From assembly GCA_947494695.1 (NCBI GenBank), contig CANLWB010000006.1, positions 305,335 through 369,334 on the forward strand: 64,000 nt of DNA. The letters run 5' to 3'. Below, piece after piece: positions 1 to 64,000 of the stretch. The notes under the pieces are model-generated. The model was not told where the DNA came from. It was given only the letters and a program-made list of their open reading frames with translations, and ran no database searches. Every line of letters begins with the position of its first letter. The stretch's first letter is position 1. The position numbers and the translations under genes are program-made. Origin of the DNA: an uncultured Flavobacteriaceae bacterium (GTDB taxonomy: Bacteria; Bacteroidota; Bacteroidia; Flavobacteriales; Flavobacteriaceae).

Positions 1-97
1 AATATATTTTTGAATAGCTGTACCACTCAAAATACTCGTTAAAAGACACAATTAATCCGTCAACATGTAAATGGTATGACGCACCCCTATCGAAACA

Positions 98-385
98 TCA
101 GAATTTTCGCTTTACCGATCCAGTAAAATCATCCAGATCCTCCTTGACTTTATCAAGTTCCTTTTTAACATCTTTAGTAATGCTGGTATCGATACCATTA
201 TGCTCTGCAGTCTTCGTAATTTCATGCTTAATATCGTTGGTTGCATCCTTAAGAGTTCGCATGCCTTTACCCAGACCACGGGCGATCTCTGGCAACTTAT
301 CTGCACCAAAAACCATGATGGCTATAAATAGTATAAATGCTATTTCTGCACCACTGATAAATAAAAATGTTGTTTGAAGTATCAC
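98..385 (-). CDS. tatA: Sec-independent translocase subunit TatA/TatE family
   Basis: 95-residue TatA/B-type protein. A short N-terminal membrane helix (about residues 8-26) is followed by the FGADKLPE segment, which is the family's hinge motif (FGxxKLPE), then an amphipathic helix (EIARGLGKGMRTLKDA) and a charged coiled tail. The length and lack of a long tail fit TatA rather than TatB. It would oligomerise in the inner membrane with TatC to export folded twin-arginine substrates. No tatC is visible nearby, which is common in Bacteroidetes where tat genes are scattered. It stands alone, 227 nt from the next minus-strand gene. Confidence 0.92.
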   Translation of the reverse strand: MILQTTFLFISGAEIAFILFIAIMVFGADKLPEIARGLGKGMRTLKDATNDIKHEITKTAEHNGIDTSITKDVKKELDKVKEDLDDFTGSVKRKF

Positions 386-612
386 TATGCAAATATAGTG
401 AGTTGTTTTGTTAGAATAAAAAGAGGACGCCTAAAAAGTCATTATAATTTTAAATATTAAGTGAGCACTTAAATTGTGCTTGGTACAATATGATCCTAAT
501 TATTCTTGAATAAGAACAAATTACATATGTTCCAACGACACTTGTGCCGAGTAGCCGAAGCACTCATTTAACATGTCACTTACTTTTTAGGCATGCCCTT
601 TAATTTCTTTTT

Positions 613-2877
613 TTATCCTTTTACCTTTTCTTTAAATTGATCGAAAGAATTTTGCTTCACTTCTCTTGGCCATGCATTGTTAGACATATCTACATCGGCG
701 AGTTCTAAATCGGGATCCACAACAATATTTGTAATTTCTTTTTGTGTTCTAAACACCTTCTTTACTTCCCACTCGTTATACCTCCAAATTTGTGCTGGCA
801 ACGTTTTTCTTTCCTTCGTTCCATCTTTATAAGTGAGTTCCAAAATAATCGGCATGACTAATCCTCCGGGTTTTTCGAAAGTTACTTCATAGAAGTATTT
901 TGGTGCCTCTCCTATTCTCGCTTTTTCTTCCTCACTTAAACTGCTTAAATAGGTATTTAAAAATGTAAAGTCTGAAGCCTCCTTAGCATCCTGAGGTATT
1001 TTTCCAGGCTCTGCTTCGGCATAATAAACCAACTTATCTTTATAATCATCCAGATTGATATTATTCTGCGCTGCAACTTCTTTAGCTTTATCTGTTGGCT
1101 TATCTGTTAGATAGTAACTTTTAACCTCTTTAATTCCGATATCTGTATAATCTGTTGTATAAAACCACCCTCTCCAGAACCAATCCAAGTCCATTGCCGA
1201 GGCATCTTCCATAGTTCTAAAAAAGTCTGCTGGGGTTGGGTGCTTAAACATCCATCGTTTCGAATAGGTTCTAAAAGCATAATCAAATAACTCCGGCCCC
1301 ATTATGGTCTGTCTTAGCATATATAATCCGGCTGCTGGTTTCGTGTAAGCATTAGGTCCGAACTGGTGCACATAATCACCTTGCGACATAATTGGAGACA
1401 CGTAACTTTGGTCTCCCCCCATATATGGAACGATATCTTTTGGGAGATTGCCTGTGATAAAATTAGGATCGTAATCTAACTCGGCCAAAGTTTCAACAAA
1501 TGAGTTTAAACCTTCGTCCATCCATGTCCACTGGCGTTCATCGCTATTCACAATCATTGGAAAAAAGTTATGCCCTACTTCGTGAGTGATAACCCCTATC
1601 ATTCCTCTTTTAAGTCGTTCAGAATAGGTTCCATCTGGTTGTGGTCTTCCATAATTGAAACAAATCATAGGATACTCCATCCCCATCTGTGCATGTACCG
1701 AAACGGCTTTATTATAAGGATAATCAAATGTTAATTTCGAATATTCTTCTAAAGTATTAGCCACCACTCGTGTAGAATGCTCTTCCCAAAGCGGGTTTCC
1801 TTCTTTAGCGTATAATGAAACTGCCATAACGGTTTTTCCATTAATATCTACAGCCATAGCATCCCAGATAAATTTTCTTGACGTTGCAAAGGCAAAATCC
1901 CTAACATTTTTGGCTTTAAAATGCCATGTTTTCGATGTCGTACTTTTATTTAACTCTGCTTGTTCTGCTTCTTCTTGAGTTACAATAAAAACAGGGGTAT
2001 CGAATGATTTTTTTGCCTTCTCAAAACGCTTAATTTGTTCTTTTGACAAAACCTCTTTCTGATTTTGTAATACGCCTGTTGCTTCTAATTTATGGTCTGA
2101 AGGAACAGTTATTTTAACCTCAAAATCTCCAAACTCTAGAGCCCATTCACTGCGTCCCCAAAATTGCATATTTTGCCAACCTTCAACATTATCGTAAACA
2201 CATAGTCTTGGGTAAAACTGAGCAATGACATAGTCCTTATTTCCATCTGCAAAAAGCTCATATCCAGATCTTCCATTATCTTTAGTATGATCATTAACAT
2301 TGTACCACCATTTTATTTGGAATTTAAATACTTCTCCCGGAGCCAATGGTTTAGGTAAATTAATTCGCATCATGGTACGATTGATCATATGAGACAAATT
2401 GGAGCCATCTGAATTCTTAACAGCCTCAATATTAAAACCACCATCAAAACGTGTCTTCAAGTTCGACTTTGTGAAGTTCACAGGACCATTAATAACCTGT
2501 TTAAAATCCTCTGTTTTAACATCTGGAGTTTTAGAGTCTTTCGCTCTCATATTCTGGTCTAGCTGAACCCATAAATATTCCAGATGATCTTTGGAATTAT
2601 TATGATACGTTATTTTCTCATTTCCAAAAATTTGATTCTTCGATTCATCCAAACGGATATCCATGACATAATCCACCTTTTGCTGCGTATACTGATAGCC
2701 TGGAGCCCCCGACGCTGTTCTTTGGTTATTCGGGGTGGCCAACACATCTTTCATTTGTCTAAACTTGTTTTGATCTGTGTGCCCTTGAGGCTTTACATTT
2801 TGTTGATCTTGAGCAAGAACGCTAGTGGAAACCAAAATCACAAAAAGGAAATAATACTTGAATGTTTTCATTATCAC
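613..2877 (-). CDS. M1-family (gluzincin) metallopeptidase, secreted
   Basis: 754 residues with an N-terminal signal peptide (MKTFKYYFLFVILVSTSVLAQ; the start could equally be the second Met, MKTF). The zinc site is HEVGH (His432, Glu433, His436) with the third ligand Glu455 in WMDEGLNSF, giving the M1 spacing HExxH-18-E. Residues about 60-300 form the beta-rich N-terminal domain typical of the family, and the C-terminal part is hydrolase-associated. The protein is probably a periplasmic or outer-membrane-associated aminopeptidase that degrades peptides. The canonical GAMEN exopeptidase motif appears as GMEYP at the expected position, as in many Bacteroidetes homologues. It ends a minus-strand run but is 105 nt from the gene upstream, so co-transcription is uncertain. 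Confidence 0.9.
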   Translation of the reverse strand: MIMKTFKYYFLFVILVSTSVLAQDQQNVKPQGHTDQNKFRQMKDVLATPNNQRTASGAPGYQYTQQKVDYVMDIRLDESKNQIFGNEKITYHNNSKDHLEYLWVQLDQNMRAKDSKTPDVKTEDFKQVINGPVNFTKSNLKTRFDGGFNIEAVKNSDGSNLSHMINRTMMRINLPKPLAPGEVFKFQIKWWYNVNDHTKDNGRSGYELFADGNKDYVIAQFYPRLCVYDNVEGWQNMQFWGRSEWALEFGDFEVKITVPSDHKLEATGVLQNQKEVLSKEQIKRFEKAKKSFDTPVFIVTQEEAEQAELNKSTTSKTWHFKAKNVRDFAFATSRKFIWDAMAVDINGKTVMAVSLYAKEGNPLWEEHSTRVVANTLEEYSKLTFDYPYNKAVSVHAQMGMEYPMICFNYGRPQPDGTYSERLKRGMIGVITHEVGHNFFPMIVNSDERQWTWMDEGLNSFVETLAELDYDPNFITGNLPKDIVPYMGGDQSYVSPIMSQGDYVHQFGPNAYTKPAAGLYMLRQTIMGPELFDYAFRTYSKRWMFKHPTPADFFRTMEDASAMDLDWFWRGWFYTTDYTDIGIKEVKSYYLTDKPTDKAKEVAAQNNINLDDYKDKLVYYAEAEPGKIPQDAKEASDFTFLNTYLSSLSEEEKARIGEAPKYFYEVTFEKPGGLVMPIILELTYKDGTKERKTLPAQIWRYNEWEVKKVFRTQKEITNIVVDPDLELADVDMSNNAWPREVKQNSFDQFKEKVKG

Positions 2878-2982
2878 TTTTTAAACTTTTTTTAAGAAAT
2901 TAGACGTTTCTATAATAATAATTAAATTATTATCCGGAAATTCCTTCGAAAATAATGAATTAGAAAAGGTATTTGGTTTTTT

Positions 2983-3486
2983 TTAAATAAACTTTAACAA
3001 TGCTTTAGCTTTTCCTGTGGTAAGTATGAAACTTTTTTGTTTCGAATTTATTTTTGTTTTAACAATGTTTTGTTGTTCTTCAAAAATATCGAACAGGACT
3101 TCATTGGTTATTTCAAAGGATTTTATATGCTCAACCCCTGGCGCTTCAATGTAACAGCGTACAATATCTCCATCGTATTCTTTACCAATAAAGGTAAGGT
3201 TCACCGCTTCACCGTTAATCTTAATTTTTATTTTTTCTCTTAAATATTGTCCAATATACGTGTTGGCTATTTTAAGCTCATCATCGACCGCCAATATGAT
3301 CGATTCGTCATAACGCTCCTGAAGTAACTTTTCAAAATCATCAATAAAAATTCTCGTAATTATTTGCACCGATTTTTGTTCTTCTACATACTCAACTTGA
3401 GTTACACTAATATAATACTTATGAAGCCCCGTAAATGCCAAAAGGGGTAGGATTAAAAGGAGTAAAAACGGTCTATTAAATTTCAT
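2983..3486 (-). CDS. DUF6702 family secreted protein
   Basis: 167 residues. An N-terminal hydrophobic segment (MKFNRPFLLLLILPLLAF) is followed directly by HKYYISVTQVEY, the typical opening of the DUF6702 family, which in flavobacteria sits beside the M1-like peptidase as it does here. The rest is a small beta-rich domain with no catalytic motif that I can see. It is probably a periplasmic or surface protein of unknown function. It lies between the M1 gene and the carboxypeptidase-regulatory-like paralogues, all on the minus strand. Confidence 0.75.
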   Translation of the reverse strand: MKFNRPFLLLLILPLLAFTGLHKYYISVTQVEYVEEQKSVQIITRIFIDDFEKLLQERYDESIILAVDDELKIANTYIGQYLREKIKIKINGEAVNLTFIGKEYDGDIVRCYIEAPGVEHIKSFEITNEVLFDIFEEQQNIVKTKINSKQKSFILTTGKAKALLKFI

Positions 3487-3549
3487 TATAAATATTTAAA
3501 CTTTTGCAAAAGTAGCTATTTTGTCGGTTCAAAAAGCGTTCCAAAACCA

Positions 3550-4347
3550 TTAGTCTTGGCCAGATTCTAAATTTGTTTGGTATTCTCTGTACTTCTTTCT
3601 TAAAAACACTAGTATTTCAAAATCTGTTTTGCCCTTACAATGCGTTATAAAATTGGGATCATCTGAACAAAAATAGAAGAAATCCATCCTCAAATCTTCA
3701 ACCAATGGATTAGAAAGAAAGAAGTCTTCGGCCAGTCTTGATTTAACAGAGCGCATTAGAGACTCTCTGGTTTCAATCTTCACGCGTCTTTTTAGTTCTT
3801 TTGTTCTGCCCGAAATCGCATTTAAAATGGGATTTATTGGAACAGACCCGCTAAGAGGTTGGTACCATTTGAGCCCCCCTCCCGTAGCCTCAAACAATCG
3901 TCTTTCACTTTGAGTTTTTATTCTTCCAGTGTAGCCAGGAATCCCTACATCGTAAAAGTTAATTGGTGCTTTACCATCTACTCTTTTTATATCTTCTAAC
4001 AAATCTCCTGTTAAAACCTTTCCAACAACAACTTCATCAAGTTCATTAATACGCTCCTCTAGTCTTACTAAAACCGATTTAAAGTTTATGTTTTCCTTTG
4101 AGATAACGATTTGCTTATCCTTATGCTGAATCGAAGAAAACATAATGGTATCATTCAAGACCACTCGTATTTTAAAGTGTCCTTCTTCATCTGTTATCGC
4201 ATAACCAGAGGTGGTTTTATTTATAACATGAATATTCTCAATGCCAGAATAACTTTGAACGCTTCCTGTGATTTCAACAGATTGCGAAAAAATCGATTGA
4301 AAACAAAGAAAACCAATCAGTACTGAAACATATTTAATTCTTAACAT
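3550..4347 (-). CDS. carboxypeptidase-regulatory-like domain protein, paralogue 1
   Basis: 265 residues with a signal peptide ending near residue 21 (FLCFQSIFSQS). Residues about 24-105 form a carboxypeptidase D regulatory-like beta-sandwich, with the hallmark pattern of 'V.. I.VINKTTSGYAITDEEGHFKI.V..ND.I.FSSI.' followed by a short linker and an unassigned C-terminal domain. It is the last of three tandem paralogues on the minus strand, and its start overlaps the end of the preceding gene by 14 nt, so the two are probably translationally coupled. The family is found in cell-envelope proteins of Bacteroidetes; the function here is unknown. Confidence 0.75.
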   Translation of the reverse strand: MLRIKYVSVLIGFLCFQSIFSQSVEITGSVQSYSGIENIHVINKTTSGYAITDEEGHFKIRVVLNDTIMFSSIQHKDKQIVISKENINFKSVLVRLEERINELDEVVVGKVLTGDLLEDIKRVDGKAPINFYDVGIPGYTGRIKTQSERRLFEATGGGLKWYQPLSGSVPINPILNAISGRTKELKRRVKIETRESLMRSVKSRLAEDFFLSNPLVEDLRMDFFYFCSDDPNFITHCKGKTDFEILVFLRKKYREYQTNLESGQD

Positions 4348-5143
4348 CTTGGTACTTTATAAATAACTCACGCTGTTGCATTAAAAATTCAATAAGATGA
4401 ATCTCATTTTCAGGTATAAAATATTGAGGACGTATTCCTTTTTCTTCAACAAAGGCGACAAAAGTCTCTACATGTTCTAGGGGGATGTTAAACGTTTGAT
4501 TTATGTCCTTATGGCTATAAACATCTAATAGTGTTTTCAACTGCGGTTTTTCTTCTCGCTCTTTTGGCTCTCCCTTTTTAATAGATAGACCCTTCTTAAA
4601 CAGTAGTTCCAAAATCTTAACGGCATCAGGAAGGTAGTTTCGAGCTTCCGGGTCGATCACAGATTTAAGATGATTACCGATAGCCTCATTATCAAAAGCT
4701 TTATCGTCATTATATTCAAAATCTACATTCATATTGCCCATATGAATTGTTATGGGTTTAACCTTTTTGATGTTATCGACATCTACCAATATATTTCCAG
4801 AAAGCCCAGAAGAGAGTGTAACGGCATCAAGTTGATTAATGTGTTCTACTAAATATATTTTTAAACCATTCGCTTTTATGTCACCTTCATCAACAGTTAT
4901 AGACATGGTTTGAAATTGCAGTGCGGAAATTTCAATAACATCATTTAAGGCGACCTTAATTGTGAATTCTCCTTTCTTGTTGGTTATTGTACCCTTATTC
5001 GATGATTTATTGAAAATGGTTACCGCTTCTACATCATTATTGTCTGAATAGAGGACACCATTCACTTCAACTCTATCCACGGATTGACCATGTAAGCAAA
5101 ATGAACAAGAAATAAATGCAGAGTAGACTAAGACATGTTTCAA
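4334..5143 (-). CDS. carboxypeptidase-regulatory-like domain protein, paralogue 2
   Basis: 269 residues with an N-terminal signal peptide (HVLVYSAFISCSFCLHGQS). The domain at residues 25-110 closely matches the neighbouring paralogues (VTIFNKSSNKGTITNKKGEF, then I.V.LND.IE.SALQFQ). The C-terminal half (about 115-269) contains a HxVETFVxFVEEKGI motif that is echoed in paralogue 3 as HRVEEFIRFVERKDF, so the two share a second conserved domain. This argues for a real duplicated family and not just a shared beta-sandwich. Function unknown; envelope location inferred from the signal peptide. Confidence 0.75.
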   Translation of the reverse strand: MKHVLVYSAFISCSFCLHGQSVDRVEVNGVLYSDNNDVEAVTIFNKSSNKGTITNKKGEFTIKVALNDVIEISALQFQTMSITVDEGDIKANGLKIYLVEHINQLDAVTLSSGLSGNILVDVDNIKKVKPITIHMGNMNVDFEYNDDKAFDNEAIGNHLKSVIDPEARNYLPDAVKILELLFKKGLSIKKGEPKEREEKPQLKTLLDVYSHKDINQTFNIPLEHVETFVAFVEEKGIRPQYFIPENEIHLIEFLMQQRELFIKYQDVKN

Positions 5144-5247
5144 ATCCCCAATGTTTAAAGCATAAAGAACGTCTTTAAAATCTTAAAGAAATTGCAAAGA
5201 CCTTCTAAACTTTTGTTAAAAGCAAATTTGAAACTAGGCCAATTAGG

Positions 5248-6054
5248 TTATTGGTTATTACTGGAAATCAGGAATTCCACACTTTTTGCGTTTAATAATT
5301 CCAGGAATTCCATTTCTTTTCCGTAGTTAAGAAGTGAAAAGTCAAAATCCTTTCTTTCAACAAATCTTATAAATTCCTCAACCCGATGTTCTGGAATGTT
5401 AAAATTATCAACTAAAAATTCCGATCCGAAATAATATTTAACAGCTTCTATAGGGACATCCGGGATACCAGACTTTTTCTTGTTTGTCGCCTTATCCCTA
5501 AACAGTGGTAATAATAACTGATCTACAACATTAACAAGGTTTAATCCGTTTACCATGGTTTGAAGTTCGTTAGTCATGGTAATATTTTTAGGTCTGGTTA
5601 AATAATCGCTTGCAAAACCCGACGCTCCACTTCTCTTAATACCAAAATATAAGGCATCCAGTTTGGGTTTAAAGGCATTAGCAGATTCGATATCTTCATT
5701 TAAGTTTCCAGATAGCTCATTGGAAGAAACAATAATTTCTTCTAATTTGTAAACCTCTTCTATTAAGAAAAGCTTCATCGATTTGGACTTCATGATAGCA
5801 TCATTTACTTTGAAACTAATATTTTGATATTGCAAAGCACTCACTTCAATTAAATCATCTAATGCGACACGAATTGAAAACTCCCCCTTTTCATTGGTAA
5901 TAGTTCCCTTGTTAGACGATGTATTATAAATGGTGATTCCCGAAATATCACTACTTTCAACAATGATTTTGCCCTTAACCTGAATACGTTTAATGTTTTG
6001 AGACATGACTTGTAACGTAGATAATAATATAAAAAAGTAAATGGCTTTTTTCAT
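5248..6054 (-). CDS. carboxypeptidase-regulatory-like domain protein, paralogue 3
   Basis: I place the start at the internal Met at 6054 (MKKAIYFFILLSTLQVMSQ) because it opens a clear signal peptide; the reading frame itself extends 19 codons further upstream to 6111. The mature protein begins with the same beta-sandwich (ITIYNTSSNKGTITNEKGEF) as paralogues 1 and 2, and the C-terminal domain shares the 'HRVEEFIRFVE' element with paralogue 2. It is first in the minus-strand run and probably heads the operon of three paralogues. Role unknown. Confidence 0.75.
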   Translation of the reverse strand: MKKAIYFFILLSTLQVMSQNIKRIQVKGKIIVESSDISGITIYNTSSNKGTITNEKGEFSIRVALDDLIEVSALQYQNISFKVNDAIMKSKSMKLFLIEEVYKLEEIIVSSNELSGNLNEDIESANAFKPKLDALYFGIKRSGASGFASDYLTRPKNITMTNELQTMVNGLNLVNVVDQLLLPLFRDKATNKKKSGIPDVPIEAVKYYFGSEFLVDNFNIPEHRVEEFIRFVERKDFDFSLLNYGKEMEFLELLNAKSVEFLISSNNQ

Positions 6055-6180
6055 GATTGTATTTTTACTCAAAATAGTATTTTTCTTAGACTTTTCACTC
6101 CTTAAATCCATAAATTTTTCTTATATATATTATTAATCTTACTTCTACAATAGTTAGTTTTACCACGAAATATTCTTATT

Positions 6181-6888
6181 ATGAAAAACATGATTATCGC
6201 CAGTACTTCAACCATTCATGGTAGTGGCTACTTAGACTATATTTTAAATGATTTAGCCACATTTTTTAAGGATGTTATGGAGGTTTTATTTATTCCTTAT
6301 GCCAGACCTGGAGGCCTTTCTCATGATGAATACACCGATGTTGTTCGCCTGGCCCTTTCTAAAATTAATTTGCAGGTAAGCGGCATACATACTTTTAAAA
6401 ACCCCATAGATGCGGTACAAAACGCACAAGCCGTTTTTACGGGTGGAGGAAATACCTTTGTGTTAATTGATCAGCTTTATAGACATGATTTAATCATGCC
6501 ATTACAGACCGCCATAAAGAGTGGAACACCCTATCTAGGTACCAGTGCTGGTAGTAATATTTGTGGTCTTACAGTTAAAACAACAAATGATATGCCTATT
6601 GTGTATCCTCCTAGTTTTAATGCTTTAGGCTTGGTCCCGTTTAATATAAACCCACACTATCTAGACCCAGATAAGCATAGTACCCATATGGGAGAAACGA
6701 GAGCCATGAGAATTAAAGAGTTTCATAAGTTTAATAGCCAACCCGTTGTTGGGTTAAGAGAGGGGAGTTGGTTAGAAGTAAAGGACGCATCCATCCTCTT
6801 AAAAGGGTCTTTAAATGCCAGAATTTTCGAATATAACAAACGACCTTACGAAGTGGAGCCAGGTACGGAGTTAAATGGGTTGAAATAA
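6181..6888 (+). CDS. pepE: dipeptidase E (peptidase family S51)
   Basis: 235 residues, the usual length for PepE. It contains the TGGGNTF nucleotide-like turn near residue 86 and the nucleophile elbow YLGTSAGSN, whose serine is the catalytic residue of family S51, followed by the NTPIV-like segment (NDMPIVYPPSFNALG) and HYLDP. The enzyme hydrolyses dipeptides with an N-terminal aspartate (Asp-X) in the cytoplasm. It has its own upstream region, divergent from the envelope paralogue operon. Confidence 0.92.
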   Translation: MKNMIIASTSTIHGSGYLDYILNDLATFFKDVMEVLFIPYARPGGLSHDEYTDVVRLALSKINLQVSGIHTFKNPIDAVQNAQAVFTGGGNTFVLIDQLYRHDLIMPLQTAIKSGTPYLGTSAGSNICGLTVKTTNDMPIVYPPSFNALGLVPFNINPHYLDPDKHSTHMGETRAMRIKEFHKFNSQPVVGLREGSWLEVKDASILLKGSLNARIFEYNKRPYEVEPGTELNGLK

Positions 6889-7235
6889 CAAGAAATGAAG
6901 GGGCAATCTTAAAAGCTGTAAATGAATAAAAAATGTAGTTTTTCCATTCAGACCAAGTTAAGGATCAATCTCAAAACGGATCATGCCCAATTGTTGTGTT
7001 TAAGCAAAAATCTGAGTTAATCTAAAAAAGAAGAATTCTGCATCTATTAACCTATTTTTAGTACGAGAACAACAAAATATTATACTCATGTGGCAAAAAA
7101 CAGTTTTGATTTTATCAAAAACCTTATGAACTTGTAAGTATTATCATATATTTGAATGTATGTGGTAAAAATAAACATACTGATGCGTTTATTTAATTGT
7201 TACAAAACATTAACTCACTCATAGGGAAAATAAAA
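6889..7235. other. intergenic region between pepE and the Hcp-effector gene
   Basis: About 350 nt with no credible reading frame. The only signal I can see is a promoter-like TAnnTTTG box near the right end (listed separately). No clear terminator follows pepE. Confidence 0.5.
7147..7154 (+). promoter_or_regulatory. putative -7 promoter element of the Hcp-effector operon
   Basis: TATATTTG matches the Bacteroidetes -7 consensus TAnnTTTG and lies about 80 nt upstream of the chosen start at 7236. A convincing -33 TTG at the right distance is not visible. Confidence 0.4.
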
Positions 7236-8840
7236 ATGAGCGTAAAAGCGAAAATAATAATAGATGATAAAGAAATAAATGTACTTCAATTTAGTTTTGG
7301 TTTTAAGCAAGGAGTAGACACTAATGGCAGACCTTCTCAAAAACCAATATTTGTTGGACTGCAACTAGCAATAGAAGCTAGAAAAGATTTAGATCTTGCT
7401 GATTGGTCTTTCGCTTCTAATCAAACTAAACAATTGGAATTGCATATCTATCCTGTTATTATGGGTGGAAAAACACGAAAGTTATATTTCTATGACTGTC
7501 ATTTGTTGCACTGGGATAATCATTTCTCTTCCATAGGAAACCAACCAATGTCTGAAATACTACAAATTTCTGCTGGTGGTGTGAAAGATTTTAATTCCTC
7601 AACGGAATATTCTGCCTATTGGAGAACTACCTTTCCGAAACAAAACGTTGAAACAACGGCTTTAGAGAAAGAGCAACGTGGTAAAGAACGATATTATATT
7701 GATAAAATAGAGATATTAGAACTTGATGAAGGTTCTACTAATTCAGGGGCTAATGATAAAATGGGAATGCTTCATAATAAAGAGTATGAACTTAAAGTAT
7801 CTAAATACCGAAACAATAATTCTCCTGAAGATTTTAATACTATCAAATGGAGTTACAGCTACGTAAAAGACGAAAAAACCGTCACAAGAGATATAAAAAA
7901 TACTGGAGAAAAAATCACTTTTAAAACGGATAATTTAGACTTTTGCGGAGAAAAAATCACGTTTTATGCTTATATCGAAGATAAAGAAAATGAGGCCGAA
8001 TTAACCGTGTTCCATCATTACAGATTTAGGTGGTTCGATAGAAAAATAGTGGAACAGCAAATAGAAGAGAGAATCAAGAAACCTTGGAAAATAAATCAAG
8101 GAGGAACTTCACTTTGTGGAATGGCTTGTTTATTTTACATCTTTGCTAAAAATGACAAACAAGGTTACAAAACACTTGCAGAAACGCTTCACAGAACAGG
8201 AAAAGCAACGCATAATGGATATACTATGGAACCTGATGAGGATGCAAAAGAAGAAATGTATAATACCAATCCTAAAACGTCTAAAGAACACCCTTGGATT
8301 CCTGAAGTTGATTGGATTACTATGGCAACCACAAGAAGTAAAGAAAGTGATTTTGGATACACAGGTAAAAAAGGACAAGATGCATCTGCCATAAATTGGC
8401 CTTGGTTAATGACTAATTTAGGAAAGAAACTTTTAGGATACGAAACTGTAGAAATGGATTATTATAAAATCAACAAATCGTATATCAGAGATTTCTTTGG
8501 ATCAGATGAAAAAATCAGAATACTGGAAGAGGATATCGACAAAGATTACCAAAATGGATATGAAATCTGTATGATGATTGATGCGGATATGATGTATAAT
8601 AAACCTGATTATGATATAACAGACTTTGGAGAGTATCATTGGGTAACTTATGAAGGTAAACTAGAAATTTTAAATTCTAAAGGTAAATCCGAAACAGATT
8701 ATGATGAAGTGACAGATATAAATTTTGATGTTGTAACTTGGGGGGATTTTAAAAGAGACAAGGGTATTGACAAAAAAAAATTGAGACTATCAAAAGTGTC
8801 TTTTAGAAATAATTATTACGGTTATTTAAAGCTAAAATAA
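7236..8840 (+). CDS. Hcp (TssD)-toxin fusion with papain-like cysteine peptidase domain
   Basis: 534 residues from the chosen ATG at 7236; the frame extends 13 codons further upstream, but MSVKAKIIIDDKEINVLQFSF is the standard N-terminus of Bacteroidetes T6SS tube proteins. Residues 1 to about 135 form a full Hcp/TssD domain (VDTNGRPSQKP, LHIYPVIMGGKTRKLYFYDC, MSEILQISAG). Residues about 175-275 are a beta-rich linker domain. From about residue 288 there is a new domain opening INQGGTSLCGMACLFYIFA, with a candidate catalytic Cys294 in a helix start and His468 in EYHWVTYEG, the C...H arrangement of papain-like or C39-like peptidases. No signal peptide, as expected for T6SS cargo. The Hcp part would carry the toxin within the tube. 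The 8842 gene is the likely immunity partner. No other T6SS genes lie in the window. Confidence 0.82.
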   Translation: MSVKAKIIIDDKEINVLQFSFGFKQGVDTNGRPSQKPIFVGLQLAIEARKDLDLADWSFASNQTKQLELHIYPVIMGGKTRKLYFYDCHLLHWDNHFSSIGNQPMSEILQISAGGVKDFNSSTEYSAYWRTTFPKQNVETTALEKEQRGKERYYIDKIEILELDEGSTNSGANDKMGMLHNKEYELKVSKYRNNNSPEDFNTIKWSYSYVKDEKTVTRDIKNTGEKITFKTDNLDFCGEKITFYAYIEDKENEAELTVFHHYRFRWFDRKIVEQQIEERIKKPWKINQGGTSLCGMACLFYIFAKNDKQGYKTLAETLHRTGKATHNGYTMEPDEDAKEEMYNTNPKTSKEHPWIPEVDWITMATTRSKESDFGYTGKKGQDASAINWPWLMTNLGKKLLGYETVEMDYYKINKSYIRDFFGSDEKIRILEEDIDKDYQNGYEICMMIDADMMYNKPDYDITDFGEYHWVTYEGKLEILNSKGKSETDYDEVTDINFDVVTWGDFKRDKGIDKKKLRLSKVSFRNNYYGYLKLK

Positions 8841-8841
8841 T

Positions 8842-9309
8842 ATGAAAAGAGTTTTGTTCCTATTTTTAGTAGTTATGGTTTCTTGCAATTTTGATAAAAA
8901 GTGTAAAGACTCAATTACCTTAAACTCAGATATATTTATTTATGGGTGGAATAAAAATAATGCAGCCATTAAAAAAGCTGTAATATATGAATACAATAAA
9001 ACTGATGATAAAAACGAACTAGATTCATACCTAATAGAAGACTTTGTAAATCCTTATGCGGTTGGTAACAAGGATGAATTACATTTACGTACTTCAGGTC
9101 TATTAAATACAAAATACAATTACAAACTTGTAATCAACGACACTTTAATTTTTAAGATCTCAGATTTTGAAATTGGCAATATTGAACGAGGTACTGCTGT
9201 TACAGTTCAAAAATATTGTATAATGAAAAGCTATAAAGTGAATGGGAATAATATAATCCAAAAAAGTAATCACTTACAATTTGATAGCTCTGCAGGAATT
9301 GTAAAATAA
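8842..9309 (+). CDS. small lipoprotein, candidate immunity protein to the Hcp-effector
   Basis: 155 residues beginning MKRVLFLFLVVMVSCNFDKK, a signal peptide ending at a lipobox-like cysteine (residue 15). The remainder resembles no family I know. It starts 1 nt after the stop of the Hcp-effector, so the two are co-transcribed and probably translationally coupled. A periplasm-facing lipoprotein immediately downstream of a T6SS effector is the usual position and location of an immunity protein for a toxin acting in the periplasm (peptidoglycan or envelope protein target). The immunity role is inferred from context only. Confidence 0.65.
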   Translation: MKRVLFLFLVVMVSCNFDKKCKDSITLNSDIFIYGWNKNNAAIKKAVIYEYNKTDDKNELDSYLIEDFVNPYAVGNKDELHLRTSGLLNTKYNYKLVINDTLIFKISDFEIGNIERGTAVTVQKYCIMKSYKVNGNNIIQKSNHLQFDSSAGIVK

Positions 9310-9595
9310 CGTTTTATAACAATGAATAGATGCATCTCCTTATTAGCTTGTTTTACGTCTAGGGTGTCTATTTTTGAAACTCTAAAAACTGAGTTAAGGT
9401 TCCAAATACCGGTTCAACAGTACTTTATCGTTTGCCTGTCATATAAAGGCCTATAAGCTGTTAACATGGGCATTATTACGTTCATATTCTTCTCTAAAAA
9501 AGGACACTGTAAATTTCTTTTCCTATGCCGATTTACTTAAACATTGATTGCGTATAGGCATCTATGAGCAAGAACCCTAAACAAACCATCAAACA
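9310..9595. other. intergenic region downstream of the effector/immunity pair
   Basis: About 290 nt with no credible gene. I see neither a clear terminator after the immunity gene nor any mobile-element end. Confidence 0.4.
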
Positions 9596-9596
9596 C

Positions 9597-9628
9597 AAAA
9601 AAAGCCTCATATTTCTATGAAGCTTTTT
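9597..9628 (-). terminator. Rho-independent terminator of tRNA-Gly
   Basis: On the minus strand, a stem of about 12 bp with one mismatch (AAAAAGC-TTCATA / TATGAG-GCTTTTT, loop GAAA) ends in a T run and directly follows the tRNA 3' end. Confidence 0.75.
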
Positions 9629-9630
9629 AG

Positions 9631-9703
9631 AGCGGGAGACCAGGTTCGAACTGGCGACATTCAGCTTGGAAGGCTGACGCTCTACCAACTGAGCTACTCC
9701 CGC
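9631..9703 (-). tRNA. tRNA-Gly (anticodon TCC)
   Basis: 73 nt on the minus strand. Acceptor stem GCGGGAG/CTCCCGC with discriminator T, D-arm AGCTCAGTTGGTAGAGC, anticodon arm TCAGC-CTTCCAA-GCTGA giving anticodon TCC, and T-arm with GTTCGAACC. The 3' CCA is not encoded (CTA follows the discriminator), so it must be added post-transcriptionally. Confidence 0.96.
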
Positions 9704-9754
9704 GTTTCCGAGCTGCAAATATATGTAAACTGTTAAGTCTTTTCCAAGAAAAAA

Positions 9755-10180
9755 TTACAACTTTTTTAAAAAATGGAATCCTAATATGTTAAAACCCTGA
9801 TTATAATAGAACTTATGTGAAGATGGGTTACTTACATAGGTATTTAATTCTATCGTTTCGCAACCTTTTTTTTGAATATAATCGTAAATCCATTCAAAAA
9901 ACATCTTCCCCAACCCTTCTCCTCTATAATTCTCATCGATATAAACATGATCTGCCTCAGCACTTTTTCCAGAATAGTGCCTGGTACAATACCATAACCC
10001 CGAAACCCCAACAATATTATCCCCATCATATATCACAGCACATTCATAGTTCTGCGTAATCATTTCAGAAAATCGTTGTTGTAATACATCATAAGAAATT
10101 TTACCTTCATTTAGAGCGTCTACTAAAGGAATTACTAAATCAATATTCTCTTTTTCTATAATTTTAAATGTAAATGACAT
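9755..10180 (-). CDS. GNAT family N-acetyltransferase
   Basis: 141 residues from Met at 10180 (MSFTFKIIEKENIDLVIPL); the frame reaches 8 codons further upstream, but this Met fits the family N-terminus. The acetyl-CoA binding motif A is visible as HVYIDENYRGEGLGKMFFEWI (R/Q-x-x-G-x-G/A pattern), followed by ETIELNTYVSNPSSHKFYYNQGF, the motif B region. It transfers an acetyl group from acetyl-CoA to an unidentified amine substrate in the cytoplasm. Single gene downstream of the tRNA locus. Confidence 0.85.
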   Translation of the reverse strand: MSFTFKIIEKENIDLVIPLVDALNEGKISYDVLQQRFSEMITQNYECAVIYDGDNIVGVSGLWYCTRHYSGKSAEADHVYIDENYRGEGLGKMFFEWIYDYIQKKGCETIELNTYVSNPSSHKFYYNQGFNILGFHFLKKL

Positions 10181-10225
10181 ATGCGTATAATTAAAGAAGA
10201 CCAAAATTAATGTTATTTTTATAAT

Positions 10226-10401
10226 AGAAGTGATTTAAAGACTTGTATGATTGACTTCAAAATGCTCTTTTATCTTATATTGGACTTTTTATTACGCCAT
10301 AGCGATGCGACCTTCCCGTCTGTTAGCTGCCCTTCAAAACCTTATATTTCGTAATAAAATGAGGATGTTTTGCTTCAGTCAAACAAGTTTAAATCACTTC
10401 A
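10226..10401. repeat. 176-nt imperfect palindromic element (MITE/REP-like)
   Basis: The outer arms GAAGTGATTTAAAG... (10227 on) and its inverted partner ...TTTAAATCACTTCA (ending 10401) pair over about 60 nt each, with an inner pair TTTTTATTACG (near 10288) and CGTAATAAAAT (near 10349). No gene inside. The terminal 17-mer AAGTTTAAATCACTTCA recurs with one change at 26491 and 43072, marking a dispersed family. Confidence 0.6.
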
Positions 10402-10535
10402 TAATTTTAGTGACCTGCTGTAAAATATGGTGTCTTAATCTATAAACAAACCTTATTCAAGCCAATATTAACCTAAAAAGGAACGTCTTAGTTCGCAAAA
10501 TTTTATATTTTTAGTTGTATTAAATTTCAAAAAAG

Positions 10536-11303
10536 ATGAGGGGAAGAAATCTTAAATTTCGGTTACTAATAGGGGCTGCCATTGCACTATTCTTTGTGTT
10601 TAAACGATGTAGCCAACGCGAAGTGAATCCTTATACAGGAAGAACACAAACGATATCCATGACTCCCGACAAAGAAATTGCTATTGGTTTGCAAAGTGCT
10701 CCACAAATAGAACAACAATATGGTGGGCTGCATGCTAATAATCAATATCAGGCATTGGTGGATGATGTAGGTCGTAAATTAATTAACAATAGTATCGCCA
10801 GAGAAACACCTTACCAATACGAGTTTCATTTACTTGCCGATCCCAATACTATTAACGCTTTTGCATTGCCAGGCGGACAAATATTTATCACCCACGCGCT
10901 GTTTTCTAAACTGGAAAACGAAGATCAACTCGCGGGAGTTTTAGGTCACGAAATAGGACATGTACTGGGTAGGCATAGTGCTGAAAGAATTGCTGAAAGT
11001 GAATATTGGCAAGGACTTGCAACAGCTGGTTCTGTTGGTGCCGATATGGGTGGACTCGTAAATAGTATTGGACAAAACACCTTACTAACCAATGGCAGAG
11101 ACGATGAATTGGAAAGTGATGATCTTGGTGTGCTTTTTATGATAAAGTCGGGGTACAACCCTGAAGAAATGATTGGTGTCATGGAAATTCTAAAGGCTGC
11201 GGCTGGACCAAATCGTGTTCCTGAATTTCAAAGTACACATCCAGATCCCGATAACAGAATTGATAAAATTAGAGACGCTATACAGAAATATAAACGTCAA
11301 TAA
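10536..11303 (+). CDS. M48 family metalloprotease, membrane/lipid-anchored
   Basis: 255 residues. An N-terminal hydrophobic segment (LLIGAAIALFFVFKRCS) ends near a cysteine, suggesting either a membrane anchor or a lipoprotein. The zinc motif is HEIGH (His138, Glu139, His142) in GVLGHEIGHVLGRHS, with the third ligand in ELESDDLGV (ExxxD). NAFALPGGQIFI is the conserved edge strand of BepA/LoiP-like M48 proteases. It probably acts in periplasmic quality control of envelope proteins. A strong terminator follows. Confidence 0.9.
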   Translation: MRGRNLKFRLLIGAAIALFFVFKRCSQREVNPYTGRTQTISMTPDKEIAIGLQSAPQIEQQYGGLHANNQYQALVDDVGRKLINNSIARETPYQYEFHLLADPNTINAFALPGGQIFITHALFSKLENEDQLAGVLGHEIGHVLGRHSAERIAESEYWQGLATAGSVGADMGGLVNSIGQNTLLTNGRDDELESDDLGVLFMIKSGYNPEEMIGVMEILKAAAGPNRVPEFQSTHPDPDNRIDKIRDAIQKYKRQ

Positions 11304-11330
11304 AAAAAGCCTTGAGAACCAAGGCTTTTT
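11302..11330 (+). terminator. Rho-independent terminator after the M48 gene
   Basis: A perfect 11-bp stem AAAAAGCCTTG/CAAGGCTTTTT with loop AGAAC begins at the stop codon and ends in a T run. Confidence 0.85.
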
Positions 11331-11370
11331 GAGAGCGACTAACTCAAATAATTATCTAAAACATAATTAT

Positions 11371-11790
11371 TTATTTCTTTTTCTTATTCTTCTTTTTTGC
11401 TTTAGCTTTTGCTAATTCATCTTTTAAAACAACAGCTGCTTCACTAGCTCCATGTAATTCGGCATATTTAAGTGCGGTCATCTTTTTATCAGATCTAGCT
11501 TTTAAATTAGCTCCATTTGCGATTAAAAGTTTTAAAATCTCAGTTCGGTTAAATTTCGCAGCATACATAATTGGGGTCATTCCATTAGACATTTCATTGA
11601 CGTCTGCTCCTCTATCAATAAGTTTTTTCACAGTTTCTAAATCACCTTTTGCGATTGAAACACAAAATGAATTCACTTTGAACTCAAAAGCAACAGTTGA
11701 ATTCGTAAAATTCTCTGTAAACGTTTTAGCATTGGCAGTTACAATAGAGAAACACAATGCAATGGCTGTAATAATGACTGATTTTTTCAT
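11371..11790 (-). CDS. ankyrin-repeat protein, secreted
   Basis: 139 residues with a signal peptide (MKKSVIITAIALCFSIVTANA). Residues about 45-120 contain two to three ankyrin repeats (GDLETVKKLIDRGADVNEMSNGMTPIMYAAKFNRTEILKLLIANGANLKA...). The tail is a run of lysines (KAKAKKKNKKKK). Probably a small periplasmic protein-binding module; partner unknown. Convergent with the M48 gene. Confidence 0.85.
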   Translation of the reverse strand: MKKSVIITAIALCFSIVTANAKTFTENFTNSTVAFEFKVNSFCVSIAKGDLETVKKLIDRGADVNEMSNGMTPIMYAAKFNRTEILKLLIANGANLKARSDKKMTALKYAELHGASEAAVVLKDELAKAKAKKKNKKKK

Positions 11791-12007
11791 GATGAAAGAT
11801 TTAATTTGATTTATGATTCCGTTTTTTGATATACTAAAGAGACGATTTTATTTTTGATCTGTTACAATCAATCTTAACAAATAACACATTTTTAACTTTT
11901 TTTTCACAAATAATTAACTGGACTATTCTTTTTTTGAAAACCTCGCAAAACCCTATAAAAATCAAGCATTTTGACGATTTGTTATGCATTTATTTATCGA
12001 ACTTGTT

Positions 12008-12015
12008 TATCTTTG
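12008..12015 (+). promoter_or_regulatory. -7 promoter element of gpmI
   Basis: TATCTTTG matches TAnnTTTG and lies 26 nt upstream of the gpmI start codon. The -33 element is not obvious at the expected spacing. Confidence 0.5.
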
Positions 12016-12041
12016 CATCTTCATAAAAATTTTAAGAAAAA

Positions 12042-13559
12042 ATGAACAAAAAAGTTATCTTAATGATCCTTGATGGGTGGGGTAATTCACCAGACCCTAA
12101 AGTCTCTGCAATCGACCATGCAAATACACCTTTTATTGATGGTCTTTATAAAGAATATCCGTTTGCAACTTTAAGAACGGATGGACTGCATGTTGGCTTG
12201 CCGGAAGGTCAAATGGGAAATAGCGAAGTTGGTCACATGAATCTTGGTGCCGGTCGTATTGTTTACCAGGATCTCGTTAAGGTTAATTTGGCTGTAAAAA
12301 ACAAGACATTAAATGACGAAAAGGTATTAGTTGATGCCTTTGAATATGCTAAAACTAACGATAAAGATGTTCATTTCTTAGGATTATTAAGTGATGGTGG
12401 TGTGCACTCACATATTAATCATTTATTGGGATTACTGGATGCTGCTAATGATTACGGGTTAACTAAAACTTTTGTGCATGCCTTTACCGACGGACGTGAT
12501 GTAGACCCAAAGTCGGGTTATGGTTTTCTTACAGCTCTAGAGAGCCATTTAGAAAACATAAATGGAGAGTTGGCTACAGTTACAGGTCGTTATTATGCGA
12601 TGGATAGAGACAAACGTTGGGAGCGTATCAAACTTGCTTATGATGCCATGGTTCATGGAACCGGAGAAGCATCTAAAAATGTAACAGATACCATTAGAAA
12701 TAGCTACGAAAATGATATTACCGATGAGTTTGTTAAACCTATTATTATGGTTGATGAAGACGGTAATCCAAAAACCAAAATAAAAGACGGGGATGTTGTG
12801 ATCTTCTTTAACTTTAGAACCGACCGCGGTAGAGAGTTAACCGAAGCCTTATCTCAAACCGATTTCCACGAACAAAACATGCACAAGTTAGATTTACATT
12901 ATGTAACACTAACAAATTACGATGAAACTTATAAGAACGTAAATGTTATCTTCAATAAAGAGAATTTAAGAGATACACTTGGAGAAGTTTTAGAAAAGAA
13001 CGACAAAAAACAAATTCGTATTGCTGAAACTGAAAAGTATCCACATGTGACATTCTTTTTCTCTGGAGGACGTGAAGAACCTTTTAGAGGAGAGACTCGA
13101 ATTTTAAGAAACTCACCAAAAGTGGCAACCTACGATTTACAACCAGAAATGAGTGCTTTCGAATTACGGGATGCCTTAATTCCTGAGCTTGACAAAGGAG
13201 ACGTTGATTTTGTTTGTTTAAATTTTGCCAATGGTGACATGGTAGGACATACCGGTGTTATGGAAGCTGCGGTAAAAGCCTGTGAAGCTGTAAATGAATG
13301 TGTAGAAGATGTCGTTTCGTCTGCTCTTAAAAATGGTTATACAACATTACTAATTGCCGATCATGGAAACTGTGAGACGATGATAAACCCTGATGGTTCT
13401 CCTAACACAGCACATACCACAAACCCTGTTCCCGTTATCTTAATTGACAAGGACTTAAAACATATTGATGATGGTATTTTGGGAGATATGGCTCCTACTA
13501 TTTTAAAATTAATTGGTGTTGAACAGCCGGAATCCATGACGCAGCAAGCTCTCGTTTAA
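12042..13559 (+). CDS. gpmI: 2,3-bisphosphoglycerate-independent phosphoglycerate mutase
   Basis: 505 residues, the normal length of the cofactor-independent enzyme. Metal and catalytic motifs of the alkaline-phosphatase superfamily are visible: ILDGWG at the N-terminus, the nucleophile serine in GQMGNSEVGHMN, FTDGRDVDP, GRYYAMDRDKRWERI, VCLNFANGDMVGHTG, and ADHGNCETM with HTTNPVP at the end. It interconverts 3- and 2-phosphoglycerate in glycolysis with two Mn ions. It is a monocistronic-looking core gene with its own promoter. Confidence 0.97.
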   Translation: MNKKVILMILDGWGNSPDPKVSAIDHANTPFIDGLYKEYPFATLRTDGLHVGLPEGQMGNSEVGHMNLGAGRIVYQDLVKVNLAVKNKTLNDEKVLVDAFEYAKTNDKDVHFLGLLSDGGVHSHINHLLGLLDAANDYGLTKTFVHAFTDGRDVDPKSGYGFLTALESHLENINGELATVTGRYYAMDRDKRWERIKLAYDAMVHGTGEASKNVTDTIRNSYENDITDEFVKPIIMVDEDGNPKTKIKDGDVVIFFNFRTDRGRELTEALSQTDFHEQNMHKLDLHYVTLTNYDETYKNVNVIFNKENLRDTLGEVLEKNDKKQIRIAETEKYPHVTFFFSGGREEPFRGETRILRNSPKVATYDLQPEMSAFELRDALIPELDKGDVDFVCLNFANGDMVGHTGVMEAAVKACEAVNECVEDVVSSALKNGYTTLLIADHGNCETMINPDGSPNTAHTTNPVPVILIDKDLKHIDDGILGDMAPTILKLIGVEQPESMTQQALV

Positions 13560-13560
13560 A

Positions 13561-13588
13561 TTGACAAAAAATAAATTGTTTACTTTTG
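13561..13588 (+). promoter_or_regulatory. promoter of the HAD phosphatase gene
   Basis: TTG at 13561 and TACTTTTG at 13581-13588 are separated by 17 nt, close to the Bacteroidetes arrangement of TTTG and TAnnTTTG. The start codon is 25 nt downstream. Confidence 0.5.
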
Positions 13589-13613
13589 TTAGAAACCCGA
13601 GTTTATAGTATCA

Positions 13614-14018
13614 ATGAATTTTAGCGATCAACTTATTATAGCAATAGATTTTGATGGTACCATTGTGGAGGATGCTTATCCTAAAATAGGAAAGCCTATT
13701 TTATTTGCTTTTGAAACCCTGAAAAAGCTACAAAATGATGGACATCGTCTTATTCTATGGACCTATAGAAGTGGAAAAAAATTAGATGAGGCTGTTGAAT
13801 TTTGCCAAGACAACGGCATACAATTTTATGCCGTAAATCAAAGTTTCCCAGAAGAAACCTATGCCAATGACGTTAGTAGAAAAATTAATGCCGATCTATT
13901 TATAGATGATAGAAATATTGGTGGTTTCCCGGGTTGGGGAGAAATTTATCAAATGCTCACTAACACGACCCCACCAGAAATCAAAAAGAAGAAAGGCTTT
14001 TTAGGTCTTTTTAAATAG
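13614..14018 (+). CDS. HAD-superfamily phosphatase, BT0820-like
   Basis: 134 residues. The HAD motif I nucleophile loop is IAIDFDGTIVED (Asp-x-Asp), followed by LILWTYRSG (motif II Thr/Ser region), a lysine-containing middle (GKKLDEAVEF), and LFIDDRNIGG as the acidic motif IV. There is no large cap domain. It matches small Bacteroidetes HAD proteins of the BT0820 type, of unknown physiological substrate. It lies between gpmI and map on the same strand. Confidence 0.85.
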   Translation: MNFSDQLIIAIDFDGTIVEDAYPKIGKPILFAFETLKKLQNDGHRLILWTYRSGKKLDEAVEFCQDNGIQFYAVNQSFPEETYANDVSRKINADLFIDDRNIGGFPGWGEIYQMLTNTTPPEIKKKKGFLGLFK

Positions 14019-14143
14019 TTTTTTGTCAATACACAAATGGATATAAACCAAATTTAACTCAATACTTGTATTTAGTTAGCTATGGACGCTCAAAAAAGAG
14101 TATCCTGGTATTATCTTAAACATTATTAATACTTTATTTTAAG

Positions 14144-14151
14144 TATCTTTG
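14144..14151 (+). promoter_or_regulatory. -7 promoter element of map
   Basis: TATCTTTG (TAnnTTTG) is located 17 nt upstream of the map start codon. Confidence 0.5.
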
Positions 14152-14168
14152 CCCATATTTTTGAAGGA

Positions 14169-14987
14169 ATGATCGTAGTAAAAACAAAGGAAGAGATAGA
14201 ATTAATGCGCCAAAGTGCATTAATCGTATCAAAAACGCTAGGAATGCTTGCCAACGAAGTCAAGGAGGGCGTTACAACCATGCAACTGGATAAGCTTGCT
14301 GAACAATTTATTAGAGATCATGGTGCCATACCAGGTTTTTTAGGATTATACGATTGTCCGTCAACTCTACTGTGCAGTGTTAATGATGCTGTTGTACACG
14401 GATTACCAACCAATCGACCACTGGAAAATGGCGATATTGTATCTATAGATTGCGGTGCTTTAATGAATGAATTTTATGGAGATCATGCCTATACCTTCGA
14501 AATTGGAGATGTAGACCCGGAAACTAAAAAACTAATTGAGGTTACCAAAGCATCACTTTATATTGGTATTAGTGAATTCAAAGCAAATAATCGCGTAGGT
14601 GATGTTGGCTATGCCATACAAAAACATTGTGAAGATCATGGTTATGGCGTTGTTCGCGAATTGGTAGGTCATGGTTTAGGAAAAAAGATGCACGAAGACC
14701 CCGAAATGCCAAATTATGGTCGTCGTGGTCGTGGTAAGAAGTTTATTGAAGGTATGGTTGTTGCCATTGAACCCATGATTAATGGAGGAACTCACAAAGT
14801 AAGACAGCTAAAAGATGGTTGGACTATTGTAACTCAAGATGGTAAACCAAGTGTTCATTTTGAACACGATGTAGCACTTTTAGATGGAAAACCCGAAATA
14901 CTGTCTACCTTTGCTTATGTGCATGAAGCGCTGGGTATTGAAAGCAGTGAAGAAGAAGCGTTCAGACAACAGGCTTTAATCTTGTAG
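14169..14987 (+). CDS. map: type I methionine aminopeptidase
   Basis: 272 residues of the pita-bread fold. The metal ligands and catalytic His appear in VNDAVVHGLP, DIVSIDCGALMNEFYGDHAYTF (two Asp), LVGHGLGKKMHEDP (His), VVAIEPMI (Glu) and HFEHDVAL (Glu). It removes the initiator Met from nascent proteins. The start is GTG-free ATG at 14169 just after the promoter. It overlaps functionally with nothing nearby, but the next four genes follow closely (1-6 nt gaps) and form an operon with it. Confidence 0.96.
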   Translation: MIVVKTKEEIELMRQSALIVSKTLGMLANEVKEGVTTMQLDKLAEQFIRDHGAIPGFLGLYDCPSTLLCSVNDAVVHGLPTNRPLENGDIVSIDCGALMNEFYGDHAYTFEIGDVDPETKKLIEVTKASLYIGISEFKANNRVGDVGYAIQKHCEDHGYGVVRELVGHGLGKKMHEDPEMPNYGRRGRGKKFIEGMVVAIEPMINGGTHKVRQLKDGWTIVTQDGKPSVHFEHDVALLDGKPEILSTFAYVHEALGIESSEEEAFRQQALIL

Positions 14988-14988
14988 T

Positions 14989-15306
14989 ATGCGTATTAAT
15001 ATATCTGAAATCCCACAAAGAACATTAGCCGAAGGTATTACCGGGCGTTACGTTCACACGGACCATACGACTATCGGTTTTGTTGAAATTGAAAAGGGTG
15101 CCATTTTACCTGATCATTCTCATTTTCATGAACAAACGACACAAATTATTTCGGGGAGATTAGAAATGACCATTGATGGTATTACAAAAATTTTGGAACC
15201 CGGATCCATTACCATAATCCCTTCAAATATAGTTCATAGTGCGGTTGCTTTAACAGATTGCATTGTGACAGATACCTTCTACCCTATCCGTGAAGATTAT
15301 AAATAA
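14989..15306 (+). CDS. cupin domain protein
   Basis: 105 residues, a single small cupin barrel. Motif 1 is LPDHSHFHEQTTQIISGRLEM (two His, one Glu-like position) and motif 2 is EPGSITIIPSNIVHSAVAL (His). It probably binds one metal ion; the substrate or ligand is unknown. It begins 1 nt after the map stop codon and is therefore in the same transcription unit. Confidence 0.85.
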   Translation: MRINISEIPQRTLAEGITGRYVHTDHTTIGFVEIEKGAILPDHSHFHEQTTQIISGRLEMTIDGITKILEPGSITIIPSNIVHSAVALTDCIVTDTFYPIREDYK

Positions 15307-15312
15307 TCGCTT

Positions 15313-16107
15313 TTGAAGAAAGTTTTCAAACTTATACTTAACACGATTCCAAGGCCTTTCCTTATCAGGTTAAGTTATATTGTGCGTCCGGTATTGGCAT
15401 TCTTTCTTAGGGGTCATAATTTTATCGATCCTATTGATGGAAAAGGGTTTAAGAGTTTTCTACCTTATGGTTATGGCAATCAACGTAATAATGTGCTGTC
15501 TCCATCAACATTGTCTTTAGAACGTCATAGGTTGCTCTGGCTGTACTTAAAAAATGAAACAACGTTTTTTCAATCTAAATCGAAAGATACCGAAACGAAT
15601 TCTACATTGAAAGTGCTTCATTTTGCACCAGAACAGGCCTTTTACAAGCGTTTTAGAAAAATGAAACATCTGGAGTATGTTACGACCGACTTAAACTCTC
15701 CTTTGGCCGATGTAAAGGCAGATATCTGCGACTTACCTTTTGAAGATAATGAGTTCGACATTATTTTTTGTAATCACGTCTTGGAACATATTCCTGATGA
15801 TAAAAAAGCCATGCAAGAACTGTATCGGGTTTTAAAGGTTGGTGGTATGGGAATTTTTCAGATTCCACAAGACCTTTCCAGAGAAAAAACCTTCGAAGAT
15901 AATACGATAACAGATAAAAAAGAGCGCGCTCAAATTTTCGGACAGTACGATCATGTACGTGTTTATGGGCGTGATTACTTTGACAAACTCCGTAGTATTG
16001 GTTTTAAGGTTAAAGAAGTTGATTATACTACTACCCTTTCTAGCGAGGACGTTACGAAATACTGTCTGGCAAAAGGTGAAATTATTCCTGTAGTCTCTAA
16101 AAGTTAA
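15313..16107 (+). CDS. class I SAM-dependent methyltransferase (TTG start)
   Basis: 264 residues. The only sensible start is TTG at 15313 (TTG AAG AAA GTT), since the next in-frame Met is deep inside the fold. The N-terminal about 100 residues (PRPFLIRLSYIVRPVLAFF, SFLPYGYG, LSPSTLSLERHRLLWLYL) precede a Methyltransf_11-type domain: VLHFAPEQAFYKRF, then YVTTDLNSPLADVKADICDLPF and FDIIFCNHVLEHIPDDKKAMQELYRVLKVGG. The substrate is unknown. It lies 6 nt after the cupin gene. Confidence 0.85.
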   Translation: MKKVFKLILNTIPRPFLIRLSYIVRPVLAFFLRGHNFIDPIDGKGFKSFLPYGYGNQRNNVLSPSTLSLERHRLLWLYLKNETTFFQSKSKDTETNSTLKVLHFAPEQAFYKRFRKMKHLEYVTTDLNSPLADVKADICDLPFEDNEFDIIFCNHVLEHIPDDKKAMQELYRVLKVGGMGIFQIPQDLSREKTFEDNTITDKKERAQIFGQYDHVRVYGRDYFDKLRSIGFKVKEVDYTTTLSSEDVTKYCLAKGEIIPVVSKS

Positions 16108-16112
16108 TAGTT

Positions 16113-16481
16113 ATGACACAACAAATTGTTATTATTACGGGTTCAATATTTGGTATGCTTTCTGTTATTTTTGGAGCCTTTGGTGCACACGCTCTTAAAA
16201 AAATCCTATCGCCAGAACAATTAAAAAGTTTTGAAACAGGCGTAAAATACCAAATGTATCATGCCATTGTTTTACTCGTTTTAGGTTTTAATTTTAAGGA
16301 CATAACGTCTCCCATTTACTGGTGTTTTACTGCAGGTATTCTTTTGTTTTCTTTTAGTATTTACGGATTGGTTTTATCCAGTGCTAAAGGAAAGAAACTT
16401 CGATTTTTAGGGCCTATAACTCCTATTGGTGGATTGCTTTTGGTCGTAGGTTGGTTTTTATTACTTATCCATTTTTGGTAG
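16113..16481 (+). CDS. DUF423 family small membrane protein
   Basis: 122 residues with four predicted membrane helices. The family signature GAFGAHALKKILSPEQLKSFETGVKYQMYHA near the N-terminus is clear (DUF423/YgdD type). Function unknown. It closes the map-cupin-methyltransferase operon, 5 nt after the previous gene, and converges with apbE. Confidence 0.9.
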   Translation: MTQQIVIITGSIFGMLSVIFGAFGAHALKKILSPEQLKSFETGVKYQMYHAIVLLVLGFNFKDITSPIYWCFTAGILLFSFSIYGLVLSSAKGKKLRFLGPITPIGGLLLVVGWFLLLIHFW

Positions 16482-16499
16482 CATTTCCAAACTGAGCCT

Positions 16500-17471
16500 T
16501 TATTCAGGAAATCCATTTAAAGCCAGAGTTTCCAACTCATGGTTTTCATTTTCAAAAATTAAAAACACTTTAAGTTCGGGGTGCAATTTTAAAAAGGCTT
16601 TCACCTTGTCTATCCCCATAGTCTTAAACCCAGTAGAGTAAGCATCAGCAGTCTTACAATCACTGGCTATCACCGAAATACTAAGTAAATTAGTTTTACT
16701 GGGGTATCCTGTTTTAGTATCTATAATATGTGCATATCGGTTGCCGTCTTTATCAATTTTGAACTTTCTGTAAGTTCCCGAGGTAGCCATAGCTTCATTA
16801 CTTAAAACAAGCGTTCTGGAAAGCGACTGGGTTCCATCAAAATTTGGATTTTCAACACCCACTTTCCAACCGTTATTTTTTTCTACATTAATCCCTTTGG
16901 TATTAAGCTCTCCTCCTATATTTACCAAATAGTTTTCTACCTGCTGACTCGTCAAAAAATTGGCAATAACATCTACCGCGTACCCTTTGGCTATGGAATT
17001 AAAATCTAAAAATGTTTCAATGGGTTTGATAATTTTATTTTGAATTCGCTTTACTTTATCCAGGCCTACCGAAAGCATCAAGCTATCGATTTTAAGGCTG
17101 TCCAGGTGCTCTATTTTTCCTTCGGGGCCAAAATCCCAGGCATTAACGACAGCTCCTATTGTAGGGTCGAAAGCTCCTTCTGTCTCCCTATAAATTACTT
17201 TAGAAGCATCGAAAACGATCTTAAAATGTTTATCAATCTCAACGTCCTCGTTTCTATTTAATTTGGAAATATCGGAATTCGTCTGGTACGTAGATAAAGA
17301 CGTATTAATCACATAAAACAAGCTATCAAACTGTTTTTTATAATTCATTTCTGAACTATAGGTGACTTCATAAAATGTTCCGAAAACCTGACCTGATAAC
17401 TTAGTATTCCTGAGCTCCTTTTTACAGGAAATTAAGGCCAAAACGACCAGTAAAATGACAATTTGTCTCAT
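16500..17471 (-). CDS. apbE: FAD:protein FMN transferase
   Basis: 323 residues, a lipoprotein (VLALISCKKE) facing the periplasm. Family motifs: DAFDPTIGAVVNAWDFGP-like segment (AFDPTIGAVVNAWDFG), FNSIAKGYAVD, VNIGGELNTKG, and the C-terminal HIIDTKTGYPS with SDCKTADAYSTGFKTMG. ApbE covalently attaches FMN to threonine in proteins such as NqrB/NqrC of the Na+-pumping NADH:quinone reductase. The gene overlaps the preceding one by 1 nt (TAATG), so the two are translationally coupled. Confidence 0.95.
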   Translation of the reverse strand: MRQIVILLVVLALISCKKELRNTKLSGQVFGTFYEVTYSSEMNYKKQFDSLFYVINTSLSTYQTNSDISKLNRNEDVEIDKHFKIVFDASKVIYRETEGAFDPTIGAVVNAWDFGPEGKIEHLDSLKIDSLMLSVGLDKVKRIQNKIIKPIETFLDFNSIAKGYAVDVIANFLTSQQVENYLVNIGGELNTKGINVEKNNGWKVGVENPNFDGTQSLSRTLVLSNEAMATSGTYRKFKIDKDGNRYAHIIDTKTGYPSKTNLLSISVIASDCKTADAYSTGFKTMGIDKVKAFLKLHPELKVFLIFENENHELETLALNGFPE

Positions 17472-17848
17472 TAGTTATAATTCGTTTCTAAAACCTGTAT
17501 TCCGTTATATTCCAGAAGGTATTCTTCATCTAAGTAAATAGGTCCTTTTTTATGATCCACATTACCTATCCCTACTCCGGCGTATAACACCTTCGCATCC
17601 TTTTCTCTGGCATGTTTTTTAAAGTTTTCCATCCATACCACATCGTAATTATTGGGATTATCGGGAAGCATCACTGCGCGTACAATTACAAAATAGTACT
17701 GTTTATTCTTATCGATGCAAACGAATTGAGGATGTTTCTTAAGCTTGCTATTTACAGCAATAAACTCAAAACCACGTTTTTCTAAGTCCTTTCCAACGTA
17801 GTTCATGGCTAAATTATGTATGTCTTGTTCGGAAAGAGGTTTACTCAT
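17471..17848 (-). CDS. conserved small protein coupled to apbE
   Basis: 125 residues without a signal peptide or membrane segment. Conserved-looking segments are HNLAMNYVGKDLEKRGFEF and YYFVIVRAVMLPDNPNNYD. The fold suggests a small restriction-endonuclease-like or similar alpha/beta domain, but no catalytic set is clear. Its stop codon overlaps the apbE start. The coupling suggests a role with ApbE or flavinylated NQR, but that is only inference from position. Confidence 0.7.
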   Translation of the reverse strand: MSKPLSEQDIHNLAMNYVGKDLEKRGFEFIAVNSKLKKHPQFVCIDKNKQYYFVIVRAVMLPDNPNNYDVVWMENFKKHAREKDAKVLYAGVGIGNVDHKKGPIYLDEEYLLEYNGIQVLETNYN

Positions 17849-17944
17849 ATCACAAAATTAACATTAATATTAAACTATCACCAGAATAAAAAAATGTTTA
17901 ACTTTAAAATATTAAATTAGTCTCTTTTATATCCTACACCTTAA

Positions 17945-19384
17945 ATGAGCAAACACCCTTTTTCTAAGAAAATCGGACTAATACTGGGGCCATTACTATT
18001 TTTAGCCGTACAGAATCTTCCCATTGAAATTGTTTCTAGGGAAGCCGATCTCGTCATAGCAACTGCCTTATGGATGGTAAGCTGGTGGATTACCGAAGCC
18101 GTTTCTATTTCGGTGACTTCGATTTTACCTTTGCTACTATTTCCTTTATTCAAAGTGATGCCTATGGAAACGGTTGGTGCCAATTATGGAAGCCCCATTG
18201 TTTTCCTATTTTTTGGTGGTTTCGTATTAGCCCTGGCTTTAGAGAAGGTAAACTTGCATAAAAGAATCTCGTTAACCATTATTAAAAAAACCGGAACTAC
18301 TCCTAATAAAGTCATTCTCGGCTTTATGATTGCCACGGCCTTTATGAGCATGTGGATAAGTAATACAGCAAGTACTGTGGTTATGCTCCCTATAGCGATG
18401 TCGGTTATTAACCTTTTAATTGAGGATCGCGATGGCTTTACCGGGAACGATAAGAATTTTGCACTAAGTGTTATGCTTGGCATTGCTTTTTCTGCCAATG
18501 CCGGAGGTATAGCCACGGTTATTGGAACGCCTCCCAATTCGGTTTTAATAGGTTTGCTAGAAAACGAGTATCATATTGAGGTTTCCTTTTTTAGTTGGAT
18601 GCTTATTGGTTTACCTTTTTCAATTATTTTAATCGCCATTATTTACGTTGTTTTGGTAAAATGGATGTTTCCCTGCAAGGGACTTGTATTTAGTACCTCG
18701 AAAGATGTGATAGACGAAAGCCTTAAAAAATTAGGAAAAATATCGTCGAAAGAAAAACATGTTCTTATAATCTTTGGAGGCATGGTGGTTCTTTGGATCT
18801 CCCGAAGTCTTATCAACTCTTTAATTCCTGGACTTGGCCTATCGGACACCATGATTAGTATCTTTGGTGCTTTGGCGCTATTTGCGGTGCCTCACAGCCT
18901 CCAAAAGGGCGATTTTATTTTAGTTTGGAAGGATACTCAAAAACTGGCATGGGGAATCTTAATTTTATTTGGTGGGGGCTTAGCCTTGGCGAAGGGCATG
19001 TCTTCAACCGGTATTGTTGATTTAGTGGCGACGTCCATTTCTTCAAGTAACATTAGTATTTTGCTCATGGCTTCCCTGTTAATTTTACTCATGTTGTTTA
19101 TGACTGAGCTTATGAGTAATGTCGCGCTAATATCTGTTCTAGCGCCTGTTGTAGCTGGCATCGCCATGGGCTTAGAAATCCCTATGCTTTATTTACTAAT
19201 TCCGGTAACCATAGCTAGTAGTTGTGCATTTATGCTACCTATGGCCACACCTCCCAATGCTATTGTATTTGCCAGTGGATATATAAAAGTAAATCAAATG
19301 GCTAAAGTGGGTATCATTATTAATCTAATTGCCGTTATACTTTTAATACTTGCTTTTAAATTTTTTATTCCTTTAGTATTTTAA
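17945..19384 (+). CDS. SLC13/DASS-family sodium:anion symporter
   Basis: 479 residues with about 11-12 membrane helices. The diagnostic SNT motifs of the DASS family are visible in both halves: MSMWISNTASTVVMLPIA and TELMSNVALISVLAPVV, with SCAFMLPMATPPNAIVFASG near the end and an N-terminal WWITEAVSISVTSILP. It probably imports dicarboxylates, citrate or sulfate with Na+. Single gene, divergent from the 17848 gene. Confidence 0.92.
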   Translation: MSKHPFSKKIGLILGPLLFLAVQNLPIEIVSREADLVIATALWMVSWWITEAVSISVTSILPLLLFPLFKVMPMETVGANYGSPIVFLFFGGFVLALALEKVNLHKRISLTIIKKTGTTPNKVILGFMIATAFMSMWISNTASTVVMLPIAMSVINLLIEDRDGFTGNDKNFALSVMLGIAFSANAGGIATVIGTPPNSVLIGLLENEYHIEVSFFSWMLIGLPFSIILIAIIYVVLVKWMFPCKGLVFSTSKDVIDESLKKLGKISSKEKHVLIIFGGMVVLWISRSLINSLIPGLGLSDTMISIFGALALFAVPHSLQKGDFILVWKDTQKLAWGILILFGGGLALAKGMSSTGIVDLVATSISSSNISILLMASLLILLMLFMTELMSNVALISVLAPVVAGIAMGLEIPMLYLLIPVTIASSCAFMLPMATPPNAIVFASGYIKVNQMAKVGIIINLIAVILLILAFKFFIPLVF

Positions 19385-19393
19385 TTGATAAAC

Positions 19394-20257
19394 TTATTTA
19401 AAGCGAACAAACCTAGAGCTTCCAAACGTGTAATTTGAAACAGGAATAATCGCATCCTTTTCCAGTTTGTACCAGGGTGAAATGCCATTATTTTCGAGAT
19501 TTTTAACAAGATGTACGCTTTGCGCCGGCGTATTGCCCTGAAACAACAAATAGAGCTTTTCTCCTTTACCATTTACGACTTCATCACATATCATTACGAT
19601 ATGTCCCGGCGAACCTCCCTTAATAAGCATATCTCCAATTTTAAGATCTTTAATATCATTTACTTTAGGTAATTCATGATACATTGAAAGCGTTCCAGAA
19701 TACATAAAAATTAACTTTAAGTACCTGTAGAAATTGTTTTTGGAAAAATCTTCAGGTGCCTTTTTGTGAAACGCCACCTTGTTACCATCAATTTTTGGTC
19801 TGTAGCCTTCTGCATATTTTTCCCAGGAGCAATAATGTCCGCTTGTAAAATTAAACCCTATTTCATCTTTCCTGTTATTATCCCATAAATATTCACTTCT
19901 AATTCTTATTAAAGCGTCTGCACATTGCTGCAATCCGTTTTCCGGAACCGAAATATCCAACACACCAATATGTCCCTGTTGCCAGTAGTACAACGTATTA
20001 TCGTAATTCTTGATCTGTGTACCAAAAACTTTTAACTTATATTTTCTTAAGTATTCCTGAAATGACCCTTTAGGATATTCCACACGTTTATACCCTTCTG
20101 GTGCCAACACTCTGGATTTAATCGTAAGACTGTCCTTGTTTAGCAAACGGGGAATTTCCAATACCGCAGTGAAATTTTCAGTAATGGTTGTCTTTGATGC
20201 CATCTGGATAACGACACCACTTGCAACAATTAGAACCAAGATCAATAACTTTTTCAT
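19394..20257 (-). CDS. DUF4846 family secreted protein
   Basis: 287 residues with a signal peptide or signal anchor (MKKLLILVLIVASGVVIQMASK). Features of DUF4846 are present: LRKYKLKVFGTQ, QQCADALIRIRSEYLW, FTSGHYCSWEKYAEG, IGDMLIKGGSPGHIVMICD, and LFQGNTPAQSVHLV. The conserved Cys in HYCSW and His in PGHIV hint at an NlpC-like cysteine peptidase-like fold, but activity is not known. Convergent with the SLC13 gene. Confidence 0.85.
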   Translation of the reverse strand: MKKLLILVLIVASGVVIQMASKTTITENFTAVLEIPRLLNKDSLTIKSRVLAPEGYKRVEYPKGSFQEYLRKYKLKVFGTQIKNYDNTLYYWQQGHIGVLDISVPENGLQQCADALIRIRSEYLWDNNRKDEIGFNFTSGHYCSWEKYAEGYRPKIDGNKVAFHKKAPEDFSKNNFYRYLKLIFMYSGTLSMYHELPKVNDIKDLKIGDMLIKGGSPGHIVMICDEVVNGKGEKLYLLFQGNTPAQSVHLVKNLENNGISPWYKLEKDAIIPVSNYTFGSSRFVRFK

Positions 20258-20506
20258 ATTGGTCTAACGGTCTAAAACCGTATATATTATCTTAATATGA
20301 TTTCGAGATTATGAATGACATCTTGATTTTTTCTAAACAAAACATCGAATGCCTCAAAATAGTTTCTCAATAAAAATTCTCTTTTTTACCCTTTACAATA
20401 AAGCGATGTTAGTCAAGTCATTAATCATATGTTGTAGGTTTAAACAAATATGTATTCCAAAAGAAGGGTAATTACTACGACTTTTATGGAACTAAATAAT
20501 CTAAAA

Positions 20507-23161
20507 ATGAAACACATACTTAATCTACTATGCATTATTGCTTTTACCAACCTTATAAAGGCACAGACGTCTACGGTTGAAGTCAATTTAAATGTAAAAC
20601 ATCAAACTGGTGACATTTCTCAATTTGAACGGCAAAAATTTATAACCGTCCATTCAACATTAGGTGACCGAGATTGGGATTCTAATGCCCAACGAAAACA
20701 ATTTCTAAACGACTATGACGTCTACTTAGGGCGTGATAACGGTTCTTTACCATGGATTTATAGTCAAACAGGAGAAGATCCCGCCAAACCCGGCTGGCCC
20801 AGTATTACTCAAATGGAAATAGAGGGTAACAAGCGAAAACAAAATTACGCTAACGATGCCACCAAACACGAATTAGAGTTTCGCGCTCAAAATATTATGA
20901 TTGGTGGACAACCTATTTTATACCCTACCGGAAATCGGCTTATAGACCCCATTACGAATAATTCTCAACCTTATACCCCAAGGCTAGATGATTTCGAACC
21001 CTTAGCTGAATACTATGCGCAATCCTTATTGCTTAGATATGGATCTGGAGGGTCTACAGGTGAGCCTAAACCAGCTATGGTTGAAGTGATGAATGAGCCT
21101 TTTGTTCATGACAACGATATTCCTACAACCAGAGCAAAGATATCAGAACTACACAATGCTGTGGCCAATCGTATTCATGAATTAAGCCCAGAAACTCTGG
21201 TTGGTGGTTTCACCGCGGCACATCCCATGTTCGAAGCAGGAAATTTTCGCTTATGGGAAAATAGCTGGGAACTGTTTATGGATATTGCAGGGGAGAATAT
21301 GGATTTCTTCTCGGTTCACCTCTATGATTTTTTGGGTGATAATGATAACGGAAACCCGCAATACCGCAGTGGTAGTAATGTAGAAGCCATTTTAGATATG
21401 ATCTCGGCCTATAGCTTTATAAAATTTGGAGAGGTAAAACCATTAAACATCTCAGAATACGGTGCCTTCTACCCTGGGGTAGCCGGGCCTTATTCACGTG
21501 AGTTAGATTGGGCCAATGTACGGTCTTTTTCTTCCATGCAAATGCAATTTTTAGAGCGTCAGCAAGAAATACTAGTAGCGATGCCCTTTCTACTTCATAA
21601 GGCGAGTTGGTGGAACCCACCGGCAGGTTCTCCAGATCAGGTTTATGGTCCGAGACTCCTTCGTCAAAAATGGGAAGTACCCGGGCAAACTGGTAACGAA
21701 TGGGAATATGCAGATACGGTTATCTGGTACGATTTATGGAAAAATGTAAACGGTACACGCGCAGATTCTAAAACTTCAGATCAAGACATTCAGGTAGATG
21801 CTTATGTTGATGGTAATAAAACCTACATCATACTAAACAGCCTGGAATTTGAAGATCGCACTATAAACTTACTAACCAACGGAATTAACGGCAATGACGT
21901 TGTAGAGGTTACGGTTAGAAAAGTTTATTTTGAAAATAATGTGACTAAATTAGAAGAAGAGACATTTAATACTATTCAGTCACAGGTCATATTACCTAAA
22001 CAGTCTACGGTGATCTTAGAATATACATTTAATGATCCCATACCTCAGACAGAAGAAAACTTGGAACAAAAGTACTATGCCAGCTCCTACTATAAACCCA
22101 TTCAGGCCAATACCACCGAAACGTTCCAAATAAATAACGTTGTAAAAACAGGCGTTTATGGGGAAGCCATGTTGCGATTGGGTGTCGGGCGTGACCATGG
22201 AAAATCGTTAGCACCCACAGTTACCGTAAATGGTAGTAATGTTGTGGTACCTGAAGACTGGAGAGGATACGATCAAAACAACAGAGATCGTTTTTTTGGC
22301 GTCCTGGAAATCCCTGTCCCATTTAGCGTTATTGAGGAAAGCAATACTATAACGGTTAGCTTTGGGGACTCTGGTGGACATATTTCTTCTGTGGCTATGC
22401 AGGTCTTTAATTTTTCTGATGATATTCGTTCTGTAGCACCAGAGCACCTCCCTTTTGATAATTTTAGAATTCAAAGCCAGGGTGCTACATGTCCAGGTTC
22501 TTCAAACGGACGTGTTCATATTGAAGCGTTACATCCACAAAACTATAACATAGCGATCACAGCCGCCGATTATAATGAACAACGCACCTTTACGCAATCC
22601 TTTCAGTTTGAAGATTTGAAACCAGGAACTTATAAGGTTGTGATTACCATAGATGAAGCTCCTGATTTTAAACATGAATTTGACCTGGTCATTACAGAAC
22701 CAACACCTATTGATGTTAATTCTAAAGTTGACAAGACGTCAAAACAAGTAGAATTATTCATGTCTGGAAGTTCAGAATACATCATAAAAATAAATAACGA
22801 AACTATAAGGACAGATGAAAACAACATCGTACTAGCTTTATCTAATGGTGCAAATACTATCGAAGTAAAAACAGCTAAAGATTGTCAGGGGGTATTTGAG
22901 AAGCAAATATTGATTCCAAATGGCATGAGTGCCCACCCCAATCCTGTTAGTGATTTGTTAGAGTTAAGCCTTCGGCTAAAGGATCACACTAAAGCAGAGC
23001 TATCTATCTACAATGTTTTTGGTGTTTTAGTTTACCATAAGACAACCGAAGTTATGGCGAATAAGCTTCACACGAATTTCTCTAAACTATCCTCGGGAAT
23101 ATATTTTGTTGATGTAAAAACCGAAACGAGTACCAATACCATAAAAATTGTAAAGAAGTAA
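20507..23161 (+). CDS. T9SS-exported glycoside hydrolase, GH86-like (agarase/porphyranase type)
   Basis: 884 residues from the Met at 20507 (MKHILNLLCIIAFTNLIKAQ, signal peptide); the frame extends 19 codons upstream without a better start. A clan GH-A barrel is suggested by EVMNEPFVH (Glu197, acid/base) and NISEYGAF (Glu317, nucleophile), 120 residues apart. Two beta-sandwich domains follow, the second with LRLGVGRDHGKSLAPTVTVNG. This arrangement resembles GH86 beta-agarases and beta-porphyranases, so a red-algal galactan substrate is likely but not proven. The last about 80 residues are a type A T9SS sorting domain (AHPNPVSDLLELSL, YNVFGVLVY, LSSGIYFVDVKT). It stands alone, not in a polysaccharide utilization locus with SusCD genes. 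Confidence 0.7.
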   Translation: MKHILNLLCIIAFTNLIKAQTSTVEVNLNVKHQTGDISQFERQKFITVHSTLGDRDWDSNAQRKQFLNDYDVYLGRDNGSLPWIYSQTGEDPAKPGWPSITQMEIEGNKRKQNYANDATKHELEFRAQNIMIGGQPILYPTGNRLIDPITNNSQPYTPRLDDFEPLAEYYAQSLLLRYGSGGSTGEPKPAMVEVMNEPFVHDNDIPTTRAKISELHNAVANRIHELSPETLVGGFTAAHPMFEAGNFRLWENSWELFMDIAGENMDFFSVHLYDFLGDNDNGNPQYRSGSNVEAILDMISAYSFIKFGEVKPLNISEYGAFYPGVAGPYSRELDWANVRSFSSMQMQFLERQQEILVAMPFLLHKASWWNPPAGSPDQVYGPRLLRQKWEVPGQTGNEWEYADTVIWYDLWKNVNGTRADSKTSDQDIQVDAYVDGNKTYIILNSLEFEDRTINLLTNGINGNDVVEVTVRKVYFENNVTKLEEETFNTIQSQVILPKQSTVILEYTFNDPIPQTEENLEQKYYASSYYKPIQANTTETFQINNVVKTGVYGEAMLRLGVGRDHGKSLAPTVTVNGSNVVVPEDWRGYDQNNRDRFFGVLEIPVPFSVIEESNTITVSFGDSGGHISSVAMQVFNFSDDIRSVAPEHLPFDNFRIQSQGATCPGSSNGRVHIEALHPQNYNIAITAADYNEQRTFTQSFQFEDLKPGTYKVVITIDEAPDFKHEFDLVITEPTPIDVNSKVDKTSKQVELFMSGSSEYIIKINNETIRTDENNIVLALSNGANTIEVKTAKDCQGVFEKQILIPNGMSAHPNPVSDLLELSLRLKDHTKAELSIYNVFGVLVYHKTTEVMANKLHTNFSKLSSGIYFVDVKTETSTNTIKIVKK

Positions 23162-23178
23162 TCTGGAAATATACTAAT

Positions 23179-23230
23179 AAAGCGGCCTAATATATGTCAT
23201 TTAAAAGTGCTGAAAAGGGCCGCTTTTTTC
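23179..23230 (+). terminator. terminator after the GH86-like gene
   Basis: AAGCGGCC (from 23180) pairs with GGCCGCTT (to 23225) across a 30-nt loop and is followed by a T run. The loop is long but the arms are perfect. Confidence 0.6.
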
Positions 23231-23394
23231 TTGAACTTATATAATTAGCGTGAATCCTGGAATAGCCGATTAAATAAAATTTTGTAATTTTAGTAAGAAA
23301 CGAGGAGATTAAGCTTAATTTACTGATTAGAACGTTCGACAACAACGTTAAACCATACACATTAGCTTTTTTGCTCTCATACTTTTAGTTTATT

Positions 23395-23859
23395 ATGAAG
23401 ACTTCAAAACGCCTGGAACACGCTTTAAAAAAGCTATATGTCGCATTTCACAATAATGTATTGAACCCCGAATGCTGCAAACAATGTGCTGTGGGTAATA
23501 TTCTGGATAATTCTGATAGCTGGAAACACCTGACAGATAATCACGGCTCCCCCAAGTTAAATTATGTTGGTAGAGTGCACCAAACATTGGGCAGAAGCTT
23601 TAATGGGTATACACCTTTGGAATTGTTGAACATAGAAACTACTTTTTTAGAAGCTTGTGGCTATGAGTTACCGCTACATCACAAAAACAAAAAACCGGAG
23701 AACCCAACAGACAAAAATGTGCTGTTTAATGGGTTGAGTGCCGTTGTAACATTTTTATGCGGTCTGGATAACGTTCCTAATGTTATGGATTATACCAGGT
23801 TATTTGAGTTTGAAGATGAAGAACTTTCATTAAATATTCATAATATAATCTTCAAGTGA
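23395..23859 (+). CDS. conserved Cys-rich-start protein, function unknown
   Basis: 154 residues, no signal peptide. The N-terminal part is strongly patterned: RLEHALKKLYVAFHNN, then NPECCKQCAVGNILDN, where Cys-Cys-x-x-Cys could bind a metal. HGSPKLNYVGRVHQTLGRSFNGYTPLELLNIE follows. I recognise this as a protein widespread in flavobacteria, sometimes labelled NqrF-related in automatic annotation, but no flavin or 2Fe-2S motif supports that label. Its last 30 nt overlap the 3' end of the convergent regulator gene. Confidence 0.7.
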   Translation: MKTSKRLEHALKKLYVAFHNNVLNPECCKQCAVGNILDNSDSWKHLTDNHGSPKLNYVGRVHQTLGRSFNGYTPLELLNIETTFLEACGYELPLHHKNKKPENPTDKNVLFNGLSAVVTFLCGLDNVPNVMDYTRLFEFEDEELSLNIHNIIFK

Positions 23860-25671
23860 TTCTTTTGTAGCAAGGTTCATTTTTTTTCTTAGTCTGTAGC
23901 GAGCTTTTTTAACCCCCTCTGGAGATATATTAAGAAATGTACTTATCTCTTTTGAAGAAAGGTTAAGTCTTAACAAGCAAATAAGTCTTAACTCTTTTGA
24001 AGTAATAGAAGGAAACCTGTCGTTTATTTTTTTATAAAAATCATCATAGGTTTCTTCAAAAAGTTCTCTAAAAAGTTTCCAATTCTGATCTTCTTTTTCA
24101 TCAAAATTTATAGCCTGTAACACCGTACGGTACTGATATACATTTTCACCTTGTGTATTCCTTAAGTTTGTTACTTTTTCTTTGACGTCCTGAAGGATAT
24201 TATTTTTTTTTTGCAAATGAAGTGTATTGGCAGTTAACTCTTTATTTTTTCGTTTCACCATGTCCTCTAATTTTCGTTTTTGTTTATTTTTTTCTATTAA
24301 TATCTTCCCACCTACAAGCAAAAAAACCACACAAAATAACCCCAAAATCATTAATGCACCAATTTGTTTTTGTTTCGTTTTAGTACTTTTTTCGAATTGC
24401 TTAATTTTTAGGTCTTTGTCGTTGAATTCATATTGAGCACTCAGTTCATAAACCAGCGTTTTATTTTCTAACTCTTGTATGGAATCTTTCAATATTGCCA
24501 ATTTTTTAAAATATTGAAGAGCAACAGTATTATTGTTTTTTTCTTCCGCAGCGAGTGCCAATAGATGATAGGCCTCCATTTTTTTTCGTAAAAACCCATT
24601 TTTATGTGTATATTCTAGTGCTTTTTGTGCATAAAAAACTGCTGAATCAGTTTTTTTTTGTTTCAGAAAAAGTGTTCCAGTAGAAATGTAGATGTCTGCT
24701 TTAGTTGGCTTGTGTATTTTTTTATTGGAATTCAATTCTTGTAAGGCTTTTTTTTGATAGTAGGTAGCTTTATCCAGCTGATTTAACTCGTAATAGATCT
24801 CACTTAACATGGATAATACAAAAGAACTATTAGATATTGGATATTTGTTTTTATAAATTTCTAATGCTTTTTCATAGTGTTTAATGGCGTTATCATAATC
24901 TTTTAATTCTTTGTAACACCATCCTAAATGTTGACGATTAATTAAGATGAATTTTAAATTACCTATTTCTTGAAAGCCTGATAAAGACGAGTTAAAATAG
25001 GGTAAAGCTTTTCTATATTCTTTTTTTATCGATAAAATATCCCCTAATTGATAGTTTGAATGTGTTATTCCCGTTGTAATGTTAAGGTGTTGATAGATTT
25101 TTATTGAAGCTAAGTATTTCTTAGTTGCTACGCTTAGCTGCCCCAATTCTTTATAAGCAACTCCCATATTTTGGAAGGTTTTTGCATAAGAGAGAGAATC
25201 ATTCTTTTTCAAAAACAACGCTCCAGATTTCTCAAATATAGCGATGCTCTTAAGATAATTCCCTAAATAAATGTGGGTAGTAGCAATTTGATGCAGTGCA
25301 GAAGCCTGTCCCCAAATATGATTGGATTTTTTATAAATCTGTAACGCTTTCTCAAAATATTTTAGAGCAGTATCATACTCATCCTGATAAAAGTAAACCT
25401 TACCTAAACAATTGTATGAACTAGCTATTCCTCTAAGATTATCATTTTGTTCTGAAATCGCTAATGCCTTCATTATATAATCTCTCGCCAATACAGGTTT
25501 TGAAATAGCATATTGAACTCCTAGATCATTAAATGCTTTTACAAGGGTTGTATCTGCTACCGATTTTCGATGTATAACCTGTAAAAGGCTATCCACTATT
25601 TTAGTATTTTGTGTATTTGCAACAACACAAATAATAGAAAAACAAAAAAACATAAAGGTTTTAAGAAACAT
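23830..25671 (-). CDS. TPR-containing membrane regulator with LuxR-type HTH
   Basis: 613 residues: signal peptide or signal anchor (MFLKTFMFFCFSIICVVANTQ), about nine tetratricopeptide repeats (residues 30-390, e.g. YNCLGKVYFYQDEYDTALKYFEKALQIYKK), a membrane helix (IGALMILGLFCVVFLLVGGKI), a coiled segment, and a C-terminal HTH (FPSITSKELRLICLLRLNLSSKEISTFLNISPEGVKKARYRLRKKM). The architecture is common in Bacteroidetes and puts the TPR sensor in the periplasm and the DNA-binding domain in the cytoplasm. It faces the secreted-protein operon at 26.8 kb across a long non-coding gap and is a candidate regulator of it. Confidence 0.88.
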   Translation of the reverse strand: MFLKTFMFFCFSIICVVANTQNTKIVDSLLQVIHRKSVADTTLVKAFNDLGVQYAISKPVLARDYIMKALAISEQNDNLRGIASSYNCLGKVYFYQDEYDTALKYFEKALQIYKKSNHIWGQASALHQIATTHIYLGNYLKSIAIFEKSGALFLKKNDSLSYAKTFQNMGVAYKELGQLSVATKKYLASIKIYQHLNITTGITHSNYQLGDILSIKKEYRKALPYFNSSLSGFQEIGNLKFILINRQHLGWCYKELKDYDNAIKHYEKALEIYKNKYPISNSSFVLSMLSEIYYELNQLDKATYYQKKALQELNSNKKIHKPTKADIYISTGTLFLKQKKTDSAVFYAQKALEYTHKNGFLRKKMEAYHLLALAAEEKNNNTVALQYFKKLAILKDSIQELENKTLVYELSAQYEFNDKDLKIKQFEKSTKTKQKQIGALMILGLFCVVFLLVGGKILIEKNKQKRKLEDMVKRKNKELTANTLHLQKKNNILQDVKEKVTNLRNTQGENVYQYRTVLQAINFDEKEDQNWKLFRELFEETYDDFYKKINDRFPSITSKELRLICLLRLNLSSKEISTFLNISPEGVKKARYRLRKKMNLATKESLEDYIMNI

Positions 25672-25837
25672 TTTTAGATTTTTTAAATCAAGTTAAATTT
25701 TGTTTATGTATTAGATAATTATAGTTGACCTTCTCCCAGACTTAGAATCAATTTAAAAGTAGAAAATCTGAATTGTTTTCAAGAGAAATAGAGTAAAATA
25801 CTAACTCTGTCTTTTTTGTTTTTATTGTATCCTATTT

Positions 25838-26301
25838 TTAACACTGTTTTAATGTTTCAAATTCATCATAGGTTAAAAGTCATTTGCCATTGACTTGTTC
25901 CCATTTCCCACATTCATACTCTAGTTTGCAGACAGCAATGCAGTCGTTTTTTAACTTCAACGCTTACAATTTGCATAAATTAAATTAGTGGCACCAGAAG
26001 GAATAAAAGCCCTCAAAGATTCGGAAATTTCTAATAACTCCTTTTTGATTCCAAATGGCATAGCGCTCATTATTGCTTTTGTATCATATTCTTAATTATA
26101 TAAGCCACAGCATATCCTGAATTAAATAATCCAATTTTTATTGGCATTTAATACTTCTAATGCTACTTCGTGATGAGATGTAGGTGCATGTGTTATAAAA
26201 GATTGTTTAATTTGGGTTTTTTCAGTATTCGATTTTCGCCCTCAAGAAGCTAAATATATCATCAAAACTGCGACTGTAATTACTGTTTTAATACTTTTCA
26301 T
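25838..26301 (-). pseudogene. decayed lipoprotein gene
   Basis: Reading from ATG at 26301 gives MKSIKTVITVAVLMIYLAS, a signal peptide, then TGA exactly where the lipobox cysteine would be, then GRKSNTEKTQIKQSFIT and PTSHHEVALEVLNANKNWII. Two further in-frame stops follow, then EYDTKAIMSAMPFGIKKELL and SESLRAFIPSGATNLIYANC. A frameshift leads into NDCIAVCKLEYECGKWEQVNG, one more stop and LLTYDEFETLKQC before TAA at 25838. The persistent protein-like sequence with several stops and a frameshift marks a pseudogene of about 150 codons. Family not recognised. Confidence 0.6.
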
Positions 26302-26438
26302 TTTCTTCGTATTTTAATTTAATACAAATAAAGAGGTACTTAAAAAGAATTATTTGTGACTTTTGATACAACAGTAAAAAATTATTTCAAAATTTGAATT
26401 TCTTTTTGTCTTAGGTTTAGCTTTCCTTTTGATTCTAA

Positions 26439-26465
26439 TTTTTTTAGCAATCTATTGCTAAAAAA
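26439..26465. terminator. bidirectional hairpin terminator
   Basis: TTTTTTAGCAA/TTGCTAAAAAA with loop TCTA forms a perfect stem flanked by T/A runs on either strand. Confidence 0.5.
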
Positions 26466-26490
26466 TGCCTGATTTCCACTTAAATGTAAA

Positions 26491-26665
26491 AAGTTTAAAC
26501 CACTTCAATATAATCAAGCATACTATTTTTTCATTGTGTTACGGTTTTTTTCGTTTTAACCAATTGTGGCAGAATCTAGGAGCACGTATACCCAAACTGT
26601 CCCCCTTTTGTCTACCTTCTATTTTTGTGAAAATTCAAATTGATAAAGATATTAGCAGTCAGTTT
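26491..26665. repeat. dispersed repeat copy 1 (partner at 38445)
   Basis: Starts with the 17-mer AAGTTTAAACCACTTCA shared with the palindromic element at 10226. From 26516 (AAGCATACTATTTTTTCATT...) to about 26665 it resembles 38445-38580, with short indels. The two copies also give weakly similar hypothetical reading frames, but these lack gene-like features. Confidence 0.55.
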
Positions 26666-26719
26666 TTACATATTAAAAAATAATTTAAGATTATTCATTA
26701 TGATGCGTGATGTAAAACC

Positions 26720-26839
26720 TTACGAATCGTTATTGCAGACGATGATACCTTAACATTATTAAACCAGAACTCAAATCTACCTTTAAACAACAATACGTTA
26801 TACCGCGATATGGCCTACAAAAACTTAAATCAACATTAA
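26720..26839 (+). pseudogene. remnant of a response-regulator N-terminus
   Basis: An in-frame stretch encodes LRIVIADDDTLTLLNQNS followed by about 20 residues and a stop. RIVIADDD is the typical first strand and acidic pocket of LuxR/NarL-type receiver domains in flavobacteria. The rest of the receiver is missing. It ends 19 nt before the secreted-protein operon. Confidence 0.4.
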
Positions 26840-26858
26840 TTTTAAAACCAAATTTAGA

Positions 26859-27944
26859 ATGAAAAATGGATTTACATTTAAAAAAACACTTTTTATGCTA
26901 TTCATAATAGTAACACCTTTGTCAATAAATGCGCAATCAAACGATGGAGATAGATTTATAATCAATGAGAATTATAGTAATCAATGGGCAAGACTTCAAA
27001 TGAATACTGATACTCATGTGTTCACTTGGTCAAATATAAAAAACTATATGGGGTTGTCATATGATTATTTACCTCCTCGGGGAGGAGGACAAGGTTTAGC
27101 TTATAAACCTGTTTTTAGGATCTATCAAAACGGTTCAACTCAAGCTGGAAATGCATATATTGGACTAACTGTCCATGGGCCATATTATGCTGGATTTTCT
27201 CATAAAGATCGAGCAGAAGACCTCAACGGTTATGCTTTTCTTCAATCGAGCGATGGTGAGTATACATTGATTAATAAAAAAAATACTGGAAGTGGATATA
27301 TAGCATTTAGAGTAGGGAATCAAAATAAAATGGTTCTTACAGATTCAGGTAGATTAGGAATTGGAACTTATAACCCCAAACAGACGTTTCATGTAACAGG
27401 AGATTCATATATGAGGGGTCATGTGTATCTGTATGCCAGCAATGGAGATGGGCAGGATGGTACTGCTTATATACAAGCACGTGATGATTCTGGGAATTCT
27501 GATATCGGACTACAGTTGAGAACCCAAGATGATGGTGAAATTACAAATGCTGTATATATTTCCCCTCAAGGAGATGTTGATATTGCCAATATGTTGAATG
27601 CTACGGGAGGTATACAAACCAATAATATACAAGCCAATAAAGTGACCTTAAACATTGGTTCGTTTCCTGATTATGTGTTTGCCGATGATTATTCATTAAT
27701 GTCTATCGAAGAAGTTGCACAATATATCACCAACAACAAACACTTACCCAATATGCCATCAGAAAAAGAAATGGTTGCCAATGGTATGGATGTAAGCAAA
27801 TTGAGCATCAAAATGGTCGAAAAAATTGAAGAATTAACCCTTTATACCATTCAGCAAGAAAAACAATTAAAATCGCAAGAACAATTGATCAAAGCGTTAA
27901 TGCGACGTATTGACCGTATTGAAAACAAAAACACAAAGCAATAA
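26859..27944 (+). CDS. secreted tail-fibre-like surface protein with C-terminal coiled coil
   Basis: 361 residues with a signal peptide (LFMLFIIVTPLSINAQS). The middle is repetitive and beta-rich (SGRLGIGTYNPKQTFHVTGD, a pattern typical of phage tail-fibre or collar-like Bacteroidetes surface proteins). The C-terminus FADDYSLMSIEEVAQYITNNKHLPNMPSEKEM followed by a coiled coil (KMVEKIEELTLYTIQQEKQLKSQEQLIKALMRRIDRIE) is a recurrent flavobacterial module. It is first of three same-strand secreted genes (gaps 42 and 45 nt), so it probably works with the 2881-residue protein on the cell surface. Confidence 0.75.
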   Translation: MKNGFTFKKTLFMLFIIVTPLSINAQSNDGDRFIINENYSNQWARLQMNTDTHVFTWSNIKNYMGLSYDYLPPRGGGQGLAYKPVFRIYQNGSTQAGNAYIGLTVHGPYYAGFSHKDRAEDLNGYAFLQSSDGEYTLINKKNTGSGYIAFRVGNQNKMVLTDSGRLGIGTYNPKQTFHVTGDSYMRGHVYLYASNGDGQDGTAYIQARDDSGNSDIGLQLRTQDDGEITNAVYISPQGDVDIANMLNATGGIQTNNIQANKVTLNIGSFPDYVFADDYSLMSIEEVAQYITNNKHLPNMPSEKEMVANGMDVSKLSIKMVEKIEELTLYTIQQEKQLKSQEQLIKALMRRIDRIENKNTKQ

Positions 27945-27986
27945 GTGCGTGTTTATACTCCAAAAAACATCATAAAATAGCAAGAT

Positions 27987-28517
27987 ATGAAAATAAAAAT
28001 ATTCATAACATTTTTGTGTTTTGGTCAGACAATGCTTGCACAAAACACCCAGGTTATAGTAATATTCGCTGATCAAAACGATCAAAAAAAGGTGTTCAAT
28101 ATTGATGAAAGTACAAAGACCTTGATACTAACAAAGAAACCAATAGCTGCAACAGATACATTTTTTGATGCATTTATCATAAGACCCTCGACCGAAAATC
28201 CCAATGCCAAATACATCATTTCTGCGAAAGAAAACCATCTTTTTCTATATCGTGATGGTAATGAGCTTAAAGTAAAAGACATTCGTGAAGAAACCGGTGC
28301 AAATGGTAGAGTCCATTATGCATGGGATATTCAATATATGGGCTATCCCTATATCACGATAAGTGACCCTCAAAACATAAGACGCGTGATTTATATAGAG
28401 GGCGATGTTCCGGCAATGAAAGTAGTGCCCAATGCGCAGTGGAATTTGGCAGATAATAATGACACCAAAGGCAGTGCTTATCGATATAAAATTAACAAAA
28501 TCACTAGCACTTTTTAG
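27987..28517 (+). CDS. secreted hypothetical protein, middle gene of the surface operon
   Basis: 176 residues with a signal peptide (MKIKIFITFLCFGQTMLAQN). It looks like a small beta-rich domain (DAFIIRPSTENPNAKYIISAKENHLFLYRDGNELKVKD; SAYRYKINKITSTF). Family not recognised. The 42- and 45-nt spacings on either side make an operon with the tail-fibre-like gene and the giant LamG protein likely. Confidence 0.65.
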   Translation: MKIKIFITFLCFGQTMLAQNTQVIVIFADQNDQKKVFNIDESTKTLILTKKPIAATDTFFDAFIIRPSTENPNAKYIISAKENHLFLYRDGNELKVKDIREETGANGRVHYAWDIQYMGYPYITISDPQNIRRVIYIEGDVPAMKVVPNAQWNLADNNDTKGSAYRYKINKITSTF

Positions 28518-28562
28518 TTTTTAATAAGCATTCTGCCAAGTTTAAGAGATAAATAAATAGAA

Positions 28563-31500
28563 ATGAAAAAAACAATACATACCACACCAAGACTATGTGG
28601 CTTGATACTATGGTTATCAACTTTTATGGTTTCAGCGGTATTGGCCCAAGGATCGAATGAAAATATTTCGGTTCTGAAAATGATAGGCGGACACGGTCAT
28701 ATTACCCATTTTGATACTAACATTGGCCTTAAAACCATGCTACTTAATGTTGGGCAGCCAGGACAAGGTACTATCGAGTTTTGGGCCAAGTTTCAAAACG
28801 ATTCACAATCCTTATGGCTTACCAGTGATGCTTTTTTTGATCTTGGGTTTACCATAAAAATGTTTAGTAATCAAATTATTCTTAACAATAAAAACGGTAG
28901 TGATATACAAGCTATAAACGCAGATCATACCCTTTTAGAACAGAGCTGGCAACATTTTGCCTATATATTTTATCAGACAAATACTTTAAATCACTATAAT
29001 ATCGATGCTTACGCAGATGGTGTCAAAGTAAAAACATTTACCAATATCGAAATAGCGGCCGATTCTGATCTGTATTTTACAAAGGGGGATCCAAACGATG
29101 AAATTCTTCTTACAGAAATAAAAGCATGGAATGTTCAAAGAACTGAAGATCAAATAGCAATAGGCAGATATACCACTTTTTATCAGTATACAGGTTCTGC
29201 AATTGAGGATCAAGTGAGCCAAGGGTTGGCGGCTAACTATTCTGGCAGCGCAGAGCACGTTCCGTTGGATCAATATTTACCCGAACTTGCCATAACACAT
29301 TGGAATAATACGGTACAAAAAAATGGGTATCCAGCATATGGTTCTACGGTTTCTAGAGTAACCAACGATAAAATTGATAAACAGCTAGCCGTTATAAATG
29401 ATACATTTGGTAATCCGATAAACGAATTGAACCAAATTATTGTAAGAGCCTCCAAAGGAGAATATGACAACCGTATCGTTGTGAATTGGTTTCATGTAGA
29501 AGAATTATCGAACTACAAAATATTTAGGGACAACATAGAAATCCATACGAAGAACAATATTAATGGGGCTTCGGGAGAATCTTTGTTTTTTGAGGATAAA
29601 GATGCATTGCCGGGTACAATTTACACCTATAAAGTAGAGGGTGTTAATTCAGATAATATAGGAAAAATAGTAGGTGTTGATACCGGATTTATTTTTCCTA
29701 ACGGAGAATTATCTGGAAACATTAAGACACAATCAAATATATTTGTAGATGGGGCTGGAGTCGCAATTGAACTTGCTAACAATGGAATAAATGGATCAGC
29801 ATTATCCTTTGCTGCCAACTCAGATAACATTACTTTTTTAGACCAAAGCGTATTTACTGACAACAATGAAATTACCATTGAGTTTTGGTATAAAAATGAA
29901 GTGAATGCAGCTACAGGATACAATACCGTTTTTAAACTGGGATCAACCGAAATACGCATGGGATATGGTAATGCGATGATTACCTACAACAATGGTGATG
30001 TTTCTAGTACATTTGGAGTTTCTGCTCCAGATAGTCACTGGCATCATTATGCCTTTACTTTGGCTGTTAATGGGGTCAAAGTATATCGGGACCAATTGGC
30101 TTTAGGGAGCAACAGCACTCCGTTTGAATGGAGTTCTACCTCAAGTGATTATAATTATTACCTTAATTATATCGCAAACTACGCTTATTCGTTAGATGAA
30201 TTTAGGGTTTGGAAAGGCAAGAAAACACTGCTGGAAATTCAAAAACATGGGCCGTATGTAGTAGGTGCAGATGAGGAAGATCTGTTAGTCGCCTATTCTA
30301 TGGATCTTCAAGGAACCGATGAAATTTATAATCATGCGTTGTTGACCAAAGGTCGTAATACGGGTAAAAGTGTCAGTAATTTGATGTATACAACACAACC
30401 CGCTAGCTTACAATATGTAGCTTTTACAGACCCTACAGGCAACTATCGTTTTAAAGGGGTTTATAGTACATCACTTAATGAGGATTCATATGTGGCCACA
30501 GCGTTTAAACCCAATCATGAATTCAGGCCACCTTCTGTTGGAGTAACCATTAAACAATCTACAATAGTAACCGATTACAGCAAAGTAGCCAATTTTACCG
30601 ATATTTCCGAATTGCCTGTTTCAGGACGTATTTTTTATAAAGTTGGTCAAGATATTCATCCAGTTCCCGTAGGAAGACGAATAGCTATTGATGGTTTACC
30701 TGTATTTGGTACCGATGATGATGGTTTGACGAGCGATATAAGTGGAGTGTATAGTATATCTTCTTCATTAGGATTGCATGATTTTGAAGTACACAATCCA
30801 GAACTGGACAATAATCTTACACTAAGCACATTAAGTTTTGCTACCTCTGACCAAGTTCCTGAAGGGGCTGGTGAGGGAATAGTCAGTGCCGGATATGCAT
30901 CATCTTATAGAAAAGTAAATTACCAAAATACAGGAATCACGCTTTCTGGATTTGTAAAGCCATTTGTATCTGTAACGAATCCTGATTTTATTCCTGAAAA
31001 ACAGACATTATTGAAATGGGGGGAATTTAAAATAGTTTTAAAAGACAATACTATATTACAATTTCAATATAGAACTAAAGTTGAAAAGGAAATCACAATT
31101 ACAAATGTCAATGAATTTACATTTTTTGCGATATCTGTAGCACCCTCAGGTGATTATGGATTTATCGTGGGAGAAAACTACAAAAACGGAAAAGTAACAA
31201 TGGCTAATTTTATTGATGATACACTTTATTTAGGAGCAGATATTATTAATCAGGCTGTTGAAGAAGATAATTTGTCATCCTTGGCGCTCATTCAATTTAG
31301 ACATAAAAATTATGATGAGTCTCAATTATTAGCTATAAAAAATGGAGAGATCATTCCTAATGATGAAAAGATTTTAGGGTTATCTTTTGAATTTGACCAG
31401 GAAAAAGGTAATAGGGCACTTTCAAAAACAGAAGATGGTAAAAATAACTATTTGATATTGCATAAAGATATCAAAACTAATCCTGCTCAAGTATTCAATT

Positions 31501-34500
31501 ATACTCGAAAATACAAATATGAATACAAGGCAGTAAATCCTGTTTACAACCCCGAAGTAAGTGGTATTAATTATAGGTTGAATGTTATAGATCCTTTGAC
31601 CAATGTTGATTTTGAAATGAAAGACCGCTACGGTTTTATGGGAAATATTGTTGTGCCTTGCGATTATAATATGGGTGAATGGTCTGGTGTTATAGAGCGT
31701 ACAGATGGCTCTATAGTATTTAAGAAAACCATTACAAGTCGTAATTTTAATAATGATCAAAACATTTTTTTGGTTACTGATTTATTGCCAGGTCATTATC
31801 AAGTTACGCTATTTAACATTAATGATGCTTCTGTACAATTGAGTTCCCCTATTATTGATCTTACTAAAGGGTGGAAAAGTTATGATTTTGAGTATAGAGC
31901 TGGACTATCTGTAGAAATTAATATGTACAGAGTAAAAGAGGAAAAATCTACGCTTCCACTTTCTGAATTAGTTGAAGAAGATTTTGATAAATTACAAAAA
32001 TTATGTGACAACGATTTTTATGTAATAGATCAAGGGAATTCTGTACTAATGCAAGTAGAAGTTTATGAGGAATATGACGATCAAAGATGTGTGGTGTCTA
32101 ATGCAGATGTAACCTTTGCAGGAGATTTACTAAGGTTGCCGAGTGGAAGCGGTTCTATAAGGACTCAGACAGATGAAAATGGACATGCTGTTCTCACATC
32201 GTTTGTTGGAACGCCTAATTTCACTGCTCCGTACATGCGTAATTTTACAATCAGAGTAGCTCACGATAATAGAAACTTTACTGAAAAAGTTACAGGTTTG
32301 ATAGAAGGCGCTAGAATGAATGAAAGCGACTTTACTATTGCCGACCCTGTTGTAAACTGGGTTCTACATGATCCTCCAGGAGATGGTAGTAGTGTTACCT
32401 TAAAAAAAGGAACTACCTCTATCTCTACAAGCACTTGGAATATTTCTTTAGGATATACAGGTACGGTAAGCAGTAGAGCTGGGTCAGGAGTAGAACATGA
32501 TGTTGTTGCTACTGTATTTGGAATTGGAAGCTCTGTAACAATAGTAGAGGCTGATGTAACAGGTGGTGCTGATGCTAGAATGAGTTTGCTAGGTACTTAT
32601 AATGGTAGCACTTCTAGATCGATTACCACTTCGACTGATATATCAACGTCATCAAGCGATAATTTAGTAGGTAGAGAAGCAGATTTATTTATTGGCACAG
32701 GATACCTAATTACAGTAGGTTCTGGTGAAACAATAGCTTATGATCAAACGAACTGTACTGTGAGCTATAGCAATGATTCACCTGTAATAGATAACAGAAT
32801 TGATAATTCTTTTGTACATAGTTATTTTGATGTTAAAAAGAACATCATTCCTAATTTGTTTATTTCAATTGCCAACGAACAGGATGTCAACAAGATACAG
32901 TCCTATCAGAATTCTGTACAGCAATGGATCAGGACTTTAGTTCGTAATGATATGGTTTTGAATCTTTATAAGAAATCTGATTATAAATATATGCTAGATC
33001 ACCCTTTTCTTAGTGATATGTATAATGAATTACCAGATGAGTTAAATACTATTGAGTACAATTGGGATAACTATCCCCTTTTTCATGATTTTGAAAAAAA
33101 TAGAAGTTTTGACGGAGGTGGTGGTACTTTTACTCAAAGTATTACAACGGAAAATACGAGTTCTAACGGAGCTAATGTTCAATCAGAGCTTGATGTTGGG
33201 TTTGCAACTGAGTATAAAGCTACTATTGCTGCAGTAACTAGTCAACTTGAATACTCACATACAATTAATACGAAATTTGGTGGTAGTTCTGATCGTACAA
33301 CGGAGGATGATACTGTTATAGAACATACGCTAACGGATGATGATGCGGGTGATCGATATGCTTTGGAGATTCGACGTGATCCTGATTTTGGAATACCAAT
33401 TTATAAAACGTTGGCAGGTCAAAGTTCTTGCCCAGCAGAAAGAGGTACACAAATTCGAACAGGAGTAGAAATTGAAGCAAAAAGAAATAGTGCAGATGGT
33501 GTAACGGGTCAAACGTTAAAATACAATGTAATGCTAAGAAATACCCAAATTGCGGGTAATACAGATGCTCCAAAGACATATACTGTTTTTTTATCTCAAG
33601 AGACAAATCCATTGGGAGCAGTAGTAAAGATCAATGGAACATCTCTTAATAGTGGAAAAGAAGTACCTTTTTGGTTTGGTCCAGATGATTCGTCTCCAAC
33701 GGGAATTAAGCAAGAATACGAAGCTTTAATAGAGATTTCTGTGCCAAGTACCGAAACAAACTCTTCTATTGAATACAAGGACTTAGAAATTTTGTTTTTT
33801 GTTCCTTGTGAATATCATGAAGATTTAGATTTCGATCATAATGCAGATGTATATAGTGATGCAGGTATTAAAAGCATTGATGCTTTGTACCTTACAGCTT
33901 TGTTTCAAGGCCCTTGCGTCGATAACATGAAACAATTGAGTCCTCAGGAAAATTGGGTAGTAAATGCTGCAAATAATAATGTTCTGGATTTTGCTTTTAC
34001 AATTCCAGGAACAACTGTTGAGAATGATGTGGTTACATTACCTGAGAGTTTAACAGCTATAGATATAGAATATGCATTAGTAGAAAATAATACACCAATA
34101 CTATTACATACTATTGATGTAGAGGAGTTAAAAACATTGTATCAAGATAATGTATTTAATCTACCCCTTGATATTTCGGGATTGACAGATGGTGAATATG
34201 GTTTTAGGTTAGTACCGGTTTGTGGTATAGGGTCGGAAAAATGGAGAAGAAACAATCCAACTCCATATGCCTATGGTCATATCTCCCGAAATGCCCCGGT
34301 ATTGGTAGAAACCAATCCTGAAAATGGAGAAATACTGGAAGAGGGAGTTATCACCGCTACCTATAGTGGTCAACTAGATCCAACCACACTCAATTCGTTA
34401 AATATTGGGTTAAGAGGTGTTTTAGGTGGGTTGCCCAAAGAACTTGTTTCTGTTGATTTTAATTTAGTAACAGATCAAATAACAATACCTCATGGAGATT

Positions 34501-37208
34501 TCTTAAACCTATCCGGAGCTTATACAGTAGAATTTTGGATTAATCCTAATAATTATCCAAGCAATACTAATGCCAATGTATTCACAAAAGGAAGCAATTA
34601 CGGAATTCAAATCCAGCCTGATGGTAAACTCAACTGCCTAAATGATCAAATAGGAGGCGTTACAACAGTATCCATACCGCTTCAGGAATGGACACACGTA
34701 ACTGTGATTTATGATGGAGCAAGTACGCTTAATGTTTATTTCAATGGGGTTTTGGTATATTCTAATACAGGCTACAATAATACGGGCGAAACGCTGGTAA
34801 CCAATACTGAGGACTTAATCATAGGGGCAACATCCGATAATGATGGTTTTGTCGGAAAATTAGACGAACTAAGAATTTGGGATACCGTAAGGTCACATGC
34901 CGATATTGTTTCGTATAAAAACAGACAATTATTGGGTAACGAAGCAAACCTGAAAGCCTATTATGTTTTTGATAATATTGCACTCGAAATAGAGGGGCAT
35001 CAAGAAGCCGTTAGGGATTTTACCGGAAATACTCGTGGGAGCTTTCACACAGGAGTCTCATGGATACAAGGTGACCAGGCTGCACCTTTGTTACAAGAAC
35101 AATTAGTAGCAGATATCCCTATAAGTATAACTTCAAATATTGATAACAATGTTGTCATTATAAGTCCGATAAATTTTCAGGAATATTATTTGGAAGGCGC
35201 TAAGCTCACAGCTGTCTTTAGTGAAAATAACATTAAAGGGGTCGATGGTAATGTGGTAGCAGGACATAGTTGGTCATTTACGATCAATAAAAATAACGTA
35301 AATTGGGGTAAAGCCAATATTACTGCATCCCAGAGGTTAGGGACTTCGATTAATTTGGAGGCTACCTTAAGCAATAACGGAGGCGAAGATACAACATATG
35401 AATTGCAATCATTACCAGAGTGGCTTAAATGCACGACTACCAATATAGGAAGTAGTATGGATTTGCCAGGAGGTTTTGAGAACACACTGCAGTTTGAGAC
35501 TTCGGCGTATCTTAACAAAGGAACCTATTATACCAACATTGGAGTGATTACCTATGATTCAGATCGAATTCAAACGGGTTATGAGTATTTTGAACTTGAA
35601 TTGGATGTTGATTGTGATGTGCCGGCTTATCCATTGAATACATCCAGTTTTACTCACAAAAAAGAATTTACAGCACAATTAACCGTTGCCGGTGAGGTAT
35701 CACAAGATTCAAACGATAGGGTCGTGGCATATTTCAATGATGAAATTAGAGGAGTTGGACAGGTAACCAATATTAATAATCAAACTGTGGTTTTGCTCGA
35801 TGTGTTTTATAATACAGGAGAGTTAGGAGAAGTAATCTTTAGGGTATGGGACGATTCTCAATGTAAAGAATATATTGGCCTAACCCAGATATATCAAATT
35901 GGGGATAATTCTTCTGAAGGAACTACCATAGACCCAGTAACATTTGAAACAGGAGATGTAGTTGTCAAAAGAATACCTTTATTGCAAGGATATCAATGGG
36001 TAAGTTTTAATGCTATTACCAATGATCTAGCTTCGAGCTTACAAATTAGTGGCATTAAAGGGATGACTTCTGATGATGAGGTTATTGAATTGGGAAGCAA
36101 TCGTTCAGTCACCTTTGATAGCGATGGAGAACCTGTCGGAAATTTGGAAGTCATTGATTATACCAAAGGATATCTGGTAAAATCTACCAGCAACAAACTA
36201 ATGTTGTTACAAGGGGTTGAAGCTTCTATGAAAGTAGATATCCCGATTACTGGGGGATTTGTCGATAATTATGTGGGTTATATACCCAATGTAATGTTTA
36301 CAAGCTCGTATGCATTGCGTTCTTTATCTAATAAATTCATTTTAGGAGATCGTATTTCAGGGAGGGAAGGCTTTTCTGAATTTACTGAAGAAGGATGGAA
36401 AGGAACCCTAACCCATTTGATCCCCAATAAGGCATACAATATCAGGATGCATAATCCCGGTACCTTAAATTATTCAGGAATTGTGGGCAGTACTGAAATG
36501 GTAAGATTAGCTTCCAAAAGGATAACTTTTGACGATATTCATCCATCTGAAAATTCAGAAATGCTAGAGGTAACTCACTTGAGAAATTCAGCTAAACTTG
36601 GGGTTGAGGTGGATCAATTTAAATATCCTCATACAATGTCATTAACAGCAAAACTTACATCAGATTTCTTTGACAAAAGCAAAACATATACCATAGCAGC
36701 ACTCTATAAAGGACAGTATAGAGGCATTGCTAAGGCTGTACCTCAAGGTGATAGTTGGGTGTATTTTATGACCGTTTATGGAAATAATCAAGAGAATATT
36801 TCTTTTAAACTATTTGTAGATGATCAAGCTTATAACATTGATAATCAATTAATATACAGGGCTAATAGTTTTGTTGGAAACATTGAAAACCCTTTTGATT
36901 TATATATTTCCAATAAACTTTCGAAAAGTAATAAAGTGTTGTCTATAAGTAAGAATCCGATTACCGACAAAACCATCATTACTGTTACCCCAAATCAATC
37001 AGATCAATATGAACTTAATTTGTTTGACAAGAAGGGAACTAAAGTAGCCGTATTATTTACTGGAGAAATTCGGGAAGGAAATCTAAAGATTATTGGATTA
37101 GACAGAGTTGCTGGTAATTATTTAAAGTATCTGAATAGTGGAGTATACATTTGTGTTTTAAAAGGGGCAAAACATACTAAACATACTTTAAAAATAGTGT
37201 TAAAATAA
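28563..37208 (+). CDS. giant LamG-domain surface protein with T9SS sorting signal
   Basis: 2881 residues with a signal peptide (ending AVLAQG). LamG/concanavalin-like domains lie at about 30-205, 410-565 (NEITIEFWYKNEV, HWHHYAFTLAVNGVKVYRD) and 1976-2120 (GAYTVEFWINPNNYPSN, WTHVTVIYDGASTLNVYFNG, GKLDELRIWDTVRSH). Fibronectin/Ig-like and carboxypeptidase-regulatory-like modules lie between them. Residues about 1270-1590 are rich in Ser/Thr/Gly with alternating polar-apolar stretches. The last about 90 residues are a T9SS type A domain (ISKNPITDKTIITVTPNQ, LNLFDKKGTKVAVL, LNSGVYICVLKG). It is exported and anchored on the outer surface, probably as an adhesin or glycan-binding scaffold. Confidence 0.85.
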   Translation: MKKTIHTTPRLCGLILWLSTFMVSAVLAQGSNENISVLKMIGGHGHITHFDTNIGLKTMLLNVGQPGQGTIEFWAKFQNDSQSLWLTSDAFFDLGFTIKMFSNQIILNNKNGSDIQAINADHTLLEQSWQHFAYIFYQTNTLNHYNIDAYADGVKVKTFTNIEIAADSDLYFTKGDPNDEILLTEIKAWNVQRTEDQIAIGRYTTFYQYTGSAIEDQVSQGLAANYSGSAEHVPLDQYLPELAITHWNNTVQKNGYPAYGSTVSRVTNDKIDKQLAVINDTFGNPINELNQIIVRASKGEYDNRIVVNWFHVEELSNYKIFRDNIEIHTKNNINGASGESLFFEDKDALPGTIYTYKVEGVNSDNIGKIVGVDTGFIFPNGELSGNIKTQSNIFVDGAGVAIELANNGINGSALSFAANSDNITFLDQSVFTDNNEITIEFWYKNEVNAATGYNTVFKLGSTEIRMGYGNAMITYNNGDVSSTFGVSAPDSHWHHYAFTLAVNGVKVYRDQLALGSNSTPFEWSSTSSDYNYYLNYIANYAYSLDEFRVWKGKKTLLEIQKHGPYVVGADEEDLLVAYSMDLQGTDEIYNHALLTKGRNTGKSVSNLMYTTQPASLQYVAFTDPTGNYRFKGVYSTSLNEDSYVATAFKPNHEFRPPSVGVTIKQSTIVTDYSKVANFTDISELPVSGRIFYKVGQDIHPVPVGRRIAIDGLPVFGTDDDGLTSDISGVYSISSSLGLHDFEVHNPELDNNLTLSTLSFATSDQVPEGAGEGIVSAGYASSYRKVNYQNTGITLSGFVKPFVSVTNPDFIPEKQTLLKWGEFKIVLKDNTILQFQYRTKVEKEITITNVNEFTFFAISVAPSGDYGFIVGENYKNGKVTMANFIDDTLYLGADIINQAVEEDNLSSLALIQFRHKNYDESQLLAIKNGEIIPNDEKILGLSFEFDQEKGNRALSKTEDGKNNYLILHKDIKTNPAQVFNYTRKYKYEYKAVNPVYNPEVSGINYRLNVIDPLTNVDFEMKDRYGFMGNIVVPCDYNMGEWSGVIERTDGSIVFKKTITSRNFNNDQNIFLVTDLLPGHYQVTLFNINDASVQLSSPIIDLTKGWKSYDFEYRAGLSVEINMYRVKEEKSTLPLSELVEEDFDKLQKLCDNDFYVIDQGNSVLMQVEVYEEYDDQRCVVSNADVTFAGDLLRLPSGSGSIRTQTDENGHAVLTSFVGTPNFTAPYMRNFTIRVAHDNRNFTEKVTGLIEGARMNESDFTIADPVVNWVLHDPPGDGSSVTLKKGTTSISTSTWNISLGYTGTVSSRAGSGVEHDVVATVFGIGSSVTIVEADVTGGADARMSLLGTYNGSTSRSITTSTDISTSSSDNLVGREADLFIGTGYLITVGSGETIAYDQTNCTVSYSNDSPVIDNRIDNSFVHSYFDVKKNIIPNLFISIANEQDVNKIQSYQNSVQQWIRTLVRNDMVLNLYKKSDYKYMLDHPFLSDMYNELPDELNTIEYNWDNYPLFHDFEKNRSFDGGGGTFTQSITTENTSSNGANVQSELDVGFATEYKATIAAVTSQLEYSHTINTKFGGSSDRTTEDDTVIEHTLTDDDAGDRYALEIRRDPDFGIPIYKTLAGQSSCPAERGTQIRTGVEIEAKRNSADGVTGQTLKYNVMLRNTQIAGNTDAPKTYTVFLSQETNPLGAVVKINGTSLNSGKEVPFWFGPDDSSPTGIKQEYEALIEISVPSTETNSSIEYKDLEILFFVPCEYHEDLDFDHNADVYSDAGIKSIDALYLTALFQGPCVDNMKQLSPQENWVVNAANNNVLDFAFTIPGTTVENDVVTLPESLTAIDIEYALVENNTPILLHTIDVEELKTLYQDNVFNLPLDISGLTDGEYGFRLVPVCGIGSEKWRRNNPTPYAYGHISRNAPVLVETNPENGEILEEGVITATYSGQLDPTTLNSLNIGLRGVLGGLPKELVSVDFNLVTDQITIPHGDFLNLSGAYTVEFWINPNNYPSNTNANVFTKGSNYGIQIQPDGKLNCLNDQIGGVTTVSIPLQEWTHVTVIYDGASTLNVYFNGVLVYSNTGYNNTGETLVTNTEDLIIGATSDNDGFVGKLDELRIWDTVRSHADIVSYKNRQLLGNEANLKAYYVFDNIALEIEGHQEAVRDFTGNTRGSFHTGVSWIQGDQAAPLLQEQLVADIPISITSNIDNNVVIISPINFQEYYLEGAKLTAVFSENNIKGVDGNVVAGHSWSFTINKNNVNWGKANITASQRLGTSINLEATLSNNGGEDTTYELQSLPEWLKCTTTNIGSSMDLPGGFENTLQFETSAYLNKGTYYTNIGVITYDSDRIQTGYEYFELELDVDCDVPAYPLNTSSFTHKKEFTAQLTVAGEVSQDSNDRVVAYFNDEIRGVGQVTNINNQTVVLLDVFYNTGELGEVIFRVWDDSQCKEYIGLTQIYQIGDNSSEGTTIDPVTFETGDVVVKRIPLLQGYQWVSFNAITNDLASSLQISGIKGMTSDDEVIELGSNRSVTFDSDGEPVGNLEVIDYTKGYLVKSTSNKLMLLQGVEASMKVDIPITGGFVDNYVGYIPNVMFTSSYALRSLSNKFILGDRISGREGFSEFTEEGWKGTLTHLIPNKAYNIRMHNPGTLNYSGIVGSTEMVRLASKRITFDDIHPSENSEMLEVTHLRNSAKLGVEVDQFKYPHTMSLTAKLTSDFFDKSKTYTIAALYKGQYRGIAKAVPQGDSWVYFMTVYGNNQENISFKLFVDDQAYNIDNQLIYRANSFVGNIENPFDLYISNKLSKSNKVLSISKNPITDKTIITVTPNQSDQYELNLFDKKGTKVAVLFTGEIREGNLKIIGLDRVAGNYLKYLNSGVYICVLKGAKHTKHTLKIVLK

Positions 37209-37393
37209 ACTATAATGTTCTCCTTAAAACTTAATTAGGAGAGAGAGCCCGAAATATGAACTGTAGTAAGCGAATCTACCGCTAAAAGCTGATTCGCTTA
37301 CAAATAAATTAAAAACTAAAATAACTTAATGTAATAACGAAACCAAACACTGGTAAAGTAATTAACAAAAATGAATGTCGAACATTAAAAAAA

Positions 37394-38377
37394 ATGAAAA
37401 TGATATGTATTAAAACCTATAAAGCATTATTTTTTATGCTACTTACCCTAGCATTTTTCTCGTGTAATTCTGATGATGACGCTAATCCTAATCCTGAAAA
37501 CAGTGAAGAAATAAGGGCAATTAAAGAAAAATTAGTTGGAGATTGGATATTGGTAAGCAGTATTATCGACAATGAAACTGTTTCGCCATCTGAATTCGAA
37601 TGCTTAAAAAATTCAACAGCTACTTTCAATCAAGACGATACCTATGAAGTAACTTTTTTAAAACTAGGGAGTAATTCTACAACTCTTTGTTCTCGAACAG
37701 TTACACAATCTGGGACCTACACGGTTGTTGGTTTGAACAGTGTCACTTTTTTTAATTTTGATTCTGAAATCGAGCTGATTGACGATACTTTACAGATTAC
37801 TTCCAAAGTTACCAATGGTGATGAAGAACAAAATCAAATTGATATTTTTATTAGAAGTGACAATTCAGAATTAGGAGAAAATCAGGAAGAAACAGATGAT
37901 GTGGACACAGATAGCCAGACAGATGGGGATAATGAAGACAATACTTTTGATGGAACAGAGGTAATTCGAAACATATTAGGAAAGTGGGAAATCGACTCTA
38001 ATAAAGATTGTCTTCAAAAAAACACAATAGAATTTAAATCCCAAAGTGTTTTTGAAATTATTCAACATAAAAAAACCTTTAATCGTAGAGATTTGTTAGA
38101 CTATAATGTAAGTGTTAGCTATCCTTTACCAGAAAGTATTAAGGCAACAATTATTAAAGGAAATAGCACGGTTGTTTTTGATACCAGTGCAGCATGTCAA
38201 TTTATCAAAACGAGCACTCTAGAGTATATTGTAAAAGATGAAAAGACCATAATACTTAAAGGTATTTCGGGAGTCAAACTTTTGTTAGAAGACAACGATA
38301 CCATGAAGCTTATATATACATTCACTGATAGTAATGCCAATGAAAAGGTAAGAGAATTTGTTTATAAAAAGCTATAA
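37394..38377 (+). CDS. lipoprotein with two lipocalin-like halves
   Basis: 327 residues with a lipoprotein signal (FFMLLTLAFFSCNSDDD). Residues about 40-155 look like a lipocalin-like domain (KLVGDWILVSSIIDNETVSPSEFECLKNSTATFNQDDTYEVTF), an acidic linker (EENQEETDDVDTDSQTDGDNEDN) follows, and residues about 185-327 form a second domain (ILGKWEIDSNKDCLQKNTIEF ... VREFVYKKL). The second domain is duplicated as the next gene. Its location is the periplasm or cell surface; the ligand is unknown. Confidence 0.7.
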   Translation: MKMICIKTYKALFFMLLTLAFFSCNSDDDANPNPENSEEIRAIKEKLVGDWILVSSIIDNETVSPSEFECLKNSTATFNQDDTYEVTFLKLGSNSTTLCSRTVTQSGTYTVVGLNSVTFFNFDSEIELIDDTLQITSKVTNGDEEQNQIDIFIRSDNSELGENQEETDDVDTDSQTDGDNEDNTFDGTEVIRNILGKWEIDSNKDCLQKNTIEFKSQSVFEIIQHKKTFNRRDLLDYNVSVSYPLPESIKATIIKGNSTVVFDTSAACQFIKTSTLEYIVKDEKTIILKGISGVKLLLEDNDTMKLIYTFTDSNANEKVREFVYKKL

Positions 38378-38729
38378 AATTGATTTGTTTACACATCAAA
38401 AATGGTGGGAAATCCTCCATATTTAGATTTGAGCATAATACAAACAAGCATACTATTTTTCATTGTGTTATGTTTTTTTATCGTTCTAACCAATTGTATC
38501 AGACTCTATTGGCAAATATATCTAGGCTGTCCCCCCTTTGTCCACCTTCTATTCTTGTGAAAGGTCAAGCTAATAAATATGTTTGTAACGCAATTTAATA
38601 CACTGAAAAAGTAAAGATTAAAAAAACTAATTCTTAAACAAGCTTGAAAATAACCGAATGTAGCAACGAAACCAAACACTGGTAAAGTAATTAACAAAAA
38701 TTAAAGTCGAACATTAAAAAAAAACAAAA
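38378..38729. repeat. repeat copy 2 and duplicated leader between the lipoprotein genes
   Basis: Holds a degenerate terminator-like hairpin (near 38400, TGGTGGGAAATCCTCCA), dispersed repeat copy 2 (about 38445-38580, related to 26516-26665), and at 38645-38729 a leader nearly identical to 37320-37393, including about 35 identical bases (ACGAAACCAAACACTGGTAA onward). Confidence 0.6.
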
Positions 38730-39338
38730 ATGACCCTTATTAAAACCTACAAACCTATTTTATTAATTCTGTTTTCTCTAGCTCTTTTTTCTTGTGATTC
38801 TGATATTGATTCTAATCAAGAAGACAATGAACAAGTGTCTCAAGAAATCATAGCTTTTGAAGAAGAAACAGAAACTAATACCGAGAACAATAAAGAAGCT
38901 AGTAATACTTTTGATGGAACAGAAGTAATTGAAAAGATATTAGGAGAATGGAAACACGATTCTAACGGAGAATGTGATCAAAAAAATATAATAGAATTTA
39001 AACTCCAAAATGTTTTTAAATTCACTCAACATCAGAAAACATTTACTCAAAGAGATTTGCGAAACTATAATGTATTTAGTGCTCCTATTGGATCAGATTT
39101 TACACTTACAGCCCATAAAGGAAATAACGTAGCTGTTTTTGATACTCGTGCCGAATGTCAGTTTAACGTAACGAGTACTATAGAATATGTTGTAATAGAC
39201 GAAAAAACTATTGAGCTTAAAAACAATCCTAATGTCAAAATTGTGTTAGAAAATGACGACACTCTTAAGCTTATACACACATTCACTGACAGTAATTCTA
39301 TTATACAGGTCAGAGAATTCGTTTACAAAAAACTATAA
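38730..39338 (+). CDS. lipoprotein, tandem duplicate of the second half of the preceding gene
   Basis: 202 residues with a lipoprotein signal (LILFSLALFSCDSDID) and an acidic linker. From NTFDGTEVIEKILGEWKHDSN to the end (VREFVYKKL) it aligns with residues 185-327 of the 37394 gene. The first lipocalin-like domain is absent. The 5' leader is also duplicated. A strong terminator follows. Function unknown. Confidence 0.7.
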   Translation: MTLIKTYKPILLILFSLALFSCDSDIDSNQEDNEQVSQEIIAFEEETETNTENNKEASNTFDGTEVIEKILGEWKHDSNGECDQKNIIEFKLQNVFKFTQHQKTFTQRDLRNYNVFSAPIGSDFTLTAHKGNNVAVFDTRAECQFNVTSTIEYVVIDEKTIELKNNPNVKIVLENDDTLKLIHTFTDSNSIIQVREFVYKKL

Positions 39339-39367
39339 GATCAATTCGTTTATACATCGGTTATATG

Positions 39368-39396
39368 AAAAAATGGAGGGAAATCCTCCATTTTTT
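39368..39396 (+). terminator. terminator after the duplicated lipoprotein gene
   Basis: AAAAATGGAGG/CCTCCATTTTT with loop GAAAT, ending in a run of T. A degenerate version follows the first copy near 38398. Confidence 0.8.
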
Positions 39397-40403
39397 ATTC
39401 ATTAATAATATTATATACTCTTAAAAGAACCGGGTATAACTAGAGAGGTTATTCGAAATTATTAAAAAACTAATCAAAAATTAAAGGGGAGCTCTTTCAA
39501 ATGATTCAACTTTAATAATTTCAAAAATTTAAATGAGTTTTAGAAAATTATCCATTAAAATTTGTTAGCCTGGTAATACTTCTAGGATTTTCGATTCAAA
39601 TACTTTCTAAATCTAAAAATAGTAATAGATGAAACATACAAAAGATGAAAAAATAGCATTATTAGTAATTATGACTAAAAAAATGGAGATTTGATAATTT
39701 CCCGCCCTGGCCTCGACATTCTACAATACGTTAGATAGAATGCATTAGAAAATCTATTACAGCTTAAAACTACTACAAACACTATCGCTTCGTTTTTTAG
39801 TGTAACTATAGCTACACTGAAATCAAGAAAACATCTGTTTTTATAGCTCTTCAAGCTTCACAACGAAATTCCAATGCATAATGGAGGGTTTAAATATTTT
39901 GAATATAATAATTTACACTTTGAGTTTACCGAAATAAACTAAACTACCTAGTCTATATGTTAGAATAAAAAAATCTTGAAACCGACTATCCTCGGGACAG
40001 GGTCATTGCGGTATTTTGCCAATTTCATTTTGGACTTGCCCGGAGCAAAAACTGAAATTTTACATTTTACTTTTCGCAAAACTGCCAAAAAAAGGCTATT
40101 TCAACCTCTCCAAAGGAAAGATGGAACCCGAAACCCCAAGACAAAGTCTTTACGAGGAATTATTTTGACAAAACAGCTAATATTCTTTCCCAGTAAATTC
40201 ATAATATAACTGGTATAACATAACATCATGTCAAGAAGTACTATGGGCTAGCAAAATAACGAATTGGTCTTTAGGCTAGAATAGTTTGATCATTTATAAC
40301 AAAAAAAATACTAATCCACTACTTGTTACGTAGTAGTAATCTTAATGTTTAAGTAGATTTTTTAAGGTATCGACTCAAAGAAAATCATGTAATATAAACT
40401 TGA
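39397..40403. other. long non-coding stretch upstream of the LytTR regulator
   Basis: About 1 kb with no convincing gene. Around 40031-40168 one frame reads YILLFAKLPKKGYFNLSKG and KMEPETPRQSLYEELF, which loosely resembles a NUDIX box and may be a decayed NUDIX gene; the spacing is one residue short, so I do not call it. The rest shows nothing recognisable. Confidence 0.3.
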
Positions 40404-41141
40404 ATGAAAAAGACACAAATACTTTTATTTGAAGACAATACAGAAGATCTAGAGTTATTAACTTCTATACTTCCTGATACATTTGAGATCGTTGGAATTG
40501 CCAACAATCTAAAGAAAGGGTTGCGTTTATATAAAAATCTCGATATTGATATTATCATAATTGACATCTTCTTTCAAGGAGAACCCTTAGGAATTGAATT
40601 TGCACATCAAGTTAGAATCTTGGGCAATCCTAAACCTGTTATTTTTTTAGCCAATTCAATTAATAAAGATATTTTTAAAAAAGCAAAAATCACCAATCCT
40701 TGCAACTATCTTATAAAGCCACTTCACCCTTCTGAATTATTATTCGCAATCGAGTTAGCTCTAGAACAATGTATACAACAAAAGGATTATTTTGATACTC
40801 ATGAACCTATTTTTTTTGAAAACTCTATTTTTGTTAAAAGGGGCCAATCTTTAATAAAAAATAATATTGATGACATTCAATATGTGGAAGTAGAAGGTTA
40901 CTATTGCAATATAATTACAGATAACGATAGATATATTCTTCAAATTTCTTTAAGTAAGCTTATGAATGAATTACCATATGGACGTTTTTTAAAAACACAT
41001 CGTAATTGTGTGGTCAATACAAGCAAAATAAAAACTATCTTTCCAAAAGATAATTTAGTTATGTTAACCGGAGGTAAAAAGGTCGTGTTGAGTCGCAGGT
41101 ATAAAGAAGCTCTACTTAAGAGTTGTAAAATATTCAGATAA
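40404..41141 (+). CDS. LytTR-family response regulator
   Basis: 245 residues. Receiver domain at residues 1-120 with acidic pocket Glu10/Asp11, phosphoacceptor Asp54 (DIIIIDIFF) and conserved Lys105 (YLIKPLHP). LytTR DNA-binding domain at about 140-245: FVKRGQSLIKNNIDDIQYVEVEGYYCNI, LSKLMNELPYGRFLKTHRNCVVN, LSRRYKEALL. A partner histidine kinase is not adjacent. It is convergent with the GH25 gene, with a 19-bp inverted repeat between them. Confidence 0.93.
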   Translation: MKKTQILLFEDNTEDLELLTSILPDTFEIVGIANNLKKGLRLYKNLDIDIIIIDIFFQGEPLGIEFAHQVRILGNPKPVIFLANSINKDIFKKAKITNPCNYLIKPLHPSELLFAIELALEQCIQQKDYFDTHEPIFFENSIFVKRGQSLIKNNIDDIQYVEVEGYYCNIITDNDRYILQISLSKLMNELPYGRFLKTHRNCVVNTSKIKTIFPKDNLVMLTGGKKVVLSRRYKEALLKSCKIFR

Positions 41142-41447
41142 GAAACACACCTGTTCAGAAAGAAGGAAACACAGTCCTTCTAGAAGTTTAAATTGTAATA
41201 GTTAATATTTAATCTGATAGTTTAGTTAATTTAATTAGTCCGATTAAATATTAACTATTATACATCATAAACCCCTTAAATTTAATCAACGCTTGGTCTT
41301 AAACGCTCTAAATTTAAATTAAGGGCAACCTAAATTCTTCGTACCAGAAGGCAAACGGGATAATAAAATATTCTATAGGTAATACACCACTGCTATTCTT
41401 TTGTTGCTAAGGGTTATATAAAGCAGTTCATGGTTTATGCCTGCAAA
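41142..41447. other. intergenic region with perfect 19-bp inverted repeat
   Basis: The arms TAATAGTTAATATTTAATC (41196-41214) and GATTAAATATTAACTATTA (41242-41260) are perfect inverse complements separated by 27 nt. There is no T run, so it need not be a terminator; it could be a protein-binding site or an element end. Nothing else seen. Confidence 0.5.
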
Positions 41448-42863
41448 TCAATTATAAATATCTTCTAATTTTCCATAAAAAACATCCAGATCTTCTCTTG
41501 TGGATTTGATATGGTAATTACTACTTTTTTGCCAAATTTTGTATCCAACATTTCTCCACGTTTTAGGAAGTGTAGGTGCTTTTTTACTTTTATAATCGGC
41601 AATCCATAAAGGATATTTGGCGAATTTTTCATTAAGTAAATATTTGTCCGCAAAACGTTTACTCACATAAATCATAGGTTTCCGTTTTGTATTCTTTTCT
41701 ACATGTTTCAAAAAAAGTAACAGATCGCTCTGTAGTTTTGCTTTCTTGATTTTCTTTTTAGCCGATGTAGATATACTATGTTGTTCTATATCCACAATTG
41801 GCATAATATCATCAGGATTCCATTTTTTTACCACATTGATATAGTGATTTGCCTGTTTAATGGGATTCACATTAACAAGATAGAAGTGATAAGCTCCTCT
41901 TATAATCGATTTTTCTTTTAACCTTTTCCAATTGTAATCAAAATAAGAATCTCTATAATGTATTCCTTCAGTAGCTTTACAAATCACAAATGAAATACTG
42001 TCTGAAGGATCAATTTTATCTACAATATCTTTATTATAATGAGAAATATCTACTCCATAAAAAAAACCTGTTTTCGGCAATGGCTTTGGAGTACTTTCTT
42101 TTTTAGGGAGCTTTTCCATAAATAAAATGTCTAGTGTCCCCAATGCAATTTTTACCGAATCAATGTTAGAAATCATTGCTGCATTTGAAGCCGTGATTGT
42201 ATTGATATTTACGTTTTGATGTTCCAATTCATTCCAAATAAAATACATCATTATACCAAATTTTAGCATCATAAAAACACTTAACAGACTAGACCATTTC
42301 CATTTTATTTGTTTTTTTGTTTTCTCCTCTATTTTGGACATCTCATTTTTGAGCTGCTTAGTCATCAACAAAACTTCGTTGCAATGATTAGCTAAAAAAA
42401 GACTGGTATCCTTGTCAAGAAATACCCCTTTGTAAATAATATTACCATCTTTATCCATAATATTTTGAGGGCGACAGGTAAACTCGCCTTGTTTATTAAG
42501 GATAATACTATCCTTTACAATTTCAGGATGGTCAAATCCATCCTGGATACAGTATACACCCTCATCTTTTTTATTATGTATGGGTAAAAAATAAATATAA
42601 AGGTTTTGCGACAGATACTTTACTAAAGATATGACTTCTAAAAACGCTAAACATTCTTCTTTTTTTACTTCCTCATTATCAAACAAGTTATTTTTCAGGT
42701 ATAATACGGAATAACACTCCGAAGTCTGAATAATAGCCGCCCTTCCCTTTTCTTTGATACAAAACATTTTTTCGAGAAGCTGTTTTAAGGTGACATTTTG
42801 GGCAGATGTCATCGAAATAATAGTCTTAATTAGTATTATTTCCTTTGTATTTAAAGATTTCAT
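41448..42863 (-). CDS. membrane-anchored GH25 muramidase
   Basis: 471 residues from the Met at 42863 (MKSLNTKEIILIKTII); the frame extends 11 codons upstream. Residues 1 to about 190 form an unassigned N-terminal domain without a signal peptide; a single membrane helix follows (SSLLSVFMMLKFGIMMYFIW), then a linker and a complete GH25 lysozyme domain from about 265: GVDISHYN (Asp272), VICKATEG, GAYHFY, MPIVDIEQH (Asp358, Glu360 as catalytic acid), PLWIADY, IWQ. The enzyme would cleave the beta-1,4 bond between MurNAc and GlcNAc in the periplasm while its N-terminal half senses or acts in the cytoplasm. Its neighbours are the two unrecognised paralogues, in the same orientation. Confidence 0.85.
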   Translation of the reverse strand: MKSLNTKEIILIKTIISMTSAQNVTLKQLLEKMFCIKEKGRAAIIQTSECYSVLYLKNNLFDNEEVKKEECLAFLEVISLVKYLSQNLYIYFLPIHNKKDEGVYCIQDGFDHPEIVKDSIILNKQGEFTCRPQNIMDKDGNIIYKGVFLDKDTSLFLANHCNEVLLMTKQLKNEMSKIEEKTKKQIKWKWSSLLSVFMMLKFGIMMYFIWNELEHQNVNINTITASNAAMISNIDSVKIALGTLDILFMEKLPKKESTPKPLPKTGFFYGVDISHYNKDIVDKIDPSDSISFVICKATEGIHYRDSYFDYNWKRLKEKSIIRGAYHFYLVNVNPIKQANHYINVVKKWNPDDIMPIVDIEQHSISTSAKKKIKKAKLQSDLLLFLKHVEKNTKRKPMIYVSKRFADKYLLNEKFAKYPLWIADYKSKKAPTLPKTWRNVGYKIWQKSSNYHIKSTREDLDVFYGKLEDIYN

Positions 42864-42916
42864 GATTTTAATTTTGATTGATTTTATTGATATCACGCAA
42901 AGACATTGAACTGGTT

Positions 42917-43088
42917 TATACTTTTAGGGTTGAAGCGAAAATTCATGATTTTTTGATCTTTTGAAGTCTTTTTTGAGTTGCACCCGCCTGCCGGACGGTC
43001 AGGTAGCAGAGCTACGTCAAGAAAAAAAGAGAAAAAAAGAGTGAAAAGCATCATTTTTTAGCCAAGAAAAAAAGTTTAAACCACTTCA
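42917..43088. repeat. palindrome-like element ending in the AAGTTTAAACCACTTCA motif
   Basis: About 172 nt between GH25 and the paralogue gene, with a central GC-rich hairpin (CCTGCCGGACGGTCAGG) and the terminal 17-mer AAGTTTAAACCACTTCA at 43072-43088. Size and terminus match the element at 10226-10401, though the arms pair less well. Confidence 0.4.
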
Positions 43089-43095
43089 TTACATG

Positions 43096-44517
43096 TTATT
43101 CTTCGTTCTTTTTTTCCTTCTCTTCTTCCGGAAAATATTTGTTTAACCACAATCCGGCAATTTGTGGTGCAGTGATTTTTTTAAGATAAAAATGTATGGG
43201 AGTACCTATAACTTTTCCTTCTTTTGGCAGTATTGCATTAAGATAATTTTCAAATGCGAGCATTAATGAGTTAATATCCATTACTTTATTCGTTTGATTA
43301 TCCATAGCCCCCAATGTATTGAGTAAGCCGGCGGTTCTTTTATGTTCTATATGGGCGTTCAAATTTTGATTTTTGGCTTCATCAGCATCAGACTTTATAC
43401 TATGTTTGTTAATCTCGGAATGAGGTTTTCTTTTAGCACTATCAAAACCTGAGATTTCTTTTAAATTGGATGATAAGTTATTAGATTTAATAGACGGTGT
43501 AGCTCCCATAACGATAAGGCTAATATGAGAACTCACTTCATAGGAGCTTAACATTCTCTTTATATCCTCGACAACAGAAGAATCTACCCCAACTCCTCCA
43601 CTTTGATATTGAACCCAACCGCTCAATTTAATTCTTTCTTGTAATCGATTCAATTCTTCATTTGATGGATTGGTAGCTATTCTTTCATTTTTTACGATAT
43701 GCACCATCCCTACAAAACTAGAACCGTACGCTGCGCCCGAAATAATAGTAATACCTTCGTCTTGATCACTATCATTTTCAGAGATAGCGATCTGTTTCAT
43801 ACTTCGGGGTTCTCTCTTCAATTTTTTGGTTTGATGGGCATTCCATACATCAATAGCCTTCTCTATATCTATCTTAAAAGGTTCGATAACACCAATGTTT
43901 TTATGTGTACAATTTGCGGTAATCACCAAAGTTCCAGAGAGCCTGTGGTTTTTTTGCTGTTGATGTACCAATTTGGATACTTTATCACCTAATTTTCTAG
44001 AATTTTCTGAGGTCATATCCATACTTTCCTCTACATAATTTTTGATCTCTCCAGCTACGCTATCATTGTTTTCGTGAGAAAAATACTGAGCATCCAGTTT
44101 TAATGATTCTGAAGATAGTGGTAGCCCCTTCAATTTGACAACTCCATAATCCAGCGGACTTTCTATTTCATCTCCGACTTTTAATTTTGAGATCTCAGTT
44201 CTTGCATTTAGGATTTCTTTTTCATTTTTAATTCGGACTTTCAAGTAATTTTGGGAGGCTTCCAATATATTTTTATCGACTTCTTTTATGCCTTCGGTGA
44301 TTTCCTTCGTTTCTTTTTTTATTACTCCCAAGCTTATCAATTCACTTTTGGTCATCTCAAAGCTTCTTTTTAGGGTAATATTTGAATTTAGTTTATCCTG
44401 TGCTGCATCAATTTCCTTTTGTAAACTACTAACAATATTCAACCCTTTAAGAACTTTTTTGTTCACAATATTACCTAAAACTAATGACGGATGATCGTAT
44501 GGTATTGAACTTGACAT
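43096..44517 (-). CDS. unrecognised large cytosolic-type protein, paralogue A
   Basis: 473 residues, no signal peptide and no membrane helix. Begins MSSSIPYDHPSLVLGNIVNKK, followed by a helical segment, DYGVVKLKGLPLSSESLKLDAQYF, a strand-rich middle (LSGTLVITANCTHKNIGVIEPFKIDIEKAIDVWN), ISGAAYGSSFVGMVHIVKNE, GGVGVDSSVVEDIKRMLSSYEVSSH, and a C-terminal MDINSLMLAFENYLNAILP...GTPIHFYLKKIT. Paralogue B shares each block in order. I do not recognise the family. The alternation of a YGSSF-V/I-GMVH strand, a variable amphipathic stretch and a G-rich turn is reminiscent of MACPF/SNTX-like pore-forming folds, but no signature is certain. Confidence 0.75.
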   Translation of the reverse strand: MSSSIPYDHPSLVLGNIVNKKVLKGLNIVSSLQKEIDAAQDKLNSNITLKRSFEMTKSELISLGVIKKETKEITEGIKEVDKNILEASQNYLKVRIKNEKEILNARTEISKLKVGDEIESPLDYGVVKLKGLPLSSESLKLDAQYFSHENNDSVAGEIKNYVEESMDMTSENSRKLGDKVSKLVHQQQKNHRLSGTLVITANCTHKNIGVIEPFKIDIEKAIDVWNAHQTKKLKREPRSMKQIAISENDSDQDEGITIISGAAYGSSFVGMVHIVKNERIATNPSNEELNRLQERIKLSGWVQYQSGGVGVDSSVVEDIKRMLSSYEVSSHISLIVMGATPSIKSNNLSSNLKEISGFDSAKRKPHSEINKHSIKSDADEAKNQNLNAHIEHKRTAGLLNTLGAMDNQTNKVMDINSLMLAFENYLNAILPKEGKVIGTPIHFYLKKITAPQIAGLWLNKYFPEEEKEKKNEE

Positions 44518-45008
44518 AATATTCTACTATTAATTATTATTTAATTTTCATTAGTGTCCGATTAATTTTTCTGGATCCCTTACTAATCATATTTTTAGTG
44601 GGATAAGGGTTCATTTAAACAGAAGACAGCTTCCTTTTTTAAATAGTGCAATTTCTAATTTAAATGCTATTTTTTAGAACACGCCATTTTAAAAACTTCA
44701 GTTTGTCAGTTTGTTGTAAATTAGTCTTATTTCTTTTTTCTATAAGCGCAGCGGTCTTAAGTCTTTTAACCGGACAGTAGTGTTTAATTTTATAATAGTT
44801 GTCGATTCCTCTTTAGATCGTGAAAATGTTTTCTACAAAGGGGGGATCTTTTCCAGGAAAGAGAAATCAACAACCGGAAGTGTTAATTTGATAAGTACTT
44901 TGATGTTTAGAACTTAATTCGGGTTAAAAAAACGTCTTCTATAACACCTTATTCGTAATTCTCAAAAAAAACGATATACCCAAAATGGTAGATTTGTTTT
45001 CTTGAATA
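44518..45008. other. intergenic region between the two paralogues
   Basis: About 490 nt, AT-rich, without a credible gene or clear hairpin. It should contain the promoter of paralogue A. Confidence 0.4.
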
Positions 45009-46523
45009 CTAATTACTCTCATTGGTATTCGTTGTTTCTGTATCGGTAGTATTCCCTCCATTATTCGTTTTTCCGGAATTAGAATCATCACCAGAAATAG
45101 AAAGGTATTGATCCGGATAGTATTTTGACACCCACATTTGTGCAAGCTGTGACCTGGTTATTGGCTTGAGGTAATAATTAATTGGCATTCCTATATTGCC
45201 CTCTAAACATTTCTGCAGATAATCTTCCATAGCGTCCATCAACGAATTGATATCAATCATTTTATTACTTTCATCATCGATCTTTGCAAGCGCACTAATT
45301 GCCGATTCAACTTTAGCAGTTTGAATGGCGATCATTTGCCCTCCGGTTCGGGCGGCGTCAGCAGCTTGACTAATCGATTCTTTATCATTGGCCGTTGCAT
45401 TTTGAATTTTTTGCAAAGCAGCCATTGATTTGGCACCATCATCATCGGCAAAACCTTTTACTCCTAATTGTACCTGATTAGATTTGATTGAAGGAATTGC
45501 CCCCATTGCAAATAGAGAACAATGAGAGGATACATTTTGAGAGCTTAACATTCTTTTAAAATCATTAGAAAAACTACTATCGAGACCAAAACCTCCTTTA
45601 ATTTTTGTAAACCATCCCGCATACTTTGCTTGCGCTTGCATGCTACTTGCAACAGAGTACATAGATTCACTACTGGTAGTAAATGAAGAATTTAAAACAT
45701 GTACCATTCCAATAAAAGAAGATCCGTAGGTACAGCCGGACAACAGCGTTATCGATTTTTCTTTTGCGGTATCTGCCTCGTTAGCAATCCTTGCTATGTT
45801 TGAAACATCATCTGTTTTTATCTTATCTGAATTTTTAGGGAACATCCGGTTCCATACACGAATCGCTTTATCTACATCTAAAATAAATGGAGCCAACAAT
45901 ACGGCATCTTTATGGGTACACGAAATACTTATTACCAAAGTTCCAACGATATCGTGTTTAGACATCTGGCTATGTACTTGCGATTGTACTGAAGATGTGG
46001 CTTGTGCTTTGGCCGAAAAACTCAAATAACTTACTTCTCCACTTACAAAAGATTTTATGGTCGAAGCATGTGTGTTAGAACCTTCTGTATTTTGATCCAC
46101 TGCAAAATACTGAACATTCATCTTTAAAGAATCCGCAGATAACGGCATTTTCTTTATACCCGTTCTATTATAATCAATTGGGCTTTCTATATTTTGATTC
46201 GTGGTTTGCACTTTTGACTTTAAAGGTCTAATTTTCTTCTCTGTCTCTAGTTTTGCTTTTGCGTAAGCGATGGCAGCATCTTTTACATTTCTACCAACTG
46301 TCTTACTTTCTTTTTCAAGATCGGAGGTATCTATTTTCATACCTCCAAGTTCTTGTATAGTCATATCCAGACTACGTTTCATCTCTATAAAAGAGTTTAA
46401 TGTCTCTTCTGCAGCGTCTGAAACCGATTGTAATTCACTTATTTTAATTAAGTTATCCAATTTTTCTTGGCTAACTATATTCCCTAAAACTAATGAAGGA
46501 TCATATGGGATGGTAGATGACAT
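45009..46523 (-). CDS. unrecognised large cytosolic-type protein, paralogue B
   Basis: 504 residues. Same order of blocks as paralogue A: SSTIPYDPSLVLGNIVSQEK, IESPIDYNRTGIKKMPLSAD, LVISISCTHKDAVLLAPFIL, SGCTYGSSFIGMVHVLNSSF, GGFGLDSSFSNDFKRMLSSQ, SIKSNQVQLGVKGFADDDG, MIDINSLMDAMEDYLQ, GMPINYYLKPITRSQLAQMW. It has an extra low-complexity tail rich in Ser/Thr/Asn/Gly (GDDSNSGKTNNGGNTTDTET). The longer variable segment after GMVH (about residues 275-300) is Ser/Thr-rich. Separate transcription from paralogue A is suggested by the 490-nt gap. Function unknown. Confidence 0.75.
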   Translation of the reverse strand: MSSTIPYDPSLVLGNIVSQEKLDNLIKISELQSVSDAAEETLNSFIEMKRSLDMTIQELGGMKIDTSDLEKESKTVGRNVKDAAIAYAKAKLETEKKIRPLKSKVQTTNQNIESPIDYNRTGIKKMPLSADSLKMNVQYFAVDQNTEGSNTHASTIKSFVSGEVSYLSFSAKAQATSSVQSQVHSQMSKHDIVGTLVISISCTHKDAVLLAPFILDVDKAIRVWNRMFPKNSDKIKTDDVSNIARIANEADTAKEKSITLLSGCTYGSSFIGMVHVLNSSFTTSSESMYSVASSMQAQAKYAGWFTKIKGGFGLDSSFSNDFKRMLSSQNVSSHCSLFAMGAIPSIKSNQVQLGVKGFADDDGAKSMAALQKIQNATANDKESISQAADAARTGGQMIAIQTAKVESAISALAKIDDESNKMIDINSLMDAMEDYLQKCLEGNIGMPINYYLKPITRSQLAQMWVSKYYPDQYLSISGDDSNSGKTNNGGNTTDTETTNTNESN

Positions 46524-46944
46524 GTGTATGTATTTTTATTTCTTCCTACTCTAATTGCTTTTCGGATTTCGCATATATTATTTTATACCATTTCTCATTT
46601 AAAATTACTCACTAAAAAGCAGTAATTTTAAACAAGAACTGGTATTACAAACTTATGTACTATAATGAGATCCGGTAAAAAAAATAGATTCTACGGTAAT
46701 TTTTAAAGTATGATTGGTGATTTAATACTTATAATTGGTCTTTGTTTCTTTAATAAGTAGTTATATAAGTCGTATTTGAATAAATTTTCAAAAACAAACA
46801 CCGAATTAAGCACATAAACCGCTATTTTTAGATACCGTGTTATGTCCTCATCCTTCTATATAGTCAATAAAACCGCTTAAAACATTCTTACCGCCACTCA
46901 TTATATTTTTTCAAATCTCCTTTCATCTATTCCTCATCTTTGAA
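46524..46944. other. intergenic region upstream of paralogue B
   Basis: About 420 nt, AT-rich, presumably holding divergent promoters for paralogue B (minus) and the small genes at 46945/47092 (plus). No clear hairpin or repeat seen. Confidence 0.4.
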
Positions 46945-47046
46945 ATGTCAAAAAGCCAAGTAGACAAGTTTAAAAATGTAATCCAAAGAGAAATAATCGA
47001 TGGAGTAGCTACTATCTTTTCTCTTGATTACAAAGGTGGAATCTGA
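46945..47046 (+). CDS. possible 33-residue small protein
   Basis: An ATG preceded by TCATCTTTG opens a frame MSKSQVDKFKNVIQREIIDG then VATIFSLDYKGGI and stop. It lies 45 nt upstream of the 83-residue gene on the same strand. The amino acid composition looks protein-like, but it is short and unsupported by homology. Confidence 0.3.
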   Translation: MSKSQVDKFKNVIQREIIDGVATIFSLDYKGGI

Positions 47047-47091
47047 AAAGCCTGTATTAAATAGAGTAAGAAATTTATAAACTTAACAATT

Positions 47092-47343
47092 ATGTATAGT
47101 AAATTAACAAAGCTTATGTCATTACGTTCTGCGGGTATATTTATGTCAGGTGCATTTGGAAAGCATGCGTTCGATGTTCTGACTACTGACGAAGGTGCAG
47201 ACTTTGTAAAAGCATGGAATAAAAATGATCCAAATGCTGTGAACCCAATTTTATATAAATGGATGGTGGAAAAAAAAATTGATTTCAATAATATCCAATC
47301 AAAATTTCCTGAATTTGATCCTTCGGAGATAAGCGATTTCTAA
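47092..47343 (+). CDS. 83-residue hypothetical protein
   Basis: No signal peptide; the N-terminus has a moderately hydrophobic stretch (MSLRSAGIFMSGAFG) that could be a short membrane segment, followed by an acidic-basic helical part (DEGADFVKAWNKNDPNAVNPILYKWMVEKK) and FPEFDPSEISDF. Not recognised. Two hairpins follow directly, one of them an almost loop-less 16-bp palindrome, so it is the end of a real transcription unit. It is divergent from paralogue B. Confidence 0.55.
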   Translation: MYSKLTKLMSLRSAGIFMSGAFGKHAFDVLTTDEGADFVKAWNKNDPNAVNPILYKWMVEKKIDFNNIQSKFPEFDPSEISDF

Positions 47344-47361
47344 AAAACTGTTACAGTTTTT
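47342..47361 (+). terminator. first hairpin after the 83-residue gene
   Basis: AAAAACTG-TTA-CAGTTTTT begins at the stop codon and ends in T residues. Confidence 0.55.
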
Positions 47362-47382
47362 AGATTAAAAAAAAAATAATTT

Positions 47383-47418
47383 AAACACAGCAGAGTTGCA
47401 ACTCTGCTGTGTTTTTTC
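47383..47418 (+). terminator. strong terminator (16-bp perfect palindrome)
   Basis: AAACACAGCAGAGTTG/CAACTCTGCTGTGTTT is a perfect inverted repeat with no spacer, followed by TTTTT. Confidence 0.85.
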
Positions 47419-47535
47419 TTTTATACGATTTTGGTCAGATTTCATACTGTTTGTCCATTTATTCAGGTGTTAGCAAGCCACAAGATATATGAGGTCTTTA
47501 GTATTGTATATTTTAATACTTTGTGTTACTATTTT

Positions 47536-48001
47536 CCCCCGCTACCGCTAAACTCCGTTTAGTGGCAACAAACAAGCTAAAAACTTATAATTCAAAACAT
47601 AAAAACTACTCTATCGAAAGTAGCTTTCTAGTATTTTTTACTTCTTACTCTTGACGACTTACAATTAACGGCACTCGTCAAAGACGTAGCGCTAGCAGTC
47701 ACTCATTGAGGTTCCAGCGTGAGACTAATATAAACCATTGTTATTTCATCACTTCTCTATTTTTCAGATAAGCTTACAACAATTTACCACCCTTTTACCT
47801 CATTTTCTTGTATTTATATAATAAGGTTAAGCTTTATAATAATTTACACTTTACAGATCTCCGTAATTAAAACTTAAACTTTTGATTGAAATTTGCATTT
47901 TAAACAAATTTTGAGGCTAAAACTTATGAGTAGCTTTTATAATAAAAACTGTGTGCTTTATAGTGGATATATCTGTACTGGTAAATAGATCTTATTGTTG
48001 T
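47536..48001 (+). repeat. four-copy cassette-linked repeat, copy A
   Basis: Begins CCCCCGCTACCGCTAA with a hairpin (CCGCTAAAC-TCC-GTTTAGTGG), a weak terminator-like stem (CTACTCTATCGAAAGTAG), then a ~225-nt imperfect palindrome from ACAACAATTTACC (47776) to ...ATTGTTG (48000). It carries a ~125-nt insertion (about 47641-47765) that the other copies lack. Ends at the 5' boundary of the DUF2130-type cassette. Confidence 0.8.
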
Positions 48002-48023
48002 GGTGCATTAAAACTAACCAAAT

Positions 48024-49574
48024 ATGAACGAAATAATTTGCCCTAATTGCAGTAAAGCGTTTAAAGTTGATGAAGCTGGGTTTGCTGATATACTTAAACA
48101 AGTTCGTGACCATCAATTTGATGAAGAACTAAATGCTAGGTTAAATCTTGCAGAAAAAGAAAAAGAGAATGCTATTAAACTTGCAGAGGCAAATATCAAG
48201 AATTCATTACAAGAACAATTAGCTAAGAAAGATAAAGAACTAACAGAATTAAAAGCTCAAAGTGATTCTGAACTTGCAGAAAAATTGGCGAAAAAAGAAT
48301 CTGAAATTTTTGAAATAAAATCAAAAATTGAAAAAGCAGAATCTGAAAAACAATTAGCTGTATCACAAGCTATAAAAGAGATTGAAAAAGAAAGAGATAA
48401 GCTCATTAATGATTTAAAAACTAAAGATATTGAGAAAGTTAATGCGATTGAGTTAGTTGAAGCAAACATTAAAAACACATTTCAAAAAGAACTTTCCGAA
48501 AAAGATAAAGAATTAACACAATTAAAAGCTCAAAGTGAATTTGAGATTGCAAATAAATTAGCGAATAAAGAAATTGAGATTTCTGAAATGAAATCAAAAA
48601 TTGAAAAAGCAGAATCTGAAAAACAATTAGCTGTATCGGAAGCGACTAGAAAAATAGAAAAGGAACGTGATGATTATGCTAATGATTTAAAAATTAAAGA
48701 AACTGAAAAAGAGTTACTTGAAAAATCAATTAAAGAACAGTTTACAGTCAAACTAACAACAAAAGATGAAACTATAAAAATGAAGGATGACGAAATTGCT
48801 CGTTTAAAAGACTTCAAACAAAAATTGTCAACAAAAATGGTTGGTGAAAGCTTGGAACAGCATTGTGAATCAGAATTTAACAGAATCAGGATGACTGCAT
48901 TTCCAAATGCTTTTTTTGGAAAAGACAATGACGCTAGTTCTGGTACTAAAGGTGATTTTATATTTAGGGAATCTGATGCTTCTGGAAATAAAATCATTTC
49001 TATTATGTTCGAAATGAAAAACGAAAATGACACAACTTCTACCAAAAAGAAAAATGAAGACTTTTTTTCTAAATTAGATAGAGACAGAACAACTAAAAAC
49101 TGTGAATATGCAGTTCTTGTTTCATTACTAGAATCTGAAAGTGAATTTTACAACACAGGTATTGTTGATGTTTCGTATCATTACCCAAAGATGTATGTAG
49201 TTAGACCTCAATTCTTTTTGCCAATAATTTCATTTTTAAGAAATGCAGCTTTAAATTCTATGAAATACAAAGCTGAATTGAATTTAATAAGAAACCAAAA
49301 TGTGGATATTACTAATTTTGAGGAAAAAATGAATTCATTTAAAGAAGGTTTTGCTAGAAATTACGATTTAGCAAGCCGTAAATTCAAAACAGCAATAGAT
49401 GAAATTGACAAAACAATAACTCACCTTCAAAAAACTAAAGATGCCCTACTTTCCTCAGAAAACAATTTAAGATTAGCAAATAACAAAGCGGATGACTTAA
49501 CAATTAAAAAATTAACATATAATAATCCTACTATGAAAGCTAAATTTAATGACCTAAATGAAGACAGTGAATAA
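48024..49574 (+). CDS. DUF2130-type protein: zinc-ribbon start, coiled coil, nuclease-like domain
   Basis: 516 residues. The N-terminus [12 protein letters not shown] has a CPxC zinc-ribbon half. Residues about 30-260 are a charged coiled coil that contains a 91-residue internal duplication ([19 protein letters not shown] and [19 protein letters not shown], 273 bp apart with 44 identical bases). Residues about 275-430 are the DUF2130 domain: [31 protein letters not shown] and [10 protein letters not shown], where Asp and Glu-x-Lys fit a PD-(D/E)XK nuclease core. The gene is cassette cargo: GTTGTGGTGC (47997) upstream and ACACCACAAC (49579) just after the stop. Likely DNA-processing or defence-related. 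Confidence 0.8.
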
Positions 49575-49578
49575 AACG

Positions 49579-49769
49579 ACACCACAACACTATATATAGC
49601 AAATTGGGCGATTAGTGCTTAATCCAAAAGCTGTTGTCTATTTGCAAAGTCGCCAAATCTTTTGATTTGGTATTAAAAAAGAAAAATTAAAACAAAATAA
49701 AAAGATTTGGCTTGTGGCTAAACCGAAAGTGATCGCTTATTTTCTGCCCAACTTGCCATATATTTAACA
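49579..49769. other. attC-like palindrome after the DUF2130-type cassette
   Basis: Left arm ACACCACAACACTATATATAGC onward (AAATTGGGCGATTAGTGCTT) pairs with AAGTGATCGCTTATTTTCTG, CCCAACTTGCCATATAT on the right; inner arms CGCCAAATCTTTT / AAAAGATTTGGCTTGTGG extend the fold. No gene lies inside. Confidence 0.65.
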
Positions 49770-49934
49770 TTAGGATTCATACAATACGATATACAAGACA
49801 CATCCCTATCTGATATGCTTCTATTATTCTTTTAATTATGCCTATTGAAAATCCATTCAGAAATTATACTTTTCACAGATTGTAAGGGCATTCTATTTAT
49901 CGTTTCAAAAATTATTTTCAAAAGTTTTTTAAAA

Positions 49935-49950
49935 GAATGAATATTCGTTT
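49935..49950. promoter_or_regulatory. candidate TetR operator, site 1
   Basis: GAATGAATATTCGTTT lies 12 nt upstream of the TetR start. Its complement AAACGAATATTCATTC matches AAACGAACATTCATTT at 50558 in 14 of 16 positions, and each has a dyad core. Confidence 0.6.
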
Positions 49951-49961
49951 ATATTTGTCAT

Positions 49962-50537
49962 GTGAGAATAAAAGATGATAAAAAGATTTCTAGAGTTAAA
50001 CAAGCATGTGTTGATTTAACATTTGAGCTTGGCGTTGAGGGAGTTTCTGCTGGTAAAGTATCAAAAATTTCAAATGTATCTGCATCTAGTATTTATGTGT
50101 ATTTTGAAAACATGCGTGATATGTTTCAAGCTATAAATGATGAAATTATTGAAGAATATTTTACTACTATATCAATATCTTTAAAAGAAGACATGATTAT
50201 TAAAGATAGATTTTTAGCATTATGGAACGCTGCCTACACATATTGTTCTAATAATTATAAAAGATTCATTTTTACAACGAGAATGATGAATTCGTGTATT
50301 GTAGATTACAATAATACTAAAGAAATTAAGCCTTATCATGAAGTGATAAACGAGTTTCTTATCTTGGGTTCGAATGAAAAAATAATAAAAAAATTAGATG
50401 TTGCTAGTTTTATATATATAGCTTTTTCACCGCTCTATGCCATGCTAAAATCAAATATAGAAACAGGTCATTTCAAATTAGACAATCAATCAAGGCAATT
50501 GCTTCAATTAGCTGCATGGGATGCAATCAAAATGTAA
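49962..50537 (+). CDS. TetR/AcrR family transcriptional regulator (GTG start)
   Basis: 191 residues starting with GTG at 49962 (an overlapping ATG at 49960 is followed at once by TGA). Residues 8-55 are a TetR HTH (VKQACVDLTFELGVEGVSAGKVSKISNVSASSIYVYFEN), the rest is the helical ligand-binding domain. It heads an operon with two oxidoreductases. A shared operator-like sequence before its own gene and before the next gene suggests autoregulation and repression of the oxidoreductases, released by an electrophile or quinone-type ligand. Confidence 0.88.
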   Translation: MRIKDDKKISRVKQACVDLTFELGVEGVSAGKVSKISNVSASSIYVYFENMRDMFQAINDEIIEEYFTTISISLKEDMIIKDRFLALWNAAYTYCSNNYKRFIFTTRMMNSCIVDYNNTKEIKPYHEVINEFLILGSNEKIIKKLDVASFIYIAFSPLYAMLKSNIETGHFKLDNQSRQLLQLAAWDAIKM

Positions 50538-50557
50538 AAAAATTTAACTTTTAAAAT

Positions 50558-50573
50558 AAACGAACATTCATTT
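50558..50573. promoter_or_regulatory. candidate TetR operator, site 2
   Basis: AAACGAACATTCATTT, inverse copy of site 1, located 13 nt upstream of the oxidoreductase start. Confidence 0.6.
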
Positions 50574-50585
50574 AATAATAAAAAT

Positions 50586-51152
50586 ATGAAAAATACATTA
50601 ATAATTAATGGTCACGAAAAATTTCCTTTGGCTAAAGGAGAGCTAAACAAATCATTTGTTTCTGAAGCTCAAAATACCTTGATCAACATAGGGCACAATG
50701 TCAAACTCATTGAGATTGATATTACATATGATTTAGATCAAGTTGTAAAAGACATTTTTTGGGCAGATAATATAATTTATCAAACTCCTGTTTATTGGTT
50801 TAACCTTCCAGGGGCATTTAAAAAATTTATTGATTCCGTATTCAATCATGGTTTATTGCAATTTATAAACATGGATAGTAATACAGAATACGGAAGTGCG
50901 GGACTTTTAACGGAAAAAAAATATATGTTATCTACTACTTGGAATGCTCCCAAAAGTACTTTTAATAACAAAAATGGTTACCTCTTGAAAGATGGTACTA
51001 TTGATGATGTTTTTTTACCCTTCCACTTATCAAATAAATATATAGGAATGTCGAAACTACCAAGCTTTGCCACCTATGATATTTACCATAATCCAACCAT
51101 AGAGGCCGATCTTAAAAATTTCAAAAATCATTTAAAAACATATTTAAAGTAA
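50586..51152 (+). CDS. NAD(P)H-dependent oxidoreductase, MdaB/flavodoxin-like
   Basis: 188 residues. Flavodoxin-like fold with an N-terminal TLIINGHEKFPLAKGELNKS (phosphate-binding region), DIFWADNIIYQTPVYWFNLPGAFKKFIDSVF (the conserved MdaB/YwrO-type core) and MLSTTWNAP. It would reduce quinones with NAD(P)H using FAD or FMN. Second gene of the TetR operon, 48 nt after it; the next gene follows after 6 nt. Confidence 0.88.
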   Translation: MKNTLIINGHEKFPLAKGELNKSFVSEAQNTLINIGHNVKLIEIDITYDLDQVVKDIFWADNIIYQTPVYWFNLPGAFKKFIDSVFNHGLLQFINMDSNTEYGSAGLLTEKKYMLSTTWNAPKSTFNNKNGYLLKDGTIDDVFLPFHLSNKYIGMSKLPSFATYDIYHNPTIEADLKNFKNHLKTYLK

Positions 51153-51158
51153 TTTATT

Positions 51159-52166
51159 ATGAAAAGTATAATCCTCGAAGAATTCGGCAATACAGAAGTC
51201 TTAAAAATAAGCACTAATACCAAAATTCCGTCTCTCAATAAAAATCAAATATTAGTAGAAAACTATTCCGCAGCTATTAACCCTCACGACCTATATTTAA
51301 GGGCTGGATACTTATCCCCTATTTTAGGTGAGAATTTCCCAATCACACCTGGTTTAGACATTGCCGGTAAAGTTATAGCTGTTGGAGAAAATGTTAATAA
51401 ATTCAAAATTGGAGATAACGTTTATGGCATGATGGATGCTAATCCAGAATTTTCTCAATCAGGTTTTGCACAGACTGGAGCATATGCCGAGTATATTGTA
51501 ACTAGAGAAGATACACTATCTATAATACCAGAAAATTTAACATTTGATGAGGCTGCCTCAATTCCGTTGGTAGGTTTAACGGCTTACCAAGCACTTATAA
51601 AAAAAGTAAAAGCAAAAAAAGGACAGAAGCTATTAATAAACGGAGCTTCGGGAGGTGTAGGTAGTATCGCAATACAAATTGCAAATCAAATTCAGTTGGA
51701 AACCACTGCGGTTTGTCACTCTACAAAAAATGATTTTGTTAGTTCTCTTAAACCAATGTCAATTTTACATTATGATAAAGAAGACTTTACGGCATCGAAA
51801 ATGAAATTTGACATTATTTTTGATGTTGTAGGAAATAAAAGCTTTGAACTTTGCGAACAAAATCTTTCTGAAAATGGAATCTATATTTCTAATGTACCCA
51901 CAGAAAGTACGTTTAAAGCTTATCAAAACCCATCACAAGAAGAAAAGTTTGGGTTTAATTCGAAAAATATGTACAACTGGGTAATTCCATTAGGAGAAGA
52001 TTTAGATAAAATATCTGAACTAATTAGCAAAGGAATTATAAAGCCTCTTGTAAATAAAGTATTCAATCTTGAAGACGTAACAGAAGCTCATAACTATGCG
52101 GAAAGCCGTATAGCAACTGGTAAAATTGTTCTTTCCATCAAAAAAGACAACATTAATTTCAACTAA
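51159..52166 (+). CDS. NADP-dependent zinc-type-alcohol-dehydrogenase-like quinone oxidoreductase
   Basis: 335 residues, MDR superfamily without the zinc ligands. GroES-like N-terminal half (YSAAINPHDLYLRAGYL, FPITPGLDIAGKVIAVGENV), nucleotide-binding motif INGASGGVGSIAIQIANQ, and a C-terminal VFNLEDVTEAHNYAESRIATGKIVL. Probably reduces quinones or enones (QOR family). Third gene of the TetR-controlled unit. GTATGAAATCTTAAC starts 6 nt after its stop and is the inverse of the tag at the 5' edge of the unit (49770). Confidence 0.9.
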   Translation: MKSIILEEFGNTEVLKISTNTKIPSLNKNQILVENYSAAINPHDLYLRAGYLSPILGENFPITPGLDIAGKVIAVGENVNKFKIGDNVYGMMDANPEFSQSGFAQTGAYAEYIVTREDTLSIIPENLTFDEAASIPLVGLTAYQALIKKVKAKKGQKLLINGASGGVGSIAIQIANQIQLETTAVCHSTKNDFVSSLKPMSILHYDKEDFTASKMKFDIIFDVVGNKSFELCEQNLSENGIYISNVPTESTFKAYQNPSQEEKFGFNSKNMYNWVIPLGEDLDKISELISKGIIKPLVNKVFNLEDVTEAHNYAESRIATGKIVLSIKKDNINFN

Positions 52167-52171
52167 TTCAA

Positions 52172-52361
52172 AGTATGAAATCTTAACAATGTATATAAAA
52201 AATAGGGCGTTTGTGCTTAACCTAAAGTTTTGTGAATATTAATAAAGTCCGCTAAATATAAAATTTGGCATTTATAGAAGAAATAAATTTATATTTAGCT
52301 AAGTAATAAATCGAAATGAAAGTGCTTATCACCTGCCCTACTTTTCATATACGAACCATTG
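52172..52361. other. attC-like palindrome after the TetR operon
   Basis: TTAACAATGTATATAAAAAA, TAGGGCG, TTTGTGCTT on the left pairs with AAGTGCTTATCACCTGCCCT, ACTTTTCATATACGAACCATTG on the right. The right arm ends exactly where repeat copy B begins. Confidence 0.65.
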
Positions 52362-52703
52362 CCCCCCTACCGCTAATTTTGCAATTAGTTGCGGTAAACA
52401 GGCTAAAAACCTATAATTCCAAAACACAAAAGCTACTCCATCGAAAGTAGCTTTTTAATATTTTTTAGATAAGCATACAACAATTCACCACCCTTTTACC
52501 TCATTTTATTGTATTTATATAATAAGGTTGAGCTTTATAATAATTTACACTTTACAGATCTCCGTAATTAAAACTTAAACTTTTATTTTGAAATTTGCGT
52601 TTTAAACGAATTTTGAGGCTAAAACTTATGAGTAGCTTTTATAATAAAAACTGTTTGCTTTATAGTGGATGTATCTATACTGGTAAATATATTTCATTGT
52701 TGT
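52362..52703 (+). repeat. four-copy cassette-linked repeat, copy B
   Basis: Hairpin CGCTAATT-TTGC-AATTAGTTGCG, terminator stem AAAGCTACT-CCATCGA-AAGTAGCTTTTT, then the large palindrome from ACAACAATTCACC to ATTGTTG. No insertion. Ends at the 5' tag GTTGTAGGGC of the cupin cassette. Confidence 0.8.
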
Positions 52704-52840
52704 AGGGCATTAAAACTACTCGTACGTATTAAAAAATGTAACGTTAGCAATAATTGATAAACCACGAATTGAATCAAAAAAAATAATTCCTCGTTAGAAG
52801 GGAATGTTTATAACGGAAAAAAATAAAACGAAAGAAAGTA

Positions 52841-53221
52841 ATGGAAAAAAAGTATAGTTACAATCAATTGATGAATATTAAATATGACCATCATGAAGTG
52901 GTTGATGTTTCTGAGATAGTTAAAACATGCACAGATAAATGGTTTAATCAATCGCTTACAAAAGTTAATGATAGTGTTGTTCGTATTGGAATAGTTGAAG
53001 GCGAATATCATTGGCATAAACATGACGATGACGATGAGTTCTTTTTTGTTTTGAGTGGCAAACTAATAATTGAATTGGAAGATAAAACAATTGAGTTAAA
53101 CCCTAATCAGGGAACGACAATTACAAAAGGGATAATGCATAGACCAATAGCACCTGAAAAAACAGTAATGCTGATGGTTGAAACAGCATCAATTGACCCA
53201 ATTGGGGTAGACGAAATATAA
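52841..53221 (+). CDS. cupin domain protein (cassette cargo)
   Basis: 126 residues. Cupin motif 1 is GEYHWHKHDDDDEFFFVLSG (His, His, Glu) and motif 2 is NQGTTITKGIMHRPIA (His). It is probably a single-barrel metal-binding protein; ligand unknown. It is the cleanest cassette in the window: GTTGTAGGGC at 52699-52708 on its left and GCCCTACAAC at 53223-53232 on its right, a perfect 10-bp inverse match starting 1 nt after the stop. Confidence 0.85.
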   Translation: MEKKYSYNQLMNIKYDHHEVVDVSEIVKTCTDKWFNQSLTKVNDSVVRIGIVEGEYHWHKHDDDDEFFFVLSGKLIIELEDKTIELNPNQGTTITKGIMHRPIAPEKTVMLMVETASIDPIGVDEI

Positions 53222-53222
53222 C

Positions 53223-53350
53223 GCCCTACAACAATAAATATACGTAATGCGGGAAGATTCGGTTAATTTGAACATTGAATCAATTAATAAAAACTGTAGC
53301 GGTATGATAGTGAAGTGCCTTTAAATCCTGCACTACGAATATTCGAGCCG
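53223..53350. other. attC-like palindrome after the cupin cassette
   Basis: GCCCTACAACAATAAATATA, CGTAATGCGGG on the left pairs with CCTGCACTACGAATATTCGA, GCCG on the right. About 128 nt, ending at G53350. Confidence 0.6.
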
Positions 53351-53374
53351 TTAGGCAACATTAAAAAAGACTCT

Positions 53375-54403
53375 GTGAATTCAATAAAAGATTTAATTTA
53401 TTTCGATTATGACAAGGCTAAGTCTCTTAGCAGTCAACTAAGTGGAGGACTGATTAATGAAATAACAAAAGCCATAGAAAACGAAGGTGGATTAAATTCT
53501 GATATTGGCTTTGACATAAAATTATTGAAAGGAAAAATTGGAGGTTCTGATAAAGAACGTTCCATTCGTACTGAAAGAATTGAATTGTATCACGAATTAT
53601 TAAATGAAGTTGAAGACAATTTAACAAAGAAGAAAATTTTAAAAGACCTCAATACATCATTTGGACAAGATTCAAAGACGTTTAATGATTTTATGGAAAT
53701 TATACCTGATTTCACGTTTGTAAAAGCAAGTGGTTGGAGCACATTTGAAGACTTTGAAAGATTCAAAAAAATAATGTCCAACTTTAATGAAGTCCAAAGA
53801 CTTATTTATGCTTCTCAGCTTGAAAATAATCCTGAAATAATCGCTCAAAAAAAAGAAATTAACGATTTAAAAAAAGGACTACAGAAATCTAATAATAATA
53901 AGTAACTCGCCAAACTAAAAGCATATGAAAAGAAATTTGACCGAACAATAGAAGAGTTATCAGATGCAGAATTATTGGATGAGACATTTGTAGAAAGGAT
54001 TAAAACATTCTTGGATACTTTTACACCCAATCGATTAAATTTCAGACTAGCTCCTTTTGATGATTTTCCAGACTTTCAGATATTAGCCAACCTAAAAAGT
54101 AAATATTTAGTAAATGGAGATTTTGAAAATGTTATATATACTTATGGCACTAGACCAAATATTAAACTATCTGTGTTTGGAGTTATAACATCCTGTCCTC
54201 AGAAAGACGATAAAAGAGTTAATTTAAATGATGAATATTTAGCATATTCTGATGATGAACTTTCTGAAGTAGAGGTATATGATAAAGTATTTAGAAATGT
54301 ATTTTCATCATTCGAGGCTTTTGAGAAATTCTTTTTTGTTCCAAGTTATCCGAAAATTGCAATTGATCCAATAGGAATATATAGGGAAATATCATATGAA
54401 TAA
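53375..54403 (+). pseudogene. DUF6414-like gene interrupted by an in-frame TAA
   Basis: The frame is open from 53315 to 53902 and, after a single TAA at 53903-53905, continues in the same frame to 54403. Start: GTG at 53375 or ATT at 53360 is preferred over the GTG at 53315, because 53315 lies inside the preceding attC-like palindrome. The protein begins IKDLIYFDYDKAKSLSSQLSGG, a DUF6414-like opening, and continues with a helical part ending QKSNNNK, stop, then LAKLKAYEKKFDRTIEELSD and a C-terminal domain (NFRLAPFDDFPDFQILANLKSKYL, KLSVFGVITSCPQKDD). The stop could be a nonsense mutation, a programmed event, or a sequencing error. Cassette tags GTTAGGCAA (53350) and TTGCCTAAC (54415) match perfectly. 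Confidence 0.65.
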
Positions 54404-54414
54404 AATAAAAACGA

Positions 54415-54489
54415 TTGCCTAACACTATATATAGCAAATAGGGTGATTAGTATTTAATCCAAAGGTTATTGCCTATTTGCAAAGACCGT
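54415..54489. other. attC-like site after the DUF6414-like cassette
   Basis: Starts with TTGCCTAAC, containing the canonical integron core GCCTAAC, then ACTATATATAGCAAATAGGG and a weaker inverted part (CTATTTGCAAAGACC). Shortest palindrome of the set. Confidence 0.55.
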
Positions 54490-54517
54490 TATAAGCCATT
54501 TGAATAAAACGAACCGA

Positions 54518-55036
54518 ATGAAAAAATCATTTTTAGCCATAATTCTACTTTCAATTTTATGCGCTTGTCAAACCGAGAAAAAAATTGATGAAAAAAAAGA
54601 ATATTTACGTTGGGTCGGAGATATAGCGCAAAATGACCAAATTGACAAACCAGATTTTAAAGTTTGTAATGGAAACGACAAAATTCTTCAATATTTCAAT
54701 TTAGGAAAAGGCCCAGTTTATAATGAAGAAAAATCTGAAATTTTAAATATCTTTAAATCACATTACAAACCAATATATGACAAAAAAGAAAACGGACTAA
54801 TCAGAATACGTTTCATTGTAAACTGTGAGGGAAAAGCAGGTAGATTTAGAGTTTTGCAATCAGATTATGATTATCAAGAAAAAGAATTTGATGGAAAAAT
54901 CGTCTCTCAACTTTTAAACATAACAAAGGAAATTGGAAATTGGAAAATTTTTCACAAAAGTGAAATTCCTGTTGATTATTATATGTATCTGATTTTCAAA
55001 ATTAAAGACGGACAATTAACTGAAATCTTGCCTTAA
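54518..55036 (+). CDS. lipoprotein with TonB-C-like domain
   Basis: 172 residues from ATG 54518 (MKKSFLAIILLSILCACQT, lipobox LCAC); an upstream in-frame TTG at 54500 is less likely. The C-terminal part (about 90-170) with GLIRIRFIVNCEGKAGRFRVLQS and YYMYLIFKIKDG resembles the TonB C-terminal beta-alpha-beta fold of small envelope proteins. Its stop codon overlaps the next start (TAATG), so the two genes form a coupled pair within one cassette. Confidence 0.65.
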   Translation: MKKSFLAIILLSILCACQTEKKIDEKKEYLRWVGDIAQNDQIDKPDFKVCNGNDKILQYFNLGKGPVYNEEKSEILNIFKSHYKPIYDKKENGLIRIRFIVNCEGKAGRFRVLQSDYDYQEKEFDGKIVSQLLNITKEIGNWKIFHKSEIPVDYYMYLIFKIKDGQLTEILP

Positions 55037-55887
55037 TGAGACACTTTAGCTTTTTAATATTACTACTTATCTCTTTAAATTCTTTTGCCCAACCGAATTG
55101 CGAAGCCTATAAATATTATGGAGATACTTTAAAATACCAAGCTTGTAAAAAAGCAATGGAAATCAAAGGTCATTACCAATTCAGTAAAGAATACCAAACC
55201 GTTTTAGACGAATCAATTGAAATTGACCCAACATTTGATTATGCTTATTGGGCGAAATCCATTGCTTATCTAAAAAGTGGAGATTTTGTGACTTGGAAAA
55301 AATTAATTGATAAATCAGTTGAGTTAAAACCAAAAGAACATTTAGGATACAGAGGTTGGTGTCGTTATCAGTTCTTCAGAGACTACAAAGGTGCAATCAA
55401 GGATATTGAAAAGTTAGATAATTTGGTAGACTATGATATTGGACAATCCCAAAATGGAACATATCATCTAAACATTGCTAAAGGCTTATGTTATAGAGCA
55501 ATTGGAGAAAAAGAAAAAGCAATAGCAATTTTAGAAAAACAAATTAAACTAAACGAATTAGAGGAATTTATTGGTGCTAATGATTATCTGCATCTTGGAG
55601 TTTTATATTTAGAAACTGAAAAATTTGATAAAGCAATTGAGGTTTTTAAGAAACAATCTGAATACAATGAATTAGCTGAAAATCAATATTATTTAGCTTT
55701 GACTTACAAGAAACTGAACAATATGAACGAATACAAATCTTGTTTAGAAAAAGCAAAAGAACTTTACGTTGGAGGAAGAAAAATGTCAGACCCATACTCA
55801 AATCCAATGGACAAAATATATTTAGACAACATTGAAAACGAAATAAAAACGGCTTACAACATTGGTAATCGTTACACAAGGCTCTAA
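55036..55887 (+). CDS. secreted TPR protein
   Basis: 283 residues with a signal peptide (FSFLILLLISLNSFAQ). Several tetratricopeptide repeats span residues 50-260 (e.g. AYWAKSIAYLKSGDFVTWKKLIDKSVELKP; YLHLGVLYLETEKFDKAIEVFKKQ). Likely a periplasmic scaffold working with the lipoprotein whose gene overlaps it by 1 nt. A terminator hairpin follows at 55908. Confidence 0.75.
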   Translation: MRHFSFLILLLISLNSFAQPNCEAYKYYGDTLKYQACKKAMEIKGHYQFSKEYQTVLDESIEIDPTFDYAYWAKSIAYLKSGDFVTWKKLIDKSVELKPKEHLGYRGWCRYQFFRDYKGAIKDIEKLDNLVDYDIGQSQNGTYHLNIAKGLCYRAIGEKEKAIAILEKQIKLNELEEFIGANDYLHLGVLYLETEKFDKAIEVFKKQSEYNELAENQYYLALTYKKLNNMNEYKSCLEKAKELYVGGRKMSDPYSNPMDKIYLDNIENEIKTAYNIGNRYTRL

Positions 55888-55907
55888 AAAACATAACATA
55901 TCACTCA

Positions 55908-55940
55908 AAAGCTTCTTTTTAAGGGCTTTTGTTTTTTAGG
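55908..55940 (+). terminator. terminator after the TPR gene
   Basis: CAAAAGC-TTCTTTTTAAG-GGCTTTTG followed by TTTTTT. Confidence 0.6.
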
Positions 55941-55991
55941 TATATCCTTTTCTATTAAATATTCAAGGCTGCTAAAAGTCTTATTTGAAGT

Positions 55992-56153
55992 CTAATTACG
56001 GCTTTTAACCGCAAAAGCAAATGATCTTTTTGCTTTGGCAGCACTTTTCACCGTTTTTGCAATAAATTTCAGGTACTTCTTAAGATTATAGGCCATGGCT
56101 GATAGATACATAACCTTGTTGGCTTGCTCTATCAATGGTATTGATTTTCCTAA
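55992..56153 (-). mobile_element. transposase remnant (C-terminal end, IS1182/IS4-like)
   Basis: On the minus strand the sequence reads GKSIPLIEQANKVMYLSAMA, YNLKKYLKFIAKTVKS and on to a TAG at 55992. 'AMAYNLKKYLKF' is the characteristic C-terminal motif of IS1182-type DDE transposases. Only about 53 codons remain; the rest is replaced by repeat copy C, which starts at about 56155. Confidence 0.6.
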
Positions 56154-56154
56154 G

Positions 56155-56514
56155 CCCCGCTACCGCTAATTTCATAATTAGCAGCGGCAAACAAGCTAAA
56201 AGCTTATAATTACAAAATACAAAAGCTACTCCATTGAAAGTAGCTTTTTAATATTTTTTGGATAAGCCTACAACAATTTACCACCCTTTTACCTCATTTT
56301 CTTGTATTTATATAATAAGCAGACTAATACAATGAGAGATTAAGTTTAATAATAATTTACATATTGAGGATCTCCGTAATTAAAACCTAAACTTTTGTTT
56401 GAAATTTGCGTTTTAAACAAATTTTGAGGCTAAAACTTATAAGTAGCTTTTATAATAAAAACTGTCTGCTTTATAGTGGATATATCATTACTGGTAAATA
56501 TATCTTATTGTTGT
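56155..56514 (+). repeat. four-copy cassette-linked repeat, copy C
   Basis: Same modules as copies B and D: hairpin CCGCTAATTT-CATA-ATTAGCAGCGG, terminator stem AAAGCTACTCCATTGAAAGTAG, large palindrome from ACAACAATTTACC (56270) to ATTGTTGT. A short stretch (about 56320-56365) differs from the other copies. Confidence 0.8.
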
Positions 56515-56538
56515 GCAACGTAAACCTAAAAAAGAAAT

Positions 56539-58770
56539 ATGATTATAGATGAAAAAGCAGTTCGAATAGTTCTTAATGATATGCCAGATGGTTTTATATT
56601 TGAACATTTTTCTAAAAAAATATTTTCTATCGTCTTTGGTGATGAGTTTATACCTGTTGGAGGCTCAGGTGATCAAGGTATAGACGGTTTTCAACAAGTT
56701 TATACCAGAAAAGACCATGCTAAGTTAATTTATCAAATTTCAACGGAAATTGTTCATTGGAAACAAGAGAAGAGTAAAATTACAAATACTCAAGATAAGT
56801 TAGTTGCGAATAATATTAATGTAGATAAACTCAACTATATAACAAATAGAAAAGTTGAAAGAAAGGACACTATACAAGATAACTTTTACAAAAAATATAA
56901 AATTGCTTTAACTATTTATGACATGGAATGGTTTGCTTCTAATATTCTTGCAGACACAAGAGTTTCAGATGTTTATACTAGTTTCGTGCAAACTCATGTC
57001 CATGAATATCAACAACCAACAAAATTAATAGAAGTCGCTGAATTCAGTTCTGACCCTCGATTATTTGTTTTTTTAACACAGCATGTAGATGAAGGAGGAA
57101 GTGAAGAAATAGAAGATAGTGTACTAGATGGTTTAATTCTATTTGCTCTTGAAGGGACTTCATCCGATAGTATGATATTCAAATCAGAAATTGAAATAAA
57201 AAATCGAATAAGAGAATTAACTAAATTTAGCTTACCAAATATTGATTCAAGAATAACCAATAGATTAATAAGTTTATCTGCAAAAGACAAACATAAGGTA
57301 AAACATCACACTAAAGAAAATGTATTCTGTTTACCATATTCTACAATCATTGAATTAGCGCAAAGAGATATAAAGAACTCTCAATTAAGAAAAGATTTTG
57401 AAAATGAATGTAAATATCTTCTTAACACTAATTTAAAATTACTCGGGACAAAAGCGGTTAATATTTTTGAAATATTTGAAGAAGTGATTCATAGTGTATA
57501 CTACAGGCAAGGATTAGAATTTTCTGACTTCATTATAAATGGTATTAATAAGGAGGTAGTAGACGACACATTACGTACAATCGTAGCTAGAGTAGTCGAT
57601 GATTCTACAAAAAAAATCCAAAATAAATCAAACATTAAAACTGCTCTTTTAATGTCAATTAGGGAAGTAGCATATAATGGAACTGAAGTACAAAGAGAAT
57701 ATTTAAGAAAATTATCAAAAACATATATGATGGTTTTTTTAACACAAAATGACCCCAAAATATCTATGTTTTTCAAGACATTAGCTAATAAACTAACCGT
57801 TTTTGTTGGAACTTCAATTATAATACCAGCTCTCTCAGAATACTATTTAAGCAACGAAAATAAAAGATTTTGGAACCTCTTAAAAGGTGCTAAAACATCA
57901 GGTGTCACTTTAAAAGTTAACGAATTTATTATTGACGAATTAGTTAGTCATTTTAAGGGTATAACGAATACTTATAAATCTCTTTATAAAAATATTGAAC
58001 AAGAATATTTAGAAGATGATATTGCCTTACTTTATATTGAAGAAATATTAATAAGGGCATATTTTTATGCCAAAAGAAGAAAGCATATAAAAAGTTTTGA
58101 TGCTTTTTTAATGAAATTTATTGATCCCGATTTAACTAGTATAAAAGAAGATATTATACTTTTTTTAAAAGAAGAATTTGAAATTGAATATGTTTCAACT
58201 GCTTCTCAAAAAATTGTATTAGACGAACAAGAAGTTAACTTATTGATTAATCACTTAAAAGATAAAAAGAAAAATAATATTAAAAAGACGGAAGCTGATG
58301 CTAAACTGATACTTTACGTCTATAAAATTCGAGAACAAAATAATGAAACTGATAGTTCTGGAATTTTTGGATATAAAACTTGGTGGTTATCTCAAGACAT
58401 AAATACATTTAAATCTGTTCAAGAAGTATTTGATGACAAATATCAAGTAAGTTGTTATATGAGATCTGATTTCATGTATAAATATATATCCTTATCACCT
58501 CACAAAAAAGATGTAGATGAATTATATAAGAAATGTTTCCCAAGTTTAATGGGTGTCAATCTAAGTTATCATATTCCAAAAGGAGTAAGCGCATATGTAA
58601 GTCAAAAAATCATTGAACACAAAGACACTAACCCATTGATTATAAAGAGAATATTAAAAAAATTAACATCAAAACTTATGACTTCAATAGATTCAATTTC
58701 TAACAAAGAATTCAAAACATATTTTGATGATGAAATGGAAAAAGTATCAAAAGAACATATCATAAATTAA
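56539..58770 (+). CDS. Mrr-like nuclease fused to a PIN-like domain; candidate defence protein
   Basis: 743 residues. N-terminal domain about 1-130 with FEHFSKKIFSIVFGDEFIPVGGSGDQGIDGFQ and LIYQIST; the GxGDxGIDG loop (Asp45, Asp49) and following strand fit the Mrr/PD-(D/E)XK restriction-endonuclease fold, with the usual ExK replaced by QxS. Around residues 415-480 FVGTSIIIPALSEYY and GVTLKVNEFIIDEL look like the first half of a PIN-like nuclease, with Gly in place of the first Asp. The rest is helical. Cytoplasmic. The combination suggests a defence or toxin-like role, but no partner gene is in the cassette. Tags GTTGTGCAACGTA / TACGCAACACAAC match 10 of 13. Confidence 0.65.
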   Translation: MIIDEKAVRIVLNDMPDGFIFEHFSKKIFSIVFGDEFIPVGGSGDQGIDGFQQVYTRKDHAKLIYQISTEIVHWKQEKSKITNTQDKLVANNINVDKLNYITNRKVERKDTIQDNFYKKYKIALTIYDMEWFASNILADTRVSDVYTSFVQTHVHEYQQPTKLIEVAEFSSDPRLFVFLTQHVDEGGSEEIEDSVLDGLILFALEGTSSDSMIFKSEIEIKNRIRELTKFSLPNIDSRITNRLISLSAKDKHKVKHHTKENVFCLPYSTIIELAQRDIKNSQLRKDFENECKYLLNTNLKLLGTKAVNIFEIFEEVIHSVYYRQGLEFSDFIINGINKEVVDDTLRTIVARVVDDSTKKIQNKSNIKTALLMSIREVAYNGTEVQREYLRKLSKTYMMVFLTQNDPKISMFFKTLANKLTVFVGTSIIIPALSEYYLSNENKRFWNLLKGAKTSGVTLKVNEFIIDELVSHFKGITNTYKSLYKNIEQEYLEDDIALLYIEEILIRAYFYAKRRKHIKSFDAFLMKFIDPDLTSIKEDIILFLKEEFEIEYVSTASQKIVLDEQEVNLLINHLKDKKKNNIKKTEADAKLILYVYKIREQNNETDSSGIFGYKTWWLSQDINTFKSVQEVFDDKYQVSCYMRSDFMYKYISLSPHKKDVDELYKKCFPSLMGVNLSYHIPKGVSAYVSQKIIEHKDTNPLIIKRILKKLTSKLMTSIDSISNKEFKTYFDDEMEKVSKEHIIN

Positions 58771-58822
58771 ATACGCAACACAACAATGAACTAAGCTAAA
58801 ATCCAAGCTTTTTTACATTTAT

Positions 58823-59010
58823 TCACCTACATGATAAACCAGATTTAGCTATTGCAAATGCCTGTTTGATTAGCTTATTGCACACCACTATAAGTGCTAG
58901 TTTTTTACTCTTTCCCTTTGCTACGATTCTATCAAATAATGCTTTACATTGTGGGTTATGGATACAAGCTGTAAAACTGCACATAAATAGATGATTGCTT
59001 ACCAACCCAT
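58823..59010 (-). mobile_element. transposase remnant (C-terminal end, IS110-like)
   Basis: On the minus strand up to TGA at 58823 the sequence reads SNHLFMCSFTACIHNPQCKA, LFDRIVAKGKSKKLALIVVC, NKLIKQAFAIAKSG. The HNP..K.L.DRI..KGK.KKLA pattern is the C-terminal region of IS110-family transposases. About 60 codons remain, and the upstream part is replaced by repeat copy D starting at 59011. Confidence 0.65.
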
Positions 59011-59351
59011 CCCCCGCTACCGCTAATTTCATAATTAGTGGCGGCAAACAAGCTAAAAACCTATAATTACAAAATACCAAAGCTACTCCATCGATAGTAG
59101 CTTTTTAATATTTTTTAGATAGGCTTACAACAATTTACCACCCTTTTACCTCATTTTCTTGTATTTATATAATAAGGTTAAACTTTATAATAATTTACAC
59201 TTTACAGATCTCCGTAATTAAAACTTAAACTTTTGATTGAAATTTGCGTTTTAAACAAATTTTGACGCTAAAACTTATGAGCAGCTTTTATAATAAAAAC
59301 TGTTTGATTTATAGTGGATATATCTGTACTGGTAAATATATTTCATTTTTG
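59011..59351 (+). repeat. four-copy cassette-linked repeat, copy D
   Basis: Hairpin CCGCTAATTT-CATA-ATTAGTGGCGG, terminator stem, large palindrome from ACAACAATTTACC (59128) to ATTTTTGT. Ends 10 nt before the next gene's ATG, at the tag TTTGTAAGCA. Confidence 0.8.
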
Positions 59352-59360
59352 TAAGCAATT

Positions 59361-60038
59361 ATGAGAAACATCTGTAACATAATTTTAATTTCAATATTCG
59401 CAGTTGGATTAGCTAATGCTCAAGACAATCTGGAGACTGTCGAATACAACGAATTATTGAAATTAAAAGTTGATGAAAACCGATTTACATTTGGTTGGTT
59501 AGACAATGTTTTCAGCGGAATTCCTTGTTTCAGAGATTATACAAAATCGGATATTCAAACTGAACTTGTTGACCCAAAAACGAACTCGATTATCTATACT
59601 TCATCAGAACCAAAAAGAAACGGATTGATAATCGCTACTAACAACATAGAAGTTGACAAAAAAAACAAGAAATTTCAAATTAGCGGAAAAATAACTGGTG
59701 GTTGGGAAAGTGTAATTCCAACTGAATTTAAAATTTACATTGGACATCGGAACGACACGATTTCTAACACTACTCTTTCACCAAACTTACACGGAGACAT
59801 ATATTTTAATGGAAAAAAAGTGGACAGTACAATTGTCATTGATACAGTTCCTGCATTTTATATGAAAGATTTACAAAAATTTGAGGTTTATCGGGGAAAG
59901 GAATATTTAGAAAACTCAAAATACAAGGAAATGCTTTTTGAAATTAATGGAATAATAGACGAAAAGAGCATTTTAGTTTTTGGACTTTCGTCACGCTTTA
60001 CCGAGATATTTGAAATTGGAAAATTATTAACCGAATAA
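59361..60038 (+). CDS. secreted protein with carboxypeptidase-regulatory-like part (cassette cargo)
   Basis: 225 residues with a signal peptide (MRNICNIILISIFAVGLANAQ). Residues about 65-175 look like a beta-sandwich, and the DIYFNGKKVDSTIVIDTVPAFYMKDLQKFEVYRGKEYL region resembles the TonB-dependent-receptor-plug-like elements of small Bacteroidetes secreted proteins. Not assignable to a family. Tags TTTGTAAGCA (59348) / TGCTTACAAC (60045) match 9 of 10. The gene has almost no 5' leader in the cassette, only 10 nt. Confidence 0.65.
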   Translation: MRNICNIILISIFAVGLANAQDNLETVEYNELLKLKVDENRFTFGWLDNVFSGIPCFRDYTKSDIQTELVDPKTNSIIYTSSEPKRNGLIIATNNIEVDKKNKKFQISGKITGGWESVIPTEFKIYIGHRNDTISNTTLSPNLHGDIYFNGKKVDSTIVIDTVPAFYMKDLQKFEVYRGKEYLENSKYKEMLFEINGIIDEKSILVFGLSSRFTEIFEIGKLLTE

Positions 60039-60044
60039 AAAAAC

Positions 60045-60174
60045 TGCTTACAACAATGGCTCTAAGTAATTGCTTGAAGATGGTAAGTGTCAATCGGAAT
60101 ATTCAGAGAATATTCCTCACTCCGGGTCTTTTTGCCAACTTAAGTACTTTAAGCAACTACCCATAGCCGAACCG
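60045..60174. other. attC-like palindrome after the 59361 cassette
   Basis: TGCTTACAACAATGGCTCTA, AGTAATTGCTT pairs with AAGCAACTACCCATAGCCGA, ACCGTTGTA; inner arms CGGAATATTC/GAATATTCC. About 130 nt; the clearest small attC-like fold in the window. Confidence 0.7.
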
Positions 60175-60197
60175 TTGTAGCAAATTGAAAAAAACGA

Positions 60198-61601
60198 ATG
60201 AACTCATTTAAACGAATTTTTAAATCATATATCTTAGAGGGTGTTTTTACACCAACAACTGAAGCTAAACTTACATATGTTACAAGAGAAACTATTGAAA
60301 ATGAATTAGAGAAAAATGTAAAAATACCTGGACAACAAATTGTTATTTACGGACATTCAGGCAGTGGTAAAACAACTCTATTAAGAAATAAGTTAAAAGG
60401 TCTAAAACAATCATACATTAAAACTCATTGTGAAAAAAATACAACCTTTGAAAGTATACTGCTTCAGGCATTTGATTCTTTAAATGTATTTTACAAGAAT
60501 CAAAAAACCGAATCCAATTCTAATCAAATTTCTTCGGAGTTGAAAGCTACATATTTAGATATTTCGGCATCTATTAAAGCTTCTAATACAATTACTACTT
60601 CTTCTAAATTGGAGAGAGTTGTTCCTGTTCAATTAACTCCTTTAAGGCTTTCTCAGTTTCTCGGAGCTATTAATTGCGTTTGGATTATTGAAGATTTTCA
60701 TAAAGTTTCAGATACTGAGAAACAAAGAATAGCAGATGTGATAAAAATATTTATTGATACTGCCAATGATTTTAAAAAAGTAAAAATAATATGTATTGGT
60801 GCAGTCGGCACCGCTAGAGAGCTTTTACAACTTGATGATAATTTGTACAATCGCATTAATGAACTGCCTATTCCATTAATGACTGATGTTGAATTAGAAG
60901 AAATTGTGAAAAAAGGATTTAACTTAATGAACTTAACTATAGAACAGTCGTTAATAGATAAGATAGTTTACTATTCACATAACTTGGGCTCTGTATGTCA
61001 CCAAATTTGTTACGACTTGTGTTTTTACAATAACATAAAAAAATCAAAATTCTTTAAACAAAAAATAACTGAAGATGATTTTAGAAAAGCAATTGATTCT
61101 TTCGTAAGAAAAAATTCAGACACTTATAATAAGATCTATGACAAAATTGTAAGCTTAGACCTTGGTTGGCACATTTTAAATACTTTTGAATCAGTTGAAA
61201 AAGAGTTTGTATCAGTAGGAGAGCTGGAAATTAGAATTCCAAATCATAAAAAAATAGAAAGAGAAGATTTTCAGGAGTTTTTATCACTTCTTTCTTCACC
61301 TGAATTTAACGAAATAATACGTTTTGATAGAACTTCACAAAAATACTCTATTTCTACACCATTTTTCAGAGCATTTCTTAAAATGAAAATGGCATTAGAA
61401 CATATCGAACAGAAAGAAGCTAAGAAAAGAAAAAGGAACAAAAGGAATAAGAAATATGCTCTTAAAGAACAATCTTCTATGGTGATGGATGAAGCATTCT
61501 TTGAAAATTATTATCAATTTTTAGATTCTTATTTAATAAGAACAACTAAATTGAATGAAAAAATTGAAGAACTTGAAAAGTTAAAAAGAAACGAAAAATA
61601 A
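60198..61601 (+). CDS. AAA/STAND-type P-loop ATPase (cassette cargo)
   Basis: 467 residues. Walker A GHSGSGKT (52-59) after IPGQQIVIY, Walker B CVWIIEDF (Glu165-Asp166), a Cdc6/Orc1-like sensor region (KVKIICIGAVGTARELLQLDDNL), and the LYNRINELPIPLMTDVELEEIVKKG segment typical of MoxR/STAND ATPases. The C-terminus is basic (KKRKRNKRNKK) and coiled. It probably acts in DNA- or peptide-linked defence, but no effector domain is visible. Cassette tags GTTGTAGCA (60174) / TGCTACAAC (61604) match perfectly. Confidence 0.75.
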   Translation: MNSFKRIFKSYILEGVFTPTTEAKLTYVTRETIENELEKNVKIPGQQIVIYGHSGSGKTTLLRNKLKGLKQSYIKTHCEKNTTFESILLQAFDSLNVFYKNQKTESNSNQISSELKATYLDISASIKASNTITTSSKLERVVPVQLTPLRLSQFLGAINCVWIIEDFHKVSDTEKQRIADVIKIFIDTANDFKKVKIICIGAVGTARELLQLDDNLYNRINELPIPLMTDVELEEIVKKGFNLMNLTIEQSLIDKIVYYSHNLGSVCHQICYDLCFYNNIKKSKFFKQKITEDDFRKAIDSFVRKNSDTYNKIYDKIVSLDLGWHILNTFESVEKEFVSVGELEIRIPNHKKIEREDFQEFLSLLSSPEFNEIIRFDRTSQKYSISTPFFRAFLKMKMALEHIEQKEAKKRKRNKRNKKYALKEQSSMVMDEAFFENYYQFLDSYLIRTTKLNEKIEELEKLKRNEK

Positions 61602-61766
61602 CGTGCTACAACAAGGTATCCTATGAAAAGCACTAACCTAGTTCTCCAAAGTTATTATTTATTTTTCATTTATCTCATAATGATGGTTTTGCACTCCAAC
61701 ATACGCTACAAATAGTCCACTATACCTGTGTGTGCCTGTGATACTATAATCCTATCTTATCAAAAT

Positions 61767-62078
61767 CTACTGTTTTTTTCTTTTTTGTTTTCTTATGGCC
61801 TTTCCTTTTAAGAAATTCTTTATTTCGTTTTCATTTATGTTAACAACTCTTTTAAAAAAATCTGATACCGATATTTCAAAATAATCACATATATATAGTA
61901 ATTTAATCATTTTAAAATTTGAGTTTGATTCCATTCTTCCCAAGTTAATAGAAAAACCATATTCTTGTTCAAATTCAATATTCACTCTACTCTGCGAAAC
62001 GCCTTTATCCTCTCTTAGCTCCTTTAAAACCATTTCTATGGACGTAGTATAATACAAAATTGTTCTGTCATCTATCAT
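61767..62078 (-). CDS. XRE-like HTH regulator
   Basis: 103 residues. Residues about 13-72 are helical and XRE-like: SIEMVLKELREDKGVSQSRV, GFSINLGRMESNSNFKMIKL, ICDYFEISVSDFF. The tail is highly basic (KAIRKQKRKKQ). It is minus-strand and just beyond the end of the cassette array; its target is unknown. Confidence 0.7.
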   Translation of the reverse strand: MIDDRTILYYTTSIEMVLKELREDKGVSQSRVNIEFEQEYGFSINLGRMESNSNFKMIKLLYICDYFEISVSDFFKRVVNINENEIKNFLKGKAIRKQKRKKQ

Positions 62079-62174
62079 AGCTTAAATAAAGTAATTACTA
62101 AACCTAGTTTCAATGACGCTTGTGTCGTTAATTTTTTTTATATATATTTGATTATTCTTTAAAAAAGAAAAACA

Positions 62175-62182
62175 TATTTTTG
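62175..62182 (+). promoter_or_regulatory. -7 promoter element of the structured RNA
   Basis: TATTTTTG (TAnnTTTG) about 6-8 nt upstream of the predicted RNA start; TTG at 62148 is 24 nt upstream, a little farther than usual. Confidence 0.4.
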
Positions 62183-62188
62183 CGCTTC

Positions 62189-62364
62189 TTCGTATAGAAA
62201 ATATTTGAAGCTGTCGTTTTGAATCTCGTCTTTGGAAACTGGTAATTTTTAATGGGAACGAGGTGATAAGTACGATGCTCACGTCTTATTGGGCGTGGGC
62301 TCACTTATTGTTCCCTGGCATACCAGTGCCTCAAAGACAATAAGCTGAGTTCTACGCCTTTTTT
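62189..62364 (+). ncRNA. structured RNA candidate, 6S-like topology
   Basis: Nested helices from the outside in: CGTA-(TA)-GAA (62191-62199) with TTCTACG (62350-62356); GTCTTTG (62228) / CAAAGAC (62332); ACTGGTA (62238) / TACCAGT (62321); GGGAAC (62254) / GTTCCC (62310); GATAAGT (62265) / ACTTATT (62303); GCTCACG (62277) / CGTGGGC (62294), around a 10-nt loop. A T run follows at 62359-62364. The closing stem, internal bubble and long apical hairpin resemble 6S RNA, but I cannot confirm the family. Confidence 0.55.
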
Positions 62365-62490
62365 ATCTCAACATATAAAAGGTTTCTAATTCATCACATT
62401 TTGACAAAGCTTCAATTTTAAGTTAAAGTATATTTTTTCTTTAAAGAGACTGTTTATAGGATTATTAAGATTATTGAAAAACCTTAACAA

Positions 62491-62856
62491 ATGAAAAAAA
62501 CCGAAGTCAACAATTCCAGAGAAACCTTGTTTTTGTCTCATGATTCCCTCTCTAATGCTTTAGTGTTTTTGATACATCAAGAGGCTCTTAAAGATGATGT
62601 AAAAATTCACTGTAAACTCGGTTTGAAAATCGTTGGAATCATTTTAGCCGATTTAAAATATAATACGGGTACGCATTTGTTAATGAATAAAGCGTTCGAT
62701 AGTTTTTTTGCGTCACTATCTGCCAACTACTACAACGAGAAAACCAATAACAGGACATGGATTTGCATATATACCGTGGCCAAAAATATTGAGGATTGTA
62801 TTAAAGCTAATGAGATTGTGTGCCCCTTAGAAGATAAAACACCATATAATGAGTGA
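62491..62856 (+). CDS. hypothetical protein, likely partner of the truncated sigma factor
   Basis: 121 residues, no signal peptide or membrane helix. Helical N-terminal part (LSHDSLSNALVFLIHQEALKDD) and a cysteine-containing C-terminus (NIEDCIKANEIVCPLED). No family recognised. Its last codons overlap the next gene by 8 nt, so the two are translationally coupled; this pairing with a sigma-like protein suggests a regulatory role (e.g. an anti-sigma or accessory protein), which is inference only. Confidence 0.5.
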   Translation: MKKTEVNNSRETLFLSHDSLSNALVFLIHQEALKDDVKIHCKLGLKIVGIILADLKYNTGTHLLMNKAFDSFFASLSANYYNEKTNNRTWICIYTVAKNIEDCIKANEIVCPLEDKTPYNE

Positions 62857-63103
62857 GCATAAAAACGGTTTAAGTCTTCATAGTTTCAAACTACTTTTTG
62901 AACGTTTGTATCCTCAGCTCTGCTTATTTGCCTGTAACTATTTAAATGATTTAGAGGCCTCTAAAGCCCTTGTTCAAGATGTTTTTATTAAAGTATGGGA
63001 GAACGAAGTCGTTTTTCTAAATGAACAACATAGTACGGACTATTTTTATAAAGCTGTTAAGCAACAGTGTCTTAAAATTTACAATCTAAACATAGACTCA
63101 TAA
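62849..63103 (+). CDS. truncated ECF sigma factor, region 2 only
   Basis: 84 residues. FKLLFERLYPQLCLFACNYLNDLEASKALVQDVFIKVWEN is a typical ECF sigma region 2.1-2.4 (compare 'F..LY..Y...L...A...L.D...AEDLVQDVF..lw'). The protein ends about 10 residues after AVKQQCLKIYN, where region 4 would begin, so promoter -35 recognition is missing. It could be a decay product, or a small regulator that titrates RNA polymerase or another sigma factor. Overlaps the preceding gene by 8 nt; terminator at 63217. Confidence 0.65.
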   Translation: MSEHKNGLSLHSFKLLFERLYPQLCLFACNYLNDLEASKALVQDVFIKVWENEVVFLNEQHSTDYFYKAVKQQCLKIYNLNIDS

Positions 63104-63216
63104 AATACCATCCCATTTATCGTACTTCTCCTTATAAAAACATGACTCTAGCTTACCTCTTGATTATTAGCAATCAAAGTTGACTATTTAGTTGTATTGG
63201 GGAAATAGTCACGCAT

Positions 63217-63242
63217 TAAGCCTCCATTTAGGGGGCTTTTTA
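63217..63242 (+). terminator. terminator after the sigma-like gene
   Basis: AAGCCTCC-ATTTA-GGGGGCTTTTT; preceded by a second hairpin TGACTATTT...AAATAGTCA at 63181-63211. Confidence 0.75.
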
Positions 63243-63344
63243 TTGGTTTTAAACGCTTTTAATTTAGTATCAAGGAAAAGGCTCTAAAAGTAAAAAAAAC
63301 TCTTAAAATCGCTCGATTAACAGTGTTTTGATTTTACATGTTTT

Positions 63345-64000
63345 CAGGTTCGTCGCGGGTGCCATATTTCGATATGACATTTAATTTTCGAACGCGTGAG
63401 ACATTGCATAACAGTGGTAGATGATAGTATAGCCTGATGTGAGGTCTCAATCATACCTCGTTTCGACTCCGCTCAACGACCACATTTCGACATGACTAAC
63501 CAAACACGAGTCATTTCGACGATAGGAGAAATCGCATAATAGTGTATGGACGATAGCATAGCCTGATGTGAGGTCTCACTGCGTTCGACATGACCAACCA
63601 AGCGCGAGTCATTTCGACGATAGGAGAAATCGCATAATAGTGGTAGATAATAACATAACTTCATGTGATGTCTCACTGCGTTCGACATGACTAACCAAGC
63701 ACGAGTCATTTCGACGATAGGAGAAATCGCATAATAGTGTATGGACGATAGCATAGCCTGATGTGATGTCTCACTGCGTTCGACATGACTAACCCAAGCA
63801 CCAGTCCTTTCGACGATAGGAGACATCGCATAATAGTGGTAGATAATAACATAACTTCATGCGATGTCTCACTGCGTTCGACATGACCAACCAAGCACGA
63901 GTCATTTCGAACGCGTGAGAAATCGCATAACAGTGGTAGACGATAGCATAGCCTGATGTGATGTCTCACTGCGTTCGACATGACTAACCAAACACGAGTC
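63345..64000. repeat. tandem repeat array, 97-98 bp unit, 196-bp higher-order period
   Basis: The element CACGAGTCATTTCGACGATA and GGAGAAATCGCATAATAGTG recurs at about 63508, 63606, 63703, 63802, 63899 and 63996, spaced 97-99 bp. Units alternate between type A (GGACGATAGCATAGCCTGATGTG) and type B (AGATAATAACATAACTTCATGTG), giving a dimer period of about 196 bp. A degenerate start lies near 63345. The array continues past the window end. It lacks CRISPR-like spacers. Confidence 0.85.

Follow-up and report, generated by a model that had tools for sequence, protein, structure and literature searches.

The window, defined here as the whole 64,000-nucleotide stretch of the uncultured Flavobacteriaceae contig that was analyzed, contains a partly decayed gene-cassette array of integron type with all features on the + strand. 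Four similar repeats of ~350 bp, 83-95% identical to copy 4 and each ending in an attI-like sequence, are distributed along the array. Copy 1 (47537..47997, similarity to 48001; crossover G47997|T47998) consists of two modules at 47537-47640 and 47758-48001 that are separated by an insert and are 83% and 95% identical to copy 4, respectively; it ends GGATATATCTGTACTGGTA.., which is common, one base apart, to the site after the integrase gene described below. Copies 2 (52362..52699, similarity to 52703; crossover G52699|T52700), 3 (56155..56510, similarity to 56514; crossover G56510|T56511), and 4 (59012..59348, similarity to 59352; crossover T59348|T59349) precede cassettes C, F, and G. In the same genome, these platform repeats were identified in the window array alone, plus a part of ~105 bp at C2. 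Relatives gave matches to short pieces only and, among the fetched loci, the ~240 bp that precede the attI-like end matched only the window array. The platform repeat begins with 37-65 bp that correspond to small repeated palindromic elements of the genus, and other mobile-element-like remnants are present in the arrays.

Organization of the window array

A covariance model built here (R1) identified five attC-like sites in the window, all on the + strand, and 38 at E <= 0.001 in the genome, mostly in arrays. Cassette A (47998..49769) carries one gene (48024-49574; DUF2130, Pfam PF09903 1e-90) and an attC at 49579..49775 (R1 match 49582-49775, 50.2 bits), which has the right core CATT, not CGTT, and is 94.6% identical to an attC of Aquimarina locus L080. 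Cassette B (49770..52361) holds an operon encoding, by Pfam, a TetR family protein (49962-50537), a flavodoxin-like fold (50586-51152), and a zinc-type alcohol dehydrogenase (51159-52166), followed by an attC at 52181-52364 (47.0 bits; right core CATTG) whose exact right end is unsure. Cassette C (52700..53350) includes a cupin gene (52841-53221; Cupin_2), matched at 78% in 1 of 120 family genomes and at 79% over a part in another, and an attC at 53226-53356 (68 bits, from a site in the model's training set). In cassette D (53351..54488), open frames with ends at 53905 and 54403 had no PADLOC match. Its shortened attC at 54417-54494 (21.5 bits, E 0.024) shares 83% identity with that of cassette A over the first 77 nt.

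Unit E (54489..55900) encodes a protein with no Pfam match (54518-55036) and a TPR protein (55036-55887), and its 3' end is unsupported as a cassette end (tag 4/9, no R1 match). Cassette F (56511..58790) carries a gene for a 743-aa protein with no Pfam match (56539-58770); its 3' end, also with no R1 match, resembles the left part of an attC that has been interrupted. A gene for a 225-aa protein with no Pfam match (59361-60038) forms cassette G (59349..60174), together with an attC at 60048-60180 (70.3 bits, again a training-set site). Cassette H (60175..61612) encodes an AAA ATPase (60198-61601; Pfam AAA_22, PADLOC PDC-S59 8.8e-26). A final attC has its left end there, and no right end was found. 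Comparison with 11 sister genomes gave no match to the left-flank gene of the window and showed the right-flank gene to be multicopy.

The initial annotation had described inverted tags on eight consecutive units, and these were found at the positions given there or only a few bases away. A manual count over nine bases of the tag strings, starting at TT, gave agreement between the 5' tag and the reverse complement of the 3' tag at 8, 7, 9, and 8 positions in A to D and at 6, 9, and 8 in F to H, supporting seven of the eight units and leaving out unit E. That the tag differs between units and matches within a unit was also borne out: own-tag matches summed to 68 compared to at most 60 in 200,000 reshuffles of 13 units (eight from the window and five from two other arrays, two of the five being mis-phased, which lowers the own-tag sum), and the 3' tag of a unit matched the 5' tag of the next at 0-4 of 7 positions. 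The 5' edge of the cassette and the 3' inverse core are parts of one recombination site, as had been proposed. The imperfect palindromes reported between units were real, but their given sizes of 70-235 nt mixed attC-like sites with platform repeats; sites of up to 235 nt were rejected as attC, the long ones being the four platform repeats. The array may be inactive because the right core is CATT in two attC sites, unit E is unsupported, and there are two interrupted ends.

A tyrosine recombinase without the I2 patch

The array had been annotated as lacking an integrase, which held within the window, where a profile search gave no TIGR02249 match at E <= 0.001 and a query of many integrase-family proteins run together gave no good match within 47-62 kb. 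A tyrosine recombinase gene was identified elsewhere in the same genome (C13:3119-4243), and directly after it come a palindromic attI-like site and cassettes with tags. A recombinase bearing the integron-integrase patch had been suggested as something to look for; the protein at C13 has the catalytic residues, with Y358 as the catalytic tyrosine, and lacks the I2 insertion of IntI (patch III), which comprises about 40 residues in IntI1. It scored below the cut-off of TIGR02249, for which the genome had no match over cut-off, and reached 229 against NF040815 recomb_XerA_Arch (curated cut-off 220). Its nearest solved fold was XerA, and its close family carries a ~100-residue N-terminal extension. 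It has the lack of I2 in common with XerA/Xer recombinases but, unlike them, is associated with attI and cassette arrays and was separate in the tree from the three Xer-like proteins of its own genome. An integron-like subgroup of tyrosine recombinases has been described in which the insertion is called essential for integron function, and in the available part of that paper no I2-less member is linked to cassette arrays (PMC8138268).

Structure of the attC sites

As imperfect hairpins, the attC sites combine R''/R' cores and an L stem with an asymmetric spacer, and the cores match the cassette's own 5' edge, as in integrons. The window sites had been considered unusually long; this did not hold, as attC sites fall into size classes of ~64, 129, 167, and 191 nt that are common to other genera. 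Most L stems contain two A.C positions, usually 5 bp apart, giving G.T in the bottom strand only. Among 153 stems, 106 aligned ungapped with at least 11/15 identities, A/G accounted for 212 of the 294 exceptions, and the A.C spacing in those 106 stems was 5 in 65 cases, 4 in 21, and 1 in 21. From one size class of 61 sites, 40 were used, and A.C occurred at columns 18/129 in 33 of them and at columns 23/122 in 39. A stem was called in 152 of the 153 sites, with bulges in the left arm of 44, the right arm of 44, and neither arm of 69. The 2-3 extrahelical bases of the R''-L'' arm were not recovered in silico as a general feature, with 108/152 stems free of a left-arm bulge, so that the predicted lack of a consistent extrahelical base is a statement about the majority. 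As a small control, two attC sites of class 1 cassettes were run through the same aligner, which placed 3 and 1 unpaired bases in the left arm of their L stems and none in the right arm. The bottom strand was predicted to be more stable in 128/136 stems and in 77/80, the latter from 80 of 87 model matches. Searches of Rfam gave no match at att sites from three sources over gathering scores. The I2-less integrase and the G.T-marked stems are the more unusual features, and they are invisible from the window alone.

Integrase-headed arrays in related genomes

An attI-like site lies tens of bases after the integrase stop codon, is palindromic in most loci, and ends G|TT, followed by cassettes. At C13 and in the fetched loci, the palindrome center was mostly 21-34 nt past the stop codon. 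The palindromes were chosen as the best-paired stretch, making their pairing high by selection, and against a control in which letters and not dinucleotides were shuffled, those with 7 pairs (ten) or 6 (three) were at chance level. The palindrome could alternatively be an operator or a terminator.

Cassette chains were built from 47 of 64 usable start points (58 of the 80 fetched integrase loci and six in the own genome) and included 153 attC sites compared to 2-5 with shuffled tags; the other 17 start points gave no chain. In most cassettes, the left end of the attC repeats the cassette's own first nine bases in inverted form, and 130/147 cassettes were oriented the same way, with the integrase gene co-directional with the array. 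Of 57/80 loci with at least 1500 nt after the stop codon, a crossover was called in 45, and the tag at the integrase-headed site matched the first attC exactly in 27 of these compared to 3% for other tags. Distant I2-less integrase loci gave matches of 8-9/9 in 6/6 cases. Seventeen platform pairs had different first cassettes, while the same cassette in two loci was seen in weak cases only (69% identity). A Persicobacter plasmid relative (43% identity) showed a tag match of 9 nt but lacked AAC and a clear attC, and was not counted, and locus L019 was rejected as a chance match inside a gene.

The I2-less integrase was detected at E <= 1e-60 in 27 of 37 same-family genomes, two of the 27 being short fragments (G008 and G029), and attC sites in 35 of the 37. 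As attC sites persist in 8 of the 10 genomes without the integrase at this threshold, arrays may outlive their integrase or more diverged integrases may act. Among 395 genomes of the class, the I2-less type was present in 17 and canonical IntI over cut-off in one (G200), which is none of the 17 and in whose IntI flanks no att sites were recognized by eye. For Bacteroidetes proper, the IntegronFinder 2.0 paper names one complete integron, that of Salinibacter ruber M1 (PMC9024848). The initial annotation knew of no description of the class for Flavobacteriaceae, and full-text searches of an open-licence library gave no earlier report of I2-less integron-type arrays.

Interpretation and alternative explanations

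The system resembles IntI integrons such as class 1 and the Vibrio superintegrons in having a tyrosine recombinase gene next to attI and tandem cassettes that mostly point the same way, in arrays of tens of sites. Also common to both are the R''/R' cores, spacer asymmetry, and predicted bottom-strand preference of the attC hairpins, the G|TT boundary, and the C-terminal PLD. It differs in the missing I2 patch, the N-terminal extension, the two bottom-strand G.T positions of most stems in place of consistent extrahelical bases, the mostly palindromic attI, and the co-directional integrase gene. Judged by sequence, it would behave like an integron yet lacks I2, a tested IntI feature. The term CALIN covers groups of at least two attC sites with no integrase close by. 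The window array may qualify with its five R1 matches; its four attI-like repeats are a difference.

The window very probably contains an integron-like cassette array with cassettes likely captured and shuffled in trans by the I2-less recombinase of C13. The integrase would bind the attC bottom strand folded as a hairpin and join it to attI, or to another attC, at G|TT. The correct strand would be marked by the bottom-strand G.T positions (A.C mismatches in the top strand) in place of extrahelical bases. The integrase's site would include the attI palindrome, and the window array, with its four attI-like repeats as additional platforms, would be an older, integrase-less one that has since decayed in part.

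It is unlikely that only the integrase is unusual and the attC stems conform to the canonical type, their extrahelical bases having been scored as mismatches by the alignment. The left-arm bulges in 44/152 stems would agree with this, as would the A.C spacing, which is near the 6-8 nt separating the canonical extrahelical G and T (PMC2727003), but the ungapped alignments, the A/G exceptions, the recurrence of A.C at fixed columns, and the class 1 control argue against it. Less likely still, the arrays could be ordinary integrons or CALINs left by, or served in trans by, an I2-bearing canonical IntI with the I2-less recombinase a bystander. Some genomes do have arrays and no close copy of the I2-less integrase, and one report describes most archaeal integrons found as CALINs and CALINs as prevalent in bacteria (PMC9668308). 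Against this stand the lack of a TIGR02249 match over cut-off in the own genome, the 17 to one distribution in the class, and the tag matches between integrase-headed sites and first attC sites, including the distant loci. That the repeats are terminators or mobile palindromes between genes, with tags from duplication at insertion and no recombination sites, is very improbable; the palindromic elements of the genus and the mobile-element-like remnants would suit it, but each unit has a tag of its own, in inverted orientation, and the arrays follow integrons in size classes, strand uniformity, and integrase-headed order.

Beyond the window, it is quite possible, if short of probable, that the I2-less integrase and its sites represent a Bacteroidota-wide integron class in which genes are captured by folded single-stranded hairpins without I2 or extrahelical bases, the strand being chosen by two bottom-strand G.T pairs and attI itself being a hairpin, and which has kept a state that preceded I2 or arose beside it. 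If true, this would answer how cassettes could precede the domain now needed to move them. The likely integrase lacks the patch that known integron integrases need, and gene capture may therefore have begun without it. With a natural cassette system devoid of I2 or consistent extrahelical bases, the origin of I2 would become testable, and searches demanding IntI may miss a large pool of mobile genes in the Bacteroidota, given the attC sites in nearly all same-family genomes.

Structure of the window array

Reading of the window at 47.0-64.0 kb, in which each tag of all eight units (cassettes A to H) was checked, recovered the private inverted tag reported by the initial annotation in seven of the eight (6-9 of 9 positions matching) and failed to do so in unit E (4/9). 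The tag pairing within a unit also held, as the stretch past the 5' G|TT (the presumed crossover point) recurs inverted at the 3' end of its own unit rather than that of the next, immediately ahead of the ...AAC with which the hairpin begins. Four similar repeats of ~350 bp (83-95% identity to the last copy) lie upstream of cassettes A, C, F, and G, and their ends carry the attI-like motif found directly after the integrase gene on contig C13 of the source genome (two exact, two with 2 mismatches); judged by this motif, the repeats are therefore attI-like platforms. The ~240 bp before each attI-like end are common to all four copies (47537-48001, 52362-52703, 56155-56514, and 59012-59352) and had no other match among the fetched loci. 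The array in the window is probably an old one in partial decay: the core of two attC sites reads CATT, a further attC is shortened, and two cassette ends are cut by other sequence (transposase remnants by eye).

Further features were observed within and beside the array. Sequence resembling the end of a transposase gene by eye lies between cassettes at 55900-56150 and 58800-59010; the C11 and C15 arrays contain stretches 95% and 89% identical to the former. Within cassette A, the DUF2130 gene has a 273-bp direct tandem duplication (48141-48686; copies 75% identical), and cassette H matched the PADLOC model PDC-S59. Two Rfam DUF805b RNA matches (RF02914; 46543-46575 and 47033-47072) are next to the array, and 43096-46523 contains two adjacent genes with proteins 41% alike; a search of 11 further genomes of the genus gave no match to the longer one at E <= 1e-30. 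Tandem repeats (~120 bp by eye) occupy 63470-64000, where the window ends with contig C6.

Integrase and attI-like sites

The initial annotation described an array lacking an integrase, which is correct for the window; the source genome nevertheless encodes one on C13 (locus L015), heading a site and cassettes. A profile search with the integron-integrase model TIGR02249 gave no match over cut-off in the source genome and none inside the window; the best match below cut-off was the C13 reading frame, which lacks the I2 patch of IntI. Immediately after this gene comes TGGATATATATGTACTGGTACATATA..G|TT, succeeded by three cassettes whose tags match. A third place, on C8, displays an apparently broken integrase end (by eye), a site of this type, and two cassettes, the latter of which is truncated where the contig stops. 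Provided that it is active at all, the intact C13 integrase would serve the window array in trans.

A scan of named genomes identified at least 568 relatives, of which 80 loci were kept, from Aquimarina, Flavivirga, Tenacibaculum, Arenibacter, Maribacter, Winogradskyella, Algibacter, Psychroflexus, and others. Most had a palindrome shortly 3' of the integrase stop codon, with ..TTG|TT or ..CG|TT following it, and the best palindrome had at least 8/9 pairs in 65/78 windows compared to ~8 in letter shuffles. These palindromes comprised 57 distinct sequences with 474/513 cells paired versus 178.7 with right arms re-dealt, counts that are raised by their having been chosen for pairing. That they differ between loci yet stay paired suggests either a hairpin or an inverted binding site changing with its integrase, and the data fit both. 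The title of a 1997 paper cited in PMC4792948 calls integron attI sites non-palindromic. A Persicobacter plasmid integrase (L153, 5001-6300; 43% identity) is also followed by ..CAATTG|TT, and no clear attC was found at that locus.

Cassettes and cargo

The first tag recurred inverted within 3 kb exactly in 27/45 loci and in 43/45 allowing one mismatch, compared to 45/1350 and 528/1350 for tags of other loci. Chaining from tag to hairpin to next tag yielded 153 attC sites at 47/64 start points (2-5 with shuffled tags), with lengths clustering near 64, 129, 167, and 191 nt, and the longest reading frame ran along the array in 130/147 cassettes. In 17 locus pairs, which overlap as several loci occur in more than one, identity was 88-100% over the 60 nt to the left of G|TT, and the right side was unrelated (21-39%); for 15 of these pairs the left 300 nt were 79-99% identical. 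Cassette A has an attC that shares 94.6% identity with an attC of Aquimarina locus L080, 92% and 90% with stretches in L061 and L096 (Flavivirga), and 88% with one in the C11 array of the source genome; its gene part had no match at any of these four places. Cargo was diverse, with no recurrence among the listed 25 of 41 Pfam families in the 62 reading frames sampled (alternate ones of 123), and some frames matched PADLOC models including PsyrT, DpdF, ThsA, AbiZ, and candidates.

attC shape and strand

The spacer after the core site R'' most often measured 3 nt on its left side and 5-6 nt on its right (78/153 sites), and the typical L stem consisted of 6 bp, A.C, 4 bp, A.C, and at least 3 bp. 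Stems carried two A/G positions in 72/106 cases, more in 20, and fewer in 14; the two A.C columns were present in 33 and 39 of 40 aligned sites. Over the whole stem these 40 sites had 530 Watson-Crick cells, 95 bottom-strand G.T, 4 top-strand G.T, and 10 others. Mismatches over all 152 called stems fitted bottom-strand wobble in 301 cases, top-strand in 18, and neither in 107, and predicted energy favored the bottom strand in 128/136 distinct stems. A replicate of 80 sites from eight loci absent from model building, yet retrieved with that model, gave 151 bottom-strand versus 6 top-strand wobbles (70 stems), the bottom strand favored by predicted energy in 77/80, and matching tags in 59/72 versus 105/5112 cross pairs.

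Where two class 1 cassette sites were aligned in the same way, the left arm of their L stems had 3 and 1 unpaired bases and the right arm none, whereas bulges here were equally frequent on the left (44/152) and right (44/152) and absent from 69 stems. According to a passage of PMC2727003, the first extrahelical base is conserved without exception and strand selectivity requires it.

Distribution

R1, a covariance model built from 40 attC-like sites, gave 40 matches in the source genome at E <= 0.1 and 38 at E <= 0.001 (including three training sites), in arrays on C15 (88-118 kb), C11 (198-218 kb), C28, C30, C13, C8, and C6 besides a few single places. In four of the arrays, tags of successive sites matched (>=8/9) in 13/17 cases versus 6/272 cross pairs. 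Sites at E <= 0.001 occurred in 43/60 relatives, among them 35/37 same-family genomes, which had up to 56 each (56 being the number scored), compared to the integrase at E <= 1e-60 in 30/60 and 27/37; sites persisted in 8/10 same-family genomes without it. Integrases of 37-48% identity likewise lacked I2, and a nearby tag matched an attC in 6/6 distant loci having an integrase (8 fetched). The closer integrase type (E <= 1e-110) was present in 17/395 class genomes across seven family codes, and canonical IntI over cut-off in 1/395. Two dense attC arrays of superintegron scale were observed on C1 of genome G025 at 2215-2261 kb (~46 kb) and 2728-2791 kb (~63 kb), the second adjoining an I2-less integrase gene (2793685-2794731).

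Proposed mechanism and standing

The integrase would capture the folded bottom strand of attC and cut at G|TT, joining attC to attI. The A.C/G.T positions would then mark the strand, the absence of I2 would go together with that of extrahelical bases, and residues 1-100, an N-terminal extension that matched no Pfam family, may assist hairpin recognition. Bacteroidota are counted among integron-bearing phyla in a passage of PMC8618304. Among the titles and abstract openings listed by full-text searches of open-licence PMC papers, none described integrons with I2-less integrases or arrays of this kind in Flavobacteriaceae. At the level of sequence, the boundaries, tags, site structure, integrase architecture, and their association are established. 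The system behaves like an integron but lacks one of the features that define the IntI family and were tested, and is therefore set down as a variant, not a member, of the IntI integrons.
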